Positions 1 through 64,000 of a stretch of 64,000 nucleotides of DNA are shown here, in pieces (positions within the stretch are counted from its first letter, which is position 1; every line of letters begins with the position of its first letter). The stretch comes from Sphingopyxis bauzanensis. Lineage in GTDB: Bacteria > Pseudomonadota > Alphaproteobacteria > Sphingomonadales > Sphingomonadaceae. A program made the position numbers and the translations under genes. The notes beneath the pieces are model-generated. The model saw only the letters and a program-made list of their open reading frames with translations. It had not been told where the DNA came from and did not search any database. The stretch lies in NCBI RefSeq assembly GCF_002205675.1, contig NZ_NISK01000001.1, forward strand, positions 243,054-307,053. Direction: 5' to 3'.

Positions 1-858
1 GCGCGCACGGCGGTGAACGACAATGTCAGCGCCAACATCTATGGCTTCGAAGCCGAAGCGATCGTGCGGCCCGATCCCGACGTCGTGGTCAACCTGGGCT
101 TCAGCTACCTGCACAGCAAGGTTTCCGAAGACAAGTTCACCAGCAACCCGCGTGACTTTGGTGGCGGCCGCTCGGACGCAGTGATCATCAAAGACATTAC
201 CAACGCCGCAAACTGCGCGGTCGCATCGACTTCGGGCAACGCCGCTGGGGTGAATGCCTTTGTGAATGGTGTCCAGCAGGTTATCAACGGCGGGTTCGTC
301 CCTGGTGTCCAGGGGGGTGCCGGCTTGCAACCCACGACCGCGTTCCCCGCCGACGGCGGCATCGCATCGACGGGTGCGTTCAGCATCTGCGGGGTCATGG
401 AAGCGGCTGCCGCCGGTGCCTTTGCCGCAGCGGGCCTCAATCCGGCGAATTTCGGCGGGATCGAATATTTCTCCGCCGGCGTCCCCGTCAATATCAAGGG
501 TAACCAGCTGCCGCAGGCGCCGAACTACAAGTTCAGCGCCGGCGTTCAGTATACCGCGCGGCTTGGCAACGGCGACATGACGCTCGTACCGCGCGTCGAC
601 CTGGCCTACACCGGCGAAAGCTATGGCAGCATCTTCAACGGCAACGTTAACCGGATCAAAGGCTATGCCCAGGTCAATGCCCAGCTGCAGCTGAACGGCC
701 CCGACGACAAATGGTATGTCAAAGGCTTCATTCAGAATGTCTTCGACGCCAATAGCGTCACCGGCCTGTACATCACCGACCAGTCGTCGGGGAATTACAC
801 CAACATCTTCACCCTCGAACCGCGCCGCTATGGCATCGCGGCGGGCGTGAAGTTCTAA
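1..858 (+). CDS. TonB-dependent receptor, C-terminal part (5' end outside window)
   Basis: The visible 285 residues are the distal beta-barrel of an outer-membrane TonB-dependent receptor, which imports iron chelates, vitamins or glycans using TonB energy. The frame is open from base 1, so the plug domain and signal peptide lie upstream. Alternating polar/hydrophobic strands, Gly/Asn/Asp-rich loops and the final strand ending GIAAGVKF with a terminal Phe (the Bam-recognised OMP signature) support this. One long loop near residues 55-130 is rich in Ala, Gly and Val and contains two Cys, probably an extracellular loop disulfide. Substrate cannot be told from this part. It converges with a second receptor gene across a shared terminator. 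Confidence 0.88.
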   Translation, partial: ARTAVNDNVSANIYGFEAEAIVRPDPDVVVNLGFSYLHSKVSEDKFTSNPRDFGGGRSDAVIIKDITNAANCAVASTSGNAAGVNAFVNGVQQVINGGFVPGVQGGAGLQPTTAFPADGGIASTGAFSICGVMEAAAAGAFAAAGLNPANFGGIEYFSAGVPVNIKGNQLPQAPNYKFSAGVQYTARLGNGDMTLVPRVDLAYTGESYGSIFNGNVNRIKGYAQVNAQLQLNGPDDKWYVKGFIQNVFDANSVTGLYITDQSSGNYTNIFTLEPRRYGIAAGVKF

Positions 859-880
859 AGCCAACGGCGGCAACGCCAAC

Positions 881-920
881 AAAAAGCCCCGGTCTCTCCA
901 TCGAGAGGCCGGGGTTTCAT
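881..920. terminator. Bidirectional Rho-independent terminator between two convergent receptor genes
   Basis: A 12-bp GC-rich stem (887-898 with 903-914, one G-T pair) with a four-base loop is flanked by an A-run on the left and TTTCATTTT on the right, so it can terminate transcripts from both sides. It lies 28 bases after the plus-strand receptor stop and about 50 bases from the end of the minus-strand receptor. Confidence 0.85.
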
Positions 921-968
921 TTTGCCCGATGTAGCACGGGTCGGGGCCTCGCCCCGCCCCTCACCCAA

Positions 969-3587
969 TCAGAATTTGAAGCGAACGGTGCCGCCATAGG
1001 TGCGCGGCTGGCTGGGATAGCCCGACACACTGCCGGCCTGAGCCACCGCCGGGAAGATCGTCGTGAGGTACTGCGCGTTGGTCAGGTTGCGACCCCACAC
1101 GCCAACGTCGAGACCATTGGTCAGGCGGATCGTGAACGATGCGTTGAGCGAGTTCACTTCGCGTTGCAGACTTTCGGCGACGCCGGCCGGGAAGCCGCTC
1201 AGACCTTCGACGATCTGGACCGGGCTTTCATAGGCGTAATCGACGTGCGCGATCGCCTTGGTCCCACCGGCAAATTCATGCGTGTAGGTGGCGCCCATCG
1301 ACATCGACAGAGCGGGGATACCCGCGGGCGTGGTGCCCGAAATGTCACCGAATGCCGAGTTGACGAAGCTGTCATATTTGGCGTCGAGGTATGTTGCCGC
1401 CAGGGTCAGGTTGAGACCCTCGACCGGCCGCACCGAACCGTCGAACTCGATACCAAAGGTCGACTGCTTGCCCGCATTGGCCAGCGCAAAGCCGGTGCCG
1501 GTAAAGACGTTCGACTGGAAGCCCTTGATCGACTGTTTGAACACCGCGACATTCACGGCCGCGACGTCCCACTGGCCCTTCAAACCGAATTCATAAACGG
1601 TCGATTCTTCGGGTGCCGCAAAGCGCGAGCCCGTTGCAAGGTTCGGCGTGCGAAGCCCCGCGGCGGTGATCGCGGCAAGGTCCGACGCCAACGGACGGCT
1701 GTCGCGTGACAGGTTGACCGAGCTTGCCTTAAAGCCCGTCGCATAGGTCGCGTAGACGTTGACCGTGTCGGTCACTTCATAAGCCGCGCGGACGCTGTAC
1801 GAGAAATCGCTGTCGCTGGTTTTGCCGTCCTCAACCGAATTGGGGAGATTGAGGAAGGGCGGCAGGAACTGGAACGCGCGCAGCCCGCCCAGCGGGTTCG
1901 CCGCCGGGTTGTTCTGGTTGGCAGCGGCGAAAGCCAGGAACTGCTGGAAAATCGGCGCGGTGGCGGGGTTAGTCGCAAAGGCGCCAACGGCAGCCGGATC
2001 GTTCGGGTTGACCCCTGCCTGCTGCAAGGCACCGCCGAGCAGCAGCTGGTTGCGGAACGGCGCATATTGCGGCGCATCAAGGTTGACGCCCGAAAAGACA
2101 TCGCTGCTGATCACATTGGTCGAGAAATTTTTGCGATCCTTGGTATAGTTGCCGCCCAGCGACAGCGTCAGGCGGTCGGTCACCTCGAAGTCGACGGTGC
2201 CAAAGATCGAGAAGGCTTCGTCCTTCAGGCGATAAGCTTCGTCGAGGCCGTCACCGGCGCGGAAGAAGGTGCCCAGATAACGAGTCGGCGCGCCTTCAAG
2301 CGCCCCGAATGTGCCTTCGAGCAGTGCGACGTTGAGCGCATTGCCGCTCGCCGCGCGGATCAGCTGGTCGCCATAGGGGCGGAACTGCGTACCGAAACGA
2401 ATATCGTTTTCCTGGTCGATCTTTTCGTTGAAATAATAACCGCCGAGCAGGAAGTTGATCGGGCCATCAAAATCCGACGTGACGCGCAGTTCCTGGGTGA
2501 AGGTATCGATCCCCAGATCCTGGCTGTTCTCGCCGATCAGGTCGGCACCGGTGAAGTCGGAATCCTGGTTCGTCAGCGCCTTGACCTTGCGGTAGGCGGT
2601 GATCGAGGTCAGCGCGAGGTTGCCCAGATCATAGTCGATCTGCGCCGAACCGCCGTAATTTTCGATTTCGTTCGACGACAGGAAATTATTGTACACATCG
2701 TACGAGAAGGGATTGTTGGCATCGACGCTGGGGCCGCCCGCCAGCGCATTGGTGATCGCCACGGTCGGACCAGCGATGACATTGCCCGCAATGCAGCAAT
2801 TTTCGTCGATCTTGTCATAATCGCCGATCAGGCGGATCGACAGCGCGTCGGTCGGTTCGAACAAGAGCTGACCGCGCACGCCCCACCGGTTGCGGTCGTT
2901 GACGTCGGTGTCGAGCTTCAGATCCTGGGCATAGCCATCGCGGCGATTGTAGTTGCCGCCGATCGAGAAGGCGACCGTCTCGCTGATCGGGCCGGTGACG
3001 TTGCCCTTGACGGTGATTGCGTTGAAATTGCCGTAAGTGACTTCGGCCGAACCGCCGAAATCATATTGCGGCTTTTGCGTGACAATGCTGATGACGCCTG
3101 CCGATGCGTTTTTGCCGAACAGGGTCGACTGCGGGCCGCGCAGCACTTCGATCCGCTCGACATTGGGCAGGTCGCCGATCTGGGCGGCCGACCGCGAACG
3201 ATAGACGCCGTCGATGAATACGCCGACCGACGGTTCGATACCGGCGTTGTTGGCGCCGTTGCCGAAACCGCGGATGATGAAGTTGGTGTTGGCGCTCGAC
3301 TGCAGCTGCGACACGCGCAGGCTGGGGACCGCGGTCTGCAGATCGATGAGATCGCGGATCTGCGATTCCTCCAGCTGCGCCGCCGATGTCACAGAAACGG
3401 CAACCGGCGTGTCCTGCAAAGTCTGCGACCGCTTGGACGCGGTGACGATGATGTCGTTGCCATAGTCGGTGTCATCGACCGCAACTGCAGTTTCGTCGGC
3501 GGGAGCGGCGTCCTGGGCAAAAGCGAAGACGGGGGTAGCGCTGGCGCACAGCATCGTGGCGCCTAGCAAAAGGTTGCGCAAAGTCAT
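969..3587 (-). CDS. TonB-dependent receptor
   Basis: This is a full-length 872-residue outer-membrane receptor. The start was placed at 3587 because it gives a clean signal peptide (MTLRNLLLGATM... ending near FAFA, residues 1-24) behind a purine-rich GGAGAGAGAGAC ribosome site; the frame stays open upstream but without such features. A TonB-box-like DIIVTASKR lies near residues 44-52, followed by the plug domain (TPVAVSV, IRGFG, VERIEVLRGPQSTLFGKNASAG). The remainder is a 22-strand-type barrel ending GGTVRFKF. Such receptors in sphingomonads take up siderophores, polyphenols or sugars; the substrate here is unknown. It is monocistronic, with its own upstream region. Confidence 0.95.
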   Translation of the reverse strand: MTLRNLLLGATMLCASATPVFAFAQDAAPADETAVAVDDTDYGNDIIVTASKRSQTLQDTPVAVSVTSAAQLEESQIRDLIDLQTAVPSLRVSQLQSSANTNFIIRGFGNGANNAGIEPSVGVFIDGVYRSRSAAQIGDLPNVERIEVLRGPQSTLFGKNASAGVISIVTQKPQYDFGGSAEVTYGNFNAITVKGNVTGPISETVAFSIGGNYNRRDGYAQDLKLDTDVNDRNRWGVRGQLLFEPTDALSIRLIGDYDKIDENCCIAGNVIAGPTVAITNALAGGPSVDANNPFSYDVYNNFLSSNEIENYGGSAQIDYDLGNLALTSITAYRKVKALTNQDSDFTGADLIGENSQDLGIDTFTQELRVTSDFDGPINFLLGGYYFNEKIDQENDIRFGTQFRPYGDQLIRAASGNALNVALLEGTFGALEGAPTRYLGTFFRAGDGLDEAYRLKDEAFSIFGTVDFEVTDRLTLSLGGNYTKDRKNFSTNVISSDVFSGVNLDAPQYAPFRNQLLLGGALQQAGVNPNDPAAVGAFATNPATAPIFQQFLAFAAANQNNPAANPLGGLRAFQFLPPFLNLPNSVEDGKTSDSDFSYSVRAAYEVTDTVNVYATYATGFKASSVNLSRDSRPLASDLAAITAAGLRTPNLATGSRFAAPEESTVYEFGLKGQWDVAAVNVAVFKQSIKGFQSNVFTGTGFALANAGKQSTFGIEFDGSVRPVEGLNLTLAATYLDAKYDSFVNSAFGDISGTTPAGIPALSMSMGATYTHEFAGGTKAIAHVDYAYESPVQIVEGLSGFPAGVAESLQREVNSLNASFTIRLTNGLDVGVWGRNLTNAQYLTTIFPAVAQAGSVSGYPSQPRTYGGTVRFKF

Positions 3588-3795
3588 GATGTCTCTCTCT
3601 CCAAACCGGTGCAAGCGCGGCCCTTCGGCCAAAGAGGGAGATGCCCCACCGGAGCAGGCCGCTGTAATAAGCCCGCGCGCCGCGTCAACGCGGCGATGTT
3701 GCACTAGGCCGATTTTCAGCGATTGTGATCGAAAAGCAACAGTTTGCACTGCAACATAAACTGCGCGCGCGATCCCGAAAAGCAGCGCGAACGCG
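3588..3795 (-). promoter_or_regulatory. Upstream region of the receptor gene with TTGCA repeats
   Basis: This 208-base gap lies upstream of the receptor and downstream of rluE. It has a near-palindrome TTGCACTGCAA at 3744-3754 and a second GTTGCACT word near 3708-3716, possibly a regulator site. No clear -35/-10 pair could be fixed. Confidence 0.3.
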
Positions 3796-4359
3796 CTACG
3801 CCACCTCGCGCCACGCGCCGGGCGCCAAGTCGCCAAGCTCCCATGCACCGATCCGCCATCGCACGAGCCGCAGCGTCGGATATCCGACCGCCGCGGTCAT
3901 CCGCCGTACCTGACGGTTGCGGCCTTCGGTGATGATGATCTCCAGCCAGCTGTCGGCGACGCTCTTGCGAAAGCGCACCGGCGGATCGCGCGGCCACAGG
4001 CGCGGCGGCGCGATACGCCGCGCTTCTGCCGGCCGGGTCGGACCATCATTAAGCACGACCCCCGCCCGCAGCCGATCAAGGCTCTCCGCATCGGGCTCGC
4101 CCTCGACCTGCACCAGATAGGTCTTGGGCGTCTTGTGCCGCGGCGACGCAATGCGCGCCTGCAACGCGCCGTCGTCAGTCAGGATCAGCAACCCCTCACT
4201 GTCTCGATCGAGCCGTCCCGCGGGGTAGACCTGCGGCACATTGATGTAGTCGGACAGCGTCGCACGCGCCTCCGGCGTGCCGCGATCGGTGAACTGTGAC
4301 AGGACGCCAAAGGGTTTGTTGAACAGGATGATGCGACCCACGACTTTCCTTCCCGCCAT
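3796..4359 (-). CDS. rluE: 23S rRNA pseudouridine synthase, RluE type
   Basis: The product (187 aa) isomerises a uridine of 23S rRNA (U2457 in E. coli) to pseudouridine. It matches RluE along its whole length from memory: [15 protein letters not shown] at 11-25, the catalytic motif GRLDRDSEG at 48-56 with catalytic Asp51, [11 protein letters not shown] in the middle, and [10 protein letters not shown] near 149-158 closing the RsuA-family active site. There is no N-terminal S4 domain, as is usual for RluE. It lies just beyond the tRNA-Phe gene on the same strand. The RsuA/RluB family is the only plausible alternative, and the lack of S4 argues against it. Confidence 0.93.
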
Positions 4360-4405
4360 ACCGGACCAAAGGCTCGGCCACTCAACCGGATGCTTAGCAG
4401 AGAAA

Positions 4406-4481
4406 TGGTGCCCGGGGACGGGTTCGAACCGCCGACACTGCGATTTTCAATCGCATGCTCTACCAACTGAGCTACCCGGGC
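4406..4481 (-). tRNA. tRNA-Phe (anticodon GAA)
   Basis: Seventy-six bases fold as a complete cloverleaf on the minus strand. The acceptor stem GCCCGGG pairs with CCCGGGC. The D-arm is GCTCAGTTGGTAGAGC. The anticodon stem-loop is TGCGA-TTGAAAA-TCGCA, giving anticodon GAA. The T-arm contains GGTTCGAACCC. The discriminator is A and the CCA end is encoded. Confidence 0.97.
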
Positions 4482-4577
4482 CGGGCCGCTGCGGAACTGA
4501 GCCCGCGCTGGCGAGCGGCGGCTATAGGCAGGGCTTTTCATCCTGTCCAGTGGCTTTGTAAGGCTGTTTCGATGCGT

Positions 4578-4760
4578 TCAGCCTTCGTCGAAACGATCGT
4601 CATCGGCAGTGCCGTCGGGCGCCTGCGCGGCGGGGACGGCATAGCCTTCGCCGAACCAGTTGAGCAAGTCGCGGTCGCGGCAGCCACGGCTGCAAAAAGG
4701 TTTGAATTCGGGTTCGCGCGGCTTGCCGCACAAGGGGCAGCGCGGCGGTTTACTGGGCAT
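4578..4760 (-). CDS. yacG: DNA gyrase inhibitor YacG (zinc protein)
   Basis: This 60-residue protein has the YacG zinc site CPLC (Cys8, Cys11) and CSRGC (Cys23, Cys27), followed by the conserved DLLNWFGEGYAVP stretch. In E. coli YacG binds GyrB and inhibits gyrase. Its start overlaps the end of the upstream RNase G-like gene by 11 bases, so the two are translationally coupled; maf-rng-yacG is a common alphaproteobacterial order. Confidence 0.93.
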   Translation of the reverse strand: MPSKPPRCPLCGKPREPEFKPFCSRGCRDRDLLNWFGEGYAVPAAQAPDGTADDDRFDEG

Positions 4761-5733
4761 GTCCGGTTCCTTTGCTGGCGGCGTCGGCGGTCAGTTGGAC
4801 CGGGCGGCCAGTACGATTTTGCAGCATATCGATCCATGCCGGATGCGCCGCGATATGGTCGATCACCGCGGGCCGCGCCGTTAGCGTTAACGTCCCCGCC
4901 CCTACCGCGCGCTCGGCCTGACGCAGCAACAGGGCAGCGTCGGTCGCTAATGGGTCGAGCACGACCTGCTCGATCAGCGACGGGCGGTCGCGGCGGCGGA
5001 TGATCTGCATCAGCCCGAAGCCATTGACCGCGGTGCGTTCATAGGGCTGCGGCAGCGCCGCATCGACGGCAGCGTCGATCGCCTGACGTCCGGCGCGATC
5101 AGGGAGCGATGGAAAATCGATGCCGATCGATCCACCGATGTCGCAGCAGCGGATGACCGCCGCCGCCGACCGCGCTCCGGCCTTGGCCAGCGCCAGCGCG
5201 TCGCCCTCGCCATCAATGTCGATCAGCACCATCGCGGGGGTCGCGTCGACCCACAGCGCGCCGCCAGCGAACGGCCAATGACCGATACGGATATGGTCGA
5301 TCAGTTCGGACCAGCCCGCCTGTTCCAGTCGGTCGGGAGCCGTTGCGCGCAGCTCAGTCACCGGCACTCCGGTCACCGCGATGCGCGCGCGCAAATCCGG
5401 GCCATCGCCGATGACCGCCCCCGCCTCGGCAACCCGCGCCCGCGCGGGTTTGTCGCGCCCGCGTTCGCGCAGCGCCATACGGGTGATCTCGACCGTCAAA
5501 GCCGCACCCATGGCCGTCGCGGACGGCAACCCCGTCAGCGATGCCATCGGCGCGCCGGGCCAGTCGAGCGCCACCATCGGCGCCTTCCCAGCCTCGACCA
5601 GCCGCGCCGCAACAATCGCACCGACGCGTGGCCCCACCCCTTCGCGCTCGATCCGCGCTTCCAGAATTTCGTCGCCATCAACCAGCGCCGCGCGCGCCTC
5701 GCCGATCCCGGCTTCGTAAAGCCATTCAGCCAA
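4750..5733 (-). CDS. Short ribonuclease E/G family protein
   Basis: The 327-residue protein belongs to the RNase E/G family of endoribonucleases that process rRNA and mRNA. It keeps a shortened S1-like N-terminal part (residues about 10-60) and both catalytic aspartate regions: VLIDIDGEG (Asp172/174) and CDIGGSIGIDFPSL (Asp206). It lacks the CPxC zinc-link of full RNase E/G and is much shorter than the roughly 490-residue RNase G. It overlaps maf upstream by 8 bases and yacG downstream by 11. It may be an active minimal RNase G or a non-tetramerising RNA-binding relative. Confidence 0.85.
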   Translation of the reverse strand: MAEWLYEAGIGEARAALVDGDEILEARIEREGVGPRVGAIVAARLVEAGKAPMVALDWPGAPMASLTGLPSATAMGAALTVEITRMALRERGRDKPARARVAEAGAVIGDGPDLRARIAVTGVPVTELRATAPDRLEQAGWSELIDHIRIGHWPFAGGALWVDATPAMVLIDIDGEGDALALAKAGARSAAAVIRCCDIGGSIGIDFPSLPDRAGRQAIDAAVDAALPQPYERTAVNGFGLMQIIRRRDRPSLIEQVVLDPLATDAALLLRQAERAVGAGTLTLTARPAVIDHIAAHPAWIDMLQNRTGRPVQLTADAASKGTGHAQ

Positions 5734-6316
5734 GGGGGATGCCCGCGCTGGTCAGCAAGGTGCGCGTTTCGAACAATGGCAGGCCAACGACGTTCGAATG
5801 GCTGCCCGACAGGAAGCGGACAAAGCATTCGGCGCGGCCCTGGATCGCATAGCCGCCCGCCTTGCCCATGCCTTCGCCCGACGCGACATACCAGTCGATC
5901 TCGGCGGCGCTCAGCACCTTGAACGCGACCACGGTGTCGGCCACGCGCACCCGCGGCTTGCCGTCGGTACCGACGACGCACAGCCCCGAATAGACATGGT
6001 GGCGCCGACCCGACAACAGGCCAAGCATGCAGCGCAAATCGGTTTCGTCGGCGGGTTTTTCGAGGATGCGGCGCCCGATCGCAACGGTTGTGTCGCCCGC
6101 CAGCACTACCTCGTCCACGGCGCGCTCGACCGCCAACGCCTTGCCCTTGGCGAGCCGTGCGACATAGTCGCGCGGCAGCTCGGCCTTCAGTGGCGTTTCG
6201 TCGATGTCGGGGGACGCGATCCGCGCCGGGATCACGCCGATGCGCGCCAGAAGCTCACGCCGCCGCGGCGAAGTCGAAGCCAGAACGAGCGCGGGAATGT
6301 TCGCCGCGCTGCTCAC
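5726..6316 (-). CDS. maf: Maf-family nucleotide pyrophosphatase
   Basis: This 196-residue protein hydrolyses non-canonical or methylated nucleoside triphosphates. It has the Maf signature [12 protein letters not shown] at 12-23, the DETPLKAE substrate loop, [11 protein letters not shown] near 70-80, and the C-terminal [10 protein letters not shown] and VVGLPL blocks. Its start overlaps the end of infA by 4 bases, and its end overlaps the rng-like gene. Whether it prefers dTTP/UTP (YhdE type) or m7GTP (YceF type) cannot be settled here. Confidence 0.93.
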
Positions 6317-6531
6317 TTGAAGCGATAGGTGATCCGACCCTTGGTCAGGTCATAGGGGGTGAGTTCGGCGAGCACTTCGTCGCCGACCAGCACACGAATG
6401 CGGTTCTTGCGCATCTTGCCCGCGGTGTGGCCCAGAATCTCGTGGCCATTTTCCAGTTTGACGCGAAACATCGCGTTGGGCAGCAGTTCGACCACTTGGC
6501 CGCGCATTTCCAGAAGTTCTTCTTTCGCCAT
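6313..6531 (-). CDS. infA: Translation initiation factor IF-1
   Basis: The 72-residue product is a single S1/OB-fold domain that occupies the ribosomal A site during initiation. [19 protein letters not shown] opens the protein, [14 protein letters not shown] sits in the centre and it ends GRITYRFK, an almost canonical IF-1. It leads the infA-maf-rng-yacG run, with 4-11 base overlaps throughout, so all four are probably one transcript. Confidence 0.98.
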
Positions 6532-6604
6532 CAGTCCTCAAAGGGTTTCGCTATCAAAGGATGCGCGCCCATAGCCGCAAATCGCGGCAATGAAAAGCGG
6601 TCTG

Positions 6605-7471
6605 TCACTCGACGAGCCGCAGCTTTCGCGCGATCCGCCACGCCACGGTCTTAACGCGAGCATGGCTGGGCCAGCGTGGCGGCATTGCGGGGTCGAGGCC
6701 GATGCGGCGCAGCGCGGCGTTGGCGGCATGCGCCTCGGATTCGCGATAGCTCCACTCGCTGCGCCAGGTGATCGACAGCGAGATCGATGGCGCGTCGCCA
6801 TTGGTGACGAAATGCGGCGCCATCACCGGCATCAATACCGCATCTCCAGGGCCGAGTGGTACCTGCTGTGCGTTCTCGCGATAAGTTTCGTCCCACGGCA
6901 GGTTGCGGTGACCGCCGGTGTGATAACGCTCATGCTCACGCCGATGCGCGAACCGTTCGTCGCCCGATGGCCACACGTTCATCACCTTGGTCCCGCGCAA
7001 TTGCAGCAGGATATTATGTTCGGGGTCGAAGTGGAACGGCGTGATCGATCCCGGCGACGAGATGAAGACAAAGCCCTGCGGGGTCAGCATCGCGCCCGTC
7101 TGCGGCTCGACGACCGATCTGAGCTCGCCAAGAAGGTCCATCAGCAGCGTGCGATAGGCCGGAACATTTTCGATATTCTTGAGCACCGCCCAGCTGCCGT
7201 TGCTGTCGATCGTGCGGATCGTCTCGCCGATTGAAAGGCCGTTCGCGGGGATATCTTCGGGGCGGATGCCGATCGGGACATTGCCCGGATTAAATTCGAC
7301 TTCGCTCGCCGGGAGGCCTTCGCCAAGCTGCGCCAGCGCCTCGATCGACAGCAGCGGGTGGTCGGGCAGATGATGGTGCAGCAATCCCGCCTGAAGCGGA
7401 TAGAGCGCAGCCATCGTCGCCAGCGTTTCGGGCGGGAAAACGGGTCTGGTGATCGGTTGATGCGCAGTCAT
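6605..7471 (-). CDS. Cupin-like (JmjC/cupin_8) domain protein
   Basis: The 288-residue protein has the metal triad of JmjC-like oxygenases: His147-x-Asp149 in PFHFDPEHN and His220 in PVMAPHF, with a Lys (TKVMNVWP) in the 2-oxoglutarate position. Such cupins hydroxylate proteins or small molecules using Fe(II) and 2-oxoglutarate, or serve as binding proteins. Substrate is unknown. It is the second gene of a pair: its ATG overlaps the stop of the upstream GNAT-like gene by 4 bases. The pair lies next to the exopolysaccharide locus on the same strand, separated by an intergenic palindrome. Confidence 0.8.
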   Translation of the reverse strand: MTAHQPITRPVFPPETLATMAALYPLQAGLLHHHLPDHPLLSIEALAQLGEGLPASEVEFNPGNVPIGIRPEDIPANGLSIGETIRTIDSNGSWAVLKNIENVPAYRTLLMDLLGELRSVVEPQTGAMLTPQGFVFISSPGSITPFHFDPEHNILLQLRGTKVMNVWPSGDERFAHRREHERYHTGGHRNLPWDETYRENAQQVPLGPGDAVLMPVMAPHFVTNGDAPSISLSITWRSEWSYRESEAHAANAALRRIGLDPAMPPRWPSHARVKTVAWRIARKLRLVE

Positions 7472-8652
7472 GACGGGCTTTCTACGTCATCTTCGGTCGC
7501 CGTGGGAGCCTTCCAGCGCCGCCAGAGCAGCTCGATCTTGGTCAGCATCGCAAAGCGCAGCCGGTCGGCGGGCGCCGACAACGCGGCGTTGACCCACACC
7601 AAAGCGCGGCGCTCGCGCCACACGCTGTCGATCATCGGATGTCCGGGCGCGGCGCAGCTGTCGACCCAGGCGATTGCCGGATCGTCGAGCAGGTCGAGAT
7701 TGGCCTGTTGCAGCAGCACTCCGGGTGAAAAGCGCGCATAATCCTCGTCGAACGCGGTCTTGAACGAAAAGCCGCCCGGCGGCACGAGGAAGTTGATCAG
7801 CATCGCGAGCGGCCGCTCATCCACATCGAGCGCGTGCATGTCGAGCCGCCCCGCCTCGGCCGCGCCCGCCAGGATCGCGCGGAACCACGCCTGTGTGCCG
7901 CTGTGGCTGGCGAGCGCCGATCCGGCGCGGCCTTTCCAGCCGCGCGCTTCCAGATCGAGAAAAGCGGTGATCCACGGCTCGATCGCCTCGCCCGCCTGCC
8001 AACGGCGAAAGCGCACCGCCCCCTGTTCGGCGAGCCGGTTCGCCTGCCGCCGCAGTTCCTTGCGTTTCTTGGCGCGTACCGCGGCGTCCCAATATTCGGC
8101 GGGCGACAGCTCGCTGTCGAGCAGCGCGCGTTCCTCACGGTGGACCACCTCGGCTTCACCGCCGCGGACCCGCGCAACGTCGACCAGCGCGCGGTGGAGT
8201 GGTCCGTCTTCGGTCAGACGCGGGACATGGAGCAAGGTGCGCGCCCAGGGCGCCGCGTCGCACCACCCGAGCAGGATTGACCAGAACAGACTTTCAAACC
8301 CCGCGCGCACCAGCGGGGCGCCGTGGAAATGATTGGGATGCGACCAGCCACTGACATGGCGCAGCGGCAGGCGGCCATAATGGGTTGCGAGCGCGATCGG
8401 CATAATCCCGATCACCGGCCCGTCGCTACCATCGCGCACCATCACCAACCGCGCATGCCGCTCGGGATCGAGCAGGTGCAGCGCCGATTGCAGGCACCAG
8501 CGTTCGGCAAAGGGATTGGGCTCGCTCGCCTCCGCCGCTAGCCGGTCCCACGCCGCCGCCAGCTCGGGCGACAGCGCGAGCGGATCAACCACGCGCACGG
8601 TCAGCGGGTCAGCGGGCGCGGCGTTGGCAGGAAAGGCGGGATGCACCGTCAT
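7468..8652 (-). CDS. GNAT/BioF2-like acyltransferase
   Basis: The 394-residue protein resembles the CelD/BioF2-like double-GNAT family often found in polysaccharide loci. The tract KKRKELRRQANRL near residues 190-205 is the usual basic linker between the two halves. The second half carries AMLINFLVPPG and SFKTAFDEDYARFSPGVLLQ, the acceptor-binding region of this family. The donor and acceptor are not known. It is translationally coupled to the cupin gene downstream. It is the first of three GNAT/FemAB-like proteins within 18 kb, suggesting acyl or aminoacyl decoration of envelope molecules. Confidence 0.75.
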   Translation of the reverse strand: MTVHPAFPANAAPADPLTVRVVDPLALSPELAAAWDRLAAEASEPNPFAERWCLQSALHLLDPERHARLVMVRDGSDGPVIGIMPIALATHYGRLPLRHVSGWSHPNHFHGAPLVRAGFESLFWSILLGWCDAAPWARTLLHVPRLTEDGPLHRALVDVARVRGGEAEVVHREERALLDSELSPAEYWDAAVRAKKRKELRRQANRLAEQGAVRFRRWQAGEAIEPWITAFLDLEARGWKGRAGSALASHSGTQAWFRAILAGAAEAGRLDMHALDVDERPLAMLINFLVPPGGFSFKTAFDEDYARFSPGVLLQQANLDLLDDPAIAWVDSCAAPGHPMIDSVWRERRALVWVNAALSAPADRLRFAMLTKIELLWRRWKAPTATEDDVESPS

Positions 8653-8700
8653 CGGGTGGAGGTTAGCAGGAAGGAGTTAAAATGGGGTGGCCGACATGTC

Positions 8701-8790
8701 CGTCGCCTCCGCGCAGGCGGGGACCGCTGGAGTTTTAGGCGCCGACGCCGAGTAAAGCCGATAGCGGCCCCCGCCTGCGCGGGGGTGACG
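8701..8790. repeat. GC-rich intergenic palindrome
   Basis: Arms of about 27 bases (8701-8727 and 8763-8790) containing CCGCGCAGGCGGGG and CCCCGCCTGCGCGGGG form an imperfect inverted repeat between the amidotransferase and the GNAT-like gene. It is the same class as the repeat at 25996-26076. Transcripts through it would form a strong hairpin. Confidence 0.7.
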
Positions 8791-8798
8791 AATAACCC

Positions 8799-10694
8799 TC
8801 AAATCCCGAACAGTTTCGCCAGCGCCTTCTCCAGCATGAAAAACTGCCAGATCAGCCGCCCATGGTCGCGCCGTCCCGACTGATGCGCCGCGACGATCCG
8901 TTCGATCTCGGCCATGTCGAACCAGCCCGACCGCGCCAGCGTCGACGATGTCGCGAGCCCCCGCGCCTGCTCGACCAAAGCCCCGCGGAACCAATGCGAC
9001 ACCGGGGTCACAAATCCCATCTTCGGCCGATACAGGATGTCGTGCGGCAGATAGCGTTCCATCGCCTGCTTCATGATCGCCTTGCCCGTCCCGCGCTTGA
9101 CGCGCATCGACGCGGGCAAGCTCGCGGCAAATTCGATCAGCCGGTAATCGAGCAGCGGCTCGCGCGCCTCCAGGCTCACCGCCATGCTCATCCGGTCCGT
9201 CTTGGTCAAAATGTCGCCGGGCAGCCAGATCATCAGATCGGCATATTGGGCGCGGTCGAGCGGCTCGCGCGCCGGGGCCTCGGCCATCGCCTTCCAATAG
9301 CGCGCCTCGGCAACATGATCGCCGAGCGCATGATGCGCCGCGTCGTTGAACAGCCGCGACCGCTGCGCCACCCCGGTCACCCCGACCGCCTCGGCATAAC
9401 CCTCGGTCCCGCTCTTCGACAGGCTTGCGAGCGTCGCGCGCGCGCGCAGCGGACGCGGCGCCCAATCCATTTGCGGCCACACCTTCGCGAGCGGCCCCAG
9501 CACCCCGCGGCGCAGGAAACCGGGGATCAGCCCGCGCAGGCGTTCCTCCTGATGCTGGAACACCAGCCGGCGGTATCCGGCAAACGCCTCGTCGGCGCCA
9601 TCGCCCGACAGCGCCACCGTCACCTCTTCGCGCGCCAGCTCGCACACGCGGTAGGTTGGCAGCGCGCTGGCGTCGGCAAATGGTTCGTCGAAATGATCGG
9701 CGATCGTGTCGACCAGCCCGAAGTCGCCCGACGACACGGTGCGCGTGCGGTGATCGGTCGCGAAACGCTCGGCGATTTGCTGCGCATATGCGGTCTCGTC
9801 GAGCGCCGCCTGATCGAAGCCGATCGTGCAGGTCTTGACCGCCTTCGCGCTCGCCTCCGCCATCAGCGCGACGACCGCGCTGCTATCGACCCCGCCCGAC
9901 AGAAAGGCGCCGAGCGGCACATCGGCGACCATGCGGTCGGTGACCGCGGCGCGCATCAGATGGACCAGATGCTCAGCCGCCTCGCCCTCGCTGGCGCGGA
10001 TGCGCTTCGAAAAATCGGGCGCCCACCAGCGCGTCGGCGCGGGCACCGGCTTGTCGCGTTCGAGCAACAGGAAATGGCCCGCGGGCAACTTCTCAACCCC
10101 CGCGACGATACAATTGTCGTCGGGGACATACCCAAAGGCGAGGAAATCCTCGATCGCGGTGAGGTTCGCTTCCTGCCGCAGCAGCGGATTGCGCAGCAGC
10201 CCCTTCAGCTCGGACGCAAACGCCACCGACCCGTCCGACAGCCGCGCATAATGCAGCGGCTTCACCCCCAAGCGGTCACGCGCCAGGAACAGGCAGCCGC
10301 GCTGATGATCGTGGATCGCAAAGGCGAACATCCCGTTCAGCCGCGACAGGCAATCCGGCCCCCATTGCCGCCACGCCGCGATGATGACCTCGGTATCGCC
10401 GCTGGTGCGGAACCGGTGCCCACGATCCTCCAGTTCGGAACGCAGCTCGCGGAAATTATAGATCTCGCCATTGTAGGTGAGCGTCACCGCCTCATCGTCG
10501 CTCGCCATCGGCTGCGGGCTGCCGTCGATATCGATGATCGACAGGCGAAGGTGGCCCAGCCCGACCCCGGCCGCGGTCCATTCGCCCGATCCGTCGGGGC
10601 CGCGATGCTGCATTGGTTGCAGCATCGCGCGCAGCCGCGCGGGGTCAACGGGCTTGGCCGTCTCGAGATGATAGATGCCTGCGATCCCACACAT
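8799..10694 (-). CDS. XrtA-associated amidotransferase (asparagine synthase type)
   Basis: The 631-residue enzyme has an N-terminal Ntn glutaminase domain with nucleophile Cys2 (MCGIAG), HRGPDG at 30-35 and YNGEIYN at 74-80. A C-terminal ATP-pyrophosphatase domain carries SGGVDSS at 266-272 and SGDGADEAF. Close relatives in exosortase A loci are annotated as amidotransferase 1 rather than true asparagine synthase, and probably amidate a sugar or acidic group of the polysaccharide. It is the last gene of the operon, 12 bases after xrtA. General AsnB function remains possible. Confidence 0.88.
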   Translation of the reverse strand: MCGIAGIYHLETAKPVDPARLRAMLQPMQHRGPDGSGEWTAAGVGLGHLRLSIIDIDGSPQPMASDDEAVTLTYNGEIYNFRELRSELEDRGHRFRTSGDTEVIIAAWRQWGPDCLSRLNGMFAFAIHDHQRGCLFLARDRLGVKPLHYARLSDGSVAFASELKGLLRNPLLRQEANLTAIEDFLAFGYVPDDNCIVAGVEKLPAGHFLLLERDKPVPAPTRWWAPDFSKRIRASEGEAAEHLVHLMRAAVTDRMVADVPLGAFLSGGVDSSAVVALMAEASAKAVKTCTIGFDQAALDETAYAQQIAERFATDHRTRTVSSGDFGLVDTIADHFDEPFADASALPTYRVCELAREEVTVALSGDGADEAFAGYRRLVFQHQEERLRGLIPGFLRRGVLGPLAKVWPQMDWAPRPLRARATLASLSKSGTEGYAEAVGVTGVAQRSRLFNDAAHHALGDHVAEARYWKAMAEAPAREPLDRAQYADLMIWLPGDILTKTDRMSMAVSLEAREPLLDYRLIEFAASLPASMRVKRGTGKAIMKQAMERYLPHDILYRPKMGFVTPVSHWFRGALVEQARGLATSSTLARSGWFDMAEIERIVAAHQSGRRDHGRLIWQFFMLEKALAKLFGI

Positions 10695-10706
10695 ATGCTG
10701 CGTGGC

Positions 10707-12185
10707 CTAGCGGGTTTTCAGCGCGCGGTCAGCCATTGCCTTGGCTCCGCCCGACGCGGAAACGAAATCCTCCATCGCATCGCGCCCGCCCTGCCGCTCC
10801 GCGCTCGACACGATCAGCGACAGCGCACGCGGATCGCCGCCCAGCAACCGCGCCTTCAGTCCTGCGATCTTCGCGCGGCGCGGATCCCCGGTCACCGCGC
10901 CATCGACGACAAACCACGTCGCCGCATCGCGCAGTACGGGGCCCGGATGAAACAGACGTTCGGTCCGCCCGCCCTCGACCGTGGGCAACGACGCGCTCCA
11001 CGCCCATTTGCTGTCGGGATCGACTGCACCCTGACCGAATGCGACGACCTCCCGCCCTTCTGCCTGGCGTTCATAGCCGCCGATCGCGACGGTCACCCGG
11101 CGTCCCCTGCCGTCGACAAAATGCCGCAGCAGCCGCTGGTCGGCGCCGTCGAAGCGCGGCGTCCACGCCATGCCTACGGCGCGCGTTTCGCTCCATCCAC
11201 GCGGCGCCTCGACCGCCATCGTGTCAGGCAACGGGGCGCTGCGCCCGCCGACCAGCCATGCCCAGCCAGAAAAAAGCAACGGGATCGCCAGCGCGGCGGG
11301 CAGCACCGCGTTGGCCGACCCGGTAAAACGCAGCGGCCCGTCCAGCCCGCTCACATCGACTGCAACATCGTTCGCGGGCCGGTCGAACCAGCGCCACGCC
11401 ACCAGCATCACGATCGCAATCACCAGCCCGAAGAAGATCCAGCCATAGAAGATATGGTCGATCCCGCCCGCCGCCTCGATCCCCCAGATTTCGGCGGCGA
11501 CCATCGTGCCATAGGCGCGCAGCGCATTGGCGAGGATCGTCGTCGCAAGCGCCGCGGCGATAAAGACGATCCGCCGCGTCCAGCTCTTGAAACACAGATG
11601 CGCCGCGAACACCGCATAGGCGAGCATCGCGATCAGGAAATTGACCCCCGAACATTCCTCGGCAACCTCGAAGAAACCCGCGGGCGTCGTAATGAACACG
11701 CCCTCCATCTCGGCGGAAATGCCCGACAGGTGGAGCAGAACGACGCTGATATGCGCGGTAAAAGTCTGGAGCAGCGGCACCAGCTCCTCGCCGAACGGCA
11801 CCAGCAACAGCGCATAGCCGAGCGGAAACAGCAAGCCGCGCACCAGCTTCTCGCCCAGCACCGCGCCGACCGCGCCCTGCAGCATCAGCACCAGCCCGAG
11901 CTGCCGAAACAACCCGACCCCCGCGGCCTCGCCGACCAGCCACACCAGCCCCGCCCCCGCCATCCAGAAGAGCGCCGGCCACCAAAAGACGGGGGTCAGC
12001 GGACGCAACTGGTCGACCCGCTGAGAGACCAGCCAGCCGATCATCGGCACCATCAACAGACAATGGGTAAACGTCGAGCTGTACCACCAGATGCCCGCCA
12101 TAGCGGCGGCATCGCGCCAGAAGATCGCGAAGATCGCCGCTGACAGCAGCGCGAGAGCGCCCAGATGGCGTTGCCACAACGTCAT
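10707..12185 (-). CDS. xrtA: Exosortase A fused to an EpsI domain
   Basis: The 492-residue membrane protein has about eight hydrophobic segments in residues 1-265, with the exosortase triad in the expected order: Cys178 (AEECSG), Arg223 (NALRAYG) and His244 (DHIFYGW). Exosortases are sortase-like transpeptidases that cut PEP-CTERM sorting signals. From about residue 295 a soluble EpsI-type domain follows one more membrane segment, so XrtA and EpsI are one polypeptide here. The ATG overlaps the stop of the glycosyltransferase by 4 bases. No PEP-CTERM protein is encoded in this window. Confidence 0.93.
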   Translation of the reverse strand: MTLWQRHLGALALLSAAIFAIFWRDAAAMAGIWWYSSTFTHCLLMVPMIGWLVSQRVDQLRPLTPVFWWPALFWMAGAGLVWLVGEAAGVGLFRQLGLVLMLQGAVGAVLGEKLVRGLLFPLGYALLLVPFGEELVPLLQTFTAHISVVLLHLSGISAEMEGVFITTPAGFFEVAEECSGVNFLIAMLAYAVFAAHLCFKSWTRRIVFIAAALATTILANALRAYGTMVAAEIWGIEAAGGIDHIFYGWIFFGLVIAIVMLVAWRWFDRPANDVAVDVSGLDGPLRFTGSANAVLPAALAIPLLFSGWAWLVGGRSAPLPDTMAVEAPRGWSETRAVGMAWTPRFDGADQRLLRHFVDGRGRRVTVAIGGYERQAEGREVVAFGQGAVDPDSKWAWSASLPTVEGGRTERLFHPGPVLRDAATWFVVDGAVTGDPRRAKIAGLKARLLGGDPRALSLIVSSAERQGGRDAMEDFVSASGGAKAMADRALKTR

Positions 12186-13396
12186 GCGGGCAGGCCCAGC
12201 AGCTCGCCAAGCGGCGCCAGCCGCGCGTCCCAGCCATAACGCGAAATCATCCGCGCGCGCGCCGCTTGCCCCATCCTGCCCGCGCCCTCGCGGTCATCGA
12301 ACAGCGACCCCACGGCAGCGGCCATACCCGCGGCATCGTCGGCGACCAGCAGATGTTCACCCGCAACCGCATCGATCCCTTCGGCCGCGGCGGCACTCGC
12401 CACCACCGGCCGCGCCATCGCCATCGCTTCGAGCAATTTATTCTGCACCCCGCGCGCCAGCAGCAGCGGTGCAACCACTGCATCGGCGGCAGCAAGCCAG
12501 GGCCGCACATCAGCCACCTCGCCCGTCACCGCCACGCCCGGCAGTCTGGCGAGCGCGCGCACCTCGTCGGTCGGAGCCCGCCCGACAATGGCGAACCGCG
12601 CCGCCGGATGCTGCCGACGGATCAGCGGCAGGATGTCGCCGGCGAACCAGCGCACCGCGTCGATATTGGGGCGATAATCCATCTGGCCGGTAAACACCGC
12701 CAGCGGTCCCTCGCCGCCATCGACCGCGTCGAATGTCAGCGCCGGATCAAACCGTTCGGTGTCGATGCCGTTCTCGACCGCTCGAACCTTGCCGGATCCC
12801 AGCCCGCTGCGCGCGCGAAATAGCGCCGCCTCGGCCTCGCTGACGAACAGGCTCGCATCGACGCGCCGCGCCACCTCGGCTTCATAGGCACCCAGCACCC
12901 GCGTCTCGCGCGCATGCACCCAATGCAGCGGCTGGCGCCGATCCTGCTCCGCATAGGTCGCGAATTTGGCCGAATCGACATCGACAAAATCCATGACCAC
13001 CGGTCCGGAAAAGTGGCTGGGCGGCGGCAGATACTGCGCCATCTGCCCCGAGAAGGCGACGATGTGGCTGACGTCACCGTGGCTAAGCAGCCCGCCGACA
13101 TGGCGCGCCAGCGGCGCGTTGCGAAACAGCCGGTTCGACACCGGGTCGCCGGTCAGCACCGCCTTCACCAGCGCTTGCGGCCGCGATGCCTTGCGCACTT
13201 CGACCACCAAACTCTTGCAAAGCGGCGCCATCTTTGCGCGTGCGATGGCGGCATCCTGTTCATTATCAGCCAGCGCCGCCACATGCACCGGCGCCAGCTT
13301 CGCCAGCGCCTCGAACATATGCCAGCTGCGGATGCGGTCGCCGCGGTCGGGGGGCCACGGCGCGCGATGCACAAGGAACAGGATTTCGGGCCTCAC
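12182..13396 (-). CDS. XrtA-associated glycosyltransferase (GT4-like)
   Basis: The 404-residue protein is a GT-B glycosyltransferase. It opens EILFLVHRAPWPPDRGDRIRS, contains ENGIDTERF and DYRPNIDAV in the middle, and has the nucleotide-sugar site ARGVQNKLLEAMAMARPVV near 325-345, which holds the KxxE-like acidic position of GT4. It matches the sugar transferase family named for PEP-CTERM/EpsH loci. The start was set at the GTG at 13396, five bases beyond the FemAB-like stop, because the upstream frame runs through that gene. It should add a sugar to the polysaccharide repeat unit in the cytoplasm. Confidence 0.88.
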   Translation of the reverse strand: MRPEILFLVHRAPWPPDRGDRIRSWHMFEALAKLAPVHVAALADNEQDAAIARAKMAPLCKSLVVEVRKASRPQALVKAVLTGDPVSNRLFRNAPLARHVGGLLSHGDVSHIVAFSGQMAQYLPPPSHFSGPVVMDFVDVDSAKFATYAEQDRRQPLHWVHARETRVLGAYEAEVARRVDASLFVSEAEAALFRARSGLGSGKVRAVENGIDTERFDPALTFDAVDGGEGPLAVFTGQMDYRPNIDAVRWFAGDILPLIRRQHPAARFAIVGRAPTDEVRALARLPGVAVTGEVADVRPWLAAADAVVAPLLLARGVQNKLLEAMAMARPVVASAAAAEGIDAVAGEHLLVADDAAGMAAAVGSLFDDREGAGRMGQAARARMISRYGWDARLAPLGELLGLPA

Positions 13397-13401
13397 CCGT
13401 A

Positions 13402-14469
13402 TTACCCCAACCCGCGCGCGATCAGCGGCCCGATCCTGTTCGCCGCCCACAGCGGCAGCTTTTTCCACAGATTGACCTGCAGCCGATATTTGGCGCTGTT
13501 CGGATTGGTGTCCCGCGGCGTTTCGCCCGGCGCGAGCCAGCGCGCATAGACGAGCGGCTGCGGCTCGAATCCCCAGTTCTTCTTGTAGCTGAAGGGTCCG
13601 GTCCCAACCTTCGACCGGCCGAAATCGAACCGCGTACAGCCCTTGGCCCGCGCATGGCGCATCAGCGCGAAATACATCAGTTCGTTGGCGCGCAGCCGCC
13701 GTGCATCGGCAATTCCGCCGCCCCAAAAGGGCATCACCGTGCCGCGCCAATAGAGGCTGAGCACGCTTGCGACGGGGCGCCCGTCCTGCCGCACGGTCAA
13801 AATATCGGCATCGTCGCCGAACGCATCGAGCACCGCATCGAACAGCTTTTTGGGAAACACCGGCGTCCCGAGATTGCGAACGCTGGTGGCATAGGTGCGG
13901 TAATGGTCGCGCCGCTCACCGGCGTCGCGCCCGGTTGTCACGGTCAATCCGCTCTCCAGAACCTTGCGCACCTCGGCGCGCTGCTTGCGCGGGATCGCGA
14001 GCAGTTCAGCATCGTCGTCGCTGGCGAGGTCGCGCGCAAAGCCAGCATAAACCCCCTCTTCGCGGTGCCAGCCGTCGCCATCGGGCTGCGGACCGCCGCG
14101 CAGTTCGACCGACGGCACCCCGAGCGATTGCGCCATCGCCGCCGCACCCTCGGCCACCTTCGCCGCAACTGCCGGATCATTGGCAAGGATACCGCCACCC
14201 ACCGCAAACCCGCTGCCGACCAGCGCATGCCCGAACAGCGGCGAGCGGACATGGTGGAGCGGCAACAGCCCGGTCAATGTTCCCCCCGCATCGCGCGCGG
14301 TGACCAGATGGCAGACATGTCCCGTCGCCTTGGTGATCGCCTCGCACCACGCCCGGCTGTGGAAGGGCGTCGCGTGAGGATGCACCGCAGCATAGGCATC
14401 CCACGCCGCCGCATCGGACAACGGCGCGCCGGAAAAGCCATCCTTCACCGGACGGATCGGCGCATTCAC
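13402..14469 (-). CDS. FemAB-like protein of the XrtA system
   Basis: The 355-residue protein has a double-GNAT (FemAB) fold: PFHSRAWCEAITKATGH near 30-46, RKQRAEVRK in the linker near 170-180, and ELMYFALMRHARAKG with FDFGRSKVGTGPFSYKKNWG in the second half. FemAB proteins transfer aminoacyl or acyl groups; this subgroup is tied to exosortase A loci. The start was chosen at the GTG at 14469, giving a 4-base GTGA overlap with the deacetylase stop; further upstream the frame only shadows that gene. The acceptor is unknown, possibly the polysaccharide or a peptide cross-bridge. Confidence 0.87.
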   Translation of the reverse strand: MNAPIRPVKDGFSGAPLSDAAAWDAYAAVHPHATPFHSRAWCEAITKATGHVCHLVTARDAGGTLTGLLPLHHVRSPLFGHALVGSGFAVGGGILANDPAVAAKVAEGAAAMAQSLGVPSVELRGGPQPDGDGWHREEGVYAGFARDLASDDDAELLAIPRKQRAEVRKVLESGLTVTTGRDAGERRDHYRTYATSVRNLGTPVFPKKLFDAVLDAFGDDADILTVRQDGRPVASVLSLYWRGTVMPFWGGGIADARRLRANELMYFALMRHARAKGCTRFDFGRSKVGTGPFSYKKNWGFEPQPLVYARWLAPGETPRDTNPNSAKYRLQVNLWKKLPLWAANRIGPLIARGLG

Positions 14470-15326
14470 GCCGCCGCGCGCCACGGCGCAGCGCGCTGCT
14501 GCTGCGCGGGGAGCAACGCGTCGGCGCGCGTCCAGTCGAAATCGGCGAGCAGTTTCTTCAGCTTGCCAGCCATAGCCGACAAGCCGCTGTAATGCCGAAT
14601 TTTCGATTTGATCGGTGCATCGGTAACGCGCGGCTGGCCAGGGTCGATTTCCCACGGGTGGAAATAGAGGATCGCAGGATGCCCCTCTTCATTCATCCGC
14701 GCGATCGCCCAGCGGGTGAAGCCATAAGGCAGCATCCGCATGAAGCCCCCGCCGCCCGCCGCGAGCGTGCGCCCGGCAAAGCGCGCGGTCGTCACCGGCC
14801 ATTCGACCAGTTCGCTATCGGGCAGCGGCCGCCAGGCATGGCGCGGGCTCTGCGGCCAGCCATAATGGTCGTGGACGACCGGCGCGACGCTCGACGAATA
14901 GGCATAGCCCTGTTCGGCGAGCACCTGATGAGCCCACGGGGTGCGCTGGTCGACCGAGAAACTTGGCGCGCGATAACCGCGCACCGCAACGCCGCCCAGA
15001 TCCTCGAGGATCGCCTGTGTTTTCTGAAGGTCGGCAGCAAATTCGTCCGCGGTCATGTTGAACACGCGTTCGTGGTCATAACCATGGCTCGCGAGCTCAT
15101 GCCCCGCCGCCACAATCCGCTTGATCAGCGCCGGATAACGCTCGGCGACCCAGCCCAATGTGAAGAACGTCCCCTTCGTCTCCGCGTCGGCGAAAATCTG
15201 CAGCACCGCGTCGCAATTCGCCTCGACCCGGCACTCGAGCGTCGGCCAGTCGGCACGGTGGATCGTGCGCTCAAAGGCGCCGACCTGGAACCAGTCTTCG
15301 ACATCGACAGACAGGCCGTTCTGCAT
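14466..15326 (-). CDS. XrtA-associated polysaccharide deacetylase
   Basis: The 286-residue protein is a NodB-homology (carbohydrate esterase 4) deacetylase. It starts with the family SVDVEDWF motif (Asp8/Asp11), followed by the zinc-binding SHGYDH (His81, His85) and RGYRAPSFS. FHPWEID near the C-terminus supplies the late catalytic His. It has no signal peptide, so it probably acts on cytoplasmic lipid-linked intermediates. N-deacetylation of hexosamine would create sites for later modification. It overlaps the FemAB-like gene by 4 bases. Confidence 0.92.
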   Translation of the reverse strand: MQNGLSVDVEDWFQVGAFERTIHRADWPTLECRVEANCDAVLQIFADAETKGTFFTLGWVAERYPALIKRIVAAGHELASHGYDHERVFNMTADEFAADLQKTQAILEDLGGVAVRGYRAPSFSVDQRTPWAHQVLAEQGYAYSSSVAPVVHDHYGWPQSPRHAWRPLPDSELVEWPVTTARFAGRTLAAGGGGFMRMLPYGFTRWAIARMNEEGHPAILYFHPWEIDPGQPRVTDAPIKSKIRHYSGLSAMAGKLKKLLADFDWTRADALLPAQQQRAAPWRAAA

Positions 15327-15371
15327 CGTTTCTCACCTTCATCGACCGGATAGCCGATTTCGCGTCCGCTG

Positions 15372-16592
15372 TCAGGCCGCCCAGGTCCGCGAGGTCGCCG
15401 GATTGGGTGCATTCTCAGGATCGCGCTCGACCCACTCGATCAGCAGGTCGAGCACGCGGCGCAACGCGGCATCCTGTTCGACCAGCCGCGTTTCAAGCGA
15501 AGCAATCTGGGCTTCGAGCGCCGCCAGCTGCTCGGGATCGATCGCCGCCACAGCCGGGGCCGCTTCGGGCGTCAGCTCCAGCACGTCAGTCTCAGGCCGC
15601 GTCGGCGCAGGCTCCGCAAAGGGCGGACGTCCGTCGGCAGCACGTTGCGGCCATTCGAGCGCGGTTTCATTCGTTGCGGTCGGCACCGCAAAGGGCGCAG
15701 GGGTCGGCGCCACCGCAGCGGCAGCTGCCGCCACGACCTCCTCGACCGGCAACGGCGCCAGCGTGGACGCGTCGATGCCGCGGTCGGCCTCGATCTCTGC
15801 GACCACCGAACGCACATTCTGCGCCGTGATGCGCGTCATCTGCTCGACCGCCCCGTACAGCAGCAGGCGGCTTACCAGCACGTTCAGCTTGCGCGGCACG
15901 CCCTCGCTATAATCGAAAATTTCCTCGAACGCGTCGGGGCTGAAGCTCGGGTTGCCCGTCCAGCCGACCTTGCCCAGCCGGTGCAGGATATAGGGTTCGA
16001 CTTCCTCGGGCTCCATCGGATCAAGGTGATGCGTCGCGATCACCCGCTGGCGCAATTGCTCCAGCGTCGGCGAATGAAACAACGTCTGGCGAAACTCGGG
16101 CTGGCCGAGCAGGAAAATCTGGAGCAGCGAATGCCCGCCGAGCTGAAAATTCGACAGCATCCGCAGCTCTTCGAGCGCCGAGATCGCAAGATTCTGCCCC
16201 TCGTCGACGATCAGCAGCGTGCGCTTGCCGGCGCGCGCCTGCTCGCGCAGATATTGCTCCATCGACCGCAGCAACTCGGCCTTGCTCTGCCCTTCCCACT
16301 CGATCCCGAACTGTTCGGCGACCAGGCGGAGGAGGTCGTCGCCCTCGACCTGCGTCGACACCAGCTTGACCGCGGTAAGGCGACTGGGGTCGATGGTGTT
16401 CATCAGATGGCCGACCAGCGTCGTCTTGCCCGCGCCGACATCGCCAGTGATGACGATAAAGCCCTCACCCTGCGCGAGGCCGTAGCCAAGGTAAGACATC
16501 GCCTTACGGTGCGTGCTGCTTTCGAAATAGAAATGCGGGTCTGGCGTCAGTTGGAACGGACGCCCGGAGAAACCATAGAACTGATCGTACAT
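15372..16592 (-). CDS. XrtA-associated AAA ATPase (ExeA-like)
   Basis: The 406-residue ATPase has Walker A GDVGAGKTT at 50-58, Walker B LLIVDEGQNL near 121-130, and an AAA lid (GVPRKLNVLVSRLLL) near 240. The start at 16592 gives the canonical family N-terminus MYDQFYGFSGRPF. The C-terminal 150 residues are Ala/Pro-rich, then end in a predicted coiled coil (LAALEAQIASLETRLVEQDA, about 365-385). ExeA/GspA-like ATPases help assemble export structures. It sits between the outer-membrane barrel gene and the deacetylase. Confidence 0.92.
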   Translation of the reverse strand: MYDQFYGFSGRPFQLTPDPHFYFESSTHRKAMSYLGYGLAQGEGFIVITGDVGAGKTTLVGHLMNTIDPSRLTAVKLVSTQVEGDDLLRLVAEQFGIEWEGQSKAELLRSMEQYLREQARAGKRTLLIVDEGQNLAISALEELRMLSNFQLGGHSLLQIFLLGQPEFRQTLFHSPTLEQLRQRVIATHHLDPMEPEEVEPYILHRLGKVGWTGNPSFSPDAFEEIFDYSEGVPRKLNVLVSRLLLYGAVEQMTRITAQNVRSVVAEIEADRGIDASTLAPLPVEEVVAAAAAAVAPTPAPFAVPTATNETALEWPQRAADGRPPFAEPAPTRPETDVLELTPEAAPAVAAIDPEQLAALEAQIASLETRLVEQDAALRRVLDLLIEWVERDPENAPNPATSRTWAA

Positions 16593-16614
16593 CGCTAATA
16601 TTCCCGTTGCTTGG

Positions 16615-18324
16615 TCAGAAGTTGTAACGCAGTCCCACCAAAGCTGAACCAATAAGCTGGCTGTTAAAGCCGTCCTGATCAAAGGCGTTAAGGCTGGCCG
16701 CCGCAGTTCCGGTCAGTCCGCGCCAGAAGCGCCGCGCGTATGCCGCCGACAGCCCCGCCGACTGGACGTCGCTCGCGCCCGGCGCGCCATTGTCGAAATA
16801 GTTGAGATACCCGGTCAGGCTGATGTCCGAATCGACGTCGAGCTGGCGCCCCGCCGACAGGAAGAGATAATAGCTCTCGTCCTTGATCCCGTTCAGGTTC
16901 GCGACCGGCGACAGCAACGGCGCGAGCAGCTTGCGCTGGTCATAGCCGATCCCGACGCCATAACTCCACCCGGCGTAGCGCGAGGCGATCGTCGCCTGCA
17001 CGCCGCGGCTGCGATATTGCGCCGACGTTGCATTGCCGAGCTGGTTGTTCAGGCATCCGCCGCCCTGCTGGCCGAACACGCACGGATTGATCGTCCCGCC
17101 GATCGGGTTGCGCGTTGGGTCGAACTGGGTTGGCAACGCAGCAAGTCCACCCGACAGGCCGCGGCCCAGACTCGACAGTCCGTCATAAACGCCGACCTGA
17201 ACCGTCGTCGCATGGTCGGCGCGATAGGAGAAGCTGCCGGTATAAATGGTGTCGCCATAACGGCGGCCGACGCGCGCGGTCGCCGACGTGCGGCGGCTGG
17301 GCTGCCACATCACCCCGGCGTCCCAGATCAGGCCGTCGGTATCGAACGACAGCTGGCGCGGGGTCGATTTGTCGGTGATGAAGCGACCGTTCGCATCGCG
17401 CACCGGTACGCCGCCCGCATCAACGAGCGGATTGCGCTGGCCGATTTCGATGTCCTCATAACCGACGCCGCCCAGCAGCGCGACAGTCGGCCCGATCGGC
17501 AGCGTCACATCGGCGCGGGCATATTTGCCCTCGAAACGCTGGTCGAGCTGGCTGGCATCCTCACGTTCATAGCCGCCCGATACCTGCCACCCGAACGGCA
17601 GGTCGCCGGGACGCGCGCCGACGCTGGCCCACGCAACATGGTTGGTCGAGCTGTCGAAAATATCCTGCGGCTGGCTGCCCGGCGCCAGGATCGCGGGTGT
17701 ATCGACATCGACCTTGGTATAGCCAAAGCGATAGCCGGCCCCAACATCGAGCCCGCCGATGCGGCGCGCCAAGGTCGGCCCGGCATAGACCGAGTAGAGG
17801 TTCGCGACATTGCTCGCGTTGCCGATGAACAATCCACTGTCGGCGCCCTGCCCGTCAGCGCGGGTCCGCGTGGCGAGTGCGCCGCCCTCGAGATTGAGAC
17901 CGCGCGCAACCTCGATCCGGCCGCGGGCGAGGCCGCTGATCGTATCAGAATCGCTCAGGCCGCCGCCCCAGCCAAAGCGGTGTTCATAGCGCAGCGTTGC
18001 TGCCAGTTCGGCGCGCGTCGTCACGATCGCGGCATCGATGCCGACCGCGACATTGGTATAGGTCAGGACGTCGCCGCCGTTTCTCAGGTCGGCGGTCAGC
18101 ACCTGACCGACCTCGAGATAAGGGCTGACATCGACTTGCCGCTGGTTACGGCGGCCCTCGGCGCGCTTCGCTGCGCGGCCGGGTTCCGCCGGGGCGCTCG
18201 TCGGCGCGTCGCTGGCGCCGGAAGCGGGATCTCCCGAAAATTGCGCCTGGGCGCCCGTGGCGGTCCCTGCCAGCAGCAGCGCCGCCAGCGCGCTCGCGTG
18301 GCGCAGGGCGATGGGGGTGCGCAT
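16615..18324 (-). CDS. XrtA-associated outer-membrane beta-barrel protein
   Basis: The 569-residue protein has a signal peptide (residues 1-27, ending AQA before Q28), a short Ala/Pro-rich linker, then repeated amphipathic strands typical of a large outer-membrane barrel, ending LVGLRYNF with terminal Phe. It matches the uncharacterised barrel family of exosortase A exopolysaccharide loci and may be the outer-membrane channel or an anchor. One loop has CVFGQQGGGC, a likely disulfide. Its ATG overlaps the kinase stop by one base (TGATG), showing coupling. Confidence 0.87.
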   Translation of the reverse strand: MRTPIALRHASALAALLLAGTATGAQAQFSGDPASGASDAPTSAPAEPGRAAKRAEGRRNQRQVDVSPYLEVGQVLTADLRNGGDVLTYTNVAVGIDAAIVTTRAELAATLRYEHRFGWGGGLSDSDTISGLARGRIEVARGLNLEGGALATRTRADGQGADSGLFIGNASNVANLYSVYAGPTLARRIGGLDVGAGYRFGYTKVDVDTPAILAPGSQPQDIFDSSTNHVAWASVGARPGDLPFGWQVSGGYEREDASQLDQRFEGKYARADVTLPIGPTVALLGGVGYEDIEIGQRNPLVDAGGVPVRDANGRFITDKSTPRQLSFDTDGLIWDAGVMWQPSRRTSATARVGRRYGDTIYTGSFSYRADHATTVQVGVYDGLSSLGRGLSGGLAALPTQFDPTRNPIGGTINPCVFGQQGGGCLNNQLGNATSAQYRSRGVQATIASRYAGWSYGVGIGYDQRKLLAPLLSPVANLNGIKDESYYLFLSAGRQLDVDSDISLTGYLNYFDNGAPGASDVQSAGLSAAYARRFWRGLTGTAAASLNAFDQDGFNSQLIGSALVGLRYNF

Positions 18325-19346
18325 CACGCACCTCCCTGTCCGTAATAGGTGCCGAATCGGCGGCCGCCTGGCGAGAATTTCACGCCGTTGAGAAGCAGCT
18401 GAATATGCGGACACGCGCCCATCAGGCCGATCGCGTCGCGCAGCGCGGATTCCAATGTTTCGTCGGCGCGCACGACCATGATCGTCTGGCCGACATGCCC
18501 CGCCAGCACTGCGGCGGGCGACGCCGCCAGCACTGGCGGCGAATCGATGATCAGGATGCGGCCCGGGACGCCCTGTTCGAGCTGCGCCAGCAACGCATCG
18601 GTGCGCGCCGACGCGAGCAGTTCGGTGTCGTGCATATGCCCGGTCCCCGCGGGCATGACCTTCAGCCCCGGAATGTCGGTCTGGATCAGGCAGTCGCCCA
18701 GCGGCAAATGCGCATCGGCGAGCGCGTCCATCAGCCCCGGACCATCCTCCAGCCCCAAGGCTTCGAGCACGCTCGGCTTGGCAATGTCGGCGTCGATCAG
18801 CAGCACGTCATGGTCGGCCTCGACCGCCAGGCTGAGCGCGAGGTTGACCGCGGAGAAGGTCTTGCCTTCGCCCGGGTTCGCTGACGCGATCAGTACGCGG
18901 TGGCCGCGCGGCAGGATCGGGCGATTGCCGACGCCACCGAAATTGCGGATCAGCTCGCGCTTCACGATGCGATATTCTTCCGAAATGCCCGTGACCGGGG
19001 TACCCGGCACGATCATCCCGCGCGCCGCAAGGCGCTCGCGGTCGATCGTCCCCTGCCGCGCCGGCACGATCGCGGGCGCCGCCTTGGCGATCTCCTTGCG
19101 CGGCGAAGGCTTGGGCGCCGGCACCGTTTCGACCGTCGGTGCGGCCTCGGCAACGGGAGGGGCGCTTTCGGGCGGTAGAACTTCGGCGACGGGTTCCGCC
19201 TTGACCTTCTTCGCCCTTTTCGGCGCTTCCGGCGGCAGGCTCGACACGTCGATCGTCGGCGCATTGGCGGCGGGATCGAGGCCGAACATATCGGCTGCGC
19301 GTTCGAGGATCGAGGGCGGGCGCTTGACTTTGCGTTGGTCGTTCAT
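18324..19346 (-). CDS. XrtA-associated tyrosine autokinase (BY-kinase)
   Basis: The 340-residue protein is a cytoplasmic bacterial tyrosine kinase that partners the chain-length protein and controls polymer length by autophosphorylation cycles. A Pro/Ala/Lys-rich linker (about 35-100) precedes the kinase domain: Walker A ANPGEGKT at 156-163, Walker A' LLIDADIAKP at 182-191, and IIDSPPVL near 268. The C-terminus RRFGTYYGQGG has only two tyrosines, a minimal Tyr cluster. The ATG at 19346 has a GGGGGA ribosome site; a GTG at 19364 overlapping the previous stop by 4 bases is the alternative. Confidence 0.9.
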   Translation of the reverse strand: MNDQRKVKRPPSILERAADMFGLDPAANAPTIDVSSLPPEAPKRAKKVKAEPVAEVLPPESAPPVAEAAPTVETVPAPKPSPRKEIAKAAPAIVPARQGTIDRERLAARGMIVPGTPVTGISEEYRIVKRELIRNFGGVGNRPILPRGHRVLIASANPGEGKTFSAVNLALSLAVEADHDVLLIDADIAKPSVLEALGLEDGPGLMDALADAHLPLGDCLIQTDIPGLKVMPAGTGHMHDTELLASARTDALLAQLEQGVPGRILIIDSPPVLAASPAAVLAGHVGQTIMVVRADETLESALRDAIGLMGACPHIQLLLNGVKFSPGGRRFGTYYGQGGA

Positions 19347-19360
19347 GTCATCGTCCCCCG

Positions 19361-20905
19361 TCACGCAACCATGCCGCGCTGGATGAATTCGGCGACCAGC
19401 AGCAAGGCGTAGAGGCCGACCAACGCCCCGCCGCCGCTTGCCAGCCAGACCAGCTTCTTGCGCCGTTCGACATGGCGTTCGGGGGTCACCACTTCGGTGA
19501 TCGAACCGATCACCGGCAATCCGCTGGCACGCTCCAGCTTAGCCGCGGTGGCATAGCTGGTGCGGACCTGGGCGAGGCCAAAGGCCGCGGCGACGCCGCC
19601 GCCAATTCCCGCGAGCAGCACCAGGGTCAGGAACAACGGCCGATTGGGTGCCGCAGGGCTGGTCGGCTTCGTCGGCGGATCGAGCAGTTCGATCTTGATC
19701 GCGTCGGTTTCGGTCTGCACGTCGCCGCGCATCCGCACCTGTTCGCGCTGGCCCAGCAGCTTGTCATATTGTGCCTTGAACGCGGTATATTCGCCGTTGA
19801 TCCGGTCATATTCGGCGGCGATGCCGGGGTTCTGGATTTGCTGGCTCGTGATGCGCGCGATGTCGCCGGTCAGCTGCGCCTTGCGCGCGTTGAGTGCGCT
19901 CGCCGTCGCCTGCCGCTCGGCCCGCATCGCGGCGAGCGAGGCATAGGCTGGGTTCTGCGAATTGCCGCCGCCGCCGCCCGCGCCTTCGCGGTCGGCCATG
20001 GCTTTCAGCGACGCGATCTGGCTTTTCAACGCGATGACGTCGGGATGCGCGTCGGTCAGCCCGCGCGAACGCATCGACGACAGTTCATTCTGCGCCCCCG
20101 CCAGCTGCTGCCGTGCGACACCGCCGCCGACGCTGCCCATCCCGGGGACGTTGATCGTTGCCGGGGTGGCGGCAAGCTGGCCGTTCGCCGCCGCCAATTG
20201 TGCCTGCGCCGCCACGAGTTGCGAATCGATCTGGCCGAGTTCGGCGCGCGCTGCCTCGACGCGCTGCGCAGGCGATCCGGCGCCGCCGGGGATCAGCCCG
20301 ATATTCTGCGCCTCGAACGCCGCCCGCCGCGCTTCGACTTCGCGCAGCGCCTTTTCGCGGTCGGCGATCTGCGCATCGAGAAATTTCAATCCCTCGCGCG
20401 CATTCATCCGCCCGCCGCGCAGCTGGTCGTCGCGGAACACGGTAATCAGGCTGTCGAGCACGCCCGACGCCAGCTTGGCATTGTCGGCATCCGACAGGCT
20501 ACCGACACCGACGCTCGAGGTAATTTCAAAGATATTGTCCTGCTGTGGGATCACCTTGATGCTCTTTTGCAGCATCGCGACCGCGCCGGCTTTCTCGCGC
20601 TCTCCGGCACCCGCAGGCAACAGGCCGGTGGTCGCCGCGACCTTTTCCAGATTGCGCGCGCTGGTCAGCGTTTCGCGGATCTGGTCAATCCGCTGGCGGC
20701 CGCCATAGGCGCCGCCCTGCGGATCGTCGGGCAGGATTTCGTTGATGTCGACGAGCAGCCGCGCGCGCGAGTCATAACGGTTGGGGATCGACGCGATCGC
20801 CAGCCAGCCGAGAATGCAGATGCCCCACGCCACCGCCAGCACGAGCCACCGGCGCGTCCAGACGCTGTGCAGCGCCACCCGGAATTCGTCGTAAAGGCTG
20901 TTCAT
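19361..20905 (-). CDS. XrtA-associated polysaccharide chain-length determinant (Wzz/PCP type)
   Basis: The 514-residue inner-membrane protein has a Wzz-like N-terminal membrane segment (about 18-38), a long periplasmic coiled-coil region (about 150-390, rich in ARAELGQIDSQLVAAQAQL-type heptads), and a second membrane segment near 430-450 after the PTKPTSPAAPNRP proline motif typical of polysaccharide co-polymerases. A third hydrophobic stretch near the C-terminus (about 485-505) is unusual. It sets polymer length with the kinase encoded next. It follows the export lipoprotein gene after 49 bases. Confidence 0.92.
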   Translation of the reverse strand: MNSLYDEFRVALHSVWTRRWLVLAVAWGICILGWLAIASIPNRYDSRARLLVDINEILPDDPQGGAYGGRQRIDQIRETLTSARNLEKVAATTGLLPAGAGEREKAGAVAMLQKSIKVIPQQDNIFEITSSVGVGSLSDADNAKLASGVLDSLITVFRDDQLRGGRMNAREGLKFLDAQIADREKALREVEARRAAFEAQNIGLIPGGAGSPAQRVEAARAELGQIDSQLVAAQAQLAAANGQLAATPATINVPGMGSVGGGVARQQLAGAQNELSSMRSRGLTDAHPDVIALKSQIASLKAMADREGAGGGGGNSQNPAYASLAAMRAERQATASALNARKAQLTGDIARITSQQIQNPGIAAEYDRINGEYTAFKAQYDKLLGQREQVRMRGDVQTETDAIKIELLDPPTKPTSPAAPNRPLFLTLVLLAGIGGGVAAAFGLAQVRTSYATAAKLERASGLPVIGSITEVVTPERHVERRKKLVWLASGGGALVGLYALLLVAEFIQRGMVA

Positions 20906-20954
20906 CGGTTGCGATCAATCCTTGGGAAATGGGTCTATTGGCGGTCGTTCGGGG

Positions 20955-21611
20955 TCAGAACATGCTTTCGGGGATGATGATGACATCGCCGGGCTGCAAC
21001 CGCACATTGGCCTTGATATCGCCGCGCTTGATCAGGTCGTTCAGCCGCAGGCCAAATTCCTGCTGCTTGCCGCTACCCTTGTCGAAACGGACAAGTCGTG
21101 CCTTGTTTCCAGCCGCATATTCGCCCAGCCCGCCGACCGCAATCATTGCGTCGAGCACGGTCATGTTGGCGCGAAACGGAATCGACGCCGGTTTTTCGGT
21201 CGCGCCGACGACGCGCACCTGCTGCGAAAAGGTGCTGTTGAACGTCGTCACGATCACGCTGACGATCGGGTCGGTGATATATTGGCTCAATTGCAGCTTG
21301 ATGTCCTGCTGCAACATCGTCGGCGTCTTGCCGACCGCGGGCATGTCGGTGATCAGCGGGGTGGTGATCCGCCCGTCGGGGCGCACCTGAACCTTGCCGC
21401 CAAGCTCGGGGTTGCGCCACACAAAGATCTGCAGCTCGTCGAGCGGGCCGATGATATATTCTTCGCCCGGCCCCTCCTGATTCTGGACAAAGTTCGCGCT
21501 GGGCAGCTGCGGCGCGCTGCTGCCGCCGCTCGCGCAGCCGGAGAGCGCAGTCGCCGCGATACCGGAAACGAGCGCGGCGCGGGCGACGCGAAGCGAGGGG
21601 AACGAAGCCAT
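20955..21611 (-). CDS. Polysaccharide export outer-membrane lipoprotein (Wza-like)
   Basis: The 218-residue protein has a lipoprotein signal (lipobox LSGC, Cys26) and the poly-export domain: YIIGPLDELQIFVWRNPEL, VRPDGRITTPLI and a SLBB-type beta-grasp domain (VRVVGATEKPASIPF). It matches the family linked to PEP-CTERM/exosortase loci. It would form the outer-membrane ring through which the polymer leaves. The start was set at the ATG at 21611, ten bases after AAAGG; a TTG two codons upstream is a weaker option. It is the first gene of the ten-gene operon. Confidence 0.93.
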   Translation of the reverse strand: MASFPSLRVARAALVSGIAATALSGCASGGSSAPQLPSANFVQNQEGPGEEYIIGPLDELQIFVWRNPELGGKVQVRPDGRITTPLITDMPAVGKTPTMLQQDIKLQLSQYITDPIVSVIVTTFNSTFSQQVRVVGATEKPASIPFRANMTVLDAMIAVGGLGEYAAGNKARLVRFDKGSGKQQEFGLRLNDLIKRGDIKANVRLQPGDVIIIPESMF

Positions 21612-21784
21612 AAACAATCAACCTTTCGTGCCGCGGGCCGCCGCCGCGGCGCAAATCCCCGCGACGACCGTCATTGCGTCAGCTTCCGCTCTTGCGCGAA
21701 AAGGGTGAACATAGAGTTAGTATTGAGATAAGTGTGCCTAGCACATCGGCATAATTGTCCCGTTAAGGAGCAAGTTTTTCCGGG
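21612..21784 (-). promoter_or_regulatory. Probable promoter region of the exopolysaccharide operon
   Basis: This is the only gap above 150 bases inside the exopolysaccharide cluster and is more AT-rich than its surroundings, so the operon promoter probably lies here. It contains a perfect inverted repeat TGTGC-cta-GCACA at 21733-21745, a possible operator. No convincing -35/-10 pair could be assigned by eye. Confidence 0.45.
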
Positions 21785-23014
21785 TCAGATCAGCATTTCG
21801 CGCGCCGAACCCTGCCCCAGGAACGCCGCCGGGCTCGCGCTGGCGCCATAGGCCCCCGCCTGAAAGATCGCGATCAGGTCACCAACGTCGGCGCGCGGCA
21901 GCGCGACCTGATCGCCCAACCGGTCGAGCGGGGTGCAGAGGCAGCCGACGACCGACACTGTTTCGGTCGGGTCGCGGCCAAATGCGTTCGCGACCGCGAT
22001 CGGATAGTTGCGACGGATCACCGTCCCGAAATTGCCGCTCGCCGCGAGCTGGTGATGCAGCCCGCCGTCGGTCACCAGAAACGTCTCGCCATGGCTCGTC
22101 TTGCGATCGACGATACGGGTCAGATACACCCCCGCCTCGGCCACCAGCCAGCGACCGAGTTCCATCGCAAAGCGGCTGTCCGCGAGCACCGGGGGCCGCA
22201 CCGCGAGCGTCTCGCCCAGCGCCGACCCGACCGCCGCGGCATCGACCGCTGTATCGCTGGAAAAATAGGGAACCCCCATCCCGCCGCCCAGATTGACCAG
22301 CGGCGGCGTGGCGCCGATCTCGTCCGCCAGCCGTGCCGCCAGCGCGACCGTCTGGGCCTGCGTATCGGCGATCGCCGCCGCATCAAGTGCCTGCGATCCC
22401 GCGAAAATATGGAAACCCTGCCAATCGGCCCCCGCGGCAATCAGCCGCCGCACCAGCGCCGGAACCTCGGCAGCATCGACGCCGAACGGCTTGGCACCGC
22501 CGCCCATCTTCATCCCCGATCCTTTGAGGTCGAAGTCGGGATTGACCCGCACCGCAAGGCGCGGAGTCACCCCGTTCCTTGCCGCGATCGACAGCGCGCG
22601 CGCCGCTTCGCCCGCCGATTCCAGATTGAGCGTCGCCCCCGCGATAATGGCCGCTTCCAGCTCGCGGTCGCGCTTTCCGGGTCCGGCAAAGCTGACGTGC
22701 GCCGCCGCCATCCCGCTGTCGATCGCCGCCTTCAACTCGCCGCCCGACGCGACATCGAACCCGTCGACCAGCCGCGCCATGAAGGCGAGCAGTGGCGGAT
22801 AGGGGTTCGCCTTCATCGCAAAATGGAGCTGCACTTCGGCGGGCATCGCGGCGCGCCATGCGGCGACCCGTGCGGTCAGCATCGCGCTGTCGTAAACGAA
22901 CAGCGGCGTGTCGCCCGCCATGTCGGTGAGCGTGTCGGCGCGGTCGCCGCCGATCAGCAGCATGCCGTCTTCGTCGGCGGCGAAACCGGGCGGGATCGGA
23001 CCGTGCGGCTTCAT
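21785..23014 (-). CDS. PLP-dependent decarboxylase of the XrtA system
   Basis: The 409-residue protein is a fold-type III PLP enzyme related to diaminopimelate and ornithine decarboxylases. Lys68 in HFAMKANPYPP should bind PLP; FDVASGGE, NLGGGMGVP (phosphate loop), and a C-terminal VVGCLCTPLDRLG block with the catalytic Cys region follow. It fits the decarboxylase family described only from exosortase A loci. The substrate is unknown; an amino acid, perhaps carrier-bound, is likely. It follows the ligase gene after a 126-base gap holding a palindromic repeat. Confidence 0.9.
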   Translation of the reverse strand: MKPHGPIPPGFAADEDGMLLIGGDRADTLTDMAGDTPLFVYDSAMLTARVAAWRAAMPAEVQLHFAMKANPYPPLLAFMARLVDGFDVASGGELKAAIDSGMAAAHVSFAGPGKRDRELEAAIIAGATLNLESAGEAARALSIAARNGVTPRLAVRVNPDFDLKGSGMKMGGGAKPFGVDAAEVPALVRRLIAAGADWQGFHIFAGSQALDAAAIADTQAQTVALAARLADEIGATPPLVNLGGGMGVPYFSSDTAVDAAAVGSALGETLAVRPPVLADSRFAMELGRWLVAEAGVYLTRIVDRKTSHGETFLVTDGGLHHQLAASGNFGTVIRRNYPIAVANAFGRDPTETVSVVGCLCTPLDRLGDQVALPRADVGDLIAIFQAGAYGASASPAAFLGQGSAREMLI

Positions 23015-23052
23015 GCCGCCACTCTCGCGGACGATAAATTGGGCTCCCGGAA

Positions 23053-23136
23053 TCCGTTCGTGTCGAGCGAAGTCGAGACACCCATCGGGGCAGCGCTCGG
23101 TCGATGGGCATCTCGACTTCGCTCGATGCGAACGGA
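23053..23136. repeat. Intergenic palindrome, TTCGTGTCGAGCGAAGTCGAGA family
   Basis: An 84-base inverted repeat running from TCCGTTCG to CGAACGGA, with internal GAGCGAAGTCGAGA and TCTCGACTTCGCTC arms, lies between ligase and decarboxylase genes. The same sequence recurs at 57319-57397, so this is a dispersed REP-like element. Confidence 0.85.
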
Positions 23137-23140
23137 GAAT

Positions 23141-24676
23141 TTAAACATCATGGCACGCCTGCGCCCAATCGGCGGCGATCACCACCCGGTCGAGCTTGCC
23201 ATTCGGATTGCGGGGCAGCGCATCGCGCCATTCGATCGCCTGCGGCTGCATGAAATTTGGCAGGTTCTGGCGCAGATAAACGGCCAGCCCTGCTTCGTCA
23301 GCGCCCCCGCCCTTGCCGCGCACGATCAGCACGATCGCCGCGCCCAGCCGCGCATCGGGTACCCCGAACGCGACGGCTTCAAAAATCAGCCCCGACGCGA
23401 CCGCCACCTCCTCGACCTCGGTCGGGCTCACACGGTTCCCCGCAGTCTTGATCATCGCATCGTCGCGCCCGACAAAATAGAGCAGGTGATTGGCGTCGCG
23501 GCGCACCGTGTCGCCTGACCAAACCGCCATCCCGCCATAGCGCGACACGCGCGGCGCCGGTTTGAACCGATCGGCGGTCCGCTCCGCATCTTGCCAATAG
23601 CCCTGCGCGACCAGCGGCCCGCAATGCACCAGCTCGCCCGGTTCCTCGTCGGCGGTGATCGTCCCGTCGGGGCGGCAAACCAAAATCTCGGCGTGCGGGA
23701 TTGCGCGGCCCATTGATGTCGGATGATCGGCAACGAGTTTCGGCTCCAGATAGGTCGAACGAAACGCCTCGGTCAGCCCGTACATCGGAGTAATCTCCGC
23801 GTTCGGAAAGGTCGCCCTCATCGCGTCGATCAGCGACGGCGTCAGCGCCCCGCCGCTGTTGGTCAGGCGCTTCAGATGTACGGCCGCCTCGGCGGGCCAG
23901 TGGCTCTCGACCAATTGCACCCACAAGGGCGGCACCCCCGCCAGCGTCGTCGCACGGTGCCGCGCTACTGCCTTCACGACGTCACGCGGGGTCAGATAAT
24001 CGAGCGGCGCCACCGCGGTGCCCGCATACCAGGCTGACAGCAGCTGGTTCTGCCCATAATCGAAACTCAGTGGCAGCACTGCGAGCACCCGGTCATCAGG
24101 GACGAGCTTCAGATAGGACGCAACACTCTCGGCCCCCAGCCATAAATTGGCATGGCTCAGCATCACGCCCTTCGGCCGCCCGGTGGAGCCACTGGTGTAG
24201 AGGATCGCCGCCAGATCATCGGGATCGGCAGCCGAGGGCGCCAGTCCCTGCCCCCCCGAATCGATCACTGCCTCGGCGACCTTCAAATCCTGCACCACGC
24301 AATTATCGGGCCGCCCTTCGCCCAGCATATCCTCACGCGCGCCGTTGGTAATCAGCAGCTTCGCCCCGCTATCCGCCAAAATATGCGCAACCTGCGGTCC
24401 CTTGAGCATTGGATTGACGGGCACATGGATCAGCCCCGCGCGCGCCGCCGCCAGCGGCATCAGGCACGCTGCCCTCGTCTTCGCGCTCCAGCTCGCGACC
24501 CGTTCGCCCGGCCCGCCCGCCTGATCCAGCAGCCACGCCGCCAGCCGCGCGACCCCCGTATCCAATTGCGCAAACGTCATGACCCCCTCACCGATCAACA
24601 GCGCAGCCGCCCCCGGCGCGCCGCGCAGGGCGAGATGGTCGATCGGTTGCGAAGTTGGCTTTTCGGCTTTGGTCAT
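23141..24676 (-). CDS. AMP-forming acyl-CoA/acyl-ACP ligase of the XrtA system
   Basis: The 511-residue adenylating enzyme has the ANL-superfamily motifs: A3 ILYTSGSTGRPKGV at about 158-171, A5 MYGLTEAFRST, A7 SGDTVRRD, A8 GRDDAMIKTAGNRVSP and A10 NPNGKLDR with the catalytic Lys. It would activate a carboxylic or amino acid as an adenylate and load it on CoA or on the small carrier protein encoded on the other strand 1 kb away. It matches the ligase family of exosortase A loci. It is divergent from the GNAT gene with only 35 bases between starts. Confidence 0.92.
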   Translation of the reverse strand: MTKAEKPTSQPIDHLALRGAPGAAALLIGEGVMTFAQLDTGVARLAAWLLDQAGGPGERVASWSAKTRAACLMPLAAARAGLIHVPVNPMLKGPQVAHILADSGAKLLITNGAREDMLGEGRPDNCVVQDLKVAEAVIDSGGQGLAPSAADPDDLAAILYTSGSTGRPKGVMLSHANLWLGAESVASYLKLVPDDRVLAVLPLSFDYGQNQLLSAWYAGTAVAPLDYLTPRDVVKAVARHRATTLAGVPPLWVQLVESHWPAEAAVHLKRLTNSGGALTPSLIDAMRATFPNAEITPMYGLTEAFRSTYLEPKLVADHPTSMGRAIPHAEILVCRPDGTITADEEPGELVHCGPLVAQGYWQDAERTADRFKPAPRVSRYGGMAVWSGDTVRRDANHLLYFVGRDDAMIKTAGNRVSPTEVEEVAVASGLIFEAVAFGVPDARLGAAIVLIVRGKGGGADEAGLAVYLRQNLPNFMQPQAIEWRDALPRNPNGKLDRVVIAADWAQACHDV

Positions 24677-24711
24677 CGGCTGTTAGGAGTGAAGTGATAG
24701 AGGGCGACACC
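24677..24711. promoter_or_regulatory. Very short divergent intergenic region
   Basis: Only 35 bases separate the divergent start codons of the ligase and the GNAT-like gene. The plus-strand GAGGG is a ribosome site; no such site is evident for the ligase. Both promoters must overlap the opposing coding sequences. Confidence 0.5.
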
Positions 24712-25707
24712 ATGCAAGGGAACGGTGAACATCACGCTAATGATGAGCGGTTGCCCGCGACAGCGCGCGCGGCGGGCTTCGCGTCGCCCTTCGACCGCGC
24801 GGCGTGGTTCGACCTGCTCGAAGCGTATGGTTTTGCCGGGCAGGGCCGGGTCGACGCGCATGGCCGCGCGGGGGGCGTCACCGCATGGCTGCCGCTGCGG
24901 ATCGAAAGGCCGGGCGAGGTCGCGGGCCTCACCAACTGGTACAGCTTCGCGATCCGCCCGCTCTATACCGGCGACGGTGACCACGAAACCGCCCGGCGCG
25001 CGTTGTCGCAAAATCTCCGCCGCACCGCCGGACGCCTGACGCTCTATCCGGTAAGCGAACCCGACGAGCTCACCGCCGCGCTCCGCGCCGCGGGCTGGTG
25101 GGTCAAAGTCACGCCCGCGGGCGACCGCCACTGGCTCGACCTCGGCGATATGGACCATGACGCTTGGTGGACCAGCCGCCCCGGCGCGCTGCGCAGCACC
25201 GTCCAGCGCAAGGCGAAAAAGGGCATCGTCGATATCCAGCTGCTCATCGCCTTCGACGACGGCAGCTGGGCCGCCTATGAACAGATTTATGCGGCCAGCT
25301 GGAAACCCGAAGAAGGTCACCCCGCGCTGCTCCGCGCCTTTGCCGAGGCCGAGAGCGCGCGCGGCACCTTGCGGATGGGCCTCGCGCGCATCGATGGCAT
25401 CCCCGTCGCGGCGCAGTTTTGGACCGTCGAGGACGGCACTGCCTACATCCACAAGCTTGCGCATGTCGAAGACAGCCTCAAGGCCTCGCCCGGCACCCTG
25501 TTGTCCGCGGCGCTGTTCCGCCATGTGATCGAAGTGGACGGCATCAAACGCATCGATTTCGGCACCGGCAACGACGGTTACAAGCGCGACTGGATGAACC
25601 GCCACGACCCTCTGTGGCGGATCGAGGCTTTCAATCCTTCGCGCCTCGCGGCATGGGGACCGGCACTCAAGGCCTTCGCCCGTTCCCAGCTGAGGAAAGA
25701 ATCGTGA
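24712..25707 (+). CDS. GNAT/FemAB-like acyltransferase of the XrtA module
   Basis: The 331-residue protein has a double-GNAT fold: residues 1-150 are a degenerate N-half and 150-310 carry RSTVQRKAKKG, IPVAAQFWTVEDGTAYIHKLAH and FGTGNDGYKRDWMN, the conserved end of the BioF2-like family. It probably transfers an acyl or aminoacyl group from the carrier protein encoded next. The start at 24712 has GAGGG eight bases upstream; an earlier in-frame start would overlap the ligase. Its stop overlaps the carrier-protein GTG by 4 bases, strong evidence that the two work together. Confidence 0.85.
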   Translation: MQGNGEHHANDERLPATARAAGFASPFDRAAWFDLLEAYGFAGQGRVDAHGRAGGVTAWLPLRIERPGEVAGLTNWYSFAIRPLYTGDGDHETARRALSQNLRRTAGRLTLYPVSEPDELTAALRAAGWWVKVTPAGDRHWLDLGDMDHDAWWTSRPGALRSTVQRKAKKGIVDIQLLIAFDDGSWAAYEQIYAASWKPEEGHPALLRAFAEAESARGTLRMGLARIDGIPVAAQFWTVEDGTAYIHKLAHVEDSLKASPGTLLSAALFRHVIEVDGIKRIDFGTGNDGYKRDWMNRHDPLWRIEAFNPSRLAAWGPALKAFARSQLRKES

Positions 25708-25970
25708 CCGAACCCGATACCGTCGACACCACCCTTCGCGCCCTGCTCGCCGATGTCCTTGGCCTCGGCGAAGACCGCGCCGCGGCGCTGACCGCCGACA
25801 GCGGCCTGTTCGGCGCGCTGCCCGAGTTCGATTCGATGGCAGTCGCGACGGTGCTGACCGAGATGGAAGACCGCCTCGGCATCCTCATTGACGATGACGA
25901 GATTGATGGCGAGATCTTTGAAACCTACGGCAATTTGCTGGCGTTCTCACTACGCAAGATTGGCGAGTGA
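25704..25970 (+). CDS. Acyl carrier protein of the XrtA module
   Basis: This 88-residue acidic protein has the four-helix carrier-protein pattern with Ser44 in EFDSMAVATVL as the phosphopantetheine site, and DRLGILIDDDEIDGEIFETYGNLLAF as helices III-IV. It starts at a GTG that overlaps the GNAT stop (GTGA). It is separate in sequence from the fatty-acid ACP and belongs to the carrier type found in exosortase A loci. It would hold the product of the divergent ligase for transfer by the GNAT protein. Confidence 0.93.
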   Translation: MTEPDTVDTTLRALLADVLGLGEDRAAALTADSGLFGALPEFDSMAVATVLTEMEDRLGILIDDDEIDGEIFETYGNLLAFSLRKIGE

Positions 25971-25995
25971 TCGCCACGATCTACTTCTTATTGCT

Positions 25996-26076
25996 CCCCC
26001 GCGAAGGCGGGGGTCCATCTCCGGCCGGTGCGATTTCGAACCGCAAGGTGATGTGTCCCCGCCTTCGCCGGGGCAC
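25996..26076. repeat. GC-rich intergenic palindrome
   Basis: Two arms, CCCCCGCGAAGGCGGGGGTCC at the left and CCCCGCCTTCGCCGGGGC at the right, are each self-complementary and pair with each other. The element lies in the 122-base gap between the carrier protein and the first hydrolase gene, and is the same class as 8701-8790. Confidence 0.75.
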
Positions 26077-26092
26077 ATGAACGGGCTGAACG

Positions 26093-26767
26093 ATGGCTGA
26101 GCATTGCTTCCGCATCACCCCCACCGGCACCCCGCGCGCCACGATCCTGATCGTCCCGCCGCTATTCGAGGAAGCCAACCGCACGCGTCGCACTTTGGTT
26201 CTCGCCATGCGCGCGCTGGCGGCGGACGGTTTTGCCGCCCTGCTCCCCGATCTCCCCGGCCAGAATGAAAGCCTCGTCCCGCTCGAAACGGTCGATCTTG
26301 CCAGCTGGCAAGACGCGCTCGCCGAAGCAGCCGCGACGATCGACGGCCCGCAGATCATCGCCTCGCTCCGCGGCGGCGCATTGATCGACCACCACCCAAA
26401 AGCCGCCACCTGGTGGCGCCTCGCCCCCGTCGGCGGCGCCTCGCTGCTCCGCACCCTGATGCGCGCGCGCGTCGCCGCCGATCGTGAAGGCGGCGTGACG
26501 TCGTCGCTCGACAGCCTGCAAGCTGAAGCCGCCACGGCGCCACTGCTCCTCGCGGGAAACCGCCTCTCGCCCGCCATGATCGCACAGCTCGGCAGCGCCG
26601 AAACCCAACCCGTCGCCCGGCTCCGCACCGTCACCCTCGGCAGCGGCGCCGACGCCATCGCCGGAACCCCGCTTTGGCTGCGCGCCGAACCCGGCGAGGA
26701 CGCCGCGATGGCCAAAGCTATCGCCGCCGACATCGCCGCATGGAGTACGGCATGCGGCATCAGCTGA
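26093..26767 (+). CDS. Exosortase A system hydrolase 2 (alpha/beta-hydrolase fold)
   Basis: The 224-residue protein matches the second of two small hydrolase families known only from exosortase A loci, seen in TILIVPPLFEEANRTRRT near residue 17 and ALLPDLPGQNES near 50. At the nucleophile elbow it has IIASLRGGAL instead of G-x-S-x-G, so a classical serine nucleophile is not evident. The role may be thioester hydrolysis, a non-catalytic partner, or recognition. It overlaps hydrolase 1 by 16 bases. Confidence 0.8.
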   Translation: MAEHCFRITPTGTPRATILIVPPLFEEANRTRRTLVLAMRALAADGFAALLPDLPGQNESLVPLETVDLASWQDALAEAAATIDGPQIIASLRGGALIDHHPKAATWWRLAPVGGASLLRTLMRARVAADREGGVTSSLDSLQAEAATAPLLLAGNRLSPAMIAQLGSAETQPVARLRTVTLGSGADAIAGTPLWLRAEPGEDAAMAKAIAADIAAWSTACGIS

Positions 26768-27552
26768 CCTTTTCCTGCGAAGGCGCCACTCTCACCGCAA
26801 CGATCGACGACGCACCGGGCACTACCGGCCTGCTCATCGTCTCGGGCGGCAATGAAATCCGCAGCGGCGCGCATCGCGGCATGGCGGCACTGGCGCAGCG
26901 TATCGCCGAAGCCGGTCACCCCGTGTTCCGTTTCGACCGGCGCGGCATCGGCGACAGCGAGGGCATAAATGACGGCTACACCAGCAGCGCTCCCGACATC
27001 GCCGCCGCGGTCGCCGCCTTCCGCCGCGCCGCGCCGCAGCTTATCCGCATCATCGCCTTCGGCAATTGCGACGCCGCCAGCGCACTGCTGCTTCACCAGC
27101 CTCTCGCACTCGACGGCCTGATCCTCGCCAATCCGTGGACTTACGAAAGCGACGACAGCGGCGAAACCGAAGAACCCGCGCTGCCCCCGGCCGCAGCGAT
27201 CCGCGCGCGCTACCTGGCGCGGCTGACCGACCCCGAAAGCCTGCTCCGGCTGCTCAAGGGCGAAATCGATATCAAAAAGCTAGCCCGTGGCCTGTCCGCG
27301 CTGGGGCGCCGCTCCGCTCCCGCCGTGCCCGACAGCCTGTCCGCCCACCTGAATACAGCGCTCGCCACCCTGCCCTGCCCCGCAACGATCCTGCTCGCCA
27401 CCGGTGATCGGACCGCGCAGGCGTTTGTAGAAAATTGCGATCCGGGCGCAGTGCCGGTCGAACGACTGGTCAGCGCCTCGCACAGCTTTGCCGGGGATGA
27501 CGGGGAATGGCTGGTGGCGCGCGTTCTGGCGATTATCCACCCTACCCTTTAG
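26752..27552 (+). CDS. Exosortase A system hydrolase 1 (alpha/beta-hydrolase fold)
   Basis: The 266-residue protein has an alpha/beta-hydrolase fold with the family motif SGGNEIRSGAHRG near 26-38, FRFDRRGIGDSEG near 61-73, and the elbow IIAFGNCDAAS, which puts Cys rather than Ser at the nucleophile position. Late Asp (ATGDRT) and His (SASHSFA) residues complete a possible Cys-Asp-His triad. The start at 26752 has GGAG six bases upstream and overlaps hydrolase 2 by 16 bases. It probably acts on the carrier-bound or CoA-bound intermediate of this module. Confidence 0.85.
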   Translation: MRHQLTFSCEGATLTATIDDAPGTTGLLIVSGGNEIRSGAHRGMAALAQRIAEAGHPVFRFDRRGIGDSEGINDGYTSSAPDIAAAVAAFRRAAPQLIRIIAFGNCDAASALLLHQPLALDGLILANPWTYESDDSGETEEPALPPAAAIRARYLARLTDPESLLRLLKGEIDIKKLARGLSALGRRSAPAVPDSLSAHLNTALATLPCPATILLATGDRTAQAFVENCDPGAVPVERLVSASHSFAGDDGEWLVARVLAIIHPTL

Positions 27553-27664
27553 GGAAGGGCCGCGAGACTTGGCAGCTGGCTGCCTAGTCGCAGCGGGTGG
27601 CGGCCAGCGATCTTGCGCAAGGCCGCGAGCTCCACCTCAACCCCACCCCTGAAGGGGAGCTTTC
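27544..27664. repeat. Intergenic repeat-like sequence with CCCTTTAGGGAAGGG and CCCCTGAAGGGG
   Basis: The gap between the convergent hydrolase 1 and trxB genes holds short palindromic words at both ends and no coding potential. It resembles dispersed sphingomonad intergenic repeats, but no second copy occurs in this window. It may act as terminator for both genes. Confidence 0.45.
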
Positions 27665-27669
27665 GTAGA

Positions 27670-28635
27670 TCAGGCCTCAACCAACGCCTTATACTCCGCC
27701 TCGGCCAAAAACCGCTCGGCATCCAGCGCCGCCATGCAGCCCATGCCCGCCGCGGTGACCGCCTGGCGATAGACCTTGTCGGTCACATCGCCCGCCGCGA
27801 ACACCCCCGGGATCGAGGTCAGCGACGTCCCCGGCGTCACCGCCAGATACCCATCGCTATCCAGCGGCAGCTTGCCCTTGAACAGCTCGGTCGACGGACT
27901 GTGGCCGATCGCGACGAACCCGCCATCGGTCGGCTCGTGGCTCGCTTCACCCGTGACGGTGTCAATCAGATCGACCCCTACCAGCCCCGAAACGCCCTCA
28001 CCCGCGACGAACCGGTCGACCTTCTTGTTCCACAGCACCTTGATCTTCGGGTTGGCGTGGAGCCGATCCTGCAAAATCTTTTCGGCACGTAAATGGTCGC
28101 GGCGGTGGATCAGCGTCACGTCATCGCTGTGGTTGGTCAGGTACAGCGCCTCCTCGACCGCGGTGTTGCCGCCGCCGATCACCACGACCTTCTTGCCGCG
28201 ATAGAAGAAACCATCACAGGTAGCACAGGCCGACACACCCTTGCCGCCCAGCTCCTGCTCGCCCGGCACGCCCAGCCATTTCGCCTGCGCGCCGGTCGCG
28301 ATCACCAGGGTTTCGGCCATATAGACATCGCCGCCGTCACCGGTGATCTTGAACGGGCGCTGCGACAGGTCGACGTCAACGATCGTATCCCAGATCATCG
28401 ACGTGCCGACATGCGTCGCCTGCGCGGTCATCTGTTCCATCAACCACGGCCCCTGCACCACCTCGGCAAAGCCGGGATAGTTTTCGACGTCGGTGGTGAT
28501 CGTCAGCTGGCCGCCGGGTTGCAACCCCTGCACGACAATCGGCATCATCCCCGCACGCGCAGCATAGATGGCGGCCGACAGGCCCGCGGGGCCGGAGCCG
28601 AGGATGAGCATCTTGGTGTGGTGAACGCTGGGCAT
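27670..28635 (-). CDS. trxB: Thioredoxin reductase
   Basis: The 321-residue flavoprotein passes electrons from NADPH to thioredoxin. It has the FAD dinucleotide motif GSGPAG at 13-18, the redox pair CATC (Cys137, Cys140) in SACATCDGFF, the NADPH motif GGGNTAVEEA, and the C-terminal FAD motif GVFAAGDV. Size and motif spacing fit low-molecular-weight bacterial TrxB. It stands alone, convergent with the XrtA module and divergent from a methyltransferase gene. Confidence 0.97.
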   Translation of the reverse strand: MPSVHHTKMLILGSGPAGLSAAIYAARAGMMPIVVQGLQPGGQLTITTDVENYPGFAEVVQGPWLMEQMTAQATHVGTSMIWDTIVDVDLSQRPFKITGDGGDVYMAETLVIATGAQAKWLGVPGEQELGGKGVSACATCDGFFYRGKKVVVIGGGNTAVEEALYLTNHSDDVTLIHRRDHLRAEKILQDRLHANPKIKVLWNKKVDRFVAGEGVSGLVGVDLIDTVTGEASHEPTDGGFVAIGHSPSTELFKGKLPLDSDGYLAVTPGTSLTSIPGVFAAGDVTDKVYRQAVTAAGMGCMAALDAERFLAEAEYKALVEA

Positions 28636-28729
28636 GACGGTCTTTCAAAGGGCTGTGCGGACACGCACAGATGGGTGTTGCCAACCGCGCTAGCAAGGGT
28701 CACCTTCCACGCCAAGGGGAGTCCGAAAA

Positions 28730-29356
28730 ATGGCAAGCTGGTGGGAACGTCATGGGGTGCCGCGGCTGATCAAATGCGCCTGTTCGCAGGGGCAGATCAT
28801 GAAGGTGCGCAGCGAGGTCGTGCCGCACGCGCGCGGAGAGGTGCTGGAGCTTGGCTGCGGCGGCGGCATCAACATGGAATTTTACGATCCCGCCCGCGTC
28901 ACCAGCTTCATCGGCCTCGACCCTTCGCCCGAACTGCTCGCGATGAGCCGCGCCGCGGCGCAGGCGCGCGGCATGGCGGCCGACATTCAGGGCGGCGTCG
29001 GCGAAGCGATGCCGTTCGGTGACGCGCGCTTCGACACCGTCGTCACCACCTTCACCCTCTGCTCGGTTACCGATCAGGCGGCGGTGCTCGCCGAAATCCG
29101 CCGCGTGCTGAAACCCGGCGGCACCGCGCTGTTCCTCGAACATGGCGCCGCGCCCGATGCCGGGGTCGCGAAATGGCAGCGGCGGATCGAACCGGTGTGG
29201 AAACGCATCGGCGGCAATTGTCACCTGACCCGCCCGATTTCCGGCGCATATGAACAGGCAGGCTTTGCCGTCGACCGGCAGGCCGCCGCCTATATTCCCA
29301 AAACCCCGCGCCCGTTCGGCTGGTACGAATATGGTGCTGCGCGGCTAAACGCCTGA
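28730..29356 (+). CDS. Class I SAM-dependent methyltransferase
   Basis: The 208-residue protein has methyltransferase motif I VLELGCGGGIN at 38-48, the acidic LDPSPELL at motif II, FDTVVTTFTLCSVTD at motif IV and LKPGGTALFLEHG at motif V. It resembles the UbiE/phospholipid methyltransferase-like group of small cytoplasmic enzymes. The N-terminal KCACSQGQI is a short two-Cys segment. The methyl acceptor cannot be told. It is a single gene divergent from trxB. Confidence 0.85.
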   Translation: MASWWERHGVPRLIKCACSQGQIMKVRSEVVPHARGEVLELGCGGGINMEFYDPARVTSFIGLDPSPELLAMSRAAAQARGMAADIQGGVGEAMPFGDARFDTVVTTFTLCSVTDQAAVLAEIRRVLKPGGTALFLEHGAAPDAGVAKWQRRIEPVWKRIGGNCHLTRPISGAYEQAGFAVDRQAAAYIPKTPRPFGWYEYGAARLNA

Positions 29357-29360
29357 CACG

Positions 29361-30089
29361 TCACGCCTTCTCGCCCACCTCAACCAGCCCATGCCCCACA
29401 CTCACCCGTTCATCGAACACAAAACAGCTCCCTTGCCAACGGCTCTCTTCCGCCGGAACCTGCTCCAGATAGGCCAGGATGCCGCCCTTCAAGTGCACGA
29501 CATCCTCGACCCCTTCGTGGCGCAGAAACGCCGTCGATTTTTCGCAGCGGATGCCGCCCGTACAGAACATCGCTACCCGCTTCCCCGCAAAACGCTCGGC
29601 ATTGGCGCGCCACCAGTCGGGGAACTCGCCAAAGCTTTTCGTCGCGGGATCAACTGCGCCGGCGAAACTCCCATAGCCCACCTCAAACCCGTTGCGCGTG
29701 TCGATCAGCACCGTGTCCGGATCGTCGACCAGCGCGTTCCAGTCGGCGGGATCGACATAAGGCGCCGCATCGCGCGCCGGGTCGAGCCCCGCAACCTTCA
29801 GCGTCACGATTTCCTTCTTCAGCCGCACCTTGAGCCGCTGGAACGGCATCGCCGCCGCGGCCGAATATTTGACGTCGAGCTCGGCGCAGACAGGCAGCGC
29901 GCGAATGTGGCCCAGCACCGCAGCAATCCCGGCCTCGCTGCCGGCAATCGTGCCATTGATCCCTTCGCGGGCCAACAGCAACGTCCCCTTCACCCCTTGC
30001 GCAGCGCACAGGTCGATGAGCGGCTGGCGCAGCGCGGCGGGATCGTCGAACGGCGCGAAGCGATAGAGGGCGGCAACGGTGAGGGTCAT
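29361..30089 (-). CDS. trhO: tRNA uridine(34) hydroxylase TrhO (rhodanese family)
   Basis: The 242-residue protein oxygenates uridine 34 of certain tRNAs to 5-hydroxyuridine. It has the UPF0176 N-terminal domain ([13 protein letters not shown] near 38-50) and a rhodanese domain with [13 protein letters not shown] and the active loop [11 protein letters not shown] (Cys176, Cys182). The start was placed at 30089, with AAGGGGG eight bases upstream; an in-frame TTG at 30110 is less likely. The C-terminus ends soon after [11 protein letters not shown], a short form. Confidence 0.92.
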
Positions 30090-30118
30090 AAGGGCGGCCC
30101 CCTTAGACAAAAGCCGCC

Positions 30119-30199
30119 GTCATTGCGAGCGAAGCGATGCAATCCAGAGCGGTTTAGGAACATTGTGGATTGCCGCGTCGCTTTGCTCCTCGCAATGAC
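30119..30199. repeat. Inverted repeat GTCATTGCGAG...CTCGCAATGAC
   Basis: Perfect 11-base outer arms (30119-30129, 30189-30199) and inner arms GCAATCCA/TGGATTGC frame an 81-base element in the gap between the GMC oxidoreductase and trhO genes. This is a typical dispersed intergenic palindrome, probably forming a hairpin in RNA. Confidence 0.8.
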
Positions 30200-30207
30200 A
30201 GAGCTTT

Positions 30208-32223
30208 TTATCCAAACGGATCACTCCGCCCCGTCGCATAATGCGCCATCGCCATCGTCGTCCATTGCGCGTTCACCCGGATGCAGCTGGGAAAAACGCT
30301 CGCGTCGGTGACCAGCACATTGGTCGTCCCATGCACCCGGCAGTCCAGATCGACGATGCCGTGCGAAGGATCCACATTGATCGCATTGCCACCATGCGGG
30401 TGACTGCTCGATAGCGTCACATCATCCTGTTCGCGGATCGCGTCCGCAAAAAAGGCATCGATGTCCATGTCGGGCGTCACCACCTGCCCTTTGGCCAGCG
30501 CCGGATAACATTCGATCGCCCCCGCCGCGAAATGCACCTTGGTCAGCGTCGCCATCGCGTCGCGCAGCACCGGCAGGTCATCGGTGGCGTCAAGCTGGAA
30601 CTGCAATTTGTCGTTCACCACCCGCCCGCGCCGATCGGCGGGGAACAATATGCCCGCCGAATGCACCCGCCCAAAATTCTTCATCCGGTCCGCATGGTCG
30701 GCGAACCAGCCCGGCATCAGCGACGCCATCGACATCGGCGGCTGGAAATGGCTCTCGAGCAGATAGTCGCCGACATCGACATAGCTCGACATCTGATCCT
30801 CGTCCCACGCATCGCCGCCAACCCCGTCGGGCAACAGCGCAACGACCGGCGAGGCGACGTTCAGCGACACCTGATAGCCGGTGCCGTCGATGTCGCTGCG
30901 GTCGAGCAGCTTCGATGACGCGATCGTGCCGCCCGCGACCACCAAGCCGACCCGCGCCCGCACCATCACGCGAACGTCGCCTGGGAGGATCAGCACCACC
31001 GCCTCGGCCTCGCGCCGACCGTCATAGGCGGTCTGCCAGACGATCCGTTCGGCCTTAGTATCGGGCAGGAGGCGCGCGCCATAATCGCGGCACGCCGCGG
31101 GCAAATAGGTCTGCGCCACCCCCATCCGGCGGCCATAGGGACAACCCGAATTGCAATAACCGCAATAGGCACAGGCATTGGGGGTGTTCGGTGGCCCGAA
31201 ATTCTTGGCGAACCAGTCGGTGATCGCGCGCGCATCGCGCGGCCTGCCCGACGCCCCGGCATAGGCCTTCCACCCTTCGATCAGGTGCGGCCCGTTGTGC
31301 CGCCCGCTGCGCGGTTCGATCGGCGCGATGCCCAGCTTCGCCTGCACCGCATCATAGCTCGCATGAAAGGCCGCAGCATCGATCGGCGCCCCGATGCTCG
31401 CCCATTTCGCCAGCACATCCTGCGCGTCGGGGTGCGTCCGCCCCGCCTCGTTGACGCGCAGACAGATGCCGTTGTTGATCGTCGACGACCCGCCGACGCA
31501 GCGCCCCTGGAACACCACAAAATCGCGGTTAGTCGATGTCTGGAGCGCGCCATGCTTGTAAAGGCTCGCGATCATGTCGAGTTCGTGGTGATGGATCTTG
31601 TGCGACGGGTAAAACGGCCCCGCCTCAACAATCAACACCGTGTAACCCTGCGCCGCGATATTGTGCGCCGCGACCGCCCCACCCGCGCCCGATCCGATGA
31701 CGACGACATCATATTCGTCGCCCAGCGTGGTGGCATCAAGGACATGCGCCGGGTCGATCTCGCGCCCCGTAACGGGCGTGATTGGCATCTCGCCGGCACC
31801 GCGAGCGCGGTGTTTGGGCAGCGTAAACCCGATCTGGCGATGCACCGGATTGGCGACATTGGCGTCCTGATCGCCCGGCGTCAGCCCCGACTGCCAATGG
31901 CCATAATAGCAGGCATAAACAATCCCGCGCAGCCGCGCCATGTCCTGAAACAGGTCTATCTGGCTGTTCTGGAGCCGGTTCTTCAGCTTGGCCGCGCGCC
32001 CGGCAACGTCATCCTCGGTGAAAAACGGCCCGCCCAGCACGACCTCGATCGCGGTCAGCGACAGGCGTATTTCATCGAGCTTGGTCCCGCCGACCTTGTC
32101 GAACAGCTGACAGATATTGTCGACGACCTGATCGGCGGTGATCGCCATGTCGGCGCCATGAAACAGCGCCTCGGTCAGCGCCTTCAGAAATCTGAGCTGC
32201 CCGAAATTAAACGGTGCCGTCAT
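30208..32223 (-). CDS. GMC-family FAD oxidoreductase (long-chain alcohol oxidase-like)
   Basis: The 671-residue flavoprotein has an N-terminal 165-residue helical region with no signal peptide, then the GMC domain: FAD motif VVIGSGAGGAVAA (177-182), GGSSTINNGICLR near 244-256, and the C-terminal substrate end SSHPHGGNAINVDP and NVLVTDASVFPSCIRVN with the active-site Asn region. A Cys cluster CAYCGYCNSGCPYG (Cys351, 354, 357, 361) resembles that of fatty-alcohol oxidases and could bind metal. It probably oxidises alcohols or sterol-like substrates. It is isolated between repeats. Confidence 0.87.
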   Translation of the reverse strand: MTAPFNFGQLRFLKALTEALFHGADMAITADQVVDNICQLFDKVGGTKLDEIRLSLTAIEVVLGGPFFTEDDVAGRAAKLKNRLQNSQIDLFQDMARLRGIVYACYYGHWQSGLTPGDQDANVANPVHRQIGFTLPKHRARGAGEMPITPVTGREIDPAHVLDATTLGDEYDVVVIGSGAGGAVAAHNIAAQGYTVLIVEAGPFYPSHKIHHHELDMIASLYKHGALQTSTNRDFVVFQGRCVGGSSTINNGICLRVNEAGRTHPDAQDVLAKWASIGAPIDAAAFHASYDAVQAKLGIAPIEPRSGRHNGPHLIEGWKAYAGASGRPRDARAITDWFAKNFGPPNTPNACAYCGYCNSGCPYGRRMGVAQTYLPAACRDYGARLLPDTKAERIVWQTAYDGRREAEAVVLILPGDVRVMVRARVGLVVAGGTIASSKLLDRSDIDGTGYQVSLNVASPVVALLPDGVGGDAWDEDQMSSYVDVGDYLLESHFQPPMSMASLMPGWFADHADRMKNFGRVHSAGILFPADRRGRVVNDKLQFQLDATDDLPVLRDAMATLTKVHFAAGAIECYPALAKGQVVTPDMDIDAFFADAIREQDDVTLSSSHPHGGNAINVDPSHGIVDLDCRVHGTTNVLVTDASVFPSCIRVNAQWTTMAMAHYATGRSDPFG

Positions 32224-32478
32224 CGCCCTGCCCCCATATTGCCCTGCGCCAAAGATGGCGCGTTATAGCGGGCCGGGGCAAGGCGTATTGTATGGAAACG
32301 GCGGTAAATGATGAACCTGCTGGCCTAACCCCTCCCTCTTAGAGGAGGTACGGGTGGGTGCGCGAGCGACAGCGAGCCAAGCGAAGAACGCCGCCTTTGG
32401 CGGCTACCCACCCCCGGTCCCTCCCTAAGAAGGTTGGGCGAAGATCGGGTCGCTTCCATCGAAACCAGCCGCCTGGCC
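32224..32478. repeat. Intergenic region with palindromic repeat CCTCCCTCTTAGAGGAGG...CCTCCCTAAGAAGG
   Basis: This 255-base gap carries no gene. From about 32328 to 32434 it holds an inverted arrangement: GGGTGGGT and ACCCACCC arms inside, and CCTCCCT words outside. It resembles a dispersed sphingomonad element. The rest shows nothing recognisable. Confidence 0.6.
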
Positions 32479-34572
32479 TCAGGCCGCCTTCTTCGCCTGC
32501 CGGAACTTGTGCAGCAACGGCTCGGTATAACCCGACGGCTGGGTCACCCCGTCAAAGATCAGCGCCCGCGCCGCCTGATACGCGATCCCGTCGGGCGTCA
32601 GCTTTTCGTACAGCGGATCGTCCGCGTTCTGCGCATCGACCTTGGCCGCCATCCGCGCCAGCGCCGCGTCGACCTGCTCCGCCGAACACACGCCCTGCAG
32701 CAGCCAGTTGGCGAGCGCCTGCGACGCGATCCGCAACGTCGCGCGATCTTCCATCAGGCCGACGTCGTCGATGTCGGGCACCTTCGAACAACCGACCCCC
32801 TGATCGATCCAGCGCACCACATAGCCCAGAATCCCCTGGCAATTATTGTCGAGCTCACGGGCGATTTCAGCCTCGCTCCAGTTGCGCCCGGTGGCGACCG
32901 GGATGTTCAGCAACCGGTCGAGCGACGGCACGGCTTCGCACGCGATTTCCTTCTGCCGCGCGAACACATCGACCTGATGATAATGCAGCGCGTGCAACGT
33001 CGCGGCGGTCGGCGACGGCACCCACGCGGTGTTCGCGCCCGATTTCGGGTGGCCGATCTTGGCGTCGAGCATTGCCTTCATGAGATCGGGCATAGCCCAC
33101 ATGCCCTTGCCGATCTGCGCCTTGCCCGACAGCCCGCAGGCCAGCCCGATGCGGACGTTGCGATCCTCATAGGACGCAATCCAGTCGCTCGCCTTCATCT
33201 CGCCCTTGGGGATCATCGGGCCCGCGCGCATGCTGGTATGGATCTCATCGCCGGTGCGGTCGAGGAAGCCGGTGTTGATGAACACGATGCGGTCCTTCAC
33301 CGCGTGGATGCACGCGGCGAGGTTCGCCGAGGTGCGGCGTTCCTCGTCCATCACCCCGACCTTCATCGTGTGACGCGGCAGGCCCAGCATATCCTCGACC
33401 GCGTCGAACAATCGGTCGGTGAAGCTGCATTCCTCAGGGCCATGCTGCTTGGGCTTGACGATATAGATGCTGCCCGCGCGGCTGTTGGTCAGCGTGCCAA
33501 GGCCTTTGAGGTCGTGGAGCGCGCACAGGCTGGTGATCACCGCATCGCACAGCCCCTCGGGCGCTTCGGCGCCGCCGGGCAGCCGGATCATCGGCGTCGT
33601 CATCAGATGGCCGACGTTGCGCACGAACATCACGCTGCGCCCGTGGAGGACGAACGGCTCGCCCGACGGGCTGGTCCATTCGCGGTCGGCCTCCATCGCG
33701 CGCGTCACCGTCGTCCCGCGCTTGGCGAAGCTTTCGATGAGGTCGCCGCGCATCAGCCCAAGCCAGTTGGTGTAGCCGAGCGTCTTGTCCTCGCCATCGA
33801 CTGCGGCGACGCTGTCTTCCAAGTCGATGATCGTGGTCAGCGCGGCTTCGAGCACAACATCGGCGATGCCCGCCGGGTCGGTCTTGCCGATCGCGCTCGC
33901 CAAATCGATCACCAGTTCGATGTGCAGGCCATTGTGGTAAAGCAGGATGCCGCCGGGCTTGCTGCCGACCCACTGCGCCGGATCGGCCAGCGTCAGCTGT
34001 CCACCCTGCCAGTTGGCCCAGCTGCCCGATGCCAGCGGCACCGCGTCGTCGAGGAATTTCTTCGCGCGGGCAATCACCGCCGCGCCGCGCTCGGCGTCAT
34101 AGCCCCCCGGCTTGGCCGGGGGTGCGTCGAGCGCGTCGGTGCCGTAGAGCGCGTCATACAAGCTGCCCCAGCGCGCATTGGCGGCGTTGAGGGCAAAACG
34201 CGCGTTGAGCGCGGGGACGACGAGCTGCGGCCCTGCCATCGTCGCGATTTCGGCGTCGACATTCTGCGTGCCGACCGCGAAAGCCGCAGGTTCGGGGACG
34301 AGATAGCCGATCTCGCGGAGGAATGCCTGATAGGCTGCAGCGTCATGCGCCTGCCCGACCCGCACTTCGTGCCAGGCATCGATCCTGGCCTGCAAATCCT
34401 CGCGCTTGGCGAGCAACACCGCATTTTCGGGGGCAAATTTGCCCAGCAAAGCGGCAAAATCGTCCCAGAATTTGGCCGCATCGAGCCCGGTTCCGGGAAG
34501 CGCGCGCGCCTCGATGAAATCGGCCAAACGCGAATCGATGGACAAGCCGCTGCGGTCGAGGAAATCAGTCAT
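32479..34572 (-). CDS. glcB: Malate synthase G
   Basis: The 697-residue monomeric enzyme condenses glyoxylate with acetyl-CoA to malate, allowing growth on acetate, fatty acids or glycolate. The sequence follows GlcB throughout: [18 protein letters not shown] near 150-167, [16 protein letters not shown] near 265-280, [17 protein letters not shown], and the active-site Arg/Glu region [10 protein letters not shown]. Length is slightly below the 723 residues of E. coli. No isocitrate lyase is in the window. Divergent from a small WYL-like gene across a region with inverted repeats. Confidence 0.97.
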
Positions 34573-34696
34573 TCAAGCACCCTTTGATCAGCGCGATGGC
34601 GCAATGGAATCCGGGGAGGAAAGGGCCGCCGCCCTATGCCGCGATTGAGCCAATATGGCAATGGCGGCGATTTCACGCATAGGATTTCATGCAATG

Positions 34697-34761
34697 GGTT
34701 TCGTTTCAACACTTGCCGGGGCTGCCAGCATGTGCATTATGTTGCAATGCACAACGAAACC
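34697..34761. promoter_or_regulatory. Nested inverted repeats in the glcB divergent promoter region
   Basis: A perfect outer pair GGTTTCGTT (34697-34705) and AACGAAACC (34753-34761) encloses an inner pair GTGCATT (34732-34738) and AATGCAC (34746-34752). The region separates divergent glcB and the small WYL-like gene (34573-34787), so this may be a regulator-binding site for either or both. Confidence 0.5.
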
Positions 34762-34787
34762 TCTCCCCTCCTCCCCCAGGCGAGCTC

Positions 34788-35087
34788 ATGAACGAAACTC
34801 GGTTGACGCTGATGGAAGCGATCGCGCGCAAGCGCGTCGTCACCGCGCAATATAACGGCCAGCAGATGAAGCTCGCGCCGCATCAGATGTTCGAACGCCG
34901 TGGCGACCTGTTCGTCAGCGCGCTGAACCTCGACAAAAGCTGGCGCTCCGACGACGAGCGGCGGCTTGGCCATTTCAAGCTCGACGGGCTGGTCGAACCG
35001 GCGCTGATCGACGCCAGTTTCGAACCCCTGCCGTCGTTCGAAGCCGCGCCGCCGCAAAGCGACGACACGCTGCTCCTCGCGGTCTAA
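34788..35087 (+). CDS. Small WYL-domain-like protein
   Basis: The 99-residue protein looks like a stand-alone WYL-type beta domain: EAIARKRVVTAQYNGQQM, LAPHQMFERRGDLFVSAL and a late FKLDGLVE echo the pattern seen in WYL regulators, which bind nucleotides or other ligands. No DNA-binding helix-turn-helix is present. The start ATG at 34788 follows the nested inverted repeat. Function is unknown; the similarity is by pattern only. Confidence 0.65.
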   Translation: MNETRLTLMEAIARKRVVTAQYNGQQMKLAPHQMFERRGDLFVSALNLDKSWRSDDERRLGHFKLDGLVEPALIDASFEPLPSFEAAPPQSDDTLLLAV

Positions 35088-35176
35088 GCGCCGCGCCATA
35101 GCCGCGGGTGATGGTCGGCGGATGATTCCGCCCCGGCGGGGGTGGCAAGCGCCGCGCTGCTCGCTATAGCCGTGCG

Positions 35177-36388
35177 ATGACCTCACTTACGGCCACCGAA
35201 ACCGCCACGCTCGAACGCGCCGCCGATGCGCCGATGCTGGCGCAGGTCGAACGCTGGGCCGCGGTCAACAGCGGTACCGGCAACCTTGCCGGCCTCAAAA
35301 ATGTCGTGGGGCAGCTCGCCGATAGCTTTGCCGCGCTACCCGGCGACCTGCGGCTCGTCGCCGCCGATCCGGTCGAAAGCGTCGATGCCGCGGGCCGGGT
35401 CAGCACCATCCAGCGCGGTGATCATCTCCACGTGCGGGTGCGCCCCGACGCGCCGGTCCAGCTATTGCTCACCGGTCATATGGATACGGTGTTCGCCGCC
35501 GACCATCCGTTCCAGAACCTGACATGGCTTGAACCCGGCGTCCTCAACGGCCCCGGCACTGCCGATATGAAAGCGGGCCTTTCGGTGATCCTCGCCGCGC
35601 TGACCGCGCTCGAAGCGTCGCCACTTGCCGAACGGGTCGGTTACGACGTGATGATCAACAGCGACGAGGAAACCGGCAGCCACGCCTCGGCGCGGCTGAT
35701 CGCCGAACTTGCCGCCGGGAAGAACGCCGCTTTGACCTACGAACCCGCGCTGCCCGACGGCACGCTGGCGGGGGCGAGGCCGGGAAGCGGCAACTTCAGC
35801 GTCATCATCCATGGCCGCGCGGCGCATGCGGGCCGCAACCCCGAAGAGGGCCGCAACGCTCTCGTCGCCGCGGCCGATCTCGCGGTGCGTCTGAACGCGC
35901 TTAAGTCCCTAGAATTAAAAGTTAATCCAGCCCGAATCGATGGCGGCGGCCCGAACAATGTGGTCCCCGACCAGGCGATCCTGCGCGTCAACCTCCGCCC
36001 CGCGACCCCCGAAGCGATGGTGGCCGCCGGAACCGCGCTGCGTGATACCTTAGCTCACATCCAGCGCGACCACGACGTCCACTGCCATCTCCACGGCGGC
36101 TTCAACCGCCCGCCCAAACCGCTCGATCCCGCCGCAACGCGCCTGTTCGAACTGGTGCGCGACTGCGGCGCCGCGCTCGGCCTGCCGCCGATCCGCTGGA
36201 ACGCCACGGGCGGCGTCTGCGACGGCAACAATATCGCCGCCTGCGGGATTCCGGTGGTCGACACCATGGGGCCGCGGGGCGGTGCCATCCACTCATCGGA
36301 CGAATTTCTGATCGTCGACAGCCTCGCCGAACGCGCTCAGCTGTCGGCGCTCACCATGATACGCATAGCGGAACGGGGGACAGTGTGA
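35177..36388 (+). CDS. M20-family hydrolase next to astA/astB
   Basis: The 403-residue enzyme is a two-zinc M20 peptidase/deacylase. Metal ligands and catalytic residues are seen in LTGHMDTVF, GPGTADMKAG, NSDEETGS and the C-terminal GGAIHSSDEF; the dimerisation (lid) domain includes GRAAHAGRNPEEGRNA. It overlaps astA by 4 bases (GTGA), so it belongs to the arginine succinyltransferase operon. It may replace AstE as the enzyme that releases glutamate from N-succinylglutamate; that is inference. Confidence 0.88.
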   Translation: MTSLTATETATLERAADAPMLAQVERWAAVNSGTGNLAGLKNVVGQLADSFAALPGDLRLVAADPVESVDAAGRVSTIQRGDHLHVRVRPDAPVQLLLTGHMDTVFAADHPFQNLTWLEPGVLNGPGTADMKAGLSVILAALTALEASPLAERVGYDVMINSDEETGSHASARLIAELAAGKNAALTYEPALPDGTLAGARPGSGNFSVIIHGRAAHAGRNPEEGRNALVAAADLAVRLNALKSLELKVNPARIDGGGPNNVVPDQAILRVNLRPATPEAMVAAGTALRDTLAHIQRDHDVHCHLHGGFNRPPKPLDPAATRLFELVRDCGAALGLPPIRWNATGGVCDGNNIAACGIPVVDTMGPRGGAIHSSDEFLIVDSLAERAQLSALTMIRIAERGTV

Positions 36389-37386
36389 ATTACGTGATCC
36401 GGGCAGCCAAGCCGGGCGATTTGCAGAGCATTTACGAAATGGCGAAGCTGACCGGCGGCGGCTTCACGAACCTCCCCCCCGACAAGCAAGCGTTGCGCGC
36501 GAAACTCGAACGTACCGAAGCCTCATTCGCCAGCGACAAGGAGTATCCGTCGGACGAGCTGTACCTGCTCGTGCTCGAAGATCTCGACAGCGGCGAAGTG
36601 CGCGGCACCTGCCAGGCTTTCGGGCAGGTCGGCCAGCGCTGGCCCTTTTATTCCTATCGAATCGGCACCGACAGCAAGCATAGCGAGCAGCTCGGCCGCA
36701 CCTTTCACGCGCAGATCCTGATGCTGAGCAACGACCTCAACGGGTCGAGCGAGGTCGGCGGGCTGTTCCTCCACCCGGCGGCGCGCGCGGGCGGTCTCGG
36801 CCTCCTGCTCGCGCGCTCGCGCTATCTGTTCATCGCCCGCCACCGCGCTCGCTTTGGTGACCGCATCCTCGCCGAATTGCGCGGTGTGATCGACGAGGCG
36901 GGTGGCTCACCGTTCTGGGACGGGGTCGCAGGCAAATTTTTCGGGATGAGTTTCCAGGAGGCCGACCAGTTCAACGCCGTCCACGGCAACCAGTTCATTG
37001 CCGACCTGATGCCCAAGCATCCCGTCTATATTGCGATGCTCAGCGACCATGCGCGCAGCGTGATCGGCGTCCCGCATCCTAGCGGGCGCGCCGCTATGCG
37101 GATGCTGGAGAACGAGAATTTCGCGTTCGAAAATTATGTCGACATCTTCGACGGCGGCCCGACGATGACCGCGCGCACCGATCAGGTCGCGAGCGTCGCG
37201 GGTGCGAAGCATGTCGAGATTTCGGCGATCACCGACACCGGCGACGACGCGCTGGTCGCGACCGGGCGGCTCGCCGATTTCCGCTGCTGTTTCGGCAAGG
37301 TCGGCGACGGGTCGACGCTCGATAGTACGGCTGCAAAGCTGCTCGGGGTCGAGGCGGGCGACGAGATCAGCTGGATTGGCCGCTGA
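36385..37386 (+). CDS. astA: Arginine N-succinyltransferase
   Basis: The 333-residue enzyme transfers succinyl from succinyl-CoA to the alpha-amino group of arginine, the first AST step. It opens MNYVIRAAKPGDLQSIYEMAKLTGGGFTNLP in the AstA pattern (seen in two parts), with SSEVGGLFLHPAARAGGLGLLLARSRYLF near 115-140 and DEAGGSPFWDGVAGKFFGM near 170-188. The GTG start overlaps the M20 gene stop. AstB follows after one base. Confidence 0.95.
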   Translation: MNYVIRAAKPGDLQSIYEMAKLTGGGFTNLPPDKQALRAKLERTEASFASDKEYPSDELYLLVLEDLDSGEVRGTCQAFGQVGQRWPFYSYRIGTDSKHSEQLGRTFHAQILMLSNDLNGSSEVGGLFLHPAARAGGLGLLLARSRYLFIARHRARFGDRILAELRGVIDEAGGSPFWDGVAGKFFGMSFQEADQFNAVHGNQFIADLMPKHPVYIAMLSDHARSVIGVPHPSGRAAMRMLENENFAFENYVDIFDGGPTMTARTDQVASVAGAKHVEISAITDTGDDALVATGRLADFRCCFGKVGDGSTLDSTAAKLLGVEAGDEISWIGR

Positions 37387-37387
37387 G

Positions 37388-38638
37388 ATGCTGACCGAAA
37401 TCAATTTCGACGGGATCATCGGCCCCAGCCATAATTATGCCGGGCTCAGCCGGGGGAATATCGCGTCGGCGTCGAACGCCGGCGACGTGTCGCAGCCGCG
37501 AGCGGCGGCGTTGCAGGGCATCGACAAGATGCGCCACAATCTCGCGCTTGGCCTGCCGCAAGGCATCTTCATGCCGCTCGACCGCCCCGACGCGCCGTGG
37601 CTTGCAACCCTCGGCACGACGCAGGACGATGCCGAGGGGCATTTGCGCGCACAGGCCTGGTCGGCGTCGTCGATGTGGGCGGCCAACGCCGCGACCGTCT
37701 CGCCCGCACCCGACAGCGCAGACGGCAAGTGCCATCTGACCGTGGCGAACCTCGTAACCATGCCGCACCGCAGCCACGAATGGCCGGGAACACTGGCGCA
37801 GCTTCGCCTTGCCTTTGCTGACCCCGCCTTTGTCGTCCACGCACCAATCCCGGCGCCGTTTGGCGACGAGGGCGCGGCGAACCATATGCGGCTATGCAGC
37901 GGGCATCACGGACAAGGCGTGGAAATCTTCGTCTATGGCGTCGGCGGCGGCCGTTTCCCGGCCCGCCAGCATCTCGACGCGTCCAAGGCCATCGCGCGCC
38001 ACCACCGGCTCGATCCCGCGCGCACCCTCTTCATCCGCCAGTCGGACACGGCGATTCAGGGCGGCGCCTTTCACAACGATGTCGTTGCGGTAGCGAACGA
38101 ACATGTGCTGTTCACCCACGAAACCGCATTCGAGGACCGCGCGGCCGCGCATGCCGAAATCCGCGCCGCCTTTCCCGCGGTCGAGATTGTCGAGGTACCC
38201 GCGAGCGCCGTCACTCTGCCCGACGCGATCAAATCCTATCTGTTCAATGCGCAGCTGGTCAGCCTGCCCGACGGCGGCGGCATGGGTCTTGTGCTGCCAA
38301 CCGAGGCGCAGGCGATCCCTGCGGTGTGGAACTGGCTGGAGGCGCATGTCGCAGGCAACGGCCCGATCCGCCGGCTGCTGCCGGTCAACGTCCGTCAGTC
38401 GATGGCAAATGGCGGCGGTCCCGCCTGTTTGCGCCTGCGCGTCGTCGCCGACCCGGCGACGGTCGATCCCCGCTTCATGGCCGATGGAGCAAAGTTGGAC
38501 CATATTGCCGAGGTGGTCGAGGCGCATTGGCCGGAGTCGATCGCGCCCGGCGACCTGGCCTCGGCAAACCTGGCGCGCGATGTCCGGCATGCGCGCACGG
38601 CCCTGTTGGCCGCGCTGGATCTGAGCGGACTGGAATAG
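37388..38638 (+). CDS. astB: N-succinylarginine dihydrolase
   Basis: The 416-residue enzyme hydrolyses N2-succinylarginine to succinylornithine, ammonia and CO2, second in the AST pathway. It has the family N-terminus NFDGIIGPSHNYAGLSRGN, the His loop GGAFHNDVVAV, and the catalytic Cys in GGPACLRLRVV near the C-terminus. It is a little shorter than E. coli AstB (447). The start at 37388 was chosen because it lies one base after astA and begins the family sequence. astC, astD and astE are absent from the window. Confidence 0.96.
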   Translation: MLTEINFDGIIGPSHNYAGLSRGNIASASNAGDVSQPRAAALQGIDKMRHNLALGLPQGIFMPLDRPDAPWLATLGTTQDDAEGHLRAQAWSASSMWAANAATVSPAPDSADGKCHLTVANLVTMPHRSHEWPGTLAQLRLAFADPAFVVHAPIPAPFGDEGAANHMRLCSGHHGQGVEIFVYGVGGGRFPARQHLDASKAIARHHRLDPARTLFIRQSDTAIQGGAFHNDVVAVANEHVLFTHETAFEDRAAAHAEIRAAFPAVEIVEVPASAVTLPDAIKSYLFNAQLVSLPDGGGMGLVLPTEAQAIPAVWNWLEAHVAGNGPIRRLLPVNVRQSMANGGGPACLRLRVVADPATVDPRFMADGAKLDHIAEVVEAHWPESIAPGDLASANLARDVRHARTALLAALDLSGLE

Positions 38639-38645
38639 CGCCGGG

Positions 38646-39212
38646 ATGCGCGCGTCCAAAGTTGCGCGCCTCCTGTGGCCTGCCGTCCTGACGCTGGCGC
38701 TTGGCGCCTGCGCCGGCGGCAACTATCGCGCCGTGTCCGACACGCCGGTCCGCATCGGCCCCGCCTATTCGATCCGCGGCACCACCTATGTCCCAACGGC
38801 AGCGCCCATCTATGACGAAGTGGGTCATGCGAGCTGGTACGGCAGCGAATCGGGAAACCGCACGGCCAACGGCGAGCCATTTCGCCCCGGCTGGATCACC
38901 GCCGCGCACGCCACCCTGCCGCTGCCGACCTATGTCGAGGTCACCGCGCTCGGCAGCGGACGGCGGATCATCGTGCGGGTCAATGATCGCGGCCCCTTTG
39001 CGCGCGGCCTCCTGATCGACCTGTCGCGCGGCGCTGCCGAACAGCTTGGGATCAAGGCGCAGGGCCATGCCGCAGTGCGCGTGCGGCGGTTCGAACCGTC
39101 GGAGAAAGACCGCGAGCGGCTGCGCAAGGGCAAGCCCGCCGCTTCGCTCGAGCGCGTATCCGAACGCGAGTTGCAAAAGCTACGGGCGCGGATGGCTCCT
39201 GCAGTAAGGTAA
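38646..39212 (+). CDS. rlpA: RlpA-like septal ring lipoprotein
   Basis: The 188-residue protein has a lipoprotein signal with lipobox LGAC (Cys22) and a double-psi beta-barrel domain: GHASWYGSESGNRTANGEPF near 59-78 and RVNDRGPFARG near 114-124 holding the catalytic Asp. RlpA cleaves denuded glycan strands during division. No C-terminal SPOR domain follows; the tail is basic and charged (residues 150-188). It is only 7 bases behind astB and could be cotranscribed. Confidence 0.92.
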   Translation: MRASKVARLLWPAVLTLALGACAGGNYRAVSDTPVRIGPAYSIRGTTYVPTAAPIYDEVGHASWYGSESGNRTANGEPFRPGWITAAHATLPLPTYVEVTALGSGRRIIVRVNDRGPFARGLLIDLSRGAAEQLGIKAQGHAAVRVRRFEPSEKDRERLRKGKPAASLERVSERELQKLRARMAPAVR

Positions 39213-39311
39213 GTCCCGATCGGCGACACCCACCACGCACCTTCCCTCTTTTGTCGGATTAACTTACAGTTTACCATAAGCCCGGCGCAGCAAATCCCAC
39301 TTTTGCGCCAG

Positions 39312-39327
39312 TGGCATGGCTCTTGCT
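39312..39327 (+). promoter_or_regulatory. Putative sigma-54 promoter
   Basis: TGGCATGGCTCTTGCT carries the GG-N10-GC core (GG at 39313-39314, GC at 39325-39326) of -24/-12 promoters. Transcription would begin about 39338, two bases before the ATG at 39340, giving a nearly leaderless mRNA. Confidence 0.5.
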
Positions 39328-39339
39328 GGGTGAACTGCG

Positions 39340-39573
39340 ATGTGGAAAAAAATCGGACGCCTGTTTGTCATCAAGACCCGCTTTGAAGCGTGCCTGATCA
39401 TTTATGCGCTGGCGGTGGGCGCCATGGCGCGCGGCGCAGCCTATCTTGAGCAATATCCCGGGATAGGCGGAAAGCTGCTGTTGCTTGCATGTAGCGGGGC
39501 GGTGTTCCTGGCCGGCGCAAAGATTTTTGATTGCCTTCGCTACGAACAAGCCGCGGCGCGGCAATCGGACTGA
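39340..39573 (+). CDS. Small inner-membrane protein of unknown function
   Basis: The 77-residue protein begins MWKKIGRLFVIKTRFEA and has two predicted membrane helices (about 18-33 and 44-62) joined by a short AAYLEQYPGIGG loop. From memory it belongs to a small family common in sphingomonads with no known function. The putative sigma-54 promoter sits directly upstream. No Shine-Dalgarno is visible in the few bases before the ATG. Confidence 0.75.
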   Translation: MWKKIGRLFVIKTRFEACLIIYALAVGAMARGAAYLEQYPGIGGKLLLLACSGAVFLAGAKIFDCLRYEQAAARQSD

Positions 39574-39622
39574 ACGACCGTCGGCCTTTCGCGCGTCACG
39601 AAGATATGCGAAGGCGCATGGC

Positions 39623-40378
39623 ATGAGCAGGATCAGCGGTCGGCCCGTCACCAGCAGCGAACATGTTTACGGACTGCGACTCTGCATCGCCCGCTGGCGC
39701 GCCGGTGCGGAAGGCACGCCGCTGCTGTTCCTCAACGGGATCGGTGCCGATCTGACCGCCGCGGCGCCGCTGCTCGCGCAGATCCATGGACGAGAAGTCT
39801 GGACGCTCGATATGCCGGGGGTAGGCGCCTCACCCGATGCCTTGCTGCCTTATGGCGCCTCCACGATTGCCGCGGTGGTGATGGAGATTGCCGACCGGTT
39901 GGGTCATGACATTCTCGATATTGCCGGTTTCAGCTGGGGCGGCGCCTTGGCGCAGCAGATCGCAATGCAGTTCCCGGGGCGAGTACGCCGCCTGATACTG
40001 ATGGCGACCACGCCGATCATGGGCGCGCCGGGCATCGGCTGGGGCGCAATCTTCGACGATGACATGCAAGCGAGCGGTCTGAAGGTCCAGACCGCAACGC
40101 CGCTCGGCATCGCGTATCAGACCATGGCGATGGCTGGCTGGTCGAGCACCGCCTATCTGCCGGGTTTCAAAGCCTTGCCGACGCTGGTGCTGGTTGGAGA
40201 GCGGGATGGCGTCATGCCCACCTGCTATGGCCAGATGCTCGCCAGCCTGATCGACGGCGCGGTGCTGGAAGTGGTGCCGGGATCGCACCTGTTCCCCTTC
40301 ACCCACGCTGCCGCCGTTGCAGCGCGGATCAGCGCGTTCCTGGATCCGTCGGCGACGGGACAACAAGCCGCCGCGTGA
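39623..40378 (+). CDS. Alpha/beta hydrolase, PHA depolymerase-like
   Basis: The 251-residue protein resembles intracellular medium-chain poly(3-hydroxyalkanoate) depolymerases: LLFLNGIGADLTAAAPLL near 33-50, LDMPGVGASP, the nucleophile elbow GFSWGGALAQQ, and a late Asp (GERDGVMP) and His (PGSHLFPF). The start at 39623 was set from the family N-terminus. No PHA synthase is nearby, so the substrate may be another ester. It converges with another alpha/beta-hydrolase gene and the two coding sequences overlap by 50 bases. Confidence 0.8.
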   Translation: MSRISGRPVTSSEHVYGLRLCIARWRAGAEGTPLLFLNGIGADLTAAAPLLAQIHGREVWTLDMPGVGASPDALLPYGASTIAAVVMEIADRLGHDILDIAGFSWGGALAQQIAMQFPGRVRRLILMATTPIMGAPGIGWGAIFDDDMQASGLKVQTATPLGIAYQTMAMAGWSSTAYLPGFKALPTLVLVGERDGVMPTCYGQMLASLIDGAVLEVVPGSHLFPFTHAAAVAARISAFLDPSATGQQAAA

Positions 40379-41372
40379 GGAAGTCGGTGATGGCGGCCGC
40401 GGTCGCATCGGGGTCTTCGTCCATCGGCAGATGCCCGATATTCTTGAGCAGGACGACTTCGGACCCCGCAATCCGCTCATGGAAGGTCTGCGCTGCGCTC
40501 GGGTTGATCAACCGGTCCTTGTCGCCGAACAGGATCAGCGTCGGCGCCTTGATGTCACCGACGCGGGCCGCCATCGCAGGCTCGCGATCCATCCGCGCGC
40601 GCAGCACCGTCGCCTCGCGATTGCCGGGAAAACGCAGCAGTTCCCAATAGCGATCGACTGTCGCGTCATCGATGACGGCCTGCTTTTCGACTGATCCGCG
40701 CAGCGACTGTTCGACGAGCGCGCGCGGGGTGATCTGGGTCGCGAGCCAGCGACCGAACGGATATTTCAGGATCCGAAAGCCGATATTGGATTCGGGCGCC
40801 TTCTCCCCCTCGCGGAGCGGCATGCCGCTGGCGTCGAGCAGCAGCAACGCATCGACCCGGCCCGGCTGCGCGAGCGCGTAGCGCCATGCGACCCAGCCGC
40901 CCATCGAATTGCCGCCGAGAATGAAATGATCGAGGCCAAGCTTCGCCGCAACGACATCGACCGCTGCCGCCATGCCGCCGGCGCTATAGTCCTTGTCCGG
41001 CGTGCCGCCGGTCAGCCCGTGTCCGGGCAGGTCGAGCGTGACGATGCGATAGATGGCACCCAGTCGCTGCACCAGCGGTTCCCAGGTGTGAAGGCTGCTG
41101 TTCGATCCATGGAGCAGGATGATTGCGGGGCCGCTTCGCTTGCCCTGATCGCGGTAGTGGATGCGCTGTCCCGCCGGACCCGCCACAAAGGCGCCCGCGG
41201 GGCCGCTATATTTGGCGATCATCGCTTCGCGATCGGTATCCGACGTGCGCAGCGCGAGGAAGATGGCGAGGATCGCCACGAGCAAGGCAAGCGGGATCAG
41301 CACGCGCTTGCGGCGGAACAATGGACGCCGCGGCGGTAGCGGTTCGAAATCGTCGTCGTCGATCATCATCAC
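40329..41372 (-). CDS. Membrane-anchored alpha/beta hydrolase
   Basis: The 347-residue protein has a basic N-terminus (RRPLFRRKR), one membrane helix (about 27-42), and a periplasm-facing alpha/beta-hydrolase domain: ILLHGSNSSLHTW (oxyanion), LDLPGHGLT, elbow LGGNSMGGWVA, then DKDRLINP and NIGHLPMDED giving Asp and His. Substrate unknown; epoxide hydrolase- or haloalkane-like esterases are the nearest types. Its 3' end overlaps the convergent hydrolase by 50 bases. Confidence 0.85.
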   Translation of the reverse strand: MMMIDDDDFEPLPPRRPLFRRKRVLIPLALLVAILAIFLALRTSDTDREAMIAKYSGPAGAFVAGPAGQRIHYRDQGKRSGPAIILLHGSNSSLHTWEPLVQRLGAIYRIVTLDLPGHGLTGGTPDKDYSAGGMAAAVDVVAAKLGLDHFILGGNSMGGWVAWRYALAQPGRVDALLLLDASGMPLREGEKAPESNIGFRILKYPFGRWLATQITPRALVEQSLRGSVEKQAVIDDATVDRYWELLRFPGNREATVLRARMDREPAMAARVGDIKAPTLILFGDKDRLINPSAAQTFHERIAGSEVVLLKNIGHLPMDEDPDATAAAITDFLTRRLVVPSPTDPGTR

Positions 41373-41428
41373 GCCCCCCTCAAGGCTGGCGCGACCCTAA
41401 CGCGCGGGCGCCGTCCGTCAATCCGGGG

Positions 41429-43096
41429 CTAGTCGTGAATTTTGCGACGAAATGTTTCTGGCAGGAAGAAAAGCCCGATCACCAGCGTGATCACCGCGAC
41501 GACGACCGGATACCACAGGCCATAGTAGATGTTGCCGGTCGCCGCGACCATCGCAAACGCGGTCGTCGGCAGGAAACCGCCGAACCAGCCGTTGCCGATA
41601 TGATAAGGCAGCGACATCGCGGTGTAGCGGATGCGGCTGGGAAAAAGTTCGACGAGTAGCGCGGCGATCGGGCCGTAAACCATCGTCACCAGCAGCACGA
41701 GGTAGAAGAGGATCGCGACGACCAGGGGCTTGTTGATCGCATTGGTATCCGCCTTCGCGGGATAGCCGGCGTCGGCGAGGGCTTGTTCAAGCTTCACACG
41801 GAATGCCGCAATTGCCCCCGCCCGATCCTCCTCGGCCAGCCGCCAGGGATCAGGCGCCGCGAGTACGCGCGATCCGATCCGTACCCGCGCAGGATCGCCC
41901 GTTATCCGCTCGCGCGTGAAGGCCGTGTAACTGGCGCCAGCCTTTGCCAGCGTCGACTTGATGATGTCACAGCCGGTGCTTTCGAACTTGTTGCGCCCGA
42001 TCGGGTCGAACTGGAAGGCGCAGGTGTCGGGGTCGGCGGCCATGATCACGGCGGCGTTCTGCTGCGCCTTTGCCATCGCGGGGTTCGCAGCGCTCGTCAG
42101 CATCTGAAACGCCGGAAAATAGGTGAGCGCCGCCAGCGCGCAGCCCGCGAGAATGATCGGCTTACGCCCGATCTTGTCGCTGAGCCAGCCGAAGAAGATG
42201 AAGAACGGCGTGCCGAGTACCAATGCAATGGCGATCAGAATGTTCGCAGTTGCGCCATCGACCTTCAGCGTCTTTTCGAGAAAGAACAGCGCATAGAATT
42301 GGCCAGTGTACCAGACGACCGCCTGCCCCGCGACGGCACCGAACAAGGCGATAATCACCCATTTGAGGTTGCCCCAACGGCCGAAGGCTTCGGTCAGCGG
42401 CGCCTTTGACGTCGTTCCTTCGTCCTTCATCTTCTGAAAGACCGGGCTTTCATTGAGCTGCATGCGGATCCACAACGAGACGCCGAGCAGGATGATCGAG
42501 ATCAGGAAGGGAATACGCCAGCCCCAGTCGGCAAAGGCTGCCTCGCCGATCAGGGTGCGGATCGTGATGACGACGCCGAGCGCCGCGAACAGCCCGAGCG
42601 TCGCGGTGGTCTGAATGAAACTGGTGAAGAGACCACGCTTTCCCTCGGGCGCGTGTTCGGCGACATAAGTCGCTGCGCCGCCATACTCGCCGCCGAGCGC
42701 GAGGCCTTGCAGAAGGCGCAAGACAACGAGCAGGATCGGTGCCGCGACCCCGATCGACGCATAGCTGGGCAGCACGCCGACGAGGAAGGTCGAAGCACCC
42801 ATCAGGCCCATGGTGACGAGGAAGGTGTTCTTGCGCCCAACGAGGTCGCCAATGCGCCCGAAAAAGATCGCCCCGAACGGCCTGACGGCAAAACCCGCGG
42901 CGAATGCGGCGAGCGCAAAGATGAAGCCGGTGGTCTCGTTGACGCCCGAAAAGAACTGCGCCGAGATGACCGTCGCGAGCAGCCCATAGAGGTAGAAATC
43001 ATACCATTCGAAGACGGTGCCGAGCGACGAGGCCAGGATGACCTTGCGTTCGCTTTGGCGCGTATCAATGGGCGTCGCCCCGATCTGATCGGTCAT
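41429..43096 (-). CDS. MHS-family MFS transporter with large extra loop
   Basis: The 555-residue transporter belongs to the metabolite:H+ symporter (ProP/ShiA-like) group, which imports osmolytes or carboxylates. FEWYDFYLYG near 29-38, RPFGAIFFGRIGDLVGRK near 70-87, and LQGLALGGEYGGA near 128-140 are the family motifs. About twelve membrane segments are seen, but a hydrophilic stretch of about 105 residues (about 335-440) with two Cys lies between a late pair of segments, unlike E. coli ProP. Substrate unknown. Confidence 0.88.
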   Translation of the reverse strand: MTDQIGATPIDTRQSERKVILASSLGTVFEWYDFYLYGLLATVISAQFFSGVNETTGFIFALAAFAAGFAVRPFGAIFFGRIGDLVGRKNTFLVTMGLMGASTFLVGVLPSYASIGVAAPILLVVLRLLQGLALGGEYGGAATYVAEHAPEGKRGLFTSFIQTTATLGLFAALGVVITIRTLIGEAAFADWGWRIPFLISIILLGVSLWIRMQLNESPVFQKMKDEGTTSKAPLTEAFGRWGNLKWVIIALFGAVAGQAVVWYTGQFYALFFLEKTLKVDGATANILIAIALVLGTPFFIFFGWLSDKIGRKPIILAGCALAALTYFPAFQMLTSAANPAMAKAQQNAAVIMAADPDTCAFQFDPIGRNKFESTGCDIIKSTLAKAGASYTAFTRERITGDPARVRIGSRVLAAPDPWRLAEEDRAGAIAAFRVKLEQALADAGYPAKADTNAINKPLVVAILFYLVLLVTMVYGPIAALLVELFPSRIRYTAMSLPYHIGNGWFGGFLPTTAFAMVAATGNIYYGLWYPVVVAVITLVIGLFFLPETFRRKIHD

Positions 43097-43104
43097 CCTA
43101 TTCC

Positions 43105-43192
43105 CCGTTCGCCCTGAGCCTGTCGAAGGGCCGTTCTTCTTCTAGCGATGCTAAAGGAAAGAGCGGTGCTTCGACAAGCTCAGCACGAATGG
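43105..43192. repeat. Intergenic palindrome, CTGAGCCTGTCGAAG / CTTCGACAAGCTCAG type
   Basis: Arms CGTTCGCCCTGAGCCTGTCG and CGACAAGCTCAGCACGAATG form an imperfect inverted repeat in the 118-base gap between the helicase end and the transporter start. Both ends carry CGTTCG/CGAATG words like the 23053 family, but the core differs. Confidence 0.7.
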
Positions 43193-43214
43193 AAAGAGAG
43201 AATTGTTTGTCGCG

Positions 43215-44594
43215 TCAGCCGACGCGCGTCACCGCACCCTTATGCGCGCCGACGCTCTTGTTGCGCGGGCGGAAGCGGCGCTTGCGCTGGCCTTCGGCGC
43301 CATCACCGGCGGGAGCGTCACGGCGCGGACCGCGATCACCGCGCGGCTGGCCGCCGCTCGGCTGGCGGCGCGCGTCCTGGCGCTGGCGGTTCGGGTCGCG
43401 GCCCTGGCTGCCGGTGTCGCGCGGGCCTGCAACGGGCTTGGGCAGGTTGCGCACCAGCTCGTTGAAATTCTCGGGCAGCGGCATCGGTTCGGACTTCGAC
43501 CGCGTGACGCGCTCGATATCCTTCATGTACGGACGCTCGTCGGGGGCGATGAAGCTGATCGCCATGCCCTCGGCGCCAGCGCGCGCGGTGCGGCCGATGC
43601 GGTGGACATATTGTTCGGGCACGTTCGGGATTTCGAAGTTGATGACGTGCGAAACGCCCGACACGTCAATGCCGCGCGCAGCGATGTCAGTCGCGACGAG
43701 CAGCTTGATGTCGCCCGAGCGGAACGCCTGCAACGCGTGGGTGCGCTGCGACTGGCTCTTGTTGCCATGGATCGCCATCGCCTTGATCCCGGCGCCCGCG
43801 AGGTGGCGGACGACACGATCGGCACCATGCTTGGTGCGGGTAAAGATCAGCGCGCGGTCGATATCCTGCGTCGCAACGACCGAGTGCAGCAGCGCCTGCT
43901 TTTCCTTCTGTTCGACGAAAGTCGCGAACTGGCGGATCTTTTCGACGGTCGTCGCTTGCGGGGTGACCGACACGGTGACGGGATCGTTGAGGAACTGCTC
44001 AGCCAGGCCGGCGATTTCCTTGGGCATCGTCGCCGAGAAGAACAGGTTTTGGCGGCGCGACGGCAGCAACTTGGCGACGCGGCGCAGCGAATGAATGAAG
44101 CCCATGTCCATCATCTGGTCGGCTTCGTCCAAAACGAAGATCTCGACATCGTCGAGGCGCAGCGCGCGCTGGTCGATCAGGTCGAGCAAACGGCCGGGGG
44201 TGGCGACGAGGATGTCGACGCCGCCCGACAGGTCGCGGATCTGCTTGTTGATCGGCACGCCGCCGAACACGGTCGAGACCGACAGCTTGGTAAAGCGGCC
44301 ATAGTCGCGGCAGCTCTGCGCAATCTGCGCCGCCAGCTCGCGCGTCGGCGCGAGGACGAGCATCCGGCAGCCACGCGGGGTCGGGCGATGCGGATAGGTC
44401 AGCAGGTGATGGATCGAGGGCAGCGAGAAACCGGCGGTCTTGCCGGTACCGGTCTGCGCGATGCCGCACAGGTCGCGGCCCTTCATCAGCGGCGGGATCG
44501 CCTGCATCTGGATCGGGGTCGGGACGGTATAATCCTTGGCGGCAAGGGCGCGATTGATGTCGGCGTGCAGGCCAAAGTCGTTGAAAGTCGTCAT
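43215..44594 (-). CDS. DEAD-box RNA helicase (RhlE-like)
   Basis: The 459-residue helicase has Q motif FGLHADINRALAAKDYTVPTPIQ (in two blocks), Walker A AQTGTGKT near 48-55, PTRELA, DEAD near 155, SAT, and HRIGRTARAG. After about residue 375 comes a low-complexity basic tail rich in Arg, Gly, Pro and Gln, the RNA-binding tail seen in RhlE/DeaD proteins. The start at 44594 gives the family N-terminus MTTFNDFGL. It unwinds RNA in ribosome assembly or mRNA decay. A 235-base leader region precedes it. Confidence 0.93.
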   Translation of the reverse strand: MTTFNDFGLHADINRALAAKDYTVPTPIQMQAIPPLMKGRDLCGIAQTGTGKTAGFSLPSIHHLLTYPHRPTPRGCRMLVLAPTRELAAQIAQSCRDYGRFTKLSVSTVFGGVPINKQIRDLSGGVDILVATPGRLLDLIDQRALRLDDVEIFVLDEADQMMDMGFIHSLRRVAKLLPSRRQNLFFSATMPKEIAGLAEQFLNDPVTVSVTPQATTVEKIRQFATFVEQKEKQALLHSVVATQDIDRALIFTRTKHGADRVVRHLAGAGIKAMAIHGNKSQSQRTHALQAFRSGDIKLLVATDIAARGIDVSGVSHVINFEIPNVPEQYVHRIGRTARAGAEGMAISFIAPDERPYMKDIERVTRSKSEPMPLPENFNELVRNLPKPVAGPRDTGSQGRDPNRQRQDARRQPSGGQPRGDRGPRRDAPAGDGAEGQRKRRFRPRNKSVGAHKGAVTRVG

Positions 44595-44829
44595 AAAATA
44601 CTCACTAAGAGCGACGCGCACAGCGTCCATTCGCATCGAACGGACGGCGCACGGCCGCGGGTTCGAAACGACCCGCGTGAAAGGGTGCCTCTGGGGACAA
44701 TAGCGCGGTTCCGGCTCGTCCCGCGCCTGAGATTGGGCGGGAAAATCACGCTGCCGGTGGCTGCGGCGGATCGTTCCGCCATGCTGCGCTGCACAATATA
44801 TGGCATAGAGATGCTGATTTGGCAAGCGT
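44595..44829 (-). promoter_or_regulatory. Long upstream region of the DEAD-box helicase gene
   Basis: These 235 bases between the sulfite-exporter-like gene and the helicase have no gene on either strand. RNA helicase genes of this type often carry long cold- or autoregulated leaders; nothing specific was identified beyond short GC-rich stems, and the distal third is AT-richer and may hold the promoter. Confidence 0.35.
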
Positions 44830-45588
44830 TTAGCGAAAAATGACAAACAGCCCGACCGCGATCACCAGCAGCGCGAAGCCATGGCGCAGCAGTTTTGCGT
44901 TCTTCTCGATACGGCGAAGCAGCGGCATCGCGGCTAATGTTCCAACCGCCCCGCCCGCGACGAGCGCCGCGAACACCGGCCAGAGCAGCTGGCCGTGCAA
45001 GGCATAAGTCGCGCTGGTCGCGCCGCCAAATAGGGTCACGGAAACCAGTGAGGATGCGGATGCGTTGGCGAGTGTCATGCCCGTCGCCGCCATCAGACCC
45101 GGCGCGATCAGGAAACCGCCGCCGATGCCGAAGAACCCAGCGGCAAGGCCCGCGACCAGCCCGACCGGCGCCAATTTCCATATCATCGTCGGGGTCAACC
45201 GGACCGCCGGGTCGCCTTCATTCTTGCGCGGGATGAGCATCGATACCGCAATTGCGATCATCGCGACGCCGAAAGCGCGGATCAAAAAATCGCCGTCGAC
45301 CTGCATCGCCAGCCGCGCGCCCAGCACCGATCCGATCAACCCGGCTGTGGCGAATACGCTGGCGCACGGCCATTTGACCCGCCCAGCCTTCGCCTGCGCG
45401 ATCAATCCTGTCGCGGCGTTCACCGCCACCGCGGCTGCAGAGGTCGCAATCGCGGCATGGGTATCGACCACTCCGACGACATAGATCAGCCAGGGGGTCG
45501 CGAGCACGGATCCGCCGCCGCCGAACAGCGTCAGCAACAGCCCGATGAGAATGCCGCCAAGGGCGGCGAGGAGCAGCGTTTCGATCAA
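44830..45588 (-). CDS. TauE/SafE-family anion exporter
   Basis: The 252-residue membrane protein has two repeated halves of four hydrophobic segments with the family motifs GLLLTLFGGGGSVLATP and GLAAGFFGIGGGFLIAPGL. Such proteins export sulfite or related sulfur anions. The TTG start at 45588 overlaps the DoxX stop by 4 bases (TTGA). Last gene of the BigR-type operon; it would remove sulfite made by persulfide oxidation. Confidence 0.9.
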   Translation of the reverse strand: MIETLLLAALGGILIGLLLTLFGGGGSVLATPWLIYVVGVVDTHAAIATSAAAVAVNAATGLIAQAKAGRVKWPCASVFATAGLIGSVLGARLAMQVDGDFLIRAFGVAMIAIAVSMLIPRKNEGDPAVRLTPTMIWKLAPVGLVAGLAAGFFGIGGGFLIAPGLMAATGMTLANASASSLVSVTLFGGATSATYALHGQLLWPVFAALVAGGAVGTLAAMPLLRRIEKNAKLLRHGFALLVIAVGLFVIFR

Positions 45589-46016
45589 CGCACGCGGCCG
45601 CGCTGCGCATAGAAGAAGAACAGCGCACCAAGGATCGCGACATTTTTGAGCAGTGGCCCGGAATGGCCGGGCGCGATGTGGACCGACAGTGTAATCGGCA
45701 CCAGCGTGACGAACAGCAGCAGGGCCGACAGGCGTTGCTGGAGCCCCAATGCCAGCAGCAGCCCGAAAAGGACAAATACTCCGCCGCTGAGCCACAGCAG
45801 CATCGCCGGATCGCCAATGGCCACAACCTGATCGCGCCACGGCGATTCATCGATGCGTTGCAGCATCTCGTCTAACTGGACGAAATGGCCGAGCCCACCG
45901 ACGATGAAGATCAGGCTGAGCGCGATGCGAAAGATCGTCTCGGCGCGGTGCGCAAGCCAGCGCGGTGACCATAACCCACGATCAAGGTCGCGAAGCCACG
46001 CCAATGTCGCGCGCAT
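45585..46016 (-). CDS. DoxX-family membrane protein
   Basis: The 143-residue protein has four predicted membrane helices, with FRIALSLIFIVGGLGHFVQL near 30-49, the DoxX signature. Its ATG overlaps the rhodanese stop by one base and its stop overlaps the exporter start by four, so translation is coupled. DoxX proteins are linked to sulfur or quinone redox; here it may pass electrons from thiosulfate/persulfide. Confidence 0.85.
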   Translation of the reverse strand: MRATLAWLRDLDRGLWSPRWLAHRAETIFRIALSLIFIVGGLGHFVQLDEMLQRIDESPWRDQVVAIGDPAMLLWLSGGVFVLFGLLLALGLQQRLSALLLFVTLVPITLSVHIAPGHSGPLLKNVAILGALFFFYAQRGRVR

Positions 46017-46549
46017 CAAGGCGCCGTCCGGCGGTTCCACGGCGCCAGCATCAGTAGCCGCGCCATGCCGCAAAAGCCGCTAATCCCCGCGAACAGCAGT
46101 CCGGCGCCCACGAACGCCGATAGCCCAAACCAGGCGGGCGTAACAAAGGTCCCGAGCAAGGCGCCGATCAAGATGAGCGTACCCGCCGCAATCTGAACCT
46201 GACGCATGATTTCGAGCGGCGCTGATGCGTCGGTCGCCACCGGCAACCCCGCCTTTTTCCATGCGTCGACGCCGCCCTCAAGGACGAAAGCTTCGCTCGA
46301 AACGCGCGCAGCCAGTCGGTCGCACGCACCCGCGGTTCGCACGCCCGACCGGCAGGTGAAAATGACGTCAGCGGCAGGATCGAAGCCAAGATGCGCCTGT
46401 TCCCACCCCGACAGCGGTTTCGAGTGGGCGCCCGCAATATGCGAGCGGGCAAATTCGTCGGCCTCGCGAATGTCGACGAGGATGGCGCGGCCGCTGTCGA
46501 GCCGGGCGCGGACCTCGTGCGGCGCGAGACTGTTGATGGTGGCCGTCAT
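46016..46549 (-). CDS. Rhodanese with C-terminal membrane domain (YgaP-like)
   Basis: The 177-residue protein has a rhodanese domain (1-105) with active loop CRSGVRT carrying the persulfide-forming Cys, then two hydrophobic helices (about 118-160) of the inner-membrane DUF2892 type. Rhodaneses transfer sulfane sulfur to or from thiols. The second of two ATGs (46549) was chosen since GAGGAA lies six bases before it. Ten bases separate it from the ArsR-family gene. Confidence 0.92.
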   Translation of the reverse strand: MTATINSLAPHEVRARLDSGRAILVDIREADEFARSHIAGAHSKPLSGWEQAHLGFDPAADVIFTCRSGVRTAGACDRLAARVSSEAFVLEGGVDAWKKAGLPVATDASAPLEIMRQVQIAAGTLILIGALLGTFVTPAWFGLSAFVGAGLLFAGISGFCGMARLLMLAPWNRRTAP

Positions 46550-46559
46550 GGTCATTTCC

Positions 46560-46877
46560 TCATTTCGGGGGGCAGAAAAGTTCGGCGAGAGTTTCGATGA
46601 CGCGCATCGCGGCGGGATCGTCGAGGCGGTAGAACACCGCCTGCCCCTCGCGCCGCGTCGCGACAATGCCTTCGGTACGCAGCAGTGCGAGATGCTGTGA
46701 CAGCGCCGATTGCGACAGGCTAACGTGTGCCTGAATATCGCCCACAGCCATTTCGCCGTCGGCGAGCTGGCAGAGGATCATCAGCCTCTTCTCATTGGAA
46801 AGGAGGCGGAGCAGCGTTGCAGCGCGCCCGGCGCTTTCTTCGAACAGGCGGAGGTCAAAGCGGGTCAGATCGAACAT
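46560..46877 (-). CDS. bigR: ArsR-family sulfide-responsive repressor (BigR/SqrR type)
   Basis: The 105-residue winged-helix repressor has the recognition helix SLSQSALSQHLALLR near 53-67 and two Cys, in MILCQLADGE (about Cys36) and LAELFCPPK (about Cys101). This two-Cys pattern is that of BigR/SqrR persulfide sensors, where a Cys-Cys polysulfide link releases DNA. It is divergent from the MBL-fold dioxygenase gene over a palindromic operator and leads its own four-gene operon. Confidence 0.92.
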   Translation of the reverse strand: MFDLTRFDLRLFEESAGRAATLLRLLSNEKRLMILCQLADGEMAVGDIQAHVSLSQSALSQHLALLRTEGIVATRREGQAVFYRLDDPAAMRVIETLAELFCPPK

Positions 46878-46884
46878 GGTGCCA

Positions 46885-46923
46885 ATATATTAGTTGATTC
46901 TAATTTAGCAATCCCTAATATAT
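46885..46923. promoter_or_regulatory. Palindromic operator between bigR and the persulfide dioxygenase gene
   Basis: Perfect arms ATATATTAG (46885-46893) and CTAATATAT (46915-46923) are separated by 21 bases that hold another TTAG/CTAA pair, in a strikingly AT-rich 60-base gap. It fits an ArsR/BigR dimer site controlling both directions. Confidence 0.75.
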
Positions 46924-46941
46924 GTGCAAAGGAGATTTCCC

Positions 46942-47817
46942 ATGACCGCAGCATCCCCGCGCCCCGACGTCGCCGGCTTTTTCGACGCCGCGACCAATAC
47001 GATCAGCTATATCGTTGCCGATCCCGCCACCGGCACGGCGGCGATCGTCGATCCGGTGCTCGATTTCAGCCAGCGCGACGGCCGCACCTCGACCGCCGGC
47101 GCCGACCGGTTGCTCGCCGAAATCGAAGCGCGCGGGCTGCATCTTGCCTATGTCGTCGAAACCCACGCCCATGCCGACCATCTGACCGCAGCGCATTACA
47201 TCCACGAACGCACCGGCGCGCCGATCGTCATCGGCCGCCATATCGGTGACGTGCAGCGCATCTTTGCCCCGCTATTCGCCGCGGACGACGTCACGCCCGA
47301 TGGCAGCGTCTTTTCGCGGCTGGTCGACGAAGGCGACACGCTGCCGCTGGGCGATCTCACGATCGGCGTCATCCACACCCCCGGCCACACGCCCGCCTGC
47401 GTCACCTATACCATCGGCGATGCCGCCTTTGTCGGCGACACGCTGTTCCAGCCCGATTATGGCACGGCGCGCGCCGACTTTCCCGGCGGTGACGCGGCGA
47501 CGCTTTATCGTTCGATCCGCAAGATTTTCGCGCTGCCCGCGGACACCCGCATCTTTACCTGTCACGATTACCCGACCCACGATCGCAGCGAGCCCGAATG
47601 GGAATCGACCGTCGCCCAGCAGCGCGCCGCCAACGTCCATGTCCATGACGGGGTCAGCGAAGCCAATTTCGTCGCGATGCGCAGCGCGCGCGACAAGGGT
47701 TTGGCGGCGCCGCAGCTGATCCTCCCGTCGTTGCAGGTCAATATCCGCGCCGGCGCGCTACCGCCAGTCGAAGCCGATGGACGTCGCTATCTGCGCATCC
47801 CGCTCAATACGATCTGA
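46942..47817 (+). CDS. blh: MBL-fold persulfide dioxygenase-like protein (Blh)
   Basis: The 291-residue enzyme has metallo-beta-lactamase fold metal ligands in THAHADHL, HTPGHTPAC, GDTLF and CHDY. It resembles ETHE1/Blh enzymes that oxidise glutathione persulfide to sulfite with one Fe. The start at 46942 follows AAAGGAGA. It is divergent from bigR and shares its operator. Together with rhodanese, DoxX and the exporter it forms a hydrogen sulfide detoxification set. Confidence 0.92.
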   Translation: MTAASPRPDVAGFFDAATNTISYIVADPATGTAAIVDPVLDFSQRDGRTSTAGADRLLAEIEARGLHLAYVVETHAHADHLTAAHYIHERTGAPIVIGRHIGDVQRIFAPLFAADDVTPDGSVFSRLVDEGDTLPLGDLTIGVIHTPGHTPACVTYTIGDAAFVGDTLFQPDYGTARADFPGGDAATLYRSIRKIFALPADTRIFTCHDYPTHDRSEPEWESTVAQQRAANVHVHDGVSEANFVAMRSARDKGLAAPQLILPSLQVNIRAGALPPVEADGRRYLRIPLNTI

Positions 47818-47886
47818 TCCGCGCTATCGCGCTTGAGTCGCCCGCTGTGCTGCGCCAAGGTTGCGCGCAAAGCGGGAGAGCGCGGC

Positions 47887-49359
47887 ATGGCGGAGAATAT
47901 CATCGTTATCGACGAGGGGACGACCTCGACCCGGACGATGCTGTTTGCCGCCGATGGAGAGCCGCTCGGCAGCGCGCAGCGCGAGTTTCAGCAGCATTAT
48001 CCCGGGGCCGGGCTGGTCGAACATGACGCCGCCGAGATCTGGGAGGCCACCCTCGCCTGTACGCGTGCGATGATCAAGAAAGCGGGGGGCGCCGAGCATG
48101 TTGCGGCGATCGGGATTACGAACCAGCGCGAGACCGTCGTGTTCTGGGACCGCACGACCGGCGAGCCGCTGGCGCCTGCGATCGTGTGGCAGGACCGCCG
48201 CACAGCCGCCGACTGCGCGGCGCTGAAGGACGCGGGGCATGAGGAGACGGTGCAGGCGACGACCGGGCTACTGCTCGATCCCTATTTTTCGGGGAGCAAG
48301 ATCGGCTGGGCGCTCCGAAACTGGCCGCAATTGCGCGAAGCAGGTGAACGGCTCGCGGTTGGAACGATCGAATCCTATCTGATCTTCCGGCTGACCGGCG
48401 GCGTGCATGTCAGCGATGCGACCAATGCGTCGCGGACCTTGCTGATGAACATCAACGGCGCAGGCGGCTGGGACGCAGGCCTGTGCGATCTGCTCGGGGT
48501 GCCGATGACGCTGCTCCCCGAAATTACAGGCTGCACGACCAGCGTCGGTTCGACCGACCCCGACCTGTTCGGGAGCGCGATCCCGATCTGCGGCATGGCG
48601 GGCGACCAGCAGGCGGCGACGATCGGTCAGGCATGCCTGGCGCCCGGGCAGACCAAGGCGACCTTTGGCACCGGCGCCTTCATCCTGTCGGCGAGCGGGA
48701 CGGTGCGGCCGCGCTCGGCCAATCGCCTGCTCGCGACGGTACTGGTGCAGGAAGGAGATGCGCGGTCCTACGCGCTCGAGGGATCGGTGTTCGTCGCAGG
48801 GAGCCTGATCAAATGGCTGCGCGATGGCCTCGGCCTGCTCGCCAATGCGGGCGAGAGCGAGGGGCTGGCGCGCTCGGTCGCCGACAATGGTGGGGTCTAT
48901 CTGGTCCCCGCCCTCACCGGGCTTGGCGCACCGCACTGGCGTCCCGATGTGCTCGCCGCGATCTCTGGCCTCAGCTTTGCGACCAGCAAGGCGCACGTCG
49001 CGCGCGCCGCGCTGGAAGCGCAAGCCTATCAGGCGCATGACCTGAAATCAGCCTTTGCCGCCGATGGTGTGGATTGGGCGGATCTGCGCATAGACGGTGG
49101 CATGGCGGCGAACGACTGGATGGCGCAGGATCTGGCCGACATGCTGAACCTGACCGTCGAGCGGCCCGATTTCGTCGAAAGCACCGCTTTGGGCGCCGCG
49201 ATGCTCGCTGCGACTGGCGCGGGGCTTTATCCCGACCTCGCAAGCGCTGCCAAGACGATGCGTGGCACCGCGACGCGCTTTACCCCGGCGCTGGACGCCG
49301 ACAAACGCAAAACGCGCCTTGCCGGCTGGCAAAGCGCGCTTGCAAATGTTTTGAGCTGA
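47887..49359 (+). CDS. glpK: Glycerol kinase
   Basis: The 490-residue FGGY kinase phosphorylates glycerol to glycerol 3-phosphate. It shows DEGTTSTRTMLF at 8-19, ITNQRETVVFWD near 78-89, QDRRTA near 102-107, MAGDQQAA, GTGAFIL and DGGMAANDWMAQ. The start at 47887 has GGGAGAG upstream and gives the family N-terminus MAENIIVIDEGTTS. No glpF or glpD is beside it. It converges with rpmE across a 12-base gap. Confidence 0.96.
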   Translation: MAENIIVIDEGTTSTRTMLFAADGEPLGSAQREFQQHYPGAGLVEHDAAEIWEATLACTRAMIKKAGGAEHVAAIGITNQRETVVFWDRTTGEPLAPAIVWQDRRTAADCAALKDAGHEETVQATTGLLLDPYFSGSKIGWALRNWPQLREAGERLAVGTIESYLIFRLTGGVHVSDATNASRTLLMNINGAGGWDAGLCDLLGVPMTLLPEITGCTTSVGSTDPDLFGSAIPICGMAGDQQAATIGQACLAPGQTKATFGTGAFILSASGTVRPRSANRLLATVLVQEGDARSYALEGSVFVAGSLIKWLRDGLGLLANAGESEGLARSVADNGGVYLVPALTGLGAPHWRPDVLAAISGLSFATSKAHVARAALEAQAYQAHDLKSAFAADGVDWADLRIDGGMAANDWMAQDLADMLNLTVERPDFVESTALGAAMLAATGAGLYPDLASAAKTMRGTATRFTPALDADKRKTRLAGWQSALANVLS

Positions 49360-49371
49360 TCGCCGAAGCGA

Positions 49372-49599
49372 TTAGCGCTTGAGGGTGAGACCACCGAAGC
49401 GCTTGTTGAACTTGGCAACCTGGCCCGCAGCGTCGAGCATACGGCCGTTGCCGCCGGTCCACGCCGGATGCGCGGTGGGGTCGATTTCGAGGGTCATCGT
49501 GTCGCCCTCTTTGCCCCAGGTCGAACGCGTCTGATATTCGGTGCCATCGGTCATCTTGACCGTGATCATGTGGTACGCGGGGTGAATGTCTTGTTTCAT
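49372..49599 (-). CDS. rpmE: 50S ribosomal protein L31
   Basis: The 75-residue protein begins [19 protein letters not shown] and includes HPAWTGG and a [18 protein letters not shown] end. It lacks the four zinc-binding Cys, so it is the zinc-free (C-) form, usual for sphingomonads. It is just beyond fabZ on the same strand, with a separate upstream region of 105 bases. Confidence 0.97.
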
Positions 49600-49704
49600 G
49601 TCTTACGCTCCTGTGCCGCTGGTTACCGACCAGCGTGCGCGAGTCTGTGCGTCCGGGGACGCGAAGGTGCGGCCCCTAACGGCGAATGCCCGATTTGGCA
49701 ATAG

Positions 49705-50184
49705 TTAGTCCGCCGGCGGGTCCGCGATCATCGCGGTAAACTGGCATTCGGCCGCCAACACGCCATCAAGCATCGCCTTGCCTTCGAAGCGGCAGACGCT
49801 GCGTTTGGCCTGAATGATCGTCGCGTGCAGATCGAGCAGGCAGCCGGGTTCAACCGGCTTTCTGAACTTCGCCCCGTCGATCGCCATGAAATAGACGAGC
49901 TTGCCCGTCCCGGCGAGGCCCATCGATTCGATCGCGAGGACGCCGGCGGCCTGCGCCAGCGCCTCGACGATCAACACGCCCGGCATGATCGGCCGACCGG
50001 GGAAATGCCCTTGAAAAAAGGGCTCGTTCATCGTCACCGCCTTGATCGCGTGGATCGAGGTATCGGGGACGATCGACACGACCCGGTCGACCAGCAGCAT
50101 CGGATAACGGTGCGGCAGAAGCGTCAGGATCCGGCGGATGTCCGCCGGTCCCAATGCCCCCGCCGCTTTGTCCCCGTCGGTCAC
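49705..50184 (-). CDS. fabZ: (3R)-hydroxyacyl-ACP dehydratase FabZ
   Basis: The 159-residue hot-dog enzyme dehydrates beta-hydroxyacyl-ACP in fatty-acid synthesis. [11 protein letters not shown] near 26-36, catalytic His in [12 protein letters not shown] and Glu in VLIVEALAQ are present. The GTG start at 50184 lies four bases after the ompH stop; the frame upstream only covers ompH. Last gene of the large envelope cluster. Confidence 0.95.
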
Positions 50185-50188
50185 GATA

Positions 50189-50881
50189 TCAGCGGGTCGT
50201 CGGTGCGGTGCCGGTCGGCGCAGGTGCGGCAGGCGTCGCACCCGGCTGCGCGGCGCGGGCGGCGTCCATCATCTGCTGGTTGCGCTGCTGAACCAGCTGG
50301 CCCGGCTGGTAACCGGCCGGAACCGCGGTCGACACGGTTGGCAGAATGCGGTTGAGTTCGGCGACCACAGCATCGGTGATATCGACGTTGTTCTCGCGCG
50401 CCAGAACGGCGTCCGGATTGAGCAGCAGATCGATCTTGCGCGCGGTCATTGCGCCGCGGATTGCTTCGTTCATGCGAACGCTGATCTGGTCCTCAACATA
50501 AGCGATCGCCAGCTCAACCGGCGCACCGATCTGGCTCAATTCGGCCTGCGCTGCCTGACGCTTGTTCTGGACCGCCTGGCCGGCAGCCTGCAAAGTCGCC
50601 TGATTCTGCGGCGTCTTGCGCGACTCTTCGTTATATTTGGCGATCAGGACGTTGATTTCGGCCTGCAGCGTCTGGCCGCGCGACTGCTGCTGATCAATCT
50701 GGGCCTTGTACGTGGTTTCGATCTGCTGCGAGGCAACGGTGAAAGCGTTCGAACGCGCGGCGGCGACGCGGACATCGGCGACGGCAACCGCCTTGGCCTG
50801 CGCGGCGGCGGGGACGGCCATGATCGGCGAAGCCGACAGCGTAGCGACGGCGAGCGCCGAAGCGGTGAGAATGTTCTTCAT
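50189..50881 (-). CDS. skp: OmpH/Skp-family periplasmic chaperone
   Basis: The 230-residue protein has a signal peptide (1-28, ending AAAQA), then a largely helical region (45-175) with coiled-coil heptads typical of the Skp tentacles, and an Ala/Pro/Thr-rich tail (195-230). Skp holds unfolded outer-membrane proteins in the periplasm. Its ATG overlaps the bamA stop by one base (TAATG). Confidence 0.9.
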
Positions 50882-53571
50882 TAGAATTGAGTTCCTACGT
50901 TGAATGAGAAGCGTTTGGTATCATCACCCTCTTCTTTGCGAAGGGCGTAAGCGAAGTCGATCCGGAAGGGACCGAAGGGGGAGTTCCAGTTGACCCCGGC
51001 ACCGATCGCGACGCGCGGCATCCAGCTGTCGCCAAAGAAGCGTTCCTCGAACGGATCGAGGCGCGAGAAGCCGGTCGGACAGCTGGTGTATTGGCCCGTC
51101 CCCGTCGGGACGCCGCCCGGCGGCGTCGTTGTCGCTTCGTCGGCAAACTGGCTCGTCCCCGTCGTCGAGTTGCGGCACAGCGACTTGATGAGGCCGAACC
51201 CCGGTGCGGCGGGATTGGTTTCGCGGAAATTGGCCAGCGTCGTCAGCGTCGGTCGCTTCACGCTGAACACCGAACCGACGTCGAGGAAAATCGACGGCCG
51301 CAGCCCGAGTTCCTTTGCCCCGGTCCCGAGCGGGATGTCGATTTCCAGCCGGCCCTGATAATAGGCGCGGCCTCCAAGTGCGTCGTCAATCTGACCACGA
51401 TCGCGATCACCATCGGTCACGACAATCGGGTTAGCGGGATCGGTATTATCCACCGAATAACGGATCACGCGCGGACCGACGCCGCGAATGTCGAAACCGC
51501 GCATCTGCGGTTCGCCCAGGAAGAAGCGGTCGGTCAGGCGGACCTTGTCGCTGCCCGGGCTCGGAGCGCTGCCGAAGGGATAGATATAGCCGCCTTCAGC
51601 CGAGACATTGAGGATGAAGCGGCTGCCGAGATTGAAGTGCTTGGAGGCGTTCGCACGGGTGCGGACATATTTGACGCTGCCGCCAAGGCCGGCGAAATCC
51701 TGGCTGAGCGACAGCGACTGGCCGCGCGTCGGGCGGATGCGGTTGTCGCGATCGTCATAGGCCAGCGTATAGCCGACGAGCGAGGTCGTGCGCTTGCCGA
51801 TCGCATCGCAAAGGTAGCGGCCGGCGACCAGCGGGTCGCACTGATTGCCAAAGAAATAGATGCCGCGGTCGAGCGTCACATCGTCATAGTTCAGGCTGTA
51901 ACGGCCGAAAAAGGACATGAATTCGGTCAGCGGCACACCGGCGTTCAGCTGGAACCCCGTGGTCACCTGCTGGAACGTCGTCTGGCGATCATTGTTGATG
52001 AAGTTGAACGAGTTCAAATCGCGGCGATAGACGCTGCCGCCGACCGAGATATTGCGGTCGAACAGATAGGGTTCGGTAAAACCGAGCTCGACCGATTTGG
52101 AATAGCTCGAATAATTGACCGACGCCTGCAATTGCTGGCCCAGACCGCGAAAGTTGCGTTGCCGGATCGACGCCTGCAGCAGGAAGTTCTCGATCGAGGA
52201 GAATCCCGCCGACAGCGACAGTTCACCGGTCGGCTTTTCTTGGACGTTGGTTTCCAGAATGATGCGGTCAGGCGCGCTGCCTTCCTTGCGCTCGATCTCC
52301 AGATTTTCCTGGAAATAGCCCAGGCTGTTCAGGCGGTTCTCGGTACGCTTGATGCCAAAGCTGTTGAACGCGTCGCCTTCGTTCAGGCGGAATTCGCGGC
52401 GCACGACCTTGTCGTGGGTAAGCGTGTTGCCGTTGACGTCGATGCGCTCGACATAAGTGCGCGGGCTTTCGGCGACGTTGAACGTGATCTGCATCGTCCG
52501 CGTTTCCGGGTCGCGGCGGAATTGGGGATTGATGTCGGCAAATGCATAGCCGAACAGACCGGCCGTCTCGCTCAGGCTTTCGACCGTATCCTCGACGAGC
52601 TTGGCATCATACCAGTCGTCCTTCTTCATCGGCAGCAAGGTTTTCAGCAACTCGGGCTTAAAGTCGCGCAACTCGCTCTGTACATCGATATCGCCGAACT
52701 TGTAGCGTTCGCCTTCCTCGACGACATAAGTGATGATGAAATCCTGCTTGTTGCTGGTCAGCTCGGCGACGGCCGAAATGACACGGAAATCAGCATAGCC
52801 GTTCTGCAGGTAGAAAAGGCGCAGCTTCTGCTGGTCATAGGCCAGACGATCGGGGTCGTAGCTGGTGTTCGACGACAGGATCGTCAGGAGGCTCGACTCC
52901 TTGGTAGCCATCTCGTCTTTCAGATCGCCGTCGCTGAACTTCTCGTTGCCCAGGATGCTGATCTGGCGGACCTTCGACTTTGAACCTTCGTTGATCTCGA
53001 ACACGACATCGACGCGGTTCTGATCGAGCGACACCATCTTCGGTTCGACGGTGGCGGCGAAACGGCCCTGCCGCTTGTAGAGTTCGATGATGCGCGCGAC
53101 GTCGGCGCGGACTTTCGAACGGGTAAAAATCTGCCGCGGCGCGAGCTTGATCTCGGGCCGGATCTTGTCTTCCTTCAGGCGCTTGTTGCCCTCCAGGATG
53201 ACGCGATTGATCACCGGATTCTCGGTCACCTGAATCGTCAGCGCGCCATTATTGTCGGTTATCTGGAAATCCTTGAACAGCTCGGTCGCGGCCAGGTCTT
53301 TCAGCGCCTGATCAAGGATCGACCGGTCGTAGCGTTGTCCGACGCGCAGGCGCAGGTAAGACAGGATCGTTTGCGCCTCGAGCCGCTGGTTGCCAACAAC
53401 GGTGATCGTCTGGACCGTCGTTGCGGCAGGCGCCGCTTCGGGGGCGGGCGCAGGCACGGTCGGCGGCGCAACCTCTTGCGCCAACACCGGCGTCGCGAGC
53501 ATCGTGCCTGCCAGAAGGAAGGCCGACAGCTGTGTCCGCGCCGAGAATTTGTGTGAAGCCACGCTGTTCAT
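50881..53571 (-). CDS. bamA: Outer-membrane protein assembly factor BamA
   Basis: The 896-residue Omp85 protein inserts barrels into the outer membrane. It has a signal peptide (1-about 32), a Pro/Ala-rich linker, five POTRA domains (about 50-470) and the 16-strand barrel, ending FSFNVGTQF. The conserved barrel loop motif is seen as FFLGEPQMRGFDIRGVGPR (VRGF-like). The start MNSVASHKF at 53571 was preferred to an in-frame TTG at 53589; neither has a strong ribosome site. Long loops (about 815-850, two Cys) suggest an extracellular disulfide. Confidence 0.96.
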   Translation of the reverse strand: MNSVASHKFSARTQLSAFLLAGTMLATPVLAQEVAPPTVPAPAPEAAPAATTVQTITVVGNQRLEAQTILSYLRLRVGQRYDRSILDQALKDLAATELFKDFQITDNNGALTIQVTENPVINRVILEGNKRLKEDKIRPEIKLAPRQIFTRSKVRADVARIIELYKRQGRFAATVEPKMVSLDQNRVDVVFEINEGSKSKVRQISILGNEKFSDGDLKDEMATKESSLLTILSSNTSYDPDRLAYDQQKLRLFYLQNGYADFRVISAVAELTSNKQDFIITYVVEEGERYKFGDIDVQSELRDFKPELLKTLLPMKKDDWYDAKLVEDTVESLSETAGLFGYAFADINPQFRRDPETRTMQITFNVAESPRTYVERIDVNGNTLTHDKVVRREFRLNEGDAFNSFGIKRTENRLNSLGYFQENLEIERKEGSAPDRIILETNVQEKPTGELSLSAGFSSIENFLLQASIRQRNFRGLGQQLQASVNYSSYSKSVELGFTEPYLFDRNISVGGSVYRRDLNSFNFINNDRQTTFQQVTTGFQLNAGVPLTEFMSFFGRYSLNYDDVTLDRGIYFFGNQCDPLVAGRYLCDAIGKRTTSLVGYTLAYDDRDNRIRPTRGQSLSLSQDFAGLGGSVKYVRTRANASKHFNLGSRFILNVSAEGGYIYPFGSAPSPGSDKVRLTDRFFLGEPQMRGFDIRGVGPRVIRYSVDNTDPANPIVVTDGDRDRGQIDDALGGRAYYQGRLEIDIPLGTGAKELGLRPSIFLDVGSVFSVKRPTLTTLANFRETNPAAPGFGLIKSLCRNSTTGTSQFADEATTTPPGGVPTGTGQYTSCPTGFSRLDPFEERFFGDSWMPRVAIGAGVNWNSPFGPFRIDFAYALRKEEGDDTKRFSFNVGTQF

Positions 53572-53643
53572 CCCGAAAAAATAACTCAAAAGCGACCAAC
53601 CCGGTTGACCGCGGGCTCGCGCGCACTCCCTGCCCCAGACTCG

Positions 53644-54777
53644 CTAGCCAATCAAGCGCGCGATCCCGTCCCACAGGCCCAATGAGCCCAAATCGTTGAA
53701 AGTCACGACCAGCATCAGGGAGACAACCGCCGCAAAGCCGAATCGGAACGCCCATTCCTGCACCTGCGGCGGCGCGGGGCGCCGCCGGATCGCTTCATAG
53801 GCATAGAAAAGCAAATGACCACCATCGAGCATGGGCAATGGCAAGAGGTTGATGAACCCCAGATTGATGGAAATCAGCGCGATGAAGAATATCAGCGACG
53901 CAATTCCCAGAGTCGCCGCCTGCCCCGAAATTTCGGCAATCTTGACCGGCCCGTTCATGTCCTTGATCGACCGGCGCCCGGTCAGGAACTGCCCCAGCAC
54001 CTCGCCCGTCTGGCGGACGATCTGCCAGGTCTGACGCAGTCCTACGGCAGGAGCTTCGAGCAGCGTCACCGGCTGCAATTGCGCCGGCGGCGGCGCGAGG
54101 CCGATGATTGCGCGCTCATACTCCTTGCCGAACGGGTCTTTCTCTTTGACCAGCCGCGGCGTCAGCGCGACCATCCGTTCGCTCCCACCACTGACGACAC
54201 GGACCTGCATGGCTTCGCCCGGGCGATGCGCGACCGCCATCGGGATGTCGCCGAATACTTCGATCGGACGCCCGTCGATTTCAACGATGCGATCGCCGGT
54301 GCGCAAACCTGCCGTGTCGGCCGCCGATCCCGCTTCGATCCCGCCGGCGACCGGCGGTGTCACGGGCGTGCCGCCAACCCAGGCAAATCCGGCAAGGATC
54401 AGGATCGCGAACAGGAAATTGGTGACCGGTCCTGCAGCGACGATCAGCGATCGCTTCCACACCGGCTGGGCCGGGAAGGTGTGCGACTTCTGCTCGGCGG
54501 GCAGTTGCTGCCATTCCGCATCGGGCTGACTGACGGCGTCGCGGTCGCCGGCAAACTGGACATATCCCCCCAGCGGCAACCAGCCGATCTTCCATTCGGT
54601 CCCGCGCTTGTCGGTCCAGCTAACGATCTTGCGTCCAAAACCGATCGAGAAAGTGTCGGACTTCACTCCGCACCAGCGGCCGACGATATAGTGGCCATAT
54701 TCGTGGACGAAGACGAGCGGGCCGAGGACAGCCAAGAACGCGACGATGGTGAAGGCGAAACCGGGGGTCTCAAGCAT
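53644..54777 (-). CDS. rseP: RIP metalloprotease RseP
   Basis: The 377-residue site-2 protease has four membrane segments, the zinc site HEYGHY near residue 26, one PDZ domain (about 125-205, GGIEAGSAADTAGLRTGD) and the second metal motif NLLPLPMLDGGH near 320. It cleaves anti-sigma factors and signal-peptide remnants. The ATG at 54777 overlaps the dxr stop by 8 bases. bamA starts 72 bases later. Confidence 0.95.
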   Translation of the reverse strand: MLETPGFAFTIVAFLAVLGPLVFVHEYGHYIVGRWCGVKSDTFSIGFGRKIVSWTDKRGTEWKIGWLPLGGYVQFAGDRDAVSQPDAEWQQLPAEQKSHTFPAQPVWKRSLIVAAGPVTNFLFAILILAGFAWVGGTPVTPPVAGGIEAGSAADTAGLRTGDRIVEIDGRPIEVFGDIPMAVAHRPGEAMQVRVVSGGSERMVALTPRLVKEKDPFGKEYERAIIGLAPPPAQLQPVTLLEAPAVGLRQTWQIVRQTGEVLGQFLTGRRSIKDMNGPVKIAEISGQAATLGIASLIFFIALISINLGFINLLPLPMLDGGHLLFYAYEAIRRRPAPPQVQEWAFRFGFAAVVSLMLVVTFNDLGSLGLWDGIARLIG

Positions 54778-55936
54778 GTTCAAATTGGTCCACAAAATGC
54801 TGGGCAGCCGCGCGGGATGCGGCATCGACGCTGAATATGTCCTGAAGCGATGACGGCGCCGCAGGTTCCGCGGCATCGATCACCCGGCGCACGGTATCGA
54901 CGATCGCCGGAAAGGATATATGCCCCGCCAGGAAGGCGGCCACCGCCACCTCGTTTGCCGCGTTGAGCTGTGCCGGGCGCGCCCCGCCCGCAGCGATTGC
55001 AGCGCGGCACAGCGCGGTCGCGGGAAAGCGCACCTCGTCGGGCGCCTCGAAATCGAGGCGTGCGATGGTCGCCAGGTCGAGCGGCGCGCACGGCGTCGCC
55101 ATCCGGTCCGGCCACGCGAGAGCGCTGGCGATCGGGATCCGCATGTCGGGCGAGCCGAGCTGCGCCAGCGTCGAGCAGTCGACATATTCGACCAGGCTGT
55201 GGATTACCGATTGCGGGTGAACAAGAATCTCGATGCGATCGAGCCCAACGGGAAAAAGATGATGCGCCTCAATGAGTTCGAGGCCTTTGTTCATCATCGT
55301 TGCCGAATCGACGCTGATCTTGGCGCCCATCGACCAGTTGGGATGCGCGACCGCCTGCGCCGGCGTAACGCGCGCCATGTCGGCAGCGCTCATCGTGCGG
55401 AACGGCCCGCCGCTGGCGGTCAGGATAATGCGCCGCACCTGATCGATGCGCCCGCCCGCCAGACACTGAAAAATCGCATTATGCTCGCTGTCGACGGGCA
55501 GGATGGTGGCGCCCGAGGTGCGGGCAACCGCCGTCATCAGCTCGCCAGCGGAGACCAGCGCCTCCTTGTTGGCCAGCGCAACATCATATCCCGCCGCCAG
55601 CGCCGCCATTGTCGGGGCCAGTCCTGCGGTGCCGACGATCGCCGCCATGACGAGATCGGTCGGGCGCTGCGCCGCTTCGACCAGCGCATCCGCGCCCGCG
55701 GCGACGTCGATGCCGGTATCCGTCAGCGCGGCCTGCAGGTCACTGAGCCGCGCGGCGTCGGCTATCACCGCCACGTCGGGGCGAAACTCCATCGCCAGCT
55801 TTGCCAGTTCGGCGACATCACTGTTCGCTGTCAGCACCGTGACGCGCCACGTCTCGCCGTCGCGCCGCACGAGGTCGAGGGTCGATTGCCCGACCGAACC
55901 CGTGGCGCCGAACAGTGAAAGGCGGCGCTGTGTCAT
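54770..55936 (-). CDS. dxr: 1-deoxy-D-xylulose-5-phosphate reductoisomerase
   Basis: The 388-residue enzyme makes methylerythritol phosphate, second step of the MEP isoprenoid pathway. NADPH motif GATGSVGQST at 10-19, LANKEALVSAGE near 120-131, metal ligands in PVDSEHNAIFQ, and SASGGPFR-like ASGGPFR with GAKISVDSATMMNKGLE are canonical. The ATG at 55936 lies one base after the cdsA stop. Confidence 0.97.
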   Translation of the reverse strand: MTQRRLSLFGATGSVGQSTLDLVRRDGETWRVTVLTANSDVAELAKLAMEFRPDVAVIADAARLSDLQAALTDTGIDVAAGADALVEAAQRPTDLVMAAIVGTAGLAPTMAALAAGYDVALANKEALVSAGELMTAVARTSGATILPVDSEHNAIFQCLAGGRIDQVRRIILTASGGPFRTMSAADMARVTPAQAVAHPNWSMGAKISVDSATMMNKGLELIEAHHLFPVGLDRIEILVHPQSVIHSLVEYVDCSTLAQLGSPDMRIPIASALAWPDRMATPCAPLDLATIARLDFEAPDEVRFPATALCRAAIAAGGARPAQLNAANEVAVAAFLAGHISFPAIVDTVRRVIDAAEPAAPSSLQDIFSVDAASRAAAQHFVDQFEHA

Positions 55937-55937
55937 G

Positions 55938-56612
55938 TCAGCCCGCCGTCCCAACGCTCAGCTGCCCGGCATAAGCCAGCGCACCCAGCAACAAGGCCAC
56001 CGGCAAGATTCCGTCGACGCGGTCGAACAGCCCGCCGTGGCCGGGGATCAGCTTGCCCGAATCTTTGACCCCGGCGCGGCGCTTCATCCAGCTTTGCGCC
56101 AGGTCACCAAGCTGTGCGAGCAGCCCCATAAACAGCCCGATCCACAGCGGCACGCCGATGATCCCGGCGCGGTCTCCGATGGTGGCGCTGGCGATCAATG
56201 CGGCAATCATGCCGCCGATCAGCCCCGACCATGTTTTCGATGGGCTGATTTTGGGGGCAAGGCGCGCGCCACCAAATGCGCGGCCAGCGAAATAGGCGCC
56301 GATGTCGGTCGCCCACACCATGCCGAACACCCACAGCGCGGCGGTCATACCCAGCTGGTCGCGAATGAACCACAGCCCCGCCATCGCACCCAGGGTCAGC
56401 AGCGGCCCGAGAATGTTCAGCATCACCCTGGCGCCGCTGCTCAAGGTCATCGCGCGAACCAGCGCGAACCATTCGACCAGCATCAACGCGCCGCCGACGA
56501 GCAGCAATAGCCCGAACGCCAGTCCGCCGAACCACAAGGCGGTACCCGCGATCGCAAACAGGATGATCGCCGACCCGATCCGTACCCACAGGTCCGATTT
56601 TCCCGCCGCCAT
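55938..56612 (-). CDS. cdsA: Phosphatidate cytidylyltransferase
   Basis: The 224-residue membrane enzyme makes CDP-diacylglycerol from phosphatidate and CTP. About six to seven membrane helices are seen, with the CDS signature SPSKTWSGLIGG near 132-143 and the late LKRR...DSGKLIPGHGGLFDRVD region, where the catalytic Asp/Lys residues lie. It feeds pssA 6 kb away. Three bases separate it from uppS. Confidence 0.95.
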   Translation of the reverse strand: MAAGKSDLWVRIGSAIILFAIAGTALWFGGLAFGLLLLVGGALMLVEWFALVRAMTLSSGARVMLNILGPLLTLGAMAGLWFIRDQLGMTAALWVFGMVWATDIGAYFAGRAFGGARLAPKISPSKTWSGLIGGMIAALIASATIGDRAGIIGVPLWIGLFMGLLAQLGDLAQSWMKRRAGVKDSGKLIPGHGGLFDRVDGILPVALLLGALAYAGQLSVGTAG

Positions 56613-56615
56613 GTC

Positions 56616-57302
56616 TTATAGTCCCCCGTAGCGACGATCGCGGCGCGCAAAATGGTCGAGCGCCGCCTGCAGGTCTGCCGGTTTGAAGTCCGGCCACAAA
56701 ATATCGGTGAAATATAGCTCGGCATAGGCCGACTGCCACAGCAGGAAATTCGACAGCCGAACTTCGCCCGAGGTGCGGATGAGCAGGTCGAGCGGCGGCA
56801 TGTCGGCGGTGTCGAGATGCGCGGCGATTGCCGCTTCGCTGATCTCGCCCGTTGCAGCTGCCGCCTGCGCGGCGCGGACCAGCTCGTCCTGCGCGCCGTA
56901 GTTCAGCGCGACCGCCAGCGTCGTGCGCTTATTGCCCGACGTGCGCTCGAGCGCGTTTTCGATCAGCGCGACGACGTCGGGCGCCAGCGCGCGCCAGTTG
57001 CCGATGACTTTCAGCTTCACATCATTGGCGGCAAATTCATCGAGATCCGAGAGGATGAAGCGTTTCATCAGCCCCATCAGGTCATTGACTTCATCTTCCG
57101 GCCGTTTCCAGTTTTCGGACGAAAAGGCGTAGAGCGTCATCGCCTCGATGCCCATGTCGCCGGCCGCGCGCACGATATTGCGCACCGCCTCGACCCCGGC
57201 TTTGTGACCGGCGACGCGGGGGAGCAGGCGTTTTTTGGCCCAGCGACCGTTGCCGTCCATGATGATGGCGACATGGCGCGCACCGTGATTCGGTGTTGTC
57301 AC
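56616..57302 (-). CDS. uppS: Undecaprenyl diphosphate synthase
   Basis: The 228-residue cis-prenyltransferase makes the C55 carrier lipid for peptidoglycan and polysaccharides. HVAIIMDGNGRWAKKR at 10-25 holds the catalytic Asp, GHKAGVEAVR binds substrate, and the C-terminal LLIRTSGEVRLSNFLLWQ and LWPDF are typical. The GTG start has GAGG seven bases upstream. It is separated from frr by a palindromic repeat. Confidence 0.96.
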   Translation of the reverse strand: MTTPNHGARHVAIIMDGNGRWAKKRLLPRVAGHKAGVEAVRNIVRAAGDMGIEAMTLYAFSSENWKRPEDEVNDLMGLMKRFILSDLDEFAANDVKLKVIGNWRALAPDVVALIENALERTSGNKRTTLAVALNYGAQDELVRAAQAAAATGEISEAAIAAHLDTADMPPLDLLIRTSGEVRLSNFLLWQSAYAELYFTDILWPDFKPADLQAALDHFARRDRRYGGL

Positions 57303-57318
57303 GAAAAGACCTCAGAAC

Positions 57319-57397
57319 CCGTTCGTGTCGAGCGAAGTCGAGACACGGGAAGTCGAGCGCGAACTCGGCGTGTCTCGACTTTGCTCGACACGAACGG
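57319..57397. repeat. Intergenic palindrome, second copy of the TTCGTGTCGAGCGAAGTCGAGA family
   Basis: A 79-base inverted repeat, CCGTTCGTGTCGAGC to GCTCGACACGAACGG, sits inside the operon between uppS and frr. Its left arm shares CGTTCGTGTCGAGCGAAGTC with the copy at 23053-23136. Confidence 0.88.
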
Positions 57398-57421
57398 AAG
57401 AGAGGTAAGCGCTGGAAAGCA

Positions 57422-57976
57422 CTAGCCCAGGATTTCCTTTTCCTTCGCGGTCGCCGCGGCGTCGAGTTCGGCGATCGTGGCGTCGGTCAGCTTCTGCACC
57501 TCGGTTTCGTGGCGCTTACGCTCGTCCTCGCTGATTTCCTTCTTGTTCTCGTCAGCCTTCAGATTGTCCATGCCGTCGCGGCGGACGTTGCGCACCGCGA
57601 TGCGCGCCGCTTCGGCATATTTGCCCGCGAGCTTCGACAGCTCCTTGCGGCGTTCCTGCGTCATTTCGGGGATCGGCAGGCGCAGCATCTGGCCATCGAC
57701 GATCGGGTTGAGCCCCAATCCTGCCGAACGGATCGCCTTGTCGACCGGCCCGACATTCGATTTGTCCCACACCTGCACCGTCAGCATCCGCGCTTCGGGC
57801 GCGCTGACCGAGGCGACCTGGTTCAGCGGCATGTGGCTGCCATAGACCTCGACCGTCACCGGATCGAGCAGCGCGGTGTGTGCGCGGCCGGTACGCAGGC
57901 CCGACAGGTCGTTTTTCAGCGCTTCGACCGCGCCGTGCATCCGGCGTTCCAGGTCGGCCTTGTCATATTTCGCCAT
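57422..57976 (-). CDS. frr: Ribosome recycling factor
   Basis: The 184-residue factor splits post-termination ribosomes with EF-G. It has [21 protein letters not shown] near 24-44, the [16 protein letters not shown] core near 100-115, and the [13 protein letters not shown] helix. The start at 57976 gives the family N-terminus ([13 protein letters not shown]); the frame upstream overlaps pyrH without conserved sequence. It lies 29 bases after pyrH. Confidence 0.97.
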
Positions 57977-58005
57977 CGTCTCTTCCTCTTCTATGCTTGG
58001 CGCGT

Positions 58006-58737
58006 TCAGGCGTTGCCGGGGGCGTCGGCCACGACGGTCGAAACCCCCTCGCCCGCGAGCACACGGGCCAGATTTCCCGCTTCGCGAATGTTGAACACGA
58101 CGATCGGGATATGGTTGTCGCGGCACAGCGCCACCGCGCTTGCATCCATCACCTTCAGATTGTCGGCGAGCACGCGGTCGTAGCTCAGCGTATCGTAACG
58201 GACCGCCGCCTTATCCTTTTTGGGATCGGCGTTATACACGCCATCGACACTGGTACCTTTGAGCAGCGCGTCGCACTTCATTTCGGCAGCGCGCAGCGCG
58301 GCGCCGCTGTCGGTGGTGAAATAAGGCGCGCCGACACCCGCAGCGAAGATCACCACGCGGCCTTTTTCGAGGTGGCGTTCAGCGCGGCGGCGGATCACCG
58401 GCTCGCACACCTTGTCCATCTCGATCGCCGACTGGACGCGCGTTTCGACGCCGAGCTGCTCGAGCGCATTTTGCATCGCGAGAGCGTTCATCACGGTAGC
58501 AAGCATGCCCATATAGTCGGCCTGCGCCCGGTCCATGCCCTTGGCGGCGCCCGCCATGCCGCGGAAGATATTGCCGCCGCCGATGACGAGGCAGATTTCA
58601 AGCCCGCGTTCCTTGGCTTCCTTGACCTCGGCCGCCATGCTGGCGACAGTGTCAGGATCGATGCCGAAAGGAGTCGAGCCCATCAACGCTTCGCCCGACA
58701 ATTTCAGCAAGATGCGTTTCATGCCGGCCAGTGCCAT
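58006..58737 (-). CDS. pyrH: UMP kinase
   Basis: The 243-residue hexameric enzyme phosphorylates UMP to [17 protein letters not shown] near 7-20, GGGNIFRG near 55-62, [20 protein letters not shown] near 132-151 and [11 protein letters not shown] are typical. The start [10 protein letters not shown] at 58737 has an AGAGG site 11 bases upstream. An insertion sequence now lies upstream and separates it from tsf. Confidence 0.96.
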
Positions 58738-58772
58738 GATCGGGGGAACCTCTTTCAACCACTTGATAAGCG

Positions 58773-58806
58773 AATGGCGCGCACCCTAGTCAGAGTACGC
58801 GCCATT
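58773..58806 (-). promoter_or_regulatory. Hairpin upstream of pyrH
   Basis: Arms AATGGCGCG (58773-58781) and CGCGCCATT (58798-58806) form a perfect 9-bp stem in the 116-base ancestral tsf-pyrH gap. It may be the old terminator of tsf or a leader element of pyrH. Confidence 0.45.
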
Positions 58807-58820
58807 GCCAAGCGGACTGC

Positions 58821-60082
58821 CGCGCCTTGCCAGGGCAATCGCTTCAGATGAACGGACTGGTGTTGATTGAAGTGTTATGATTCAGACGATGCTCCATATG
58901 CTGGGAGCCATTGATGTCTGGATTGCCATCGTCGCGTTCGATACTCGATCATTTTTCTGCGCTTCGTGATCACCGGGAGCAGTGGCGGGTTTTGTATCCG
59001 CTTCGCGAGGTCTTGCTTTTAGTGCTTTGCGCGACGCTTTCGGGGATGGAAGATTTTGTCGAGATCAGGCTGTGGGGCCAGCACCGGCTCGATTTTCTGC
59101 GCCGTTTTCTGCCGTTTGCGCACGGGATACCAGCCCACGACACCCTTAATGATGTCATTAACGGGCTTGATCCCGAGCTGTTCAAAACCTGCTTTGCGAC
59201 CTGGGTCGAGGCGCTACGCGACGAGGCACCCGATATCATCGCGATTGACGGCAAGACGTCGCGGCGTAGTCACGCGAGGAGCAAAGGCCGCGCGCCGCTG
59301 CACATGGTTTCAGCCTGGGCGTCGCGCCAGCGGCTGGTGCTGGGCCAGGAAGCGGTAGACGCAAAATCCAACGAGATCACCGCGATCCCGTTGCTGCTCG
59401 AACGGCTGGAACTGACCGGTGCGCTCGTCACCATCGATGCGATCGGAACACAGGCCGCGATTGCCGAGACCATCGTGGCGCGCGGCGGAGATTATTTGCT
59501 CGCGCTGAAGGGCAACCGTCCGGCGCTGTTTGCCGATGTCGTGGCGTTCTTTGCCGATCCGCCCACCGATATGACCCTGTCGGCGCACACGACAACCGAC
59601 GCCGATCATGGCCGCATCGAAGAACGCCGCCACAGCGTCTGTCACAACACACAATGGCTGTTTTCCGATCGTCGCTATCCTGATGAACCCCATTTTCCTC
59701 ATCTCGCGATGATCGCCATGGTCGAAAACCACGTCGAACGGGAGGGCCGCAAAAGCACGGAACGGCGCTATTACCTCTCTTCTGTCAAACTCGATGCCCA
59801 AGCCTTCGCCGCCGCAGTCCGCGCCCATTGGGGCATCGAAAACCGGCTCCACTGGGTGCTCGACGTCGTCTTCCACGACGACCTCACAAGACTGCGAACC
59901 GGATCAGGACCCCAGAATATGGCGGTCGTCAAACACATCGCCATGAACCTGGTGCGAAATCCAAACGACAAACACAGCCTCAAAGTCCGCAGAAAACGAG
60001 CCAATCTCGACCCCGATTACCTCGAAACACTCGTCACTCAACGACAACCGTTAATCTGAAGCGATTCCCCTGCGCGCCTTGC
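58821..60082 (+). mobile_element. ISAs1-family insertion sequence with 10-base target duplication
   Basis: The element proper is 58831-60072 (1242 bases). Its 25-base terminal repeats (58831-58855 and 60048-60072) begin CAGGG and match at 23 of 25 positions when inverted. CGCGCCTTGC is duplicated directly on both sides (58821-58830 and 60073-60082). Length, ends and a single DDE transposase fit the ISAs1 family. Intact gene and matching ends suggest a recent insertion. Confidence 0.95.
58914..60059 (+). CDS. ISAs1-family transposase
   Basis: The 381-residue DDE transposase has the N-terminal DUF4338-like SRSILDHFSALRDHREQWRVLYPL segment (in family style), and catalytic motif blocks IAIDGKTSRRS (first Asp), VTIDAIGTQ (second Asp) and HWGIENRLHWVLDVVF (Glu). 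The ATG at 58914 has GGGAG six bases upstream. No frameshift is seen, so it should be active. It points against the host operon. Confidence 0.95.
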   Translation: MSGLPSSRSILDHFSALRDHREQWRVLYPLREVLLLVLCATLSGMEDFVEIRLWGQHRLDFLRRFLPFAHGIPAHDTLNDVINGLDPELFKTCFATWVEALRDEAPDIIAIDGKTSRRSHARSKGRAPLHMVSAWASRQRLVLGQEAVDAKSNEITAIPLLLERLELTGALVTIDAIGTQAAIAETIVARGGDYLLALKGNRPALFADVVAFFADPPTDMTLSAHTTTDADHGRIEERRHSVCHNTQWLFSDRRYPDEPHFPHLAMIAMVENHVEREGRKSTERRYYLSSVKLDAQAFAAAVRAHWGIENRLHWVLDVVFHDDLTRLRTGSGPQNMAVVKHIAMNLVRNPNDKHSLKVRRKRANLDPDYLETLVTQRQPLI

Positions 60083-60088
60083 GCGCAG
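60070..60088 (-). terminator. GC hairpin after tsf at the IS target site
   Basis: CTGCGCGC-CTT-GCGCGCAG forms an 8-bp stem just after the tsf stop. The target duplication lies within it, so the IS inserted in a hairpin that probably ended or attenuated tsf transcription. No T-run follows on the minus strand. Confidence 0.45.
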
Positions 60089-60105
60089 CAACTCCGCGTT
60101 TTGTT

Positions 60106-61032
60106 TTAGACGCCAGCGACCGCTGCGACTTCTGCCGCGAAATCGCTTTCTTCCTTCTCGATGCCTTCGCCGAGCTGGAAGCGGGTGAAGCCCTTGAGCG
60201 TGATCGTCGCACCGACGTCCTTGCCGGCTGCGGCAACGACTTCGGCGACCGGGGTCTTGCCGTCCATCACGAACAGCTGCGACAGCAGCGCGTTTTCCTT
60301 GCGGAACTTGGCGATACCGCCGTCGACCATTTTCGACACGATGTCGGCGGGCTTGCCCGACTGGGCTGCCTTTTCCTCGGCGATCGCGCGTTCGCGGGCG
60401 ACGAGTTCGGGGTCGAGATCGTCGCCGTTCAGCGCCAGCGGGTTCGCGGCGGCGACGTGCATCGCCAGCTGCTTGCCCAGCGGTTCGAGCACATCGGCAC
60501 CAGCCGTCGATTCGAGCGCGACGAGCACGCCGATCTTGCCCATGCCGGGAGCCGCAGCGTTGTGGACATAGGCAGTGACGACGCCCGAGTTCACCGACAT
60601 GATGGCCGAACGACGCAGCGACTGGTTTTCACCGATCGTAGCGATGTTCTGGGTCAGCGCTTCGGTGACGGTGCCGCCAGCCGGATAGGCGGCAGCGCCG
60701 AGCGCGTCGATATCGGTCAGGTTGCCGGCGAGCGCGACTTGGGTCACGTCGCGAACGAAGCCCTGGAACTGTTCGTTCTTGGCAACGAAGTCCGTTTCGC
60801 TGTTGACTTCGACCATCGCGCCGCGCGTACCGTCGGTGGCGACGCCAACCAGGCCTTCAGCGGCAACGCGGCCAGCCTTTTTGGCGGCAGCGGCGAGACC
60901 CTTGGTGCGCAGCCAGTCGATCGATGCTTCGATGTCGCCGCCATTTTCGGCGAGCGCCTTTTTGCAATCCATCATGCCGGCGCCGGTGCGGTCGCGCAGT
61001 TCCTTGACGAGAGCGGCCGTAATTTCAGCCAT
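60106..61032 (-). CDS. tsf: Elongation factor Ts
   Basis: The 308-residue factor recycles EF-Tu-GDP. The N-terminal [25 protein letters not shown] block (in two parts) holds the UBA-like domain and the TDFV-type motif appears as SETDFVAKN near 78-86. The C-terminal coiled-coil part includes [14 protein letters not shown]. The start at 61032 gives the universal [13 protein letters not shown] opening, with GGAAAGGATC upstream. Confidence 0.97.
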
Positions 61033-61111
61033 GGGTGATCCTTTCCAATGTGGGGCGGCCCGGTGGACGGGACCGCTGCGCCGCACGCGTGGCGGCGCGA
61101 TAAGTCAGAAC

Positions 61112-61159
61112 GATGACCGCGGCGGCGTTTGCCCGAGGGCAAAGCGCCGCCGCGTCATC
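61112..61159 (-). terminator. Long GC-rich hairpin between rpsB and tsf
   Basis: Arms of 23 bases (61112-61134, 61137-61159), GATGACCGCGGCGGCGTTTGCCC against GGGCAAAG...GTCATC, pair almost fully with one bulge on each side and a two-base loop. On the rpsB transcript it would be an attenuator, partial terminator or processing site tuning tsf against rpsB. Confidence 0.6.
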
Positions 61160-61170
61160 AAAACGAGCGG

Positions 61171-62040
61171 TTAGGCGTCGCTCTGACGTTCGGTTTCGGC
61201 GGCGGCTTCGGCCGGGACTTGTTCGTCCTCGGTCACCGGAGCAGCTTCGGCAGCCGGGGCTTCTTCAGCAACGGGTGCAGCAGCTTCTTCGACCAGCGCC
61301 GGTTCGGCGACGGGGTTCACCGCTGCGCCCAGATCTTCGCCACGATCAGCGCGGGCCTGCTGGCCGCCGCGGGTCGCGGCCTGAGCGATCGCATCGCAGT
61401 ACAGGCGAATGGCGCGCGCGGCGTCATCGTTGGCCGGTACCGGGAAGGCGATGCCATCGGGCGAGACGTTCGAATCGAGGATCGCGACGACGGGGATGCC
61501 AAGGACATTGGCTTCCTTGATCGCCAGTTCTTCCTTGTTCGCGTCGATCACGAACATCACGTCGGGAATGCCGCCCATGTCGCGAATGCCGCCGAGCGAC
61601 ATTTCGAGCTTGTCGCGTTCGCGGGTGCGGTTGAGCACTTCCTTTTTGGTCAGGCCCGAGGTGTCGCCCGAAAGCTGTTCCTCAAGGGTCTTGAGACGCT
61701 TGATCGAACCCGAGATCGTCTTCCAGTTGGTGAGCATGCCGCCCAGCCAGCGGTGGTTGACGAAGTGCTGACCCGAAGCGCGCGCGGCGTCAGCGATCGG
61801 ACCCTGCGCCTGGCGCTTGGTGCCGACGAACAGCACCTTGCCACCTGACGCCGCCGACGAGGCGACGAATTCGAGGGCGCGCGCGAAAAGCGGCACGGTC
61901 TGCGACAGGTCGAGAATGTGGATGCCGTTACGCGCACCGAAAATATACGGCTTCATGCGCGGGTTCCAGCGGTGGGTCTGGTGGCCGAAGTGGGCGCCAG
62001 CCTCGATAAGATTCTGCATCGTGACGACAGGTGCCGCCAT
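61171..62040 (-). CDS. rpsB: 30S ribosomal protein S2
   Basis: The 289-residue protein begins [20 protein letters not shown] and has [41 protein letters not shown] and [15 protein letters not shown]. After about residue 235 an extension of some 50 residues rich in Ala, Glu and Pro follows ([19 protein letters not shown]), longer than E. coli S2 and common in alphaproteobacteria. The ATG at 62040 has AAGGAG nine bases upstream. It leads the rpsB-tsf-pyrH-frr cluster. Confidence 0.97.
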
Positions 62041-62352
62041 AGTCTTTCTCCTTCCGGTTGGTCCTCTGGAAAGCAAGAACCGGGTTCCGCAAGCGGATGA
62101 TCCCGGCACCGGTTTATGTGCGCCTTCCATGTGGAATGCGCGGGCCGTTAGCCGCGTTGGTCATCAAAAGCAAGCGTCCGCGGCGCATTTGGGATGAACG
62201 GCGCGCGCATCCGGTCATTCGATCCGGCGCCAATCTGACTCCGTTCGTCGCAAAACACTTGAGAACAAACCACGAACATGCAACCAAAAGCCAAGCGAAA
62301 CCGTCATTCCTGTCGGAAAGGTTTCGTTGACGAAAACCCGGAAGGACAGATC
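62041..62352. promoter_or_regulatory. Divergent promoter region of rpsB and a small membrane protein gene
   Basis: These 312 bases hold no gene. The rpsB ribosome site is at its left end. An inverted repeat CGAAACC (62296-62302)/GGTTTCG (62320-62326) lies near the small gene; GGTTTCGTT also occurs as an arm of the repeat at 34697. Promoters for both directions must be here, but none could be fixed by eye. Confidence 0.5.
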
Positions 62353-62613
62353 ATGGTTCAGGTCGCAGCCGCACTCCTCTTCGCCCTCGCCGCCGGACTC
62401 GGCATCACGGTGATCCTGGCGATGTTGAAATCGAACGAGTCGGCGATTCTTTCGGCGCTGCTCGGCGAAGGCGCCTTTACGGGCGACGCCGCCCCCCAGC
62501 CCGGACCTACGACCGTCATCAAACTCCGCCCGTCAGAACCGCGTCGCCACATTGCGCGCGCTATCGTCACGCGGTCCCAGCTTAGCCAGCCACAGTTCAG
62601 CTGCGCCGCCTGA
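62353..62613 (+). CDS. Small membrane protein of unknown function
   Basis: The 86-residue protein has one N-terminal membrane helix (about 4-26, AAALLFALAAGLGITVILAM) and a basic cytoplasmic or periplasmic tail with RPSEPRRHIARA. The start at 62353 follows GGAAGGA. It is not recognised beyond that. Its end overlaps the convergent pssA gene by 17 bases. Confidence 0.65.
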   Translation: MVQVAAALLFALAAGLGITVILAMLKSNESAILSALLGEGAFTGDAAPQPGPTTVIKLRPSEPRRHIARAIVTRSQLSQPQFSCAA

Positions 62614-63370
62614 CCTTTGCATAGCTGGCGAGGCCGAACGGCAGCGTCGCCGCATAGATTGCGCAGACGGCGAGCAGCGTCAGCCACGGCGCGGTCACCA
62701 GCGCGGCACCAAGCAACCCGACCCCCGCCAGAGCGAACAATCGCCACGACCGACGCAGGCGGATTGAGGCCCAGCTGTAAGTGGGGATCGCCGAGATCAT
62801 CAGCATCGCGACACCCAGCGCCCACGGCATCACGACATACCATTCGCGGAACAGCTCATTGCCCGTCGTCAGCCACAGATAGACGGGCACGAACGCCAAG
62901 CCTGCCCCGGCGGGTGCGGGAATACCGGTGTTAAAGCCGGCGGATTTGTGCGGCTGAAAATCGGCATCCATCCGCGAGTTGAAGCGCGCCAGCCGCAGCG
63001 CGCAGCAGACGGCCAGCGCCAGCGCCGCGGTCCAGCCAAATTTCGGCGCATCCTGAAGCGACCACAGGAACAGGATCATTGCCGGAGCGACGCCAAAGGC
63101 GATGACGTCCGACAGCGAATCGAGCTCGGCGCCAAATTTGCTTTGCGCGCGCAGCAGGCGCGCAATGCGCCCGTCCATGCCGTCGAGCACCCCGGCAACA
63201 ATCACTGCGGCGATGGCAAATTCAAACTGCCCGCCGATCGCAAAGCGCACCCCGGTCAGGCCAAAGCACAGCGCCAGCACGGTGATCGCATTGGGGGCAA
63301 AAGCGCGCAGGCCTATCCCCCCGATACGGCGACCCGCGGCGTCCGCCGGAAGCTGGGTGTCGTCTGTCAT
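62597..63370 (-). CDS. pssA: CDP-diacylglycerol-serine O-phosphatidyltransferase
   Basis: The 257-residue membrane enzyme makes phosphatidylserine. It has six to eight hydrophobic segments and the CDP-alcohol phosphotransferase signature DGMDGRIARLL...GAELDSLSD near 62-87, with three Asp as metal ligands. It lies one base after psd on the same strand, an operon for phosphatidylethanolamine made from the CdsA product. Confidence 0.95.
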   Translation of the reverse strand: MTDDTQLPADAAGRRIGGIGLRAFAPNAITVLALCFGLTGVRFAIGGQFEFAIAAVIVAGVLDGMDGRIARLLRAQSKFGAELDSLSDVIAFGVAPAMILFLWSLQDAPKFGWTAALALAVCCALRLARFNSRMDADFQPHKSAGFNTGIPAPAGAGLAFVPVYLWLTTGNELFREWYVVMPWALGVAMLMISAIPTYSWASIRLRRSWRLFALAGVGLLGAALVTAPWLTLLAVCAIYAATLPFGLASYAKVRRRS

Positions 63371-63371
63371 C

Positions 63372-64000
63372 CTATTGCCCGATGCCGTCGATCATCGCAG
63401 CCTGCCCGATCCGGGCGACAACGGTTTCACCCGCCAGCGTCCGCTGGCCAAGCAACACCTGCGGCGTGGTCCCCGCAGGCAGATAGACATCGACTCGGCT
63501 GCCGAAGCGGATCAGCCCGACGCGCTGGCCAGTCGTCAGTTCGTTGCCCATGGTTACGAACGGCATGATCCGCCGCGCGACCAGACCTGCGATCTGGGTA
63601 AAACCGATGCGCACCCCGTCGGCACGCTCGACGACAAAATGCTGGCGCTCATTCTCTTCGCTCGCCTTGTCGAGATCGGCGTTGAGGAATTTGCCCGGGA
63701 TATAAACGAGCTTGCGCAACGTTCCTGCAATTGGCGTGCGGTTGATGTGGACATCGAACACGCTCATAAAAATCGACACGCGCAGCATCGGCGCGTCGCC
63801 TAATCCGTCGGCGCCAGCGATCTCGGGCGGCGGGGCGACCTCGGCGATCTGGGTCACCAGCCCGTCGGCGGGCGCGATGACGACATCGCTGCCCGTCGGG
63901 GTGATGCGAACGGGGTCGCGGAAAAAGGTACCGACCCACACGGTCACCCCGAACATCAGCCAGCCGACAATCTCCCAGCCGAGCAGCCAGAAGCAGAGGG
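63372..64000 (-). CDS. psd: Phosphatidylserine decarboxylase (5' end outside window)
   Basis: About 209 residues are visible and the frame is open to the window edge, so the N-terminus is missing. A membrane segment ([20 protein letters not shown] region) precedes [30 protein letters not shown] and the self-cleavage site in [12 protein letters not shown], where Ser becomes the pyruvoyl group. It converts phosphatidylserine to phosphatidylethanolamine. It is transcribed ahead of pssA. Confidence 0.95.

Follow-up and report, generated by a model that had tools for sequence, protein, structure and literature searches.

In Dlt D-alanylation, a ligase and a carrier put D-alanine on an envelope polymer, and we know of no decarboxylase in that system. 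In butirosin biosynthesis (BtrI-BtrK), BtrK decarboxylates a glutamyl-carrier, the ligase BtrJ is an ATP-grasp enzyme and not an adenylating one, and the acceptor is an aminoglycoside. For vicenistatin, passages of a published account describe VinN, VinL and VinO as supplying 3-aminoisobutyrate, with loading before decarboxylation (PMC11284099). For bolagladin, the sections dealing with BolO-BolC-BolN-BolQ propose loading of aspartate, decarboxylation on the ACP and dehydrogenation, and state that beta-alanine gave no rescue of a bolN deletion (PMC7756342).

Here, we describe a set of six genes beside the XrtA polysaccharide locus of Sphingopyxis bauzanensis, encoding a PLP decarboxylase (DEC), an adenylating ligase (LIG), a GNAT-like protein (GNAT), a stand-alone carrier (ACP), and two proteins with hydrolase folds (HYD1 and HYD2). 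For the exosortase-A ligase, decarboxylase and hydrolases, our results favor a single chemistry, which antibiotic pathways already use and which is here located at a surface-polysaccharide locus; a literature search, conducted partly on titles and the beginnings of abstracts, found nothing joining carrier/decarboxylase chemistry to exosortase. We consider it somewhat better than an even bet that the set is a carrier-borne omega-amino-acid decoration module for the XrtA-linked polysaccharide.

Gene set and distribution

The window, that is, the whole 64,000-nt stretch of S. bauzanensis DNA analyzed, carries the six genes as listed in Table 1. ORF calls and the sequence itself confirmed the arrangement given in a preliminary description, namely, the six genes, the 35-base divergent gap, Ser44 of the carrier, and the GTGA at 25704-25707 in which the GNAT stop and the ACP start overlap. 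The GNAT start is an ATG picked inside a longer ORF, and the ATG of HYD1 falls within HYD2. By NCBIfam, the XrtA locus encodes export, chain-length, tyrosine autokinase, outer-membrane and ATPase proteins, together with a deacetylase, FemAB, a glycosyltransferase, exosortase A with an EpsI domain, and an amidotransferase, the calls of the outer-membrane protein and the autokinase being below the cut-offs.

Table 1. Features of the six-gene set and the adjoining polysaccharide locus (positions in the window)
Feature	Positions	Strand	Details
DEC, BtrK-like PLP decarboxylase, TIGR03099, 409 aa	21785..23014	-	Lys68, 22811-22813; Cys360, 21935-21937
DEC-LIG gap	23015..23140		35-nt inverted repeat inside, arms 23053-23087 and 23102-23136
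LIG, adenylating ligase, TIGR03098, 511 aa	23141..24676	-	Asp206, 24059-24061; Ser274, 23855-23857; Arg306, 23759-23761
LIG/GNAT divergent gap, 35 bases	24677..24711		From sequence
GNAT, PF13480, predicted Fem/MprF-type aminoacyltransferase fold	24712..25707	+	From Pfam, AlphaFold2, Foldseek
ACP, stand-alone carrier, PF00550	25704..25970	+	Phosphopantetheine Ser44, 25833-25835
ACP-HYD2 gap	25971..26092		38-nt inverted repeat belonging to a dispersed element
HYD2, alpha/beta-hydrolase fold, usual nucleophile absent	26093..26767	+	Elbow Arg93, 26369-26371
HYD1, TIGR03100	26740..27552	+	Cys110, 27067-27069; Asp223, 27406-27408; His248, 27481-27483
XrtA polysaccharide locus	8799..21617	-	From NCBIfam; same direction as LIG-DEC

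The families had been said to be known by their association with exosortase A, and membership was borne out for LIG (TIGR03098, 632.8 bits against a cut-off of 592.35), DEC (TIGR03099, 560.7 against 478.45) and HYD1 (TIGR03100, 209 against 168.45). HYD2 is merely similar to TIGR03101 (51.7 bits, far below the cut-off of 202.75), to which it is tied by position, fold and the elbow arginine. All four NCBIfam names are association names ("hypoth_equivalog") that take the chemistry no further than the enzyme class.

In a sample of close relatives (the best 80 relatives listed, minus 18 with too little flanking sequence), every one of the 62 remaining loci has ligase and carrier no more than 9 kb from the decarboxylase, and, in the same range, HYD1 and HYD2 are present in 54 each and GNAT in 50. 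In a draw of 398 genomes from the phylum, the decarboxylase exceeded its cut-off in 30, and these include all 29 genomes in which the ligase did so. This clustering of the gene set is more than chance. XrtA was present in 35 genomes of the draw, 27 with DEC over the cut-off and 8 without it, and three had DEC without XrtA (L044, L045 and L050). HYD1 exceeded its cut-off in 26 of the 27 genomes that carry XrtA as well as DEC, and nowhere else among the 398. A GNAT homologue was found in 15 of the same 27, in some cases distant from the locus, and was absent from the other 12; GNAT is not a general part of the module.

Ligase, carrier and decarboxylase

All 108 sequences compared keep Asp206, Arg306 and Ser/Thr274 of the ligase, the last being Thr in 13 of them; this count, like those of 88 and 84 used below, contains duplicates, the same genomes having been sampled twice (at least L046/L110, L053/L095 and L050/L153). 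Among 11 more distant ligases, Asp206 and Arg306 are each found in 11 and Ser/Thr274 in 10. Seven paralogues from the same genome, the next-best among its own matches, have no Asp or Arg at the pocket positions and Ser in one case. The Asp-Ser-Arg spacing is 68/32 in LIG and 69/32 in VinN, which by spacing suggests the methylaspartate pocket of VinN, the comparison being one of distances between residues, supplemented by an alignment with a different adenylation domain. The best solved relative of the carrier is 2lki (E value of 2e-15), and its Asp-Ser is invariant in 20 aligned carriers.

The best solved relative of DEC is BtrK (230.7 bits, the runner-up scoring 125.3). Lys68, Glu285, Arg288, Cys360, Asp364 and Tyr389 are invariant in 18 aligned DEC sequences, and LCTPxD and SPxxFLG-type motifs are common to DEC and BtrK. 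In the tree, for which ten phylum loci (L048-L050, L052, L054, L060, L061, L063, L066 and L067) out of 54 were set aside, BtrK nests among DEC relatives, with moderate support (0.78) for the clade containing both. Its closer neighbors there are relatives from outside XrtA loci, seven of which group with it at 0.907, and the XrtA group is more distant. DEC has BtrK as its nearest characterized relative and shares its active-site motifs, in a comparison made with BtrK, and we predict a BtrK/VinO-type enzyme that would decarboxylate its substrate on the carrier.

The NCBI name of the ligase is "acyl-CoA ligase," and DEC is distantly homologous to LysA, so the two might be nothing more than a common acyl-CoA ligase and a decarboxylase of the diaminopimelate type that happen to lie next to EPS genes. 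This is extremely unlikely, given the carrier nearby in every one of the 62 loci sampled as above, the true LysA encoded elsewhere in the genome (427.2 bits), and the amino-acid pocket residues that the seven own-genome acyl-CoA-ligase-like relatives lack. DEC itself scores 223.4 bits against the LysA profile, under the cut-off of 297.9, and the RPxLY region and CE(S/T)GD, the diaminopimelate-binding motifs of LysA, were sought in the DEC alignment and are absent. A role in lysine biosynthesis was rejected in view of the separate LysA and the missing motifs, and a generic acyl-CoA ligase in view of the pocket residues.

In the decoration module as we picture it, LIG would adenylate the distal carboxyl of an amino-dicarboxylic acid and load the acid onto the phosphopantetheine of ACP; L-aspartate is the most likely substrate, with glutamate and 3-methylaspartate as possibilities. 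DEC would then strip the alpha-carboxyl while the acid is carrier bound, so that beta-alanyl-S-ACP, or a homologue such as the GABA one, results. The activation, loading, decarboxylation and transfer first proposed for this set, tied to the XrtA locus, are supported as a scheme, and what had been "possibly decarboxylate" is now a prediction of decarboxylation on the carrier. The opposite order, in which DEC acts on the free amino acid and LIG loads the product, has a precedent in IdnL3/IdnL1 of incednine biosynthesis, where IdnL3 is described, in the relevant passages, as decarboxylating free beta-glutamate (PMC11284099). We regard it as distinctly unlikely here, since DEC is closest to BtrK, whose substrate is carrier bound, and the positions at which VinN reportedly binds the alpha-carboxyl are an invariant Arg and Ser/Thr in LIG, which suggests that LIG meets the acid before decarboxylation.

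Candidate transferases and acceptor

Some component of the XrtA-linked polysaccharide would receive the amine-bearing acyl group, an acceptor and a linkage that we infer. In many sphingomonads, the Fem-like GNAT would take part in this transfer, and so, probably, would HYD1, with its Cys nucleophile, together with the nucleophile-less HYD2. No solved relatives of GNAT were found by sequence. Its AlphaFold2 model (mean pLDDT of 90.4) has the tandem-GNAT fold of FemABX/MprF, with Sba18 as the first Foldseek match (E value of 5.6e-13), followed by FemX and MprF/A-PGS (TM [query] about 0.5 to 0.6), and in one genome GNAT is naturally fused to the carrier. Both the fusion and the aminoacyltransferase-like predicted fold strengthen the earlier reading of GNAT as a transferase, a role that we infer from them. 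Fem/MprF-type enzymes with known donors take aminoacyl-tRNA; the donor of GNAT would be ACP. The FemAB protein of the XrtA locus (TIGR03019) was rejected as the module's transferase, as it tracks XrtA and not DEC, being over the cut-off in 27 of 27 genomes with both and in 6 of the 8 with XrtA only (the other two just below), with no match at an E value of 1e-20 in the three genomes with DEC only.

HYD1 and HYD2 had been described as two small proofreading hydrolases, a claim that we do not find supported. HYD1 has an alignment-based putative triad, Cys110-Asp223-His248, in which Cys is conserved in 88 of 88 sequences and Asp and His in 86 of 88 each, with two gapped rows each (duplicates included). 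The HYD2 model (pLDDT of 94.6) shows strand 87-92 followed by helix 93-98 and finds hydrolase folds in Foldseek, and Arg occupies the nucleophile position in 84 of 84 sequences, again with duplicates. The two occur as a single protein in another genome. Neither has the Ser nucleophile of a serine alpha/beta hydrolase, and proofreading by serine esterases is unlikely because of the Cys in HYD1 and the Arg in HYD2. Editing thioesterases that clear misloaded carrier would explain why alpha/beta-hydrolase folds adjoin the carrier and why thioesterases (3lcr and 9cel) are among the Foldseek matches of HYD2. Nevertheless, besides these nucleophile positions, the pair is absent from the locus in L044, L045 and L050, where editing would be needed too, and HYD1 has no match at an E value of 1e-25 in those genomes, which makes editing rather doubtful. 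If transfer is indeed their role, this Cys/Arg pair would be a candidate for a new type of acyltransferase.

Gene neighborhoods make a strong, although unproven, case for the polysaccharide link, and they do so even where exosortase A is lacking. In L044, LIG-DEC-ACP is followed by GT2, a deacetylase of the polysaccharide type and a weak match to Wzy, and the genome has no match to XrtA at an E value of 1e-45. The more remote relatives of L069 and L079 adjoin chain-length and kinase homologues (and export in L079), in genomes likewise with no XrtA match at 1e-45. In the related clusters L068-L082, carrier-like ORFs were recognized by eye in L068, L070, L071, L075, L077, L078, L079 and L080; the remaining seven showed no clear one. 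Acyltransferase and TPR neighbors were seen outside the sphingomonads.

The same carrier chemistry might instead serve to modify a protein or to make a lipid or a small molecule for secretion. Relatives outside XrtA loci adjoin a methylaspartate mutase (glutamate mutase, between DEC and LIG in L070) or a dehydrogenase domain (DEC fused to acyl-CoA dehydrogenase by Pfam in L080, with a DEC ORF of like size in L081), as in natural-product pathways. Such a product is unlikely in view of the shared direction of LIG, DEC and the export genes, the tracking of XrtA plus DEC by HYD1, and the polysaccharide-type locus of L044 without XrtA. What counts against the decoration module is the 8 of 35 XrtA genomes without DEC, the three DEC genomes without XrtA, the absence of GNAT from 12 of the 27 genomes with both, the aminoacyl-tRNA donors of Fem/MprF-type enzymes, and the place of BtrK in the tree. 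A screen in Sphingomonas LM7 also counts against it; the section cited gives insertions in a locus with an exosortase-associated gene and a list without decarboxylase, carrier or such a ligase, which LM7 may not carry (PMC11340318).

A flexible beta-alanyl-type primary amine on the nascent polysaccharide could also serve as the nucleophile of exosortase A, PEP-CTERM proteins being joined covalently to the slime after cleavage. Fem-built bridges supply the nucleophile of sortase. This we consider very unlikely; against it stand the 8 XrtA genomes without DEC and PEP-CTERM counts that are not raised (0 to 38, median of 5.5, in 20 DEC-plus-XrtA genomes versus 1 to 14, median of 9, in 8 XrtA-only genomes; 31 of 38 genomes were covered). 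On the same counts, the idea that the module goes along with the number of PEP-CTERM cargo proteins was rejected.

Comparison with known systems

As far as the vicenistatin account describes them, VinN-VinL-VinO share with this set a stand-alone ACP, a ligase of the same superfamily, Asp/Ser/Arg by spacing, and a PLP decarboxylase predicted to act after loading. Here, in contrast, the module lies among polysaccharide export genes, and neither a polyketide synthase nor the second adenylation enzyme of a macrolactam beta-amino-acid starter was found among the 20 locus proteins scanned. Bolagladin is alike in the proposed loading of aspartate and its decarboxylation on the ACP, but that set, in the sections cited, feeds a peptide synthetase, and no dehydrogenase of the bolagladin kind was found among the same 20 proteins. 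The mutase of L070 and the dehydrogenase domain of L080 are parallels to the vicenistatin and bolagladin pathways and count in favor of the carrier chemistry proposed here. Butirosin provides the nearest solved relative of DEC, although LIG is adenylating, unlike BtrJ.

With Dlt D-alanylation, the module shares an adenylating ligase, a carrier, and the proposed passage of an amine-bearing acyl group onto an envelope polymer, and differs in its decarboxylase; DltB and DltD partners had no match among the 20 proteins. The similarity to Dlt logic noted in the preliminary description holds for ligase plus carrier, but "unrelated proteins" was too strong, as the LIG profile also finds DltA (3dhv), of the same adenylating superfamily. 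If our reading is correct, Gram-negative bacteria would have their own equivalent of D-alanylation, in which beta-amino acids made on a carrier are attached to polymers and bring positive charge with them.

Arrangement and co-occurrence of the six genes

The genome is Sphingopyxis-like, with Sphingopyxis strains as its closest named relatives. All six open reading frames were found at the positions assigned to them in the preliminary description. The adenylating ligase (LIG) and the PLP decarboxylase (DEC) are codirectional with the exosortase A (XrtA) polysaccharide genes and directly upstream of them, and the GNAT-like protein, the carrier (ACP) and the two hydrolase-fold proteins (HYD2 and HYD1) diverge from this pair across a 35-base gap. 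In the window, GNAT and ACP overlap by GTGA, and an in-frame four-base stop-start overlap was present in 13 of 69 GNAT-ACP junctions among relatives. HYD1 starts inside HYD2 if its ATG at 26740 is used. The inverted repeat between DEC and LIG could affect transcript processing between both genes. A 22-base piece of the other repeat has 10 copies in the genome at ≤2 mismatches versus 0 for the reversed control, indicating that it is a dispersed palindromic element.

Features of the window and of selected related loci
Feature	Location	Position	Strand	Observation
Acetyltransf_6 protein	window, XrtA locus end	7468-8652	-	another PF13480 protein; BspF match well below cut-off
XrtA locus	window	8799-21617	-	profile matches: export protein, chain-length determinant, tyrosine autokinase, outer-membrane protein, ATPase, deacetylase, FemAB, glycosyltransferase, exosortase A with EpsI domain, amidotransferase
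DEC	window	21785-23014	-	TIGR03099
Inverted repeat	window, DEC-LIG gap	23053-23136		35 nt, 89% complementary
LIG	window	23141-24676	-	TIGR03098
GNAT	window	24712-25707	+	PF13480
ACP	window	25704-25970	+	phosphopantetheine Ser44
Inverted repeat	window, ACP-HYD2 gap	25996-26073		38 nt
HYD2	window	26093-26767	+	alpha/beta-hydrolase fold
HYD1	window	26740-27552	+	TIGR03100
L175	own genome, C22	707443-708453		third fold-III decarboxylase-like gene; 126.6 bits to lysA
L075 ORF	related locus	5720-8494		924 aa, Acetyltransf_6 domain near end; adjoins DEC-LIG-carrier at a non-XrtA locus
L041 ORF	related locus	9316-12471	same as DEC	asparagine-synthase-like amidotransferase, next ORF after DEC

The six genes form a unit. 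Among 62 named relatives with enough flank (the best 80 from the scan, minus 18 that were too short), LIG and ACP were located within 9 kb of DEC in every case, HYD1 and HYD2 in 54 each and GNAT in 50. Across the phylum, 29 decarboxylases scored over the cut-off (own genome excluded), with LIG and ACP each near 28, HYD1 near 25, HYD2 near 21 and GNAT near 10; a later profile additionally found HYD2 at three of these loci (L047, L058 and L065).

We also counted matches over cut-off in a draw of 398 genomes, with shared ancestry uncorrected: 30 for DEC, 29 for LIG, 35 for XrtA and 26 for HYD1. All 29 LIG genomes were within the DEC set, and the thirtieth DEC genome (G126) had a LIG score of 548.7 versus the cut-off of 592.35. 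DEC and XrtA appeared together in 27 genomes, which included all 26 with HYD1. The GNAT profile matched in 15 of these 27 (four of them on another contig or ca. 15 kb away) and had no match in the other 11 genomes searched. These counts indicate that the LIG/DEC/ACP core is present with or without exosortase A, that HYD1 is found only where core and XrtA coincide, and that GNAT is a partial add-on. One sphingomonad (L050, genome G155), in which DEC-LIG-ACP adjoins the XrtA-locus ATPase and deacetylase, has 16 PEP-CTERM matches but reached the thresholds for neither XrtA nor HYD1; its system may have decayed or changed.

Predicted activation and decarboxylation

The best stand-alone solved enzyme for the LIG family profile was VinN (302 bits); the two domains of linear gramicidin synthetase scored 223 and 274 bits, a sum above that of VinN, and the 1634-residue peptide synthetase 8xjz was listed at 412 bits. 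When aligned with linear gramicidin synthetase, the FD aspartate of LIG (Asp206) occupies the position that contacts the substrate amino group in amino-acid adenylating domains. Further pocket residues are Ser/Thr274 and Arg306, and the Asp/Ser/Arg spacings agree with those of VinN within one residue (by spacing, not by alignment with VinN). The three positions are invariant across the family except for Ser/Thr exchange and one Ala among distant ligases, and the Asp and Arg were absent from these positions in the seven own-genome paralogues compared. The predicted substrate is thus an amino-dicarboxylate whose distal carboxyl is activated, in which case loading would precede decarboxylation.

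The presumed catalytic residues of DEC were invariant in 18 aligned family members. BtrK-like LCT(P/S/T)xD and SPxxF(L/I) patterns were present, with small departures, both in DEC and in the remoter relatives L068-L082; the LysA motifs, the RPxLY region and CE(S/T)GD, were absent from all of these. In a FastTree tree, BtrK was placed among DEC relatives, in a clade with the window protein (support 0.78). Within the tree it grouped with seven relatives that do not lie in XrtA loci (0.907) and is therefore closer to these seven than to the XrtA group. BtrK is also the nearest solved protein to DEC, and converts glutamyl-S-BtrI to GABA-S-BtrI by decarboxylation (PMC7857480). A separate LysA is retained in the own genome, which has one match to PF01648 (phosphopantetheinyl transferase). 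Around Ser44 of ACP, Asp-Ser is invariant in 20 aligned carriers; its best solved relative, 2lki (60 bits), is recorded as an uncharacterised protein and is presumably a Nitrosomonas acyl carrier protein.

A separate decarboxylase branch (L084-L088, 280 to 304 bits to TIGR03099 in these five) is present as a single copy in many family f38 genomes, with CTGADK replacing CTPLD and no LIG match nearby.

Candidate transfer proteins

Matches of the GNAT model (pLDDT 90.4) to aminoacyl-tRNA-dependent peptide synthases, FemX, MprF and A-PGS rank above those to acetyltransferases, so by its modelled fold the protein looks like an aminoacyltransferase. In one genome, Alteraurantiacibacter aquimixticola, GNAT and the carrier are fused into a single reading frame. 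The nucleophile position is occupied by Cys in 88/88 HYD1 sequences, which have Asp223 and His248 in 86/88 (two gapped), and by Arg in 84/84 HYD2 sequences; the HYD2 model (pLDDT 94.6) places this residue, Arg93, at the strand-helix junction of an alpha/beta-hydrolase fold. The two are fused in L065. Their role may be editing; however, a Cys nucleophile favours acyl transfer over hydrolysis in certain other enzymes, and by this analogy the HYD1 cysteine suggests acyl transfer as the predicted role of the pair.

Relatives beyond XrtA loci and known systems

In a Sphingomonas LM7 transposon screen (PMC11340318), a second locus behind a cell-associated polysaccharide includes an exosortase-associated amidotransferase together with genes named for amino-sugar synthesis or modification; the insertions listed there hit no decarboxylase, carrier or such ligase, genes that LM7 may or may not carry. 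At L041, the place of the amidotransferase ORF directly after DEC hints that the amidotransferase may be part of the pathway. In the main text of the 2006 PEP-CTERM paper (PMC1569441), none of the words starts with decarboxylase, ligase, acyl or hydrolase. Among the matches listed, titles and abstract starts yielded no paper tying these families to BtrK/VinN chemistry, with subscription literature mostly outside this search.

Relatives beyond XrtA loci provide independent support. In L044, the genes after LIG-DEC-ACP encode a glycosyltransferase, a polysaccharide deacetylase and a protein with a sub-cut-off O-antigen-polymerase match; the more distant L069 and L079 adjoin chain-length and kinase homologues, L079 also an export homologue. 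None of these three genomes had an XrtA match at E 1e-45, which argues that the polysaccharide link is independent of exosortase A. L070 carries a methylaspartate mutase E chain between DEC and LIG (with Ala in place of Ser274) and a carrier-like ORF close by, the vicenistatin recipe (PMC11284099). In L080, DEC runs on into an acyl-CoA dehydrogenase, and L081 has a DEC ORF of like size, as in the bolagladin recipe, where beta-alanine did not rescue a bolN deletion (PMC7756342). The module families are already catalogued and this kind of chemistry is already known; what appears to be new is its use beside polysaccharide genes and alongside a Cys/Arg pair of hydrolase-fold proteins.
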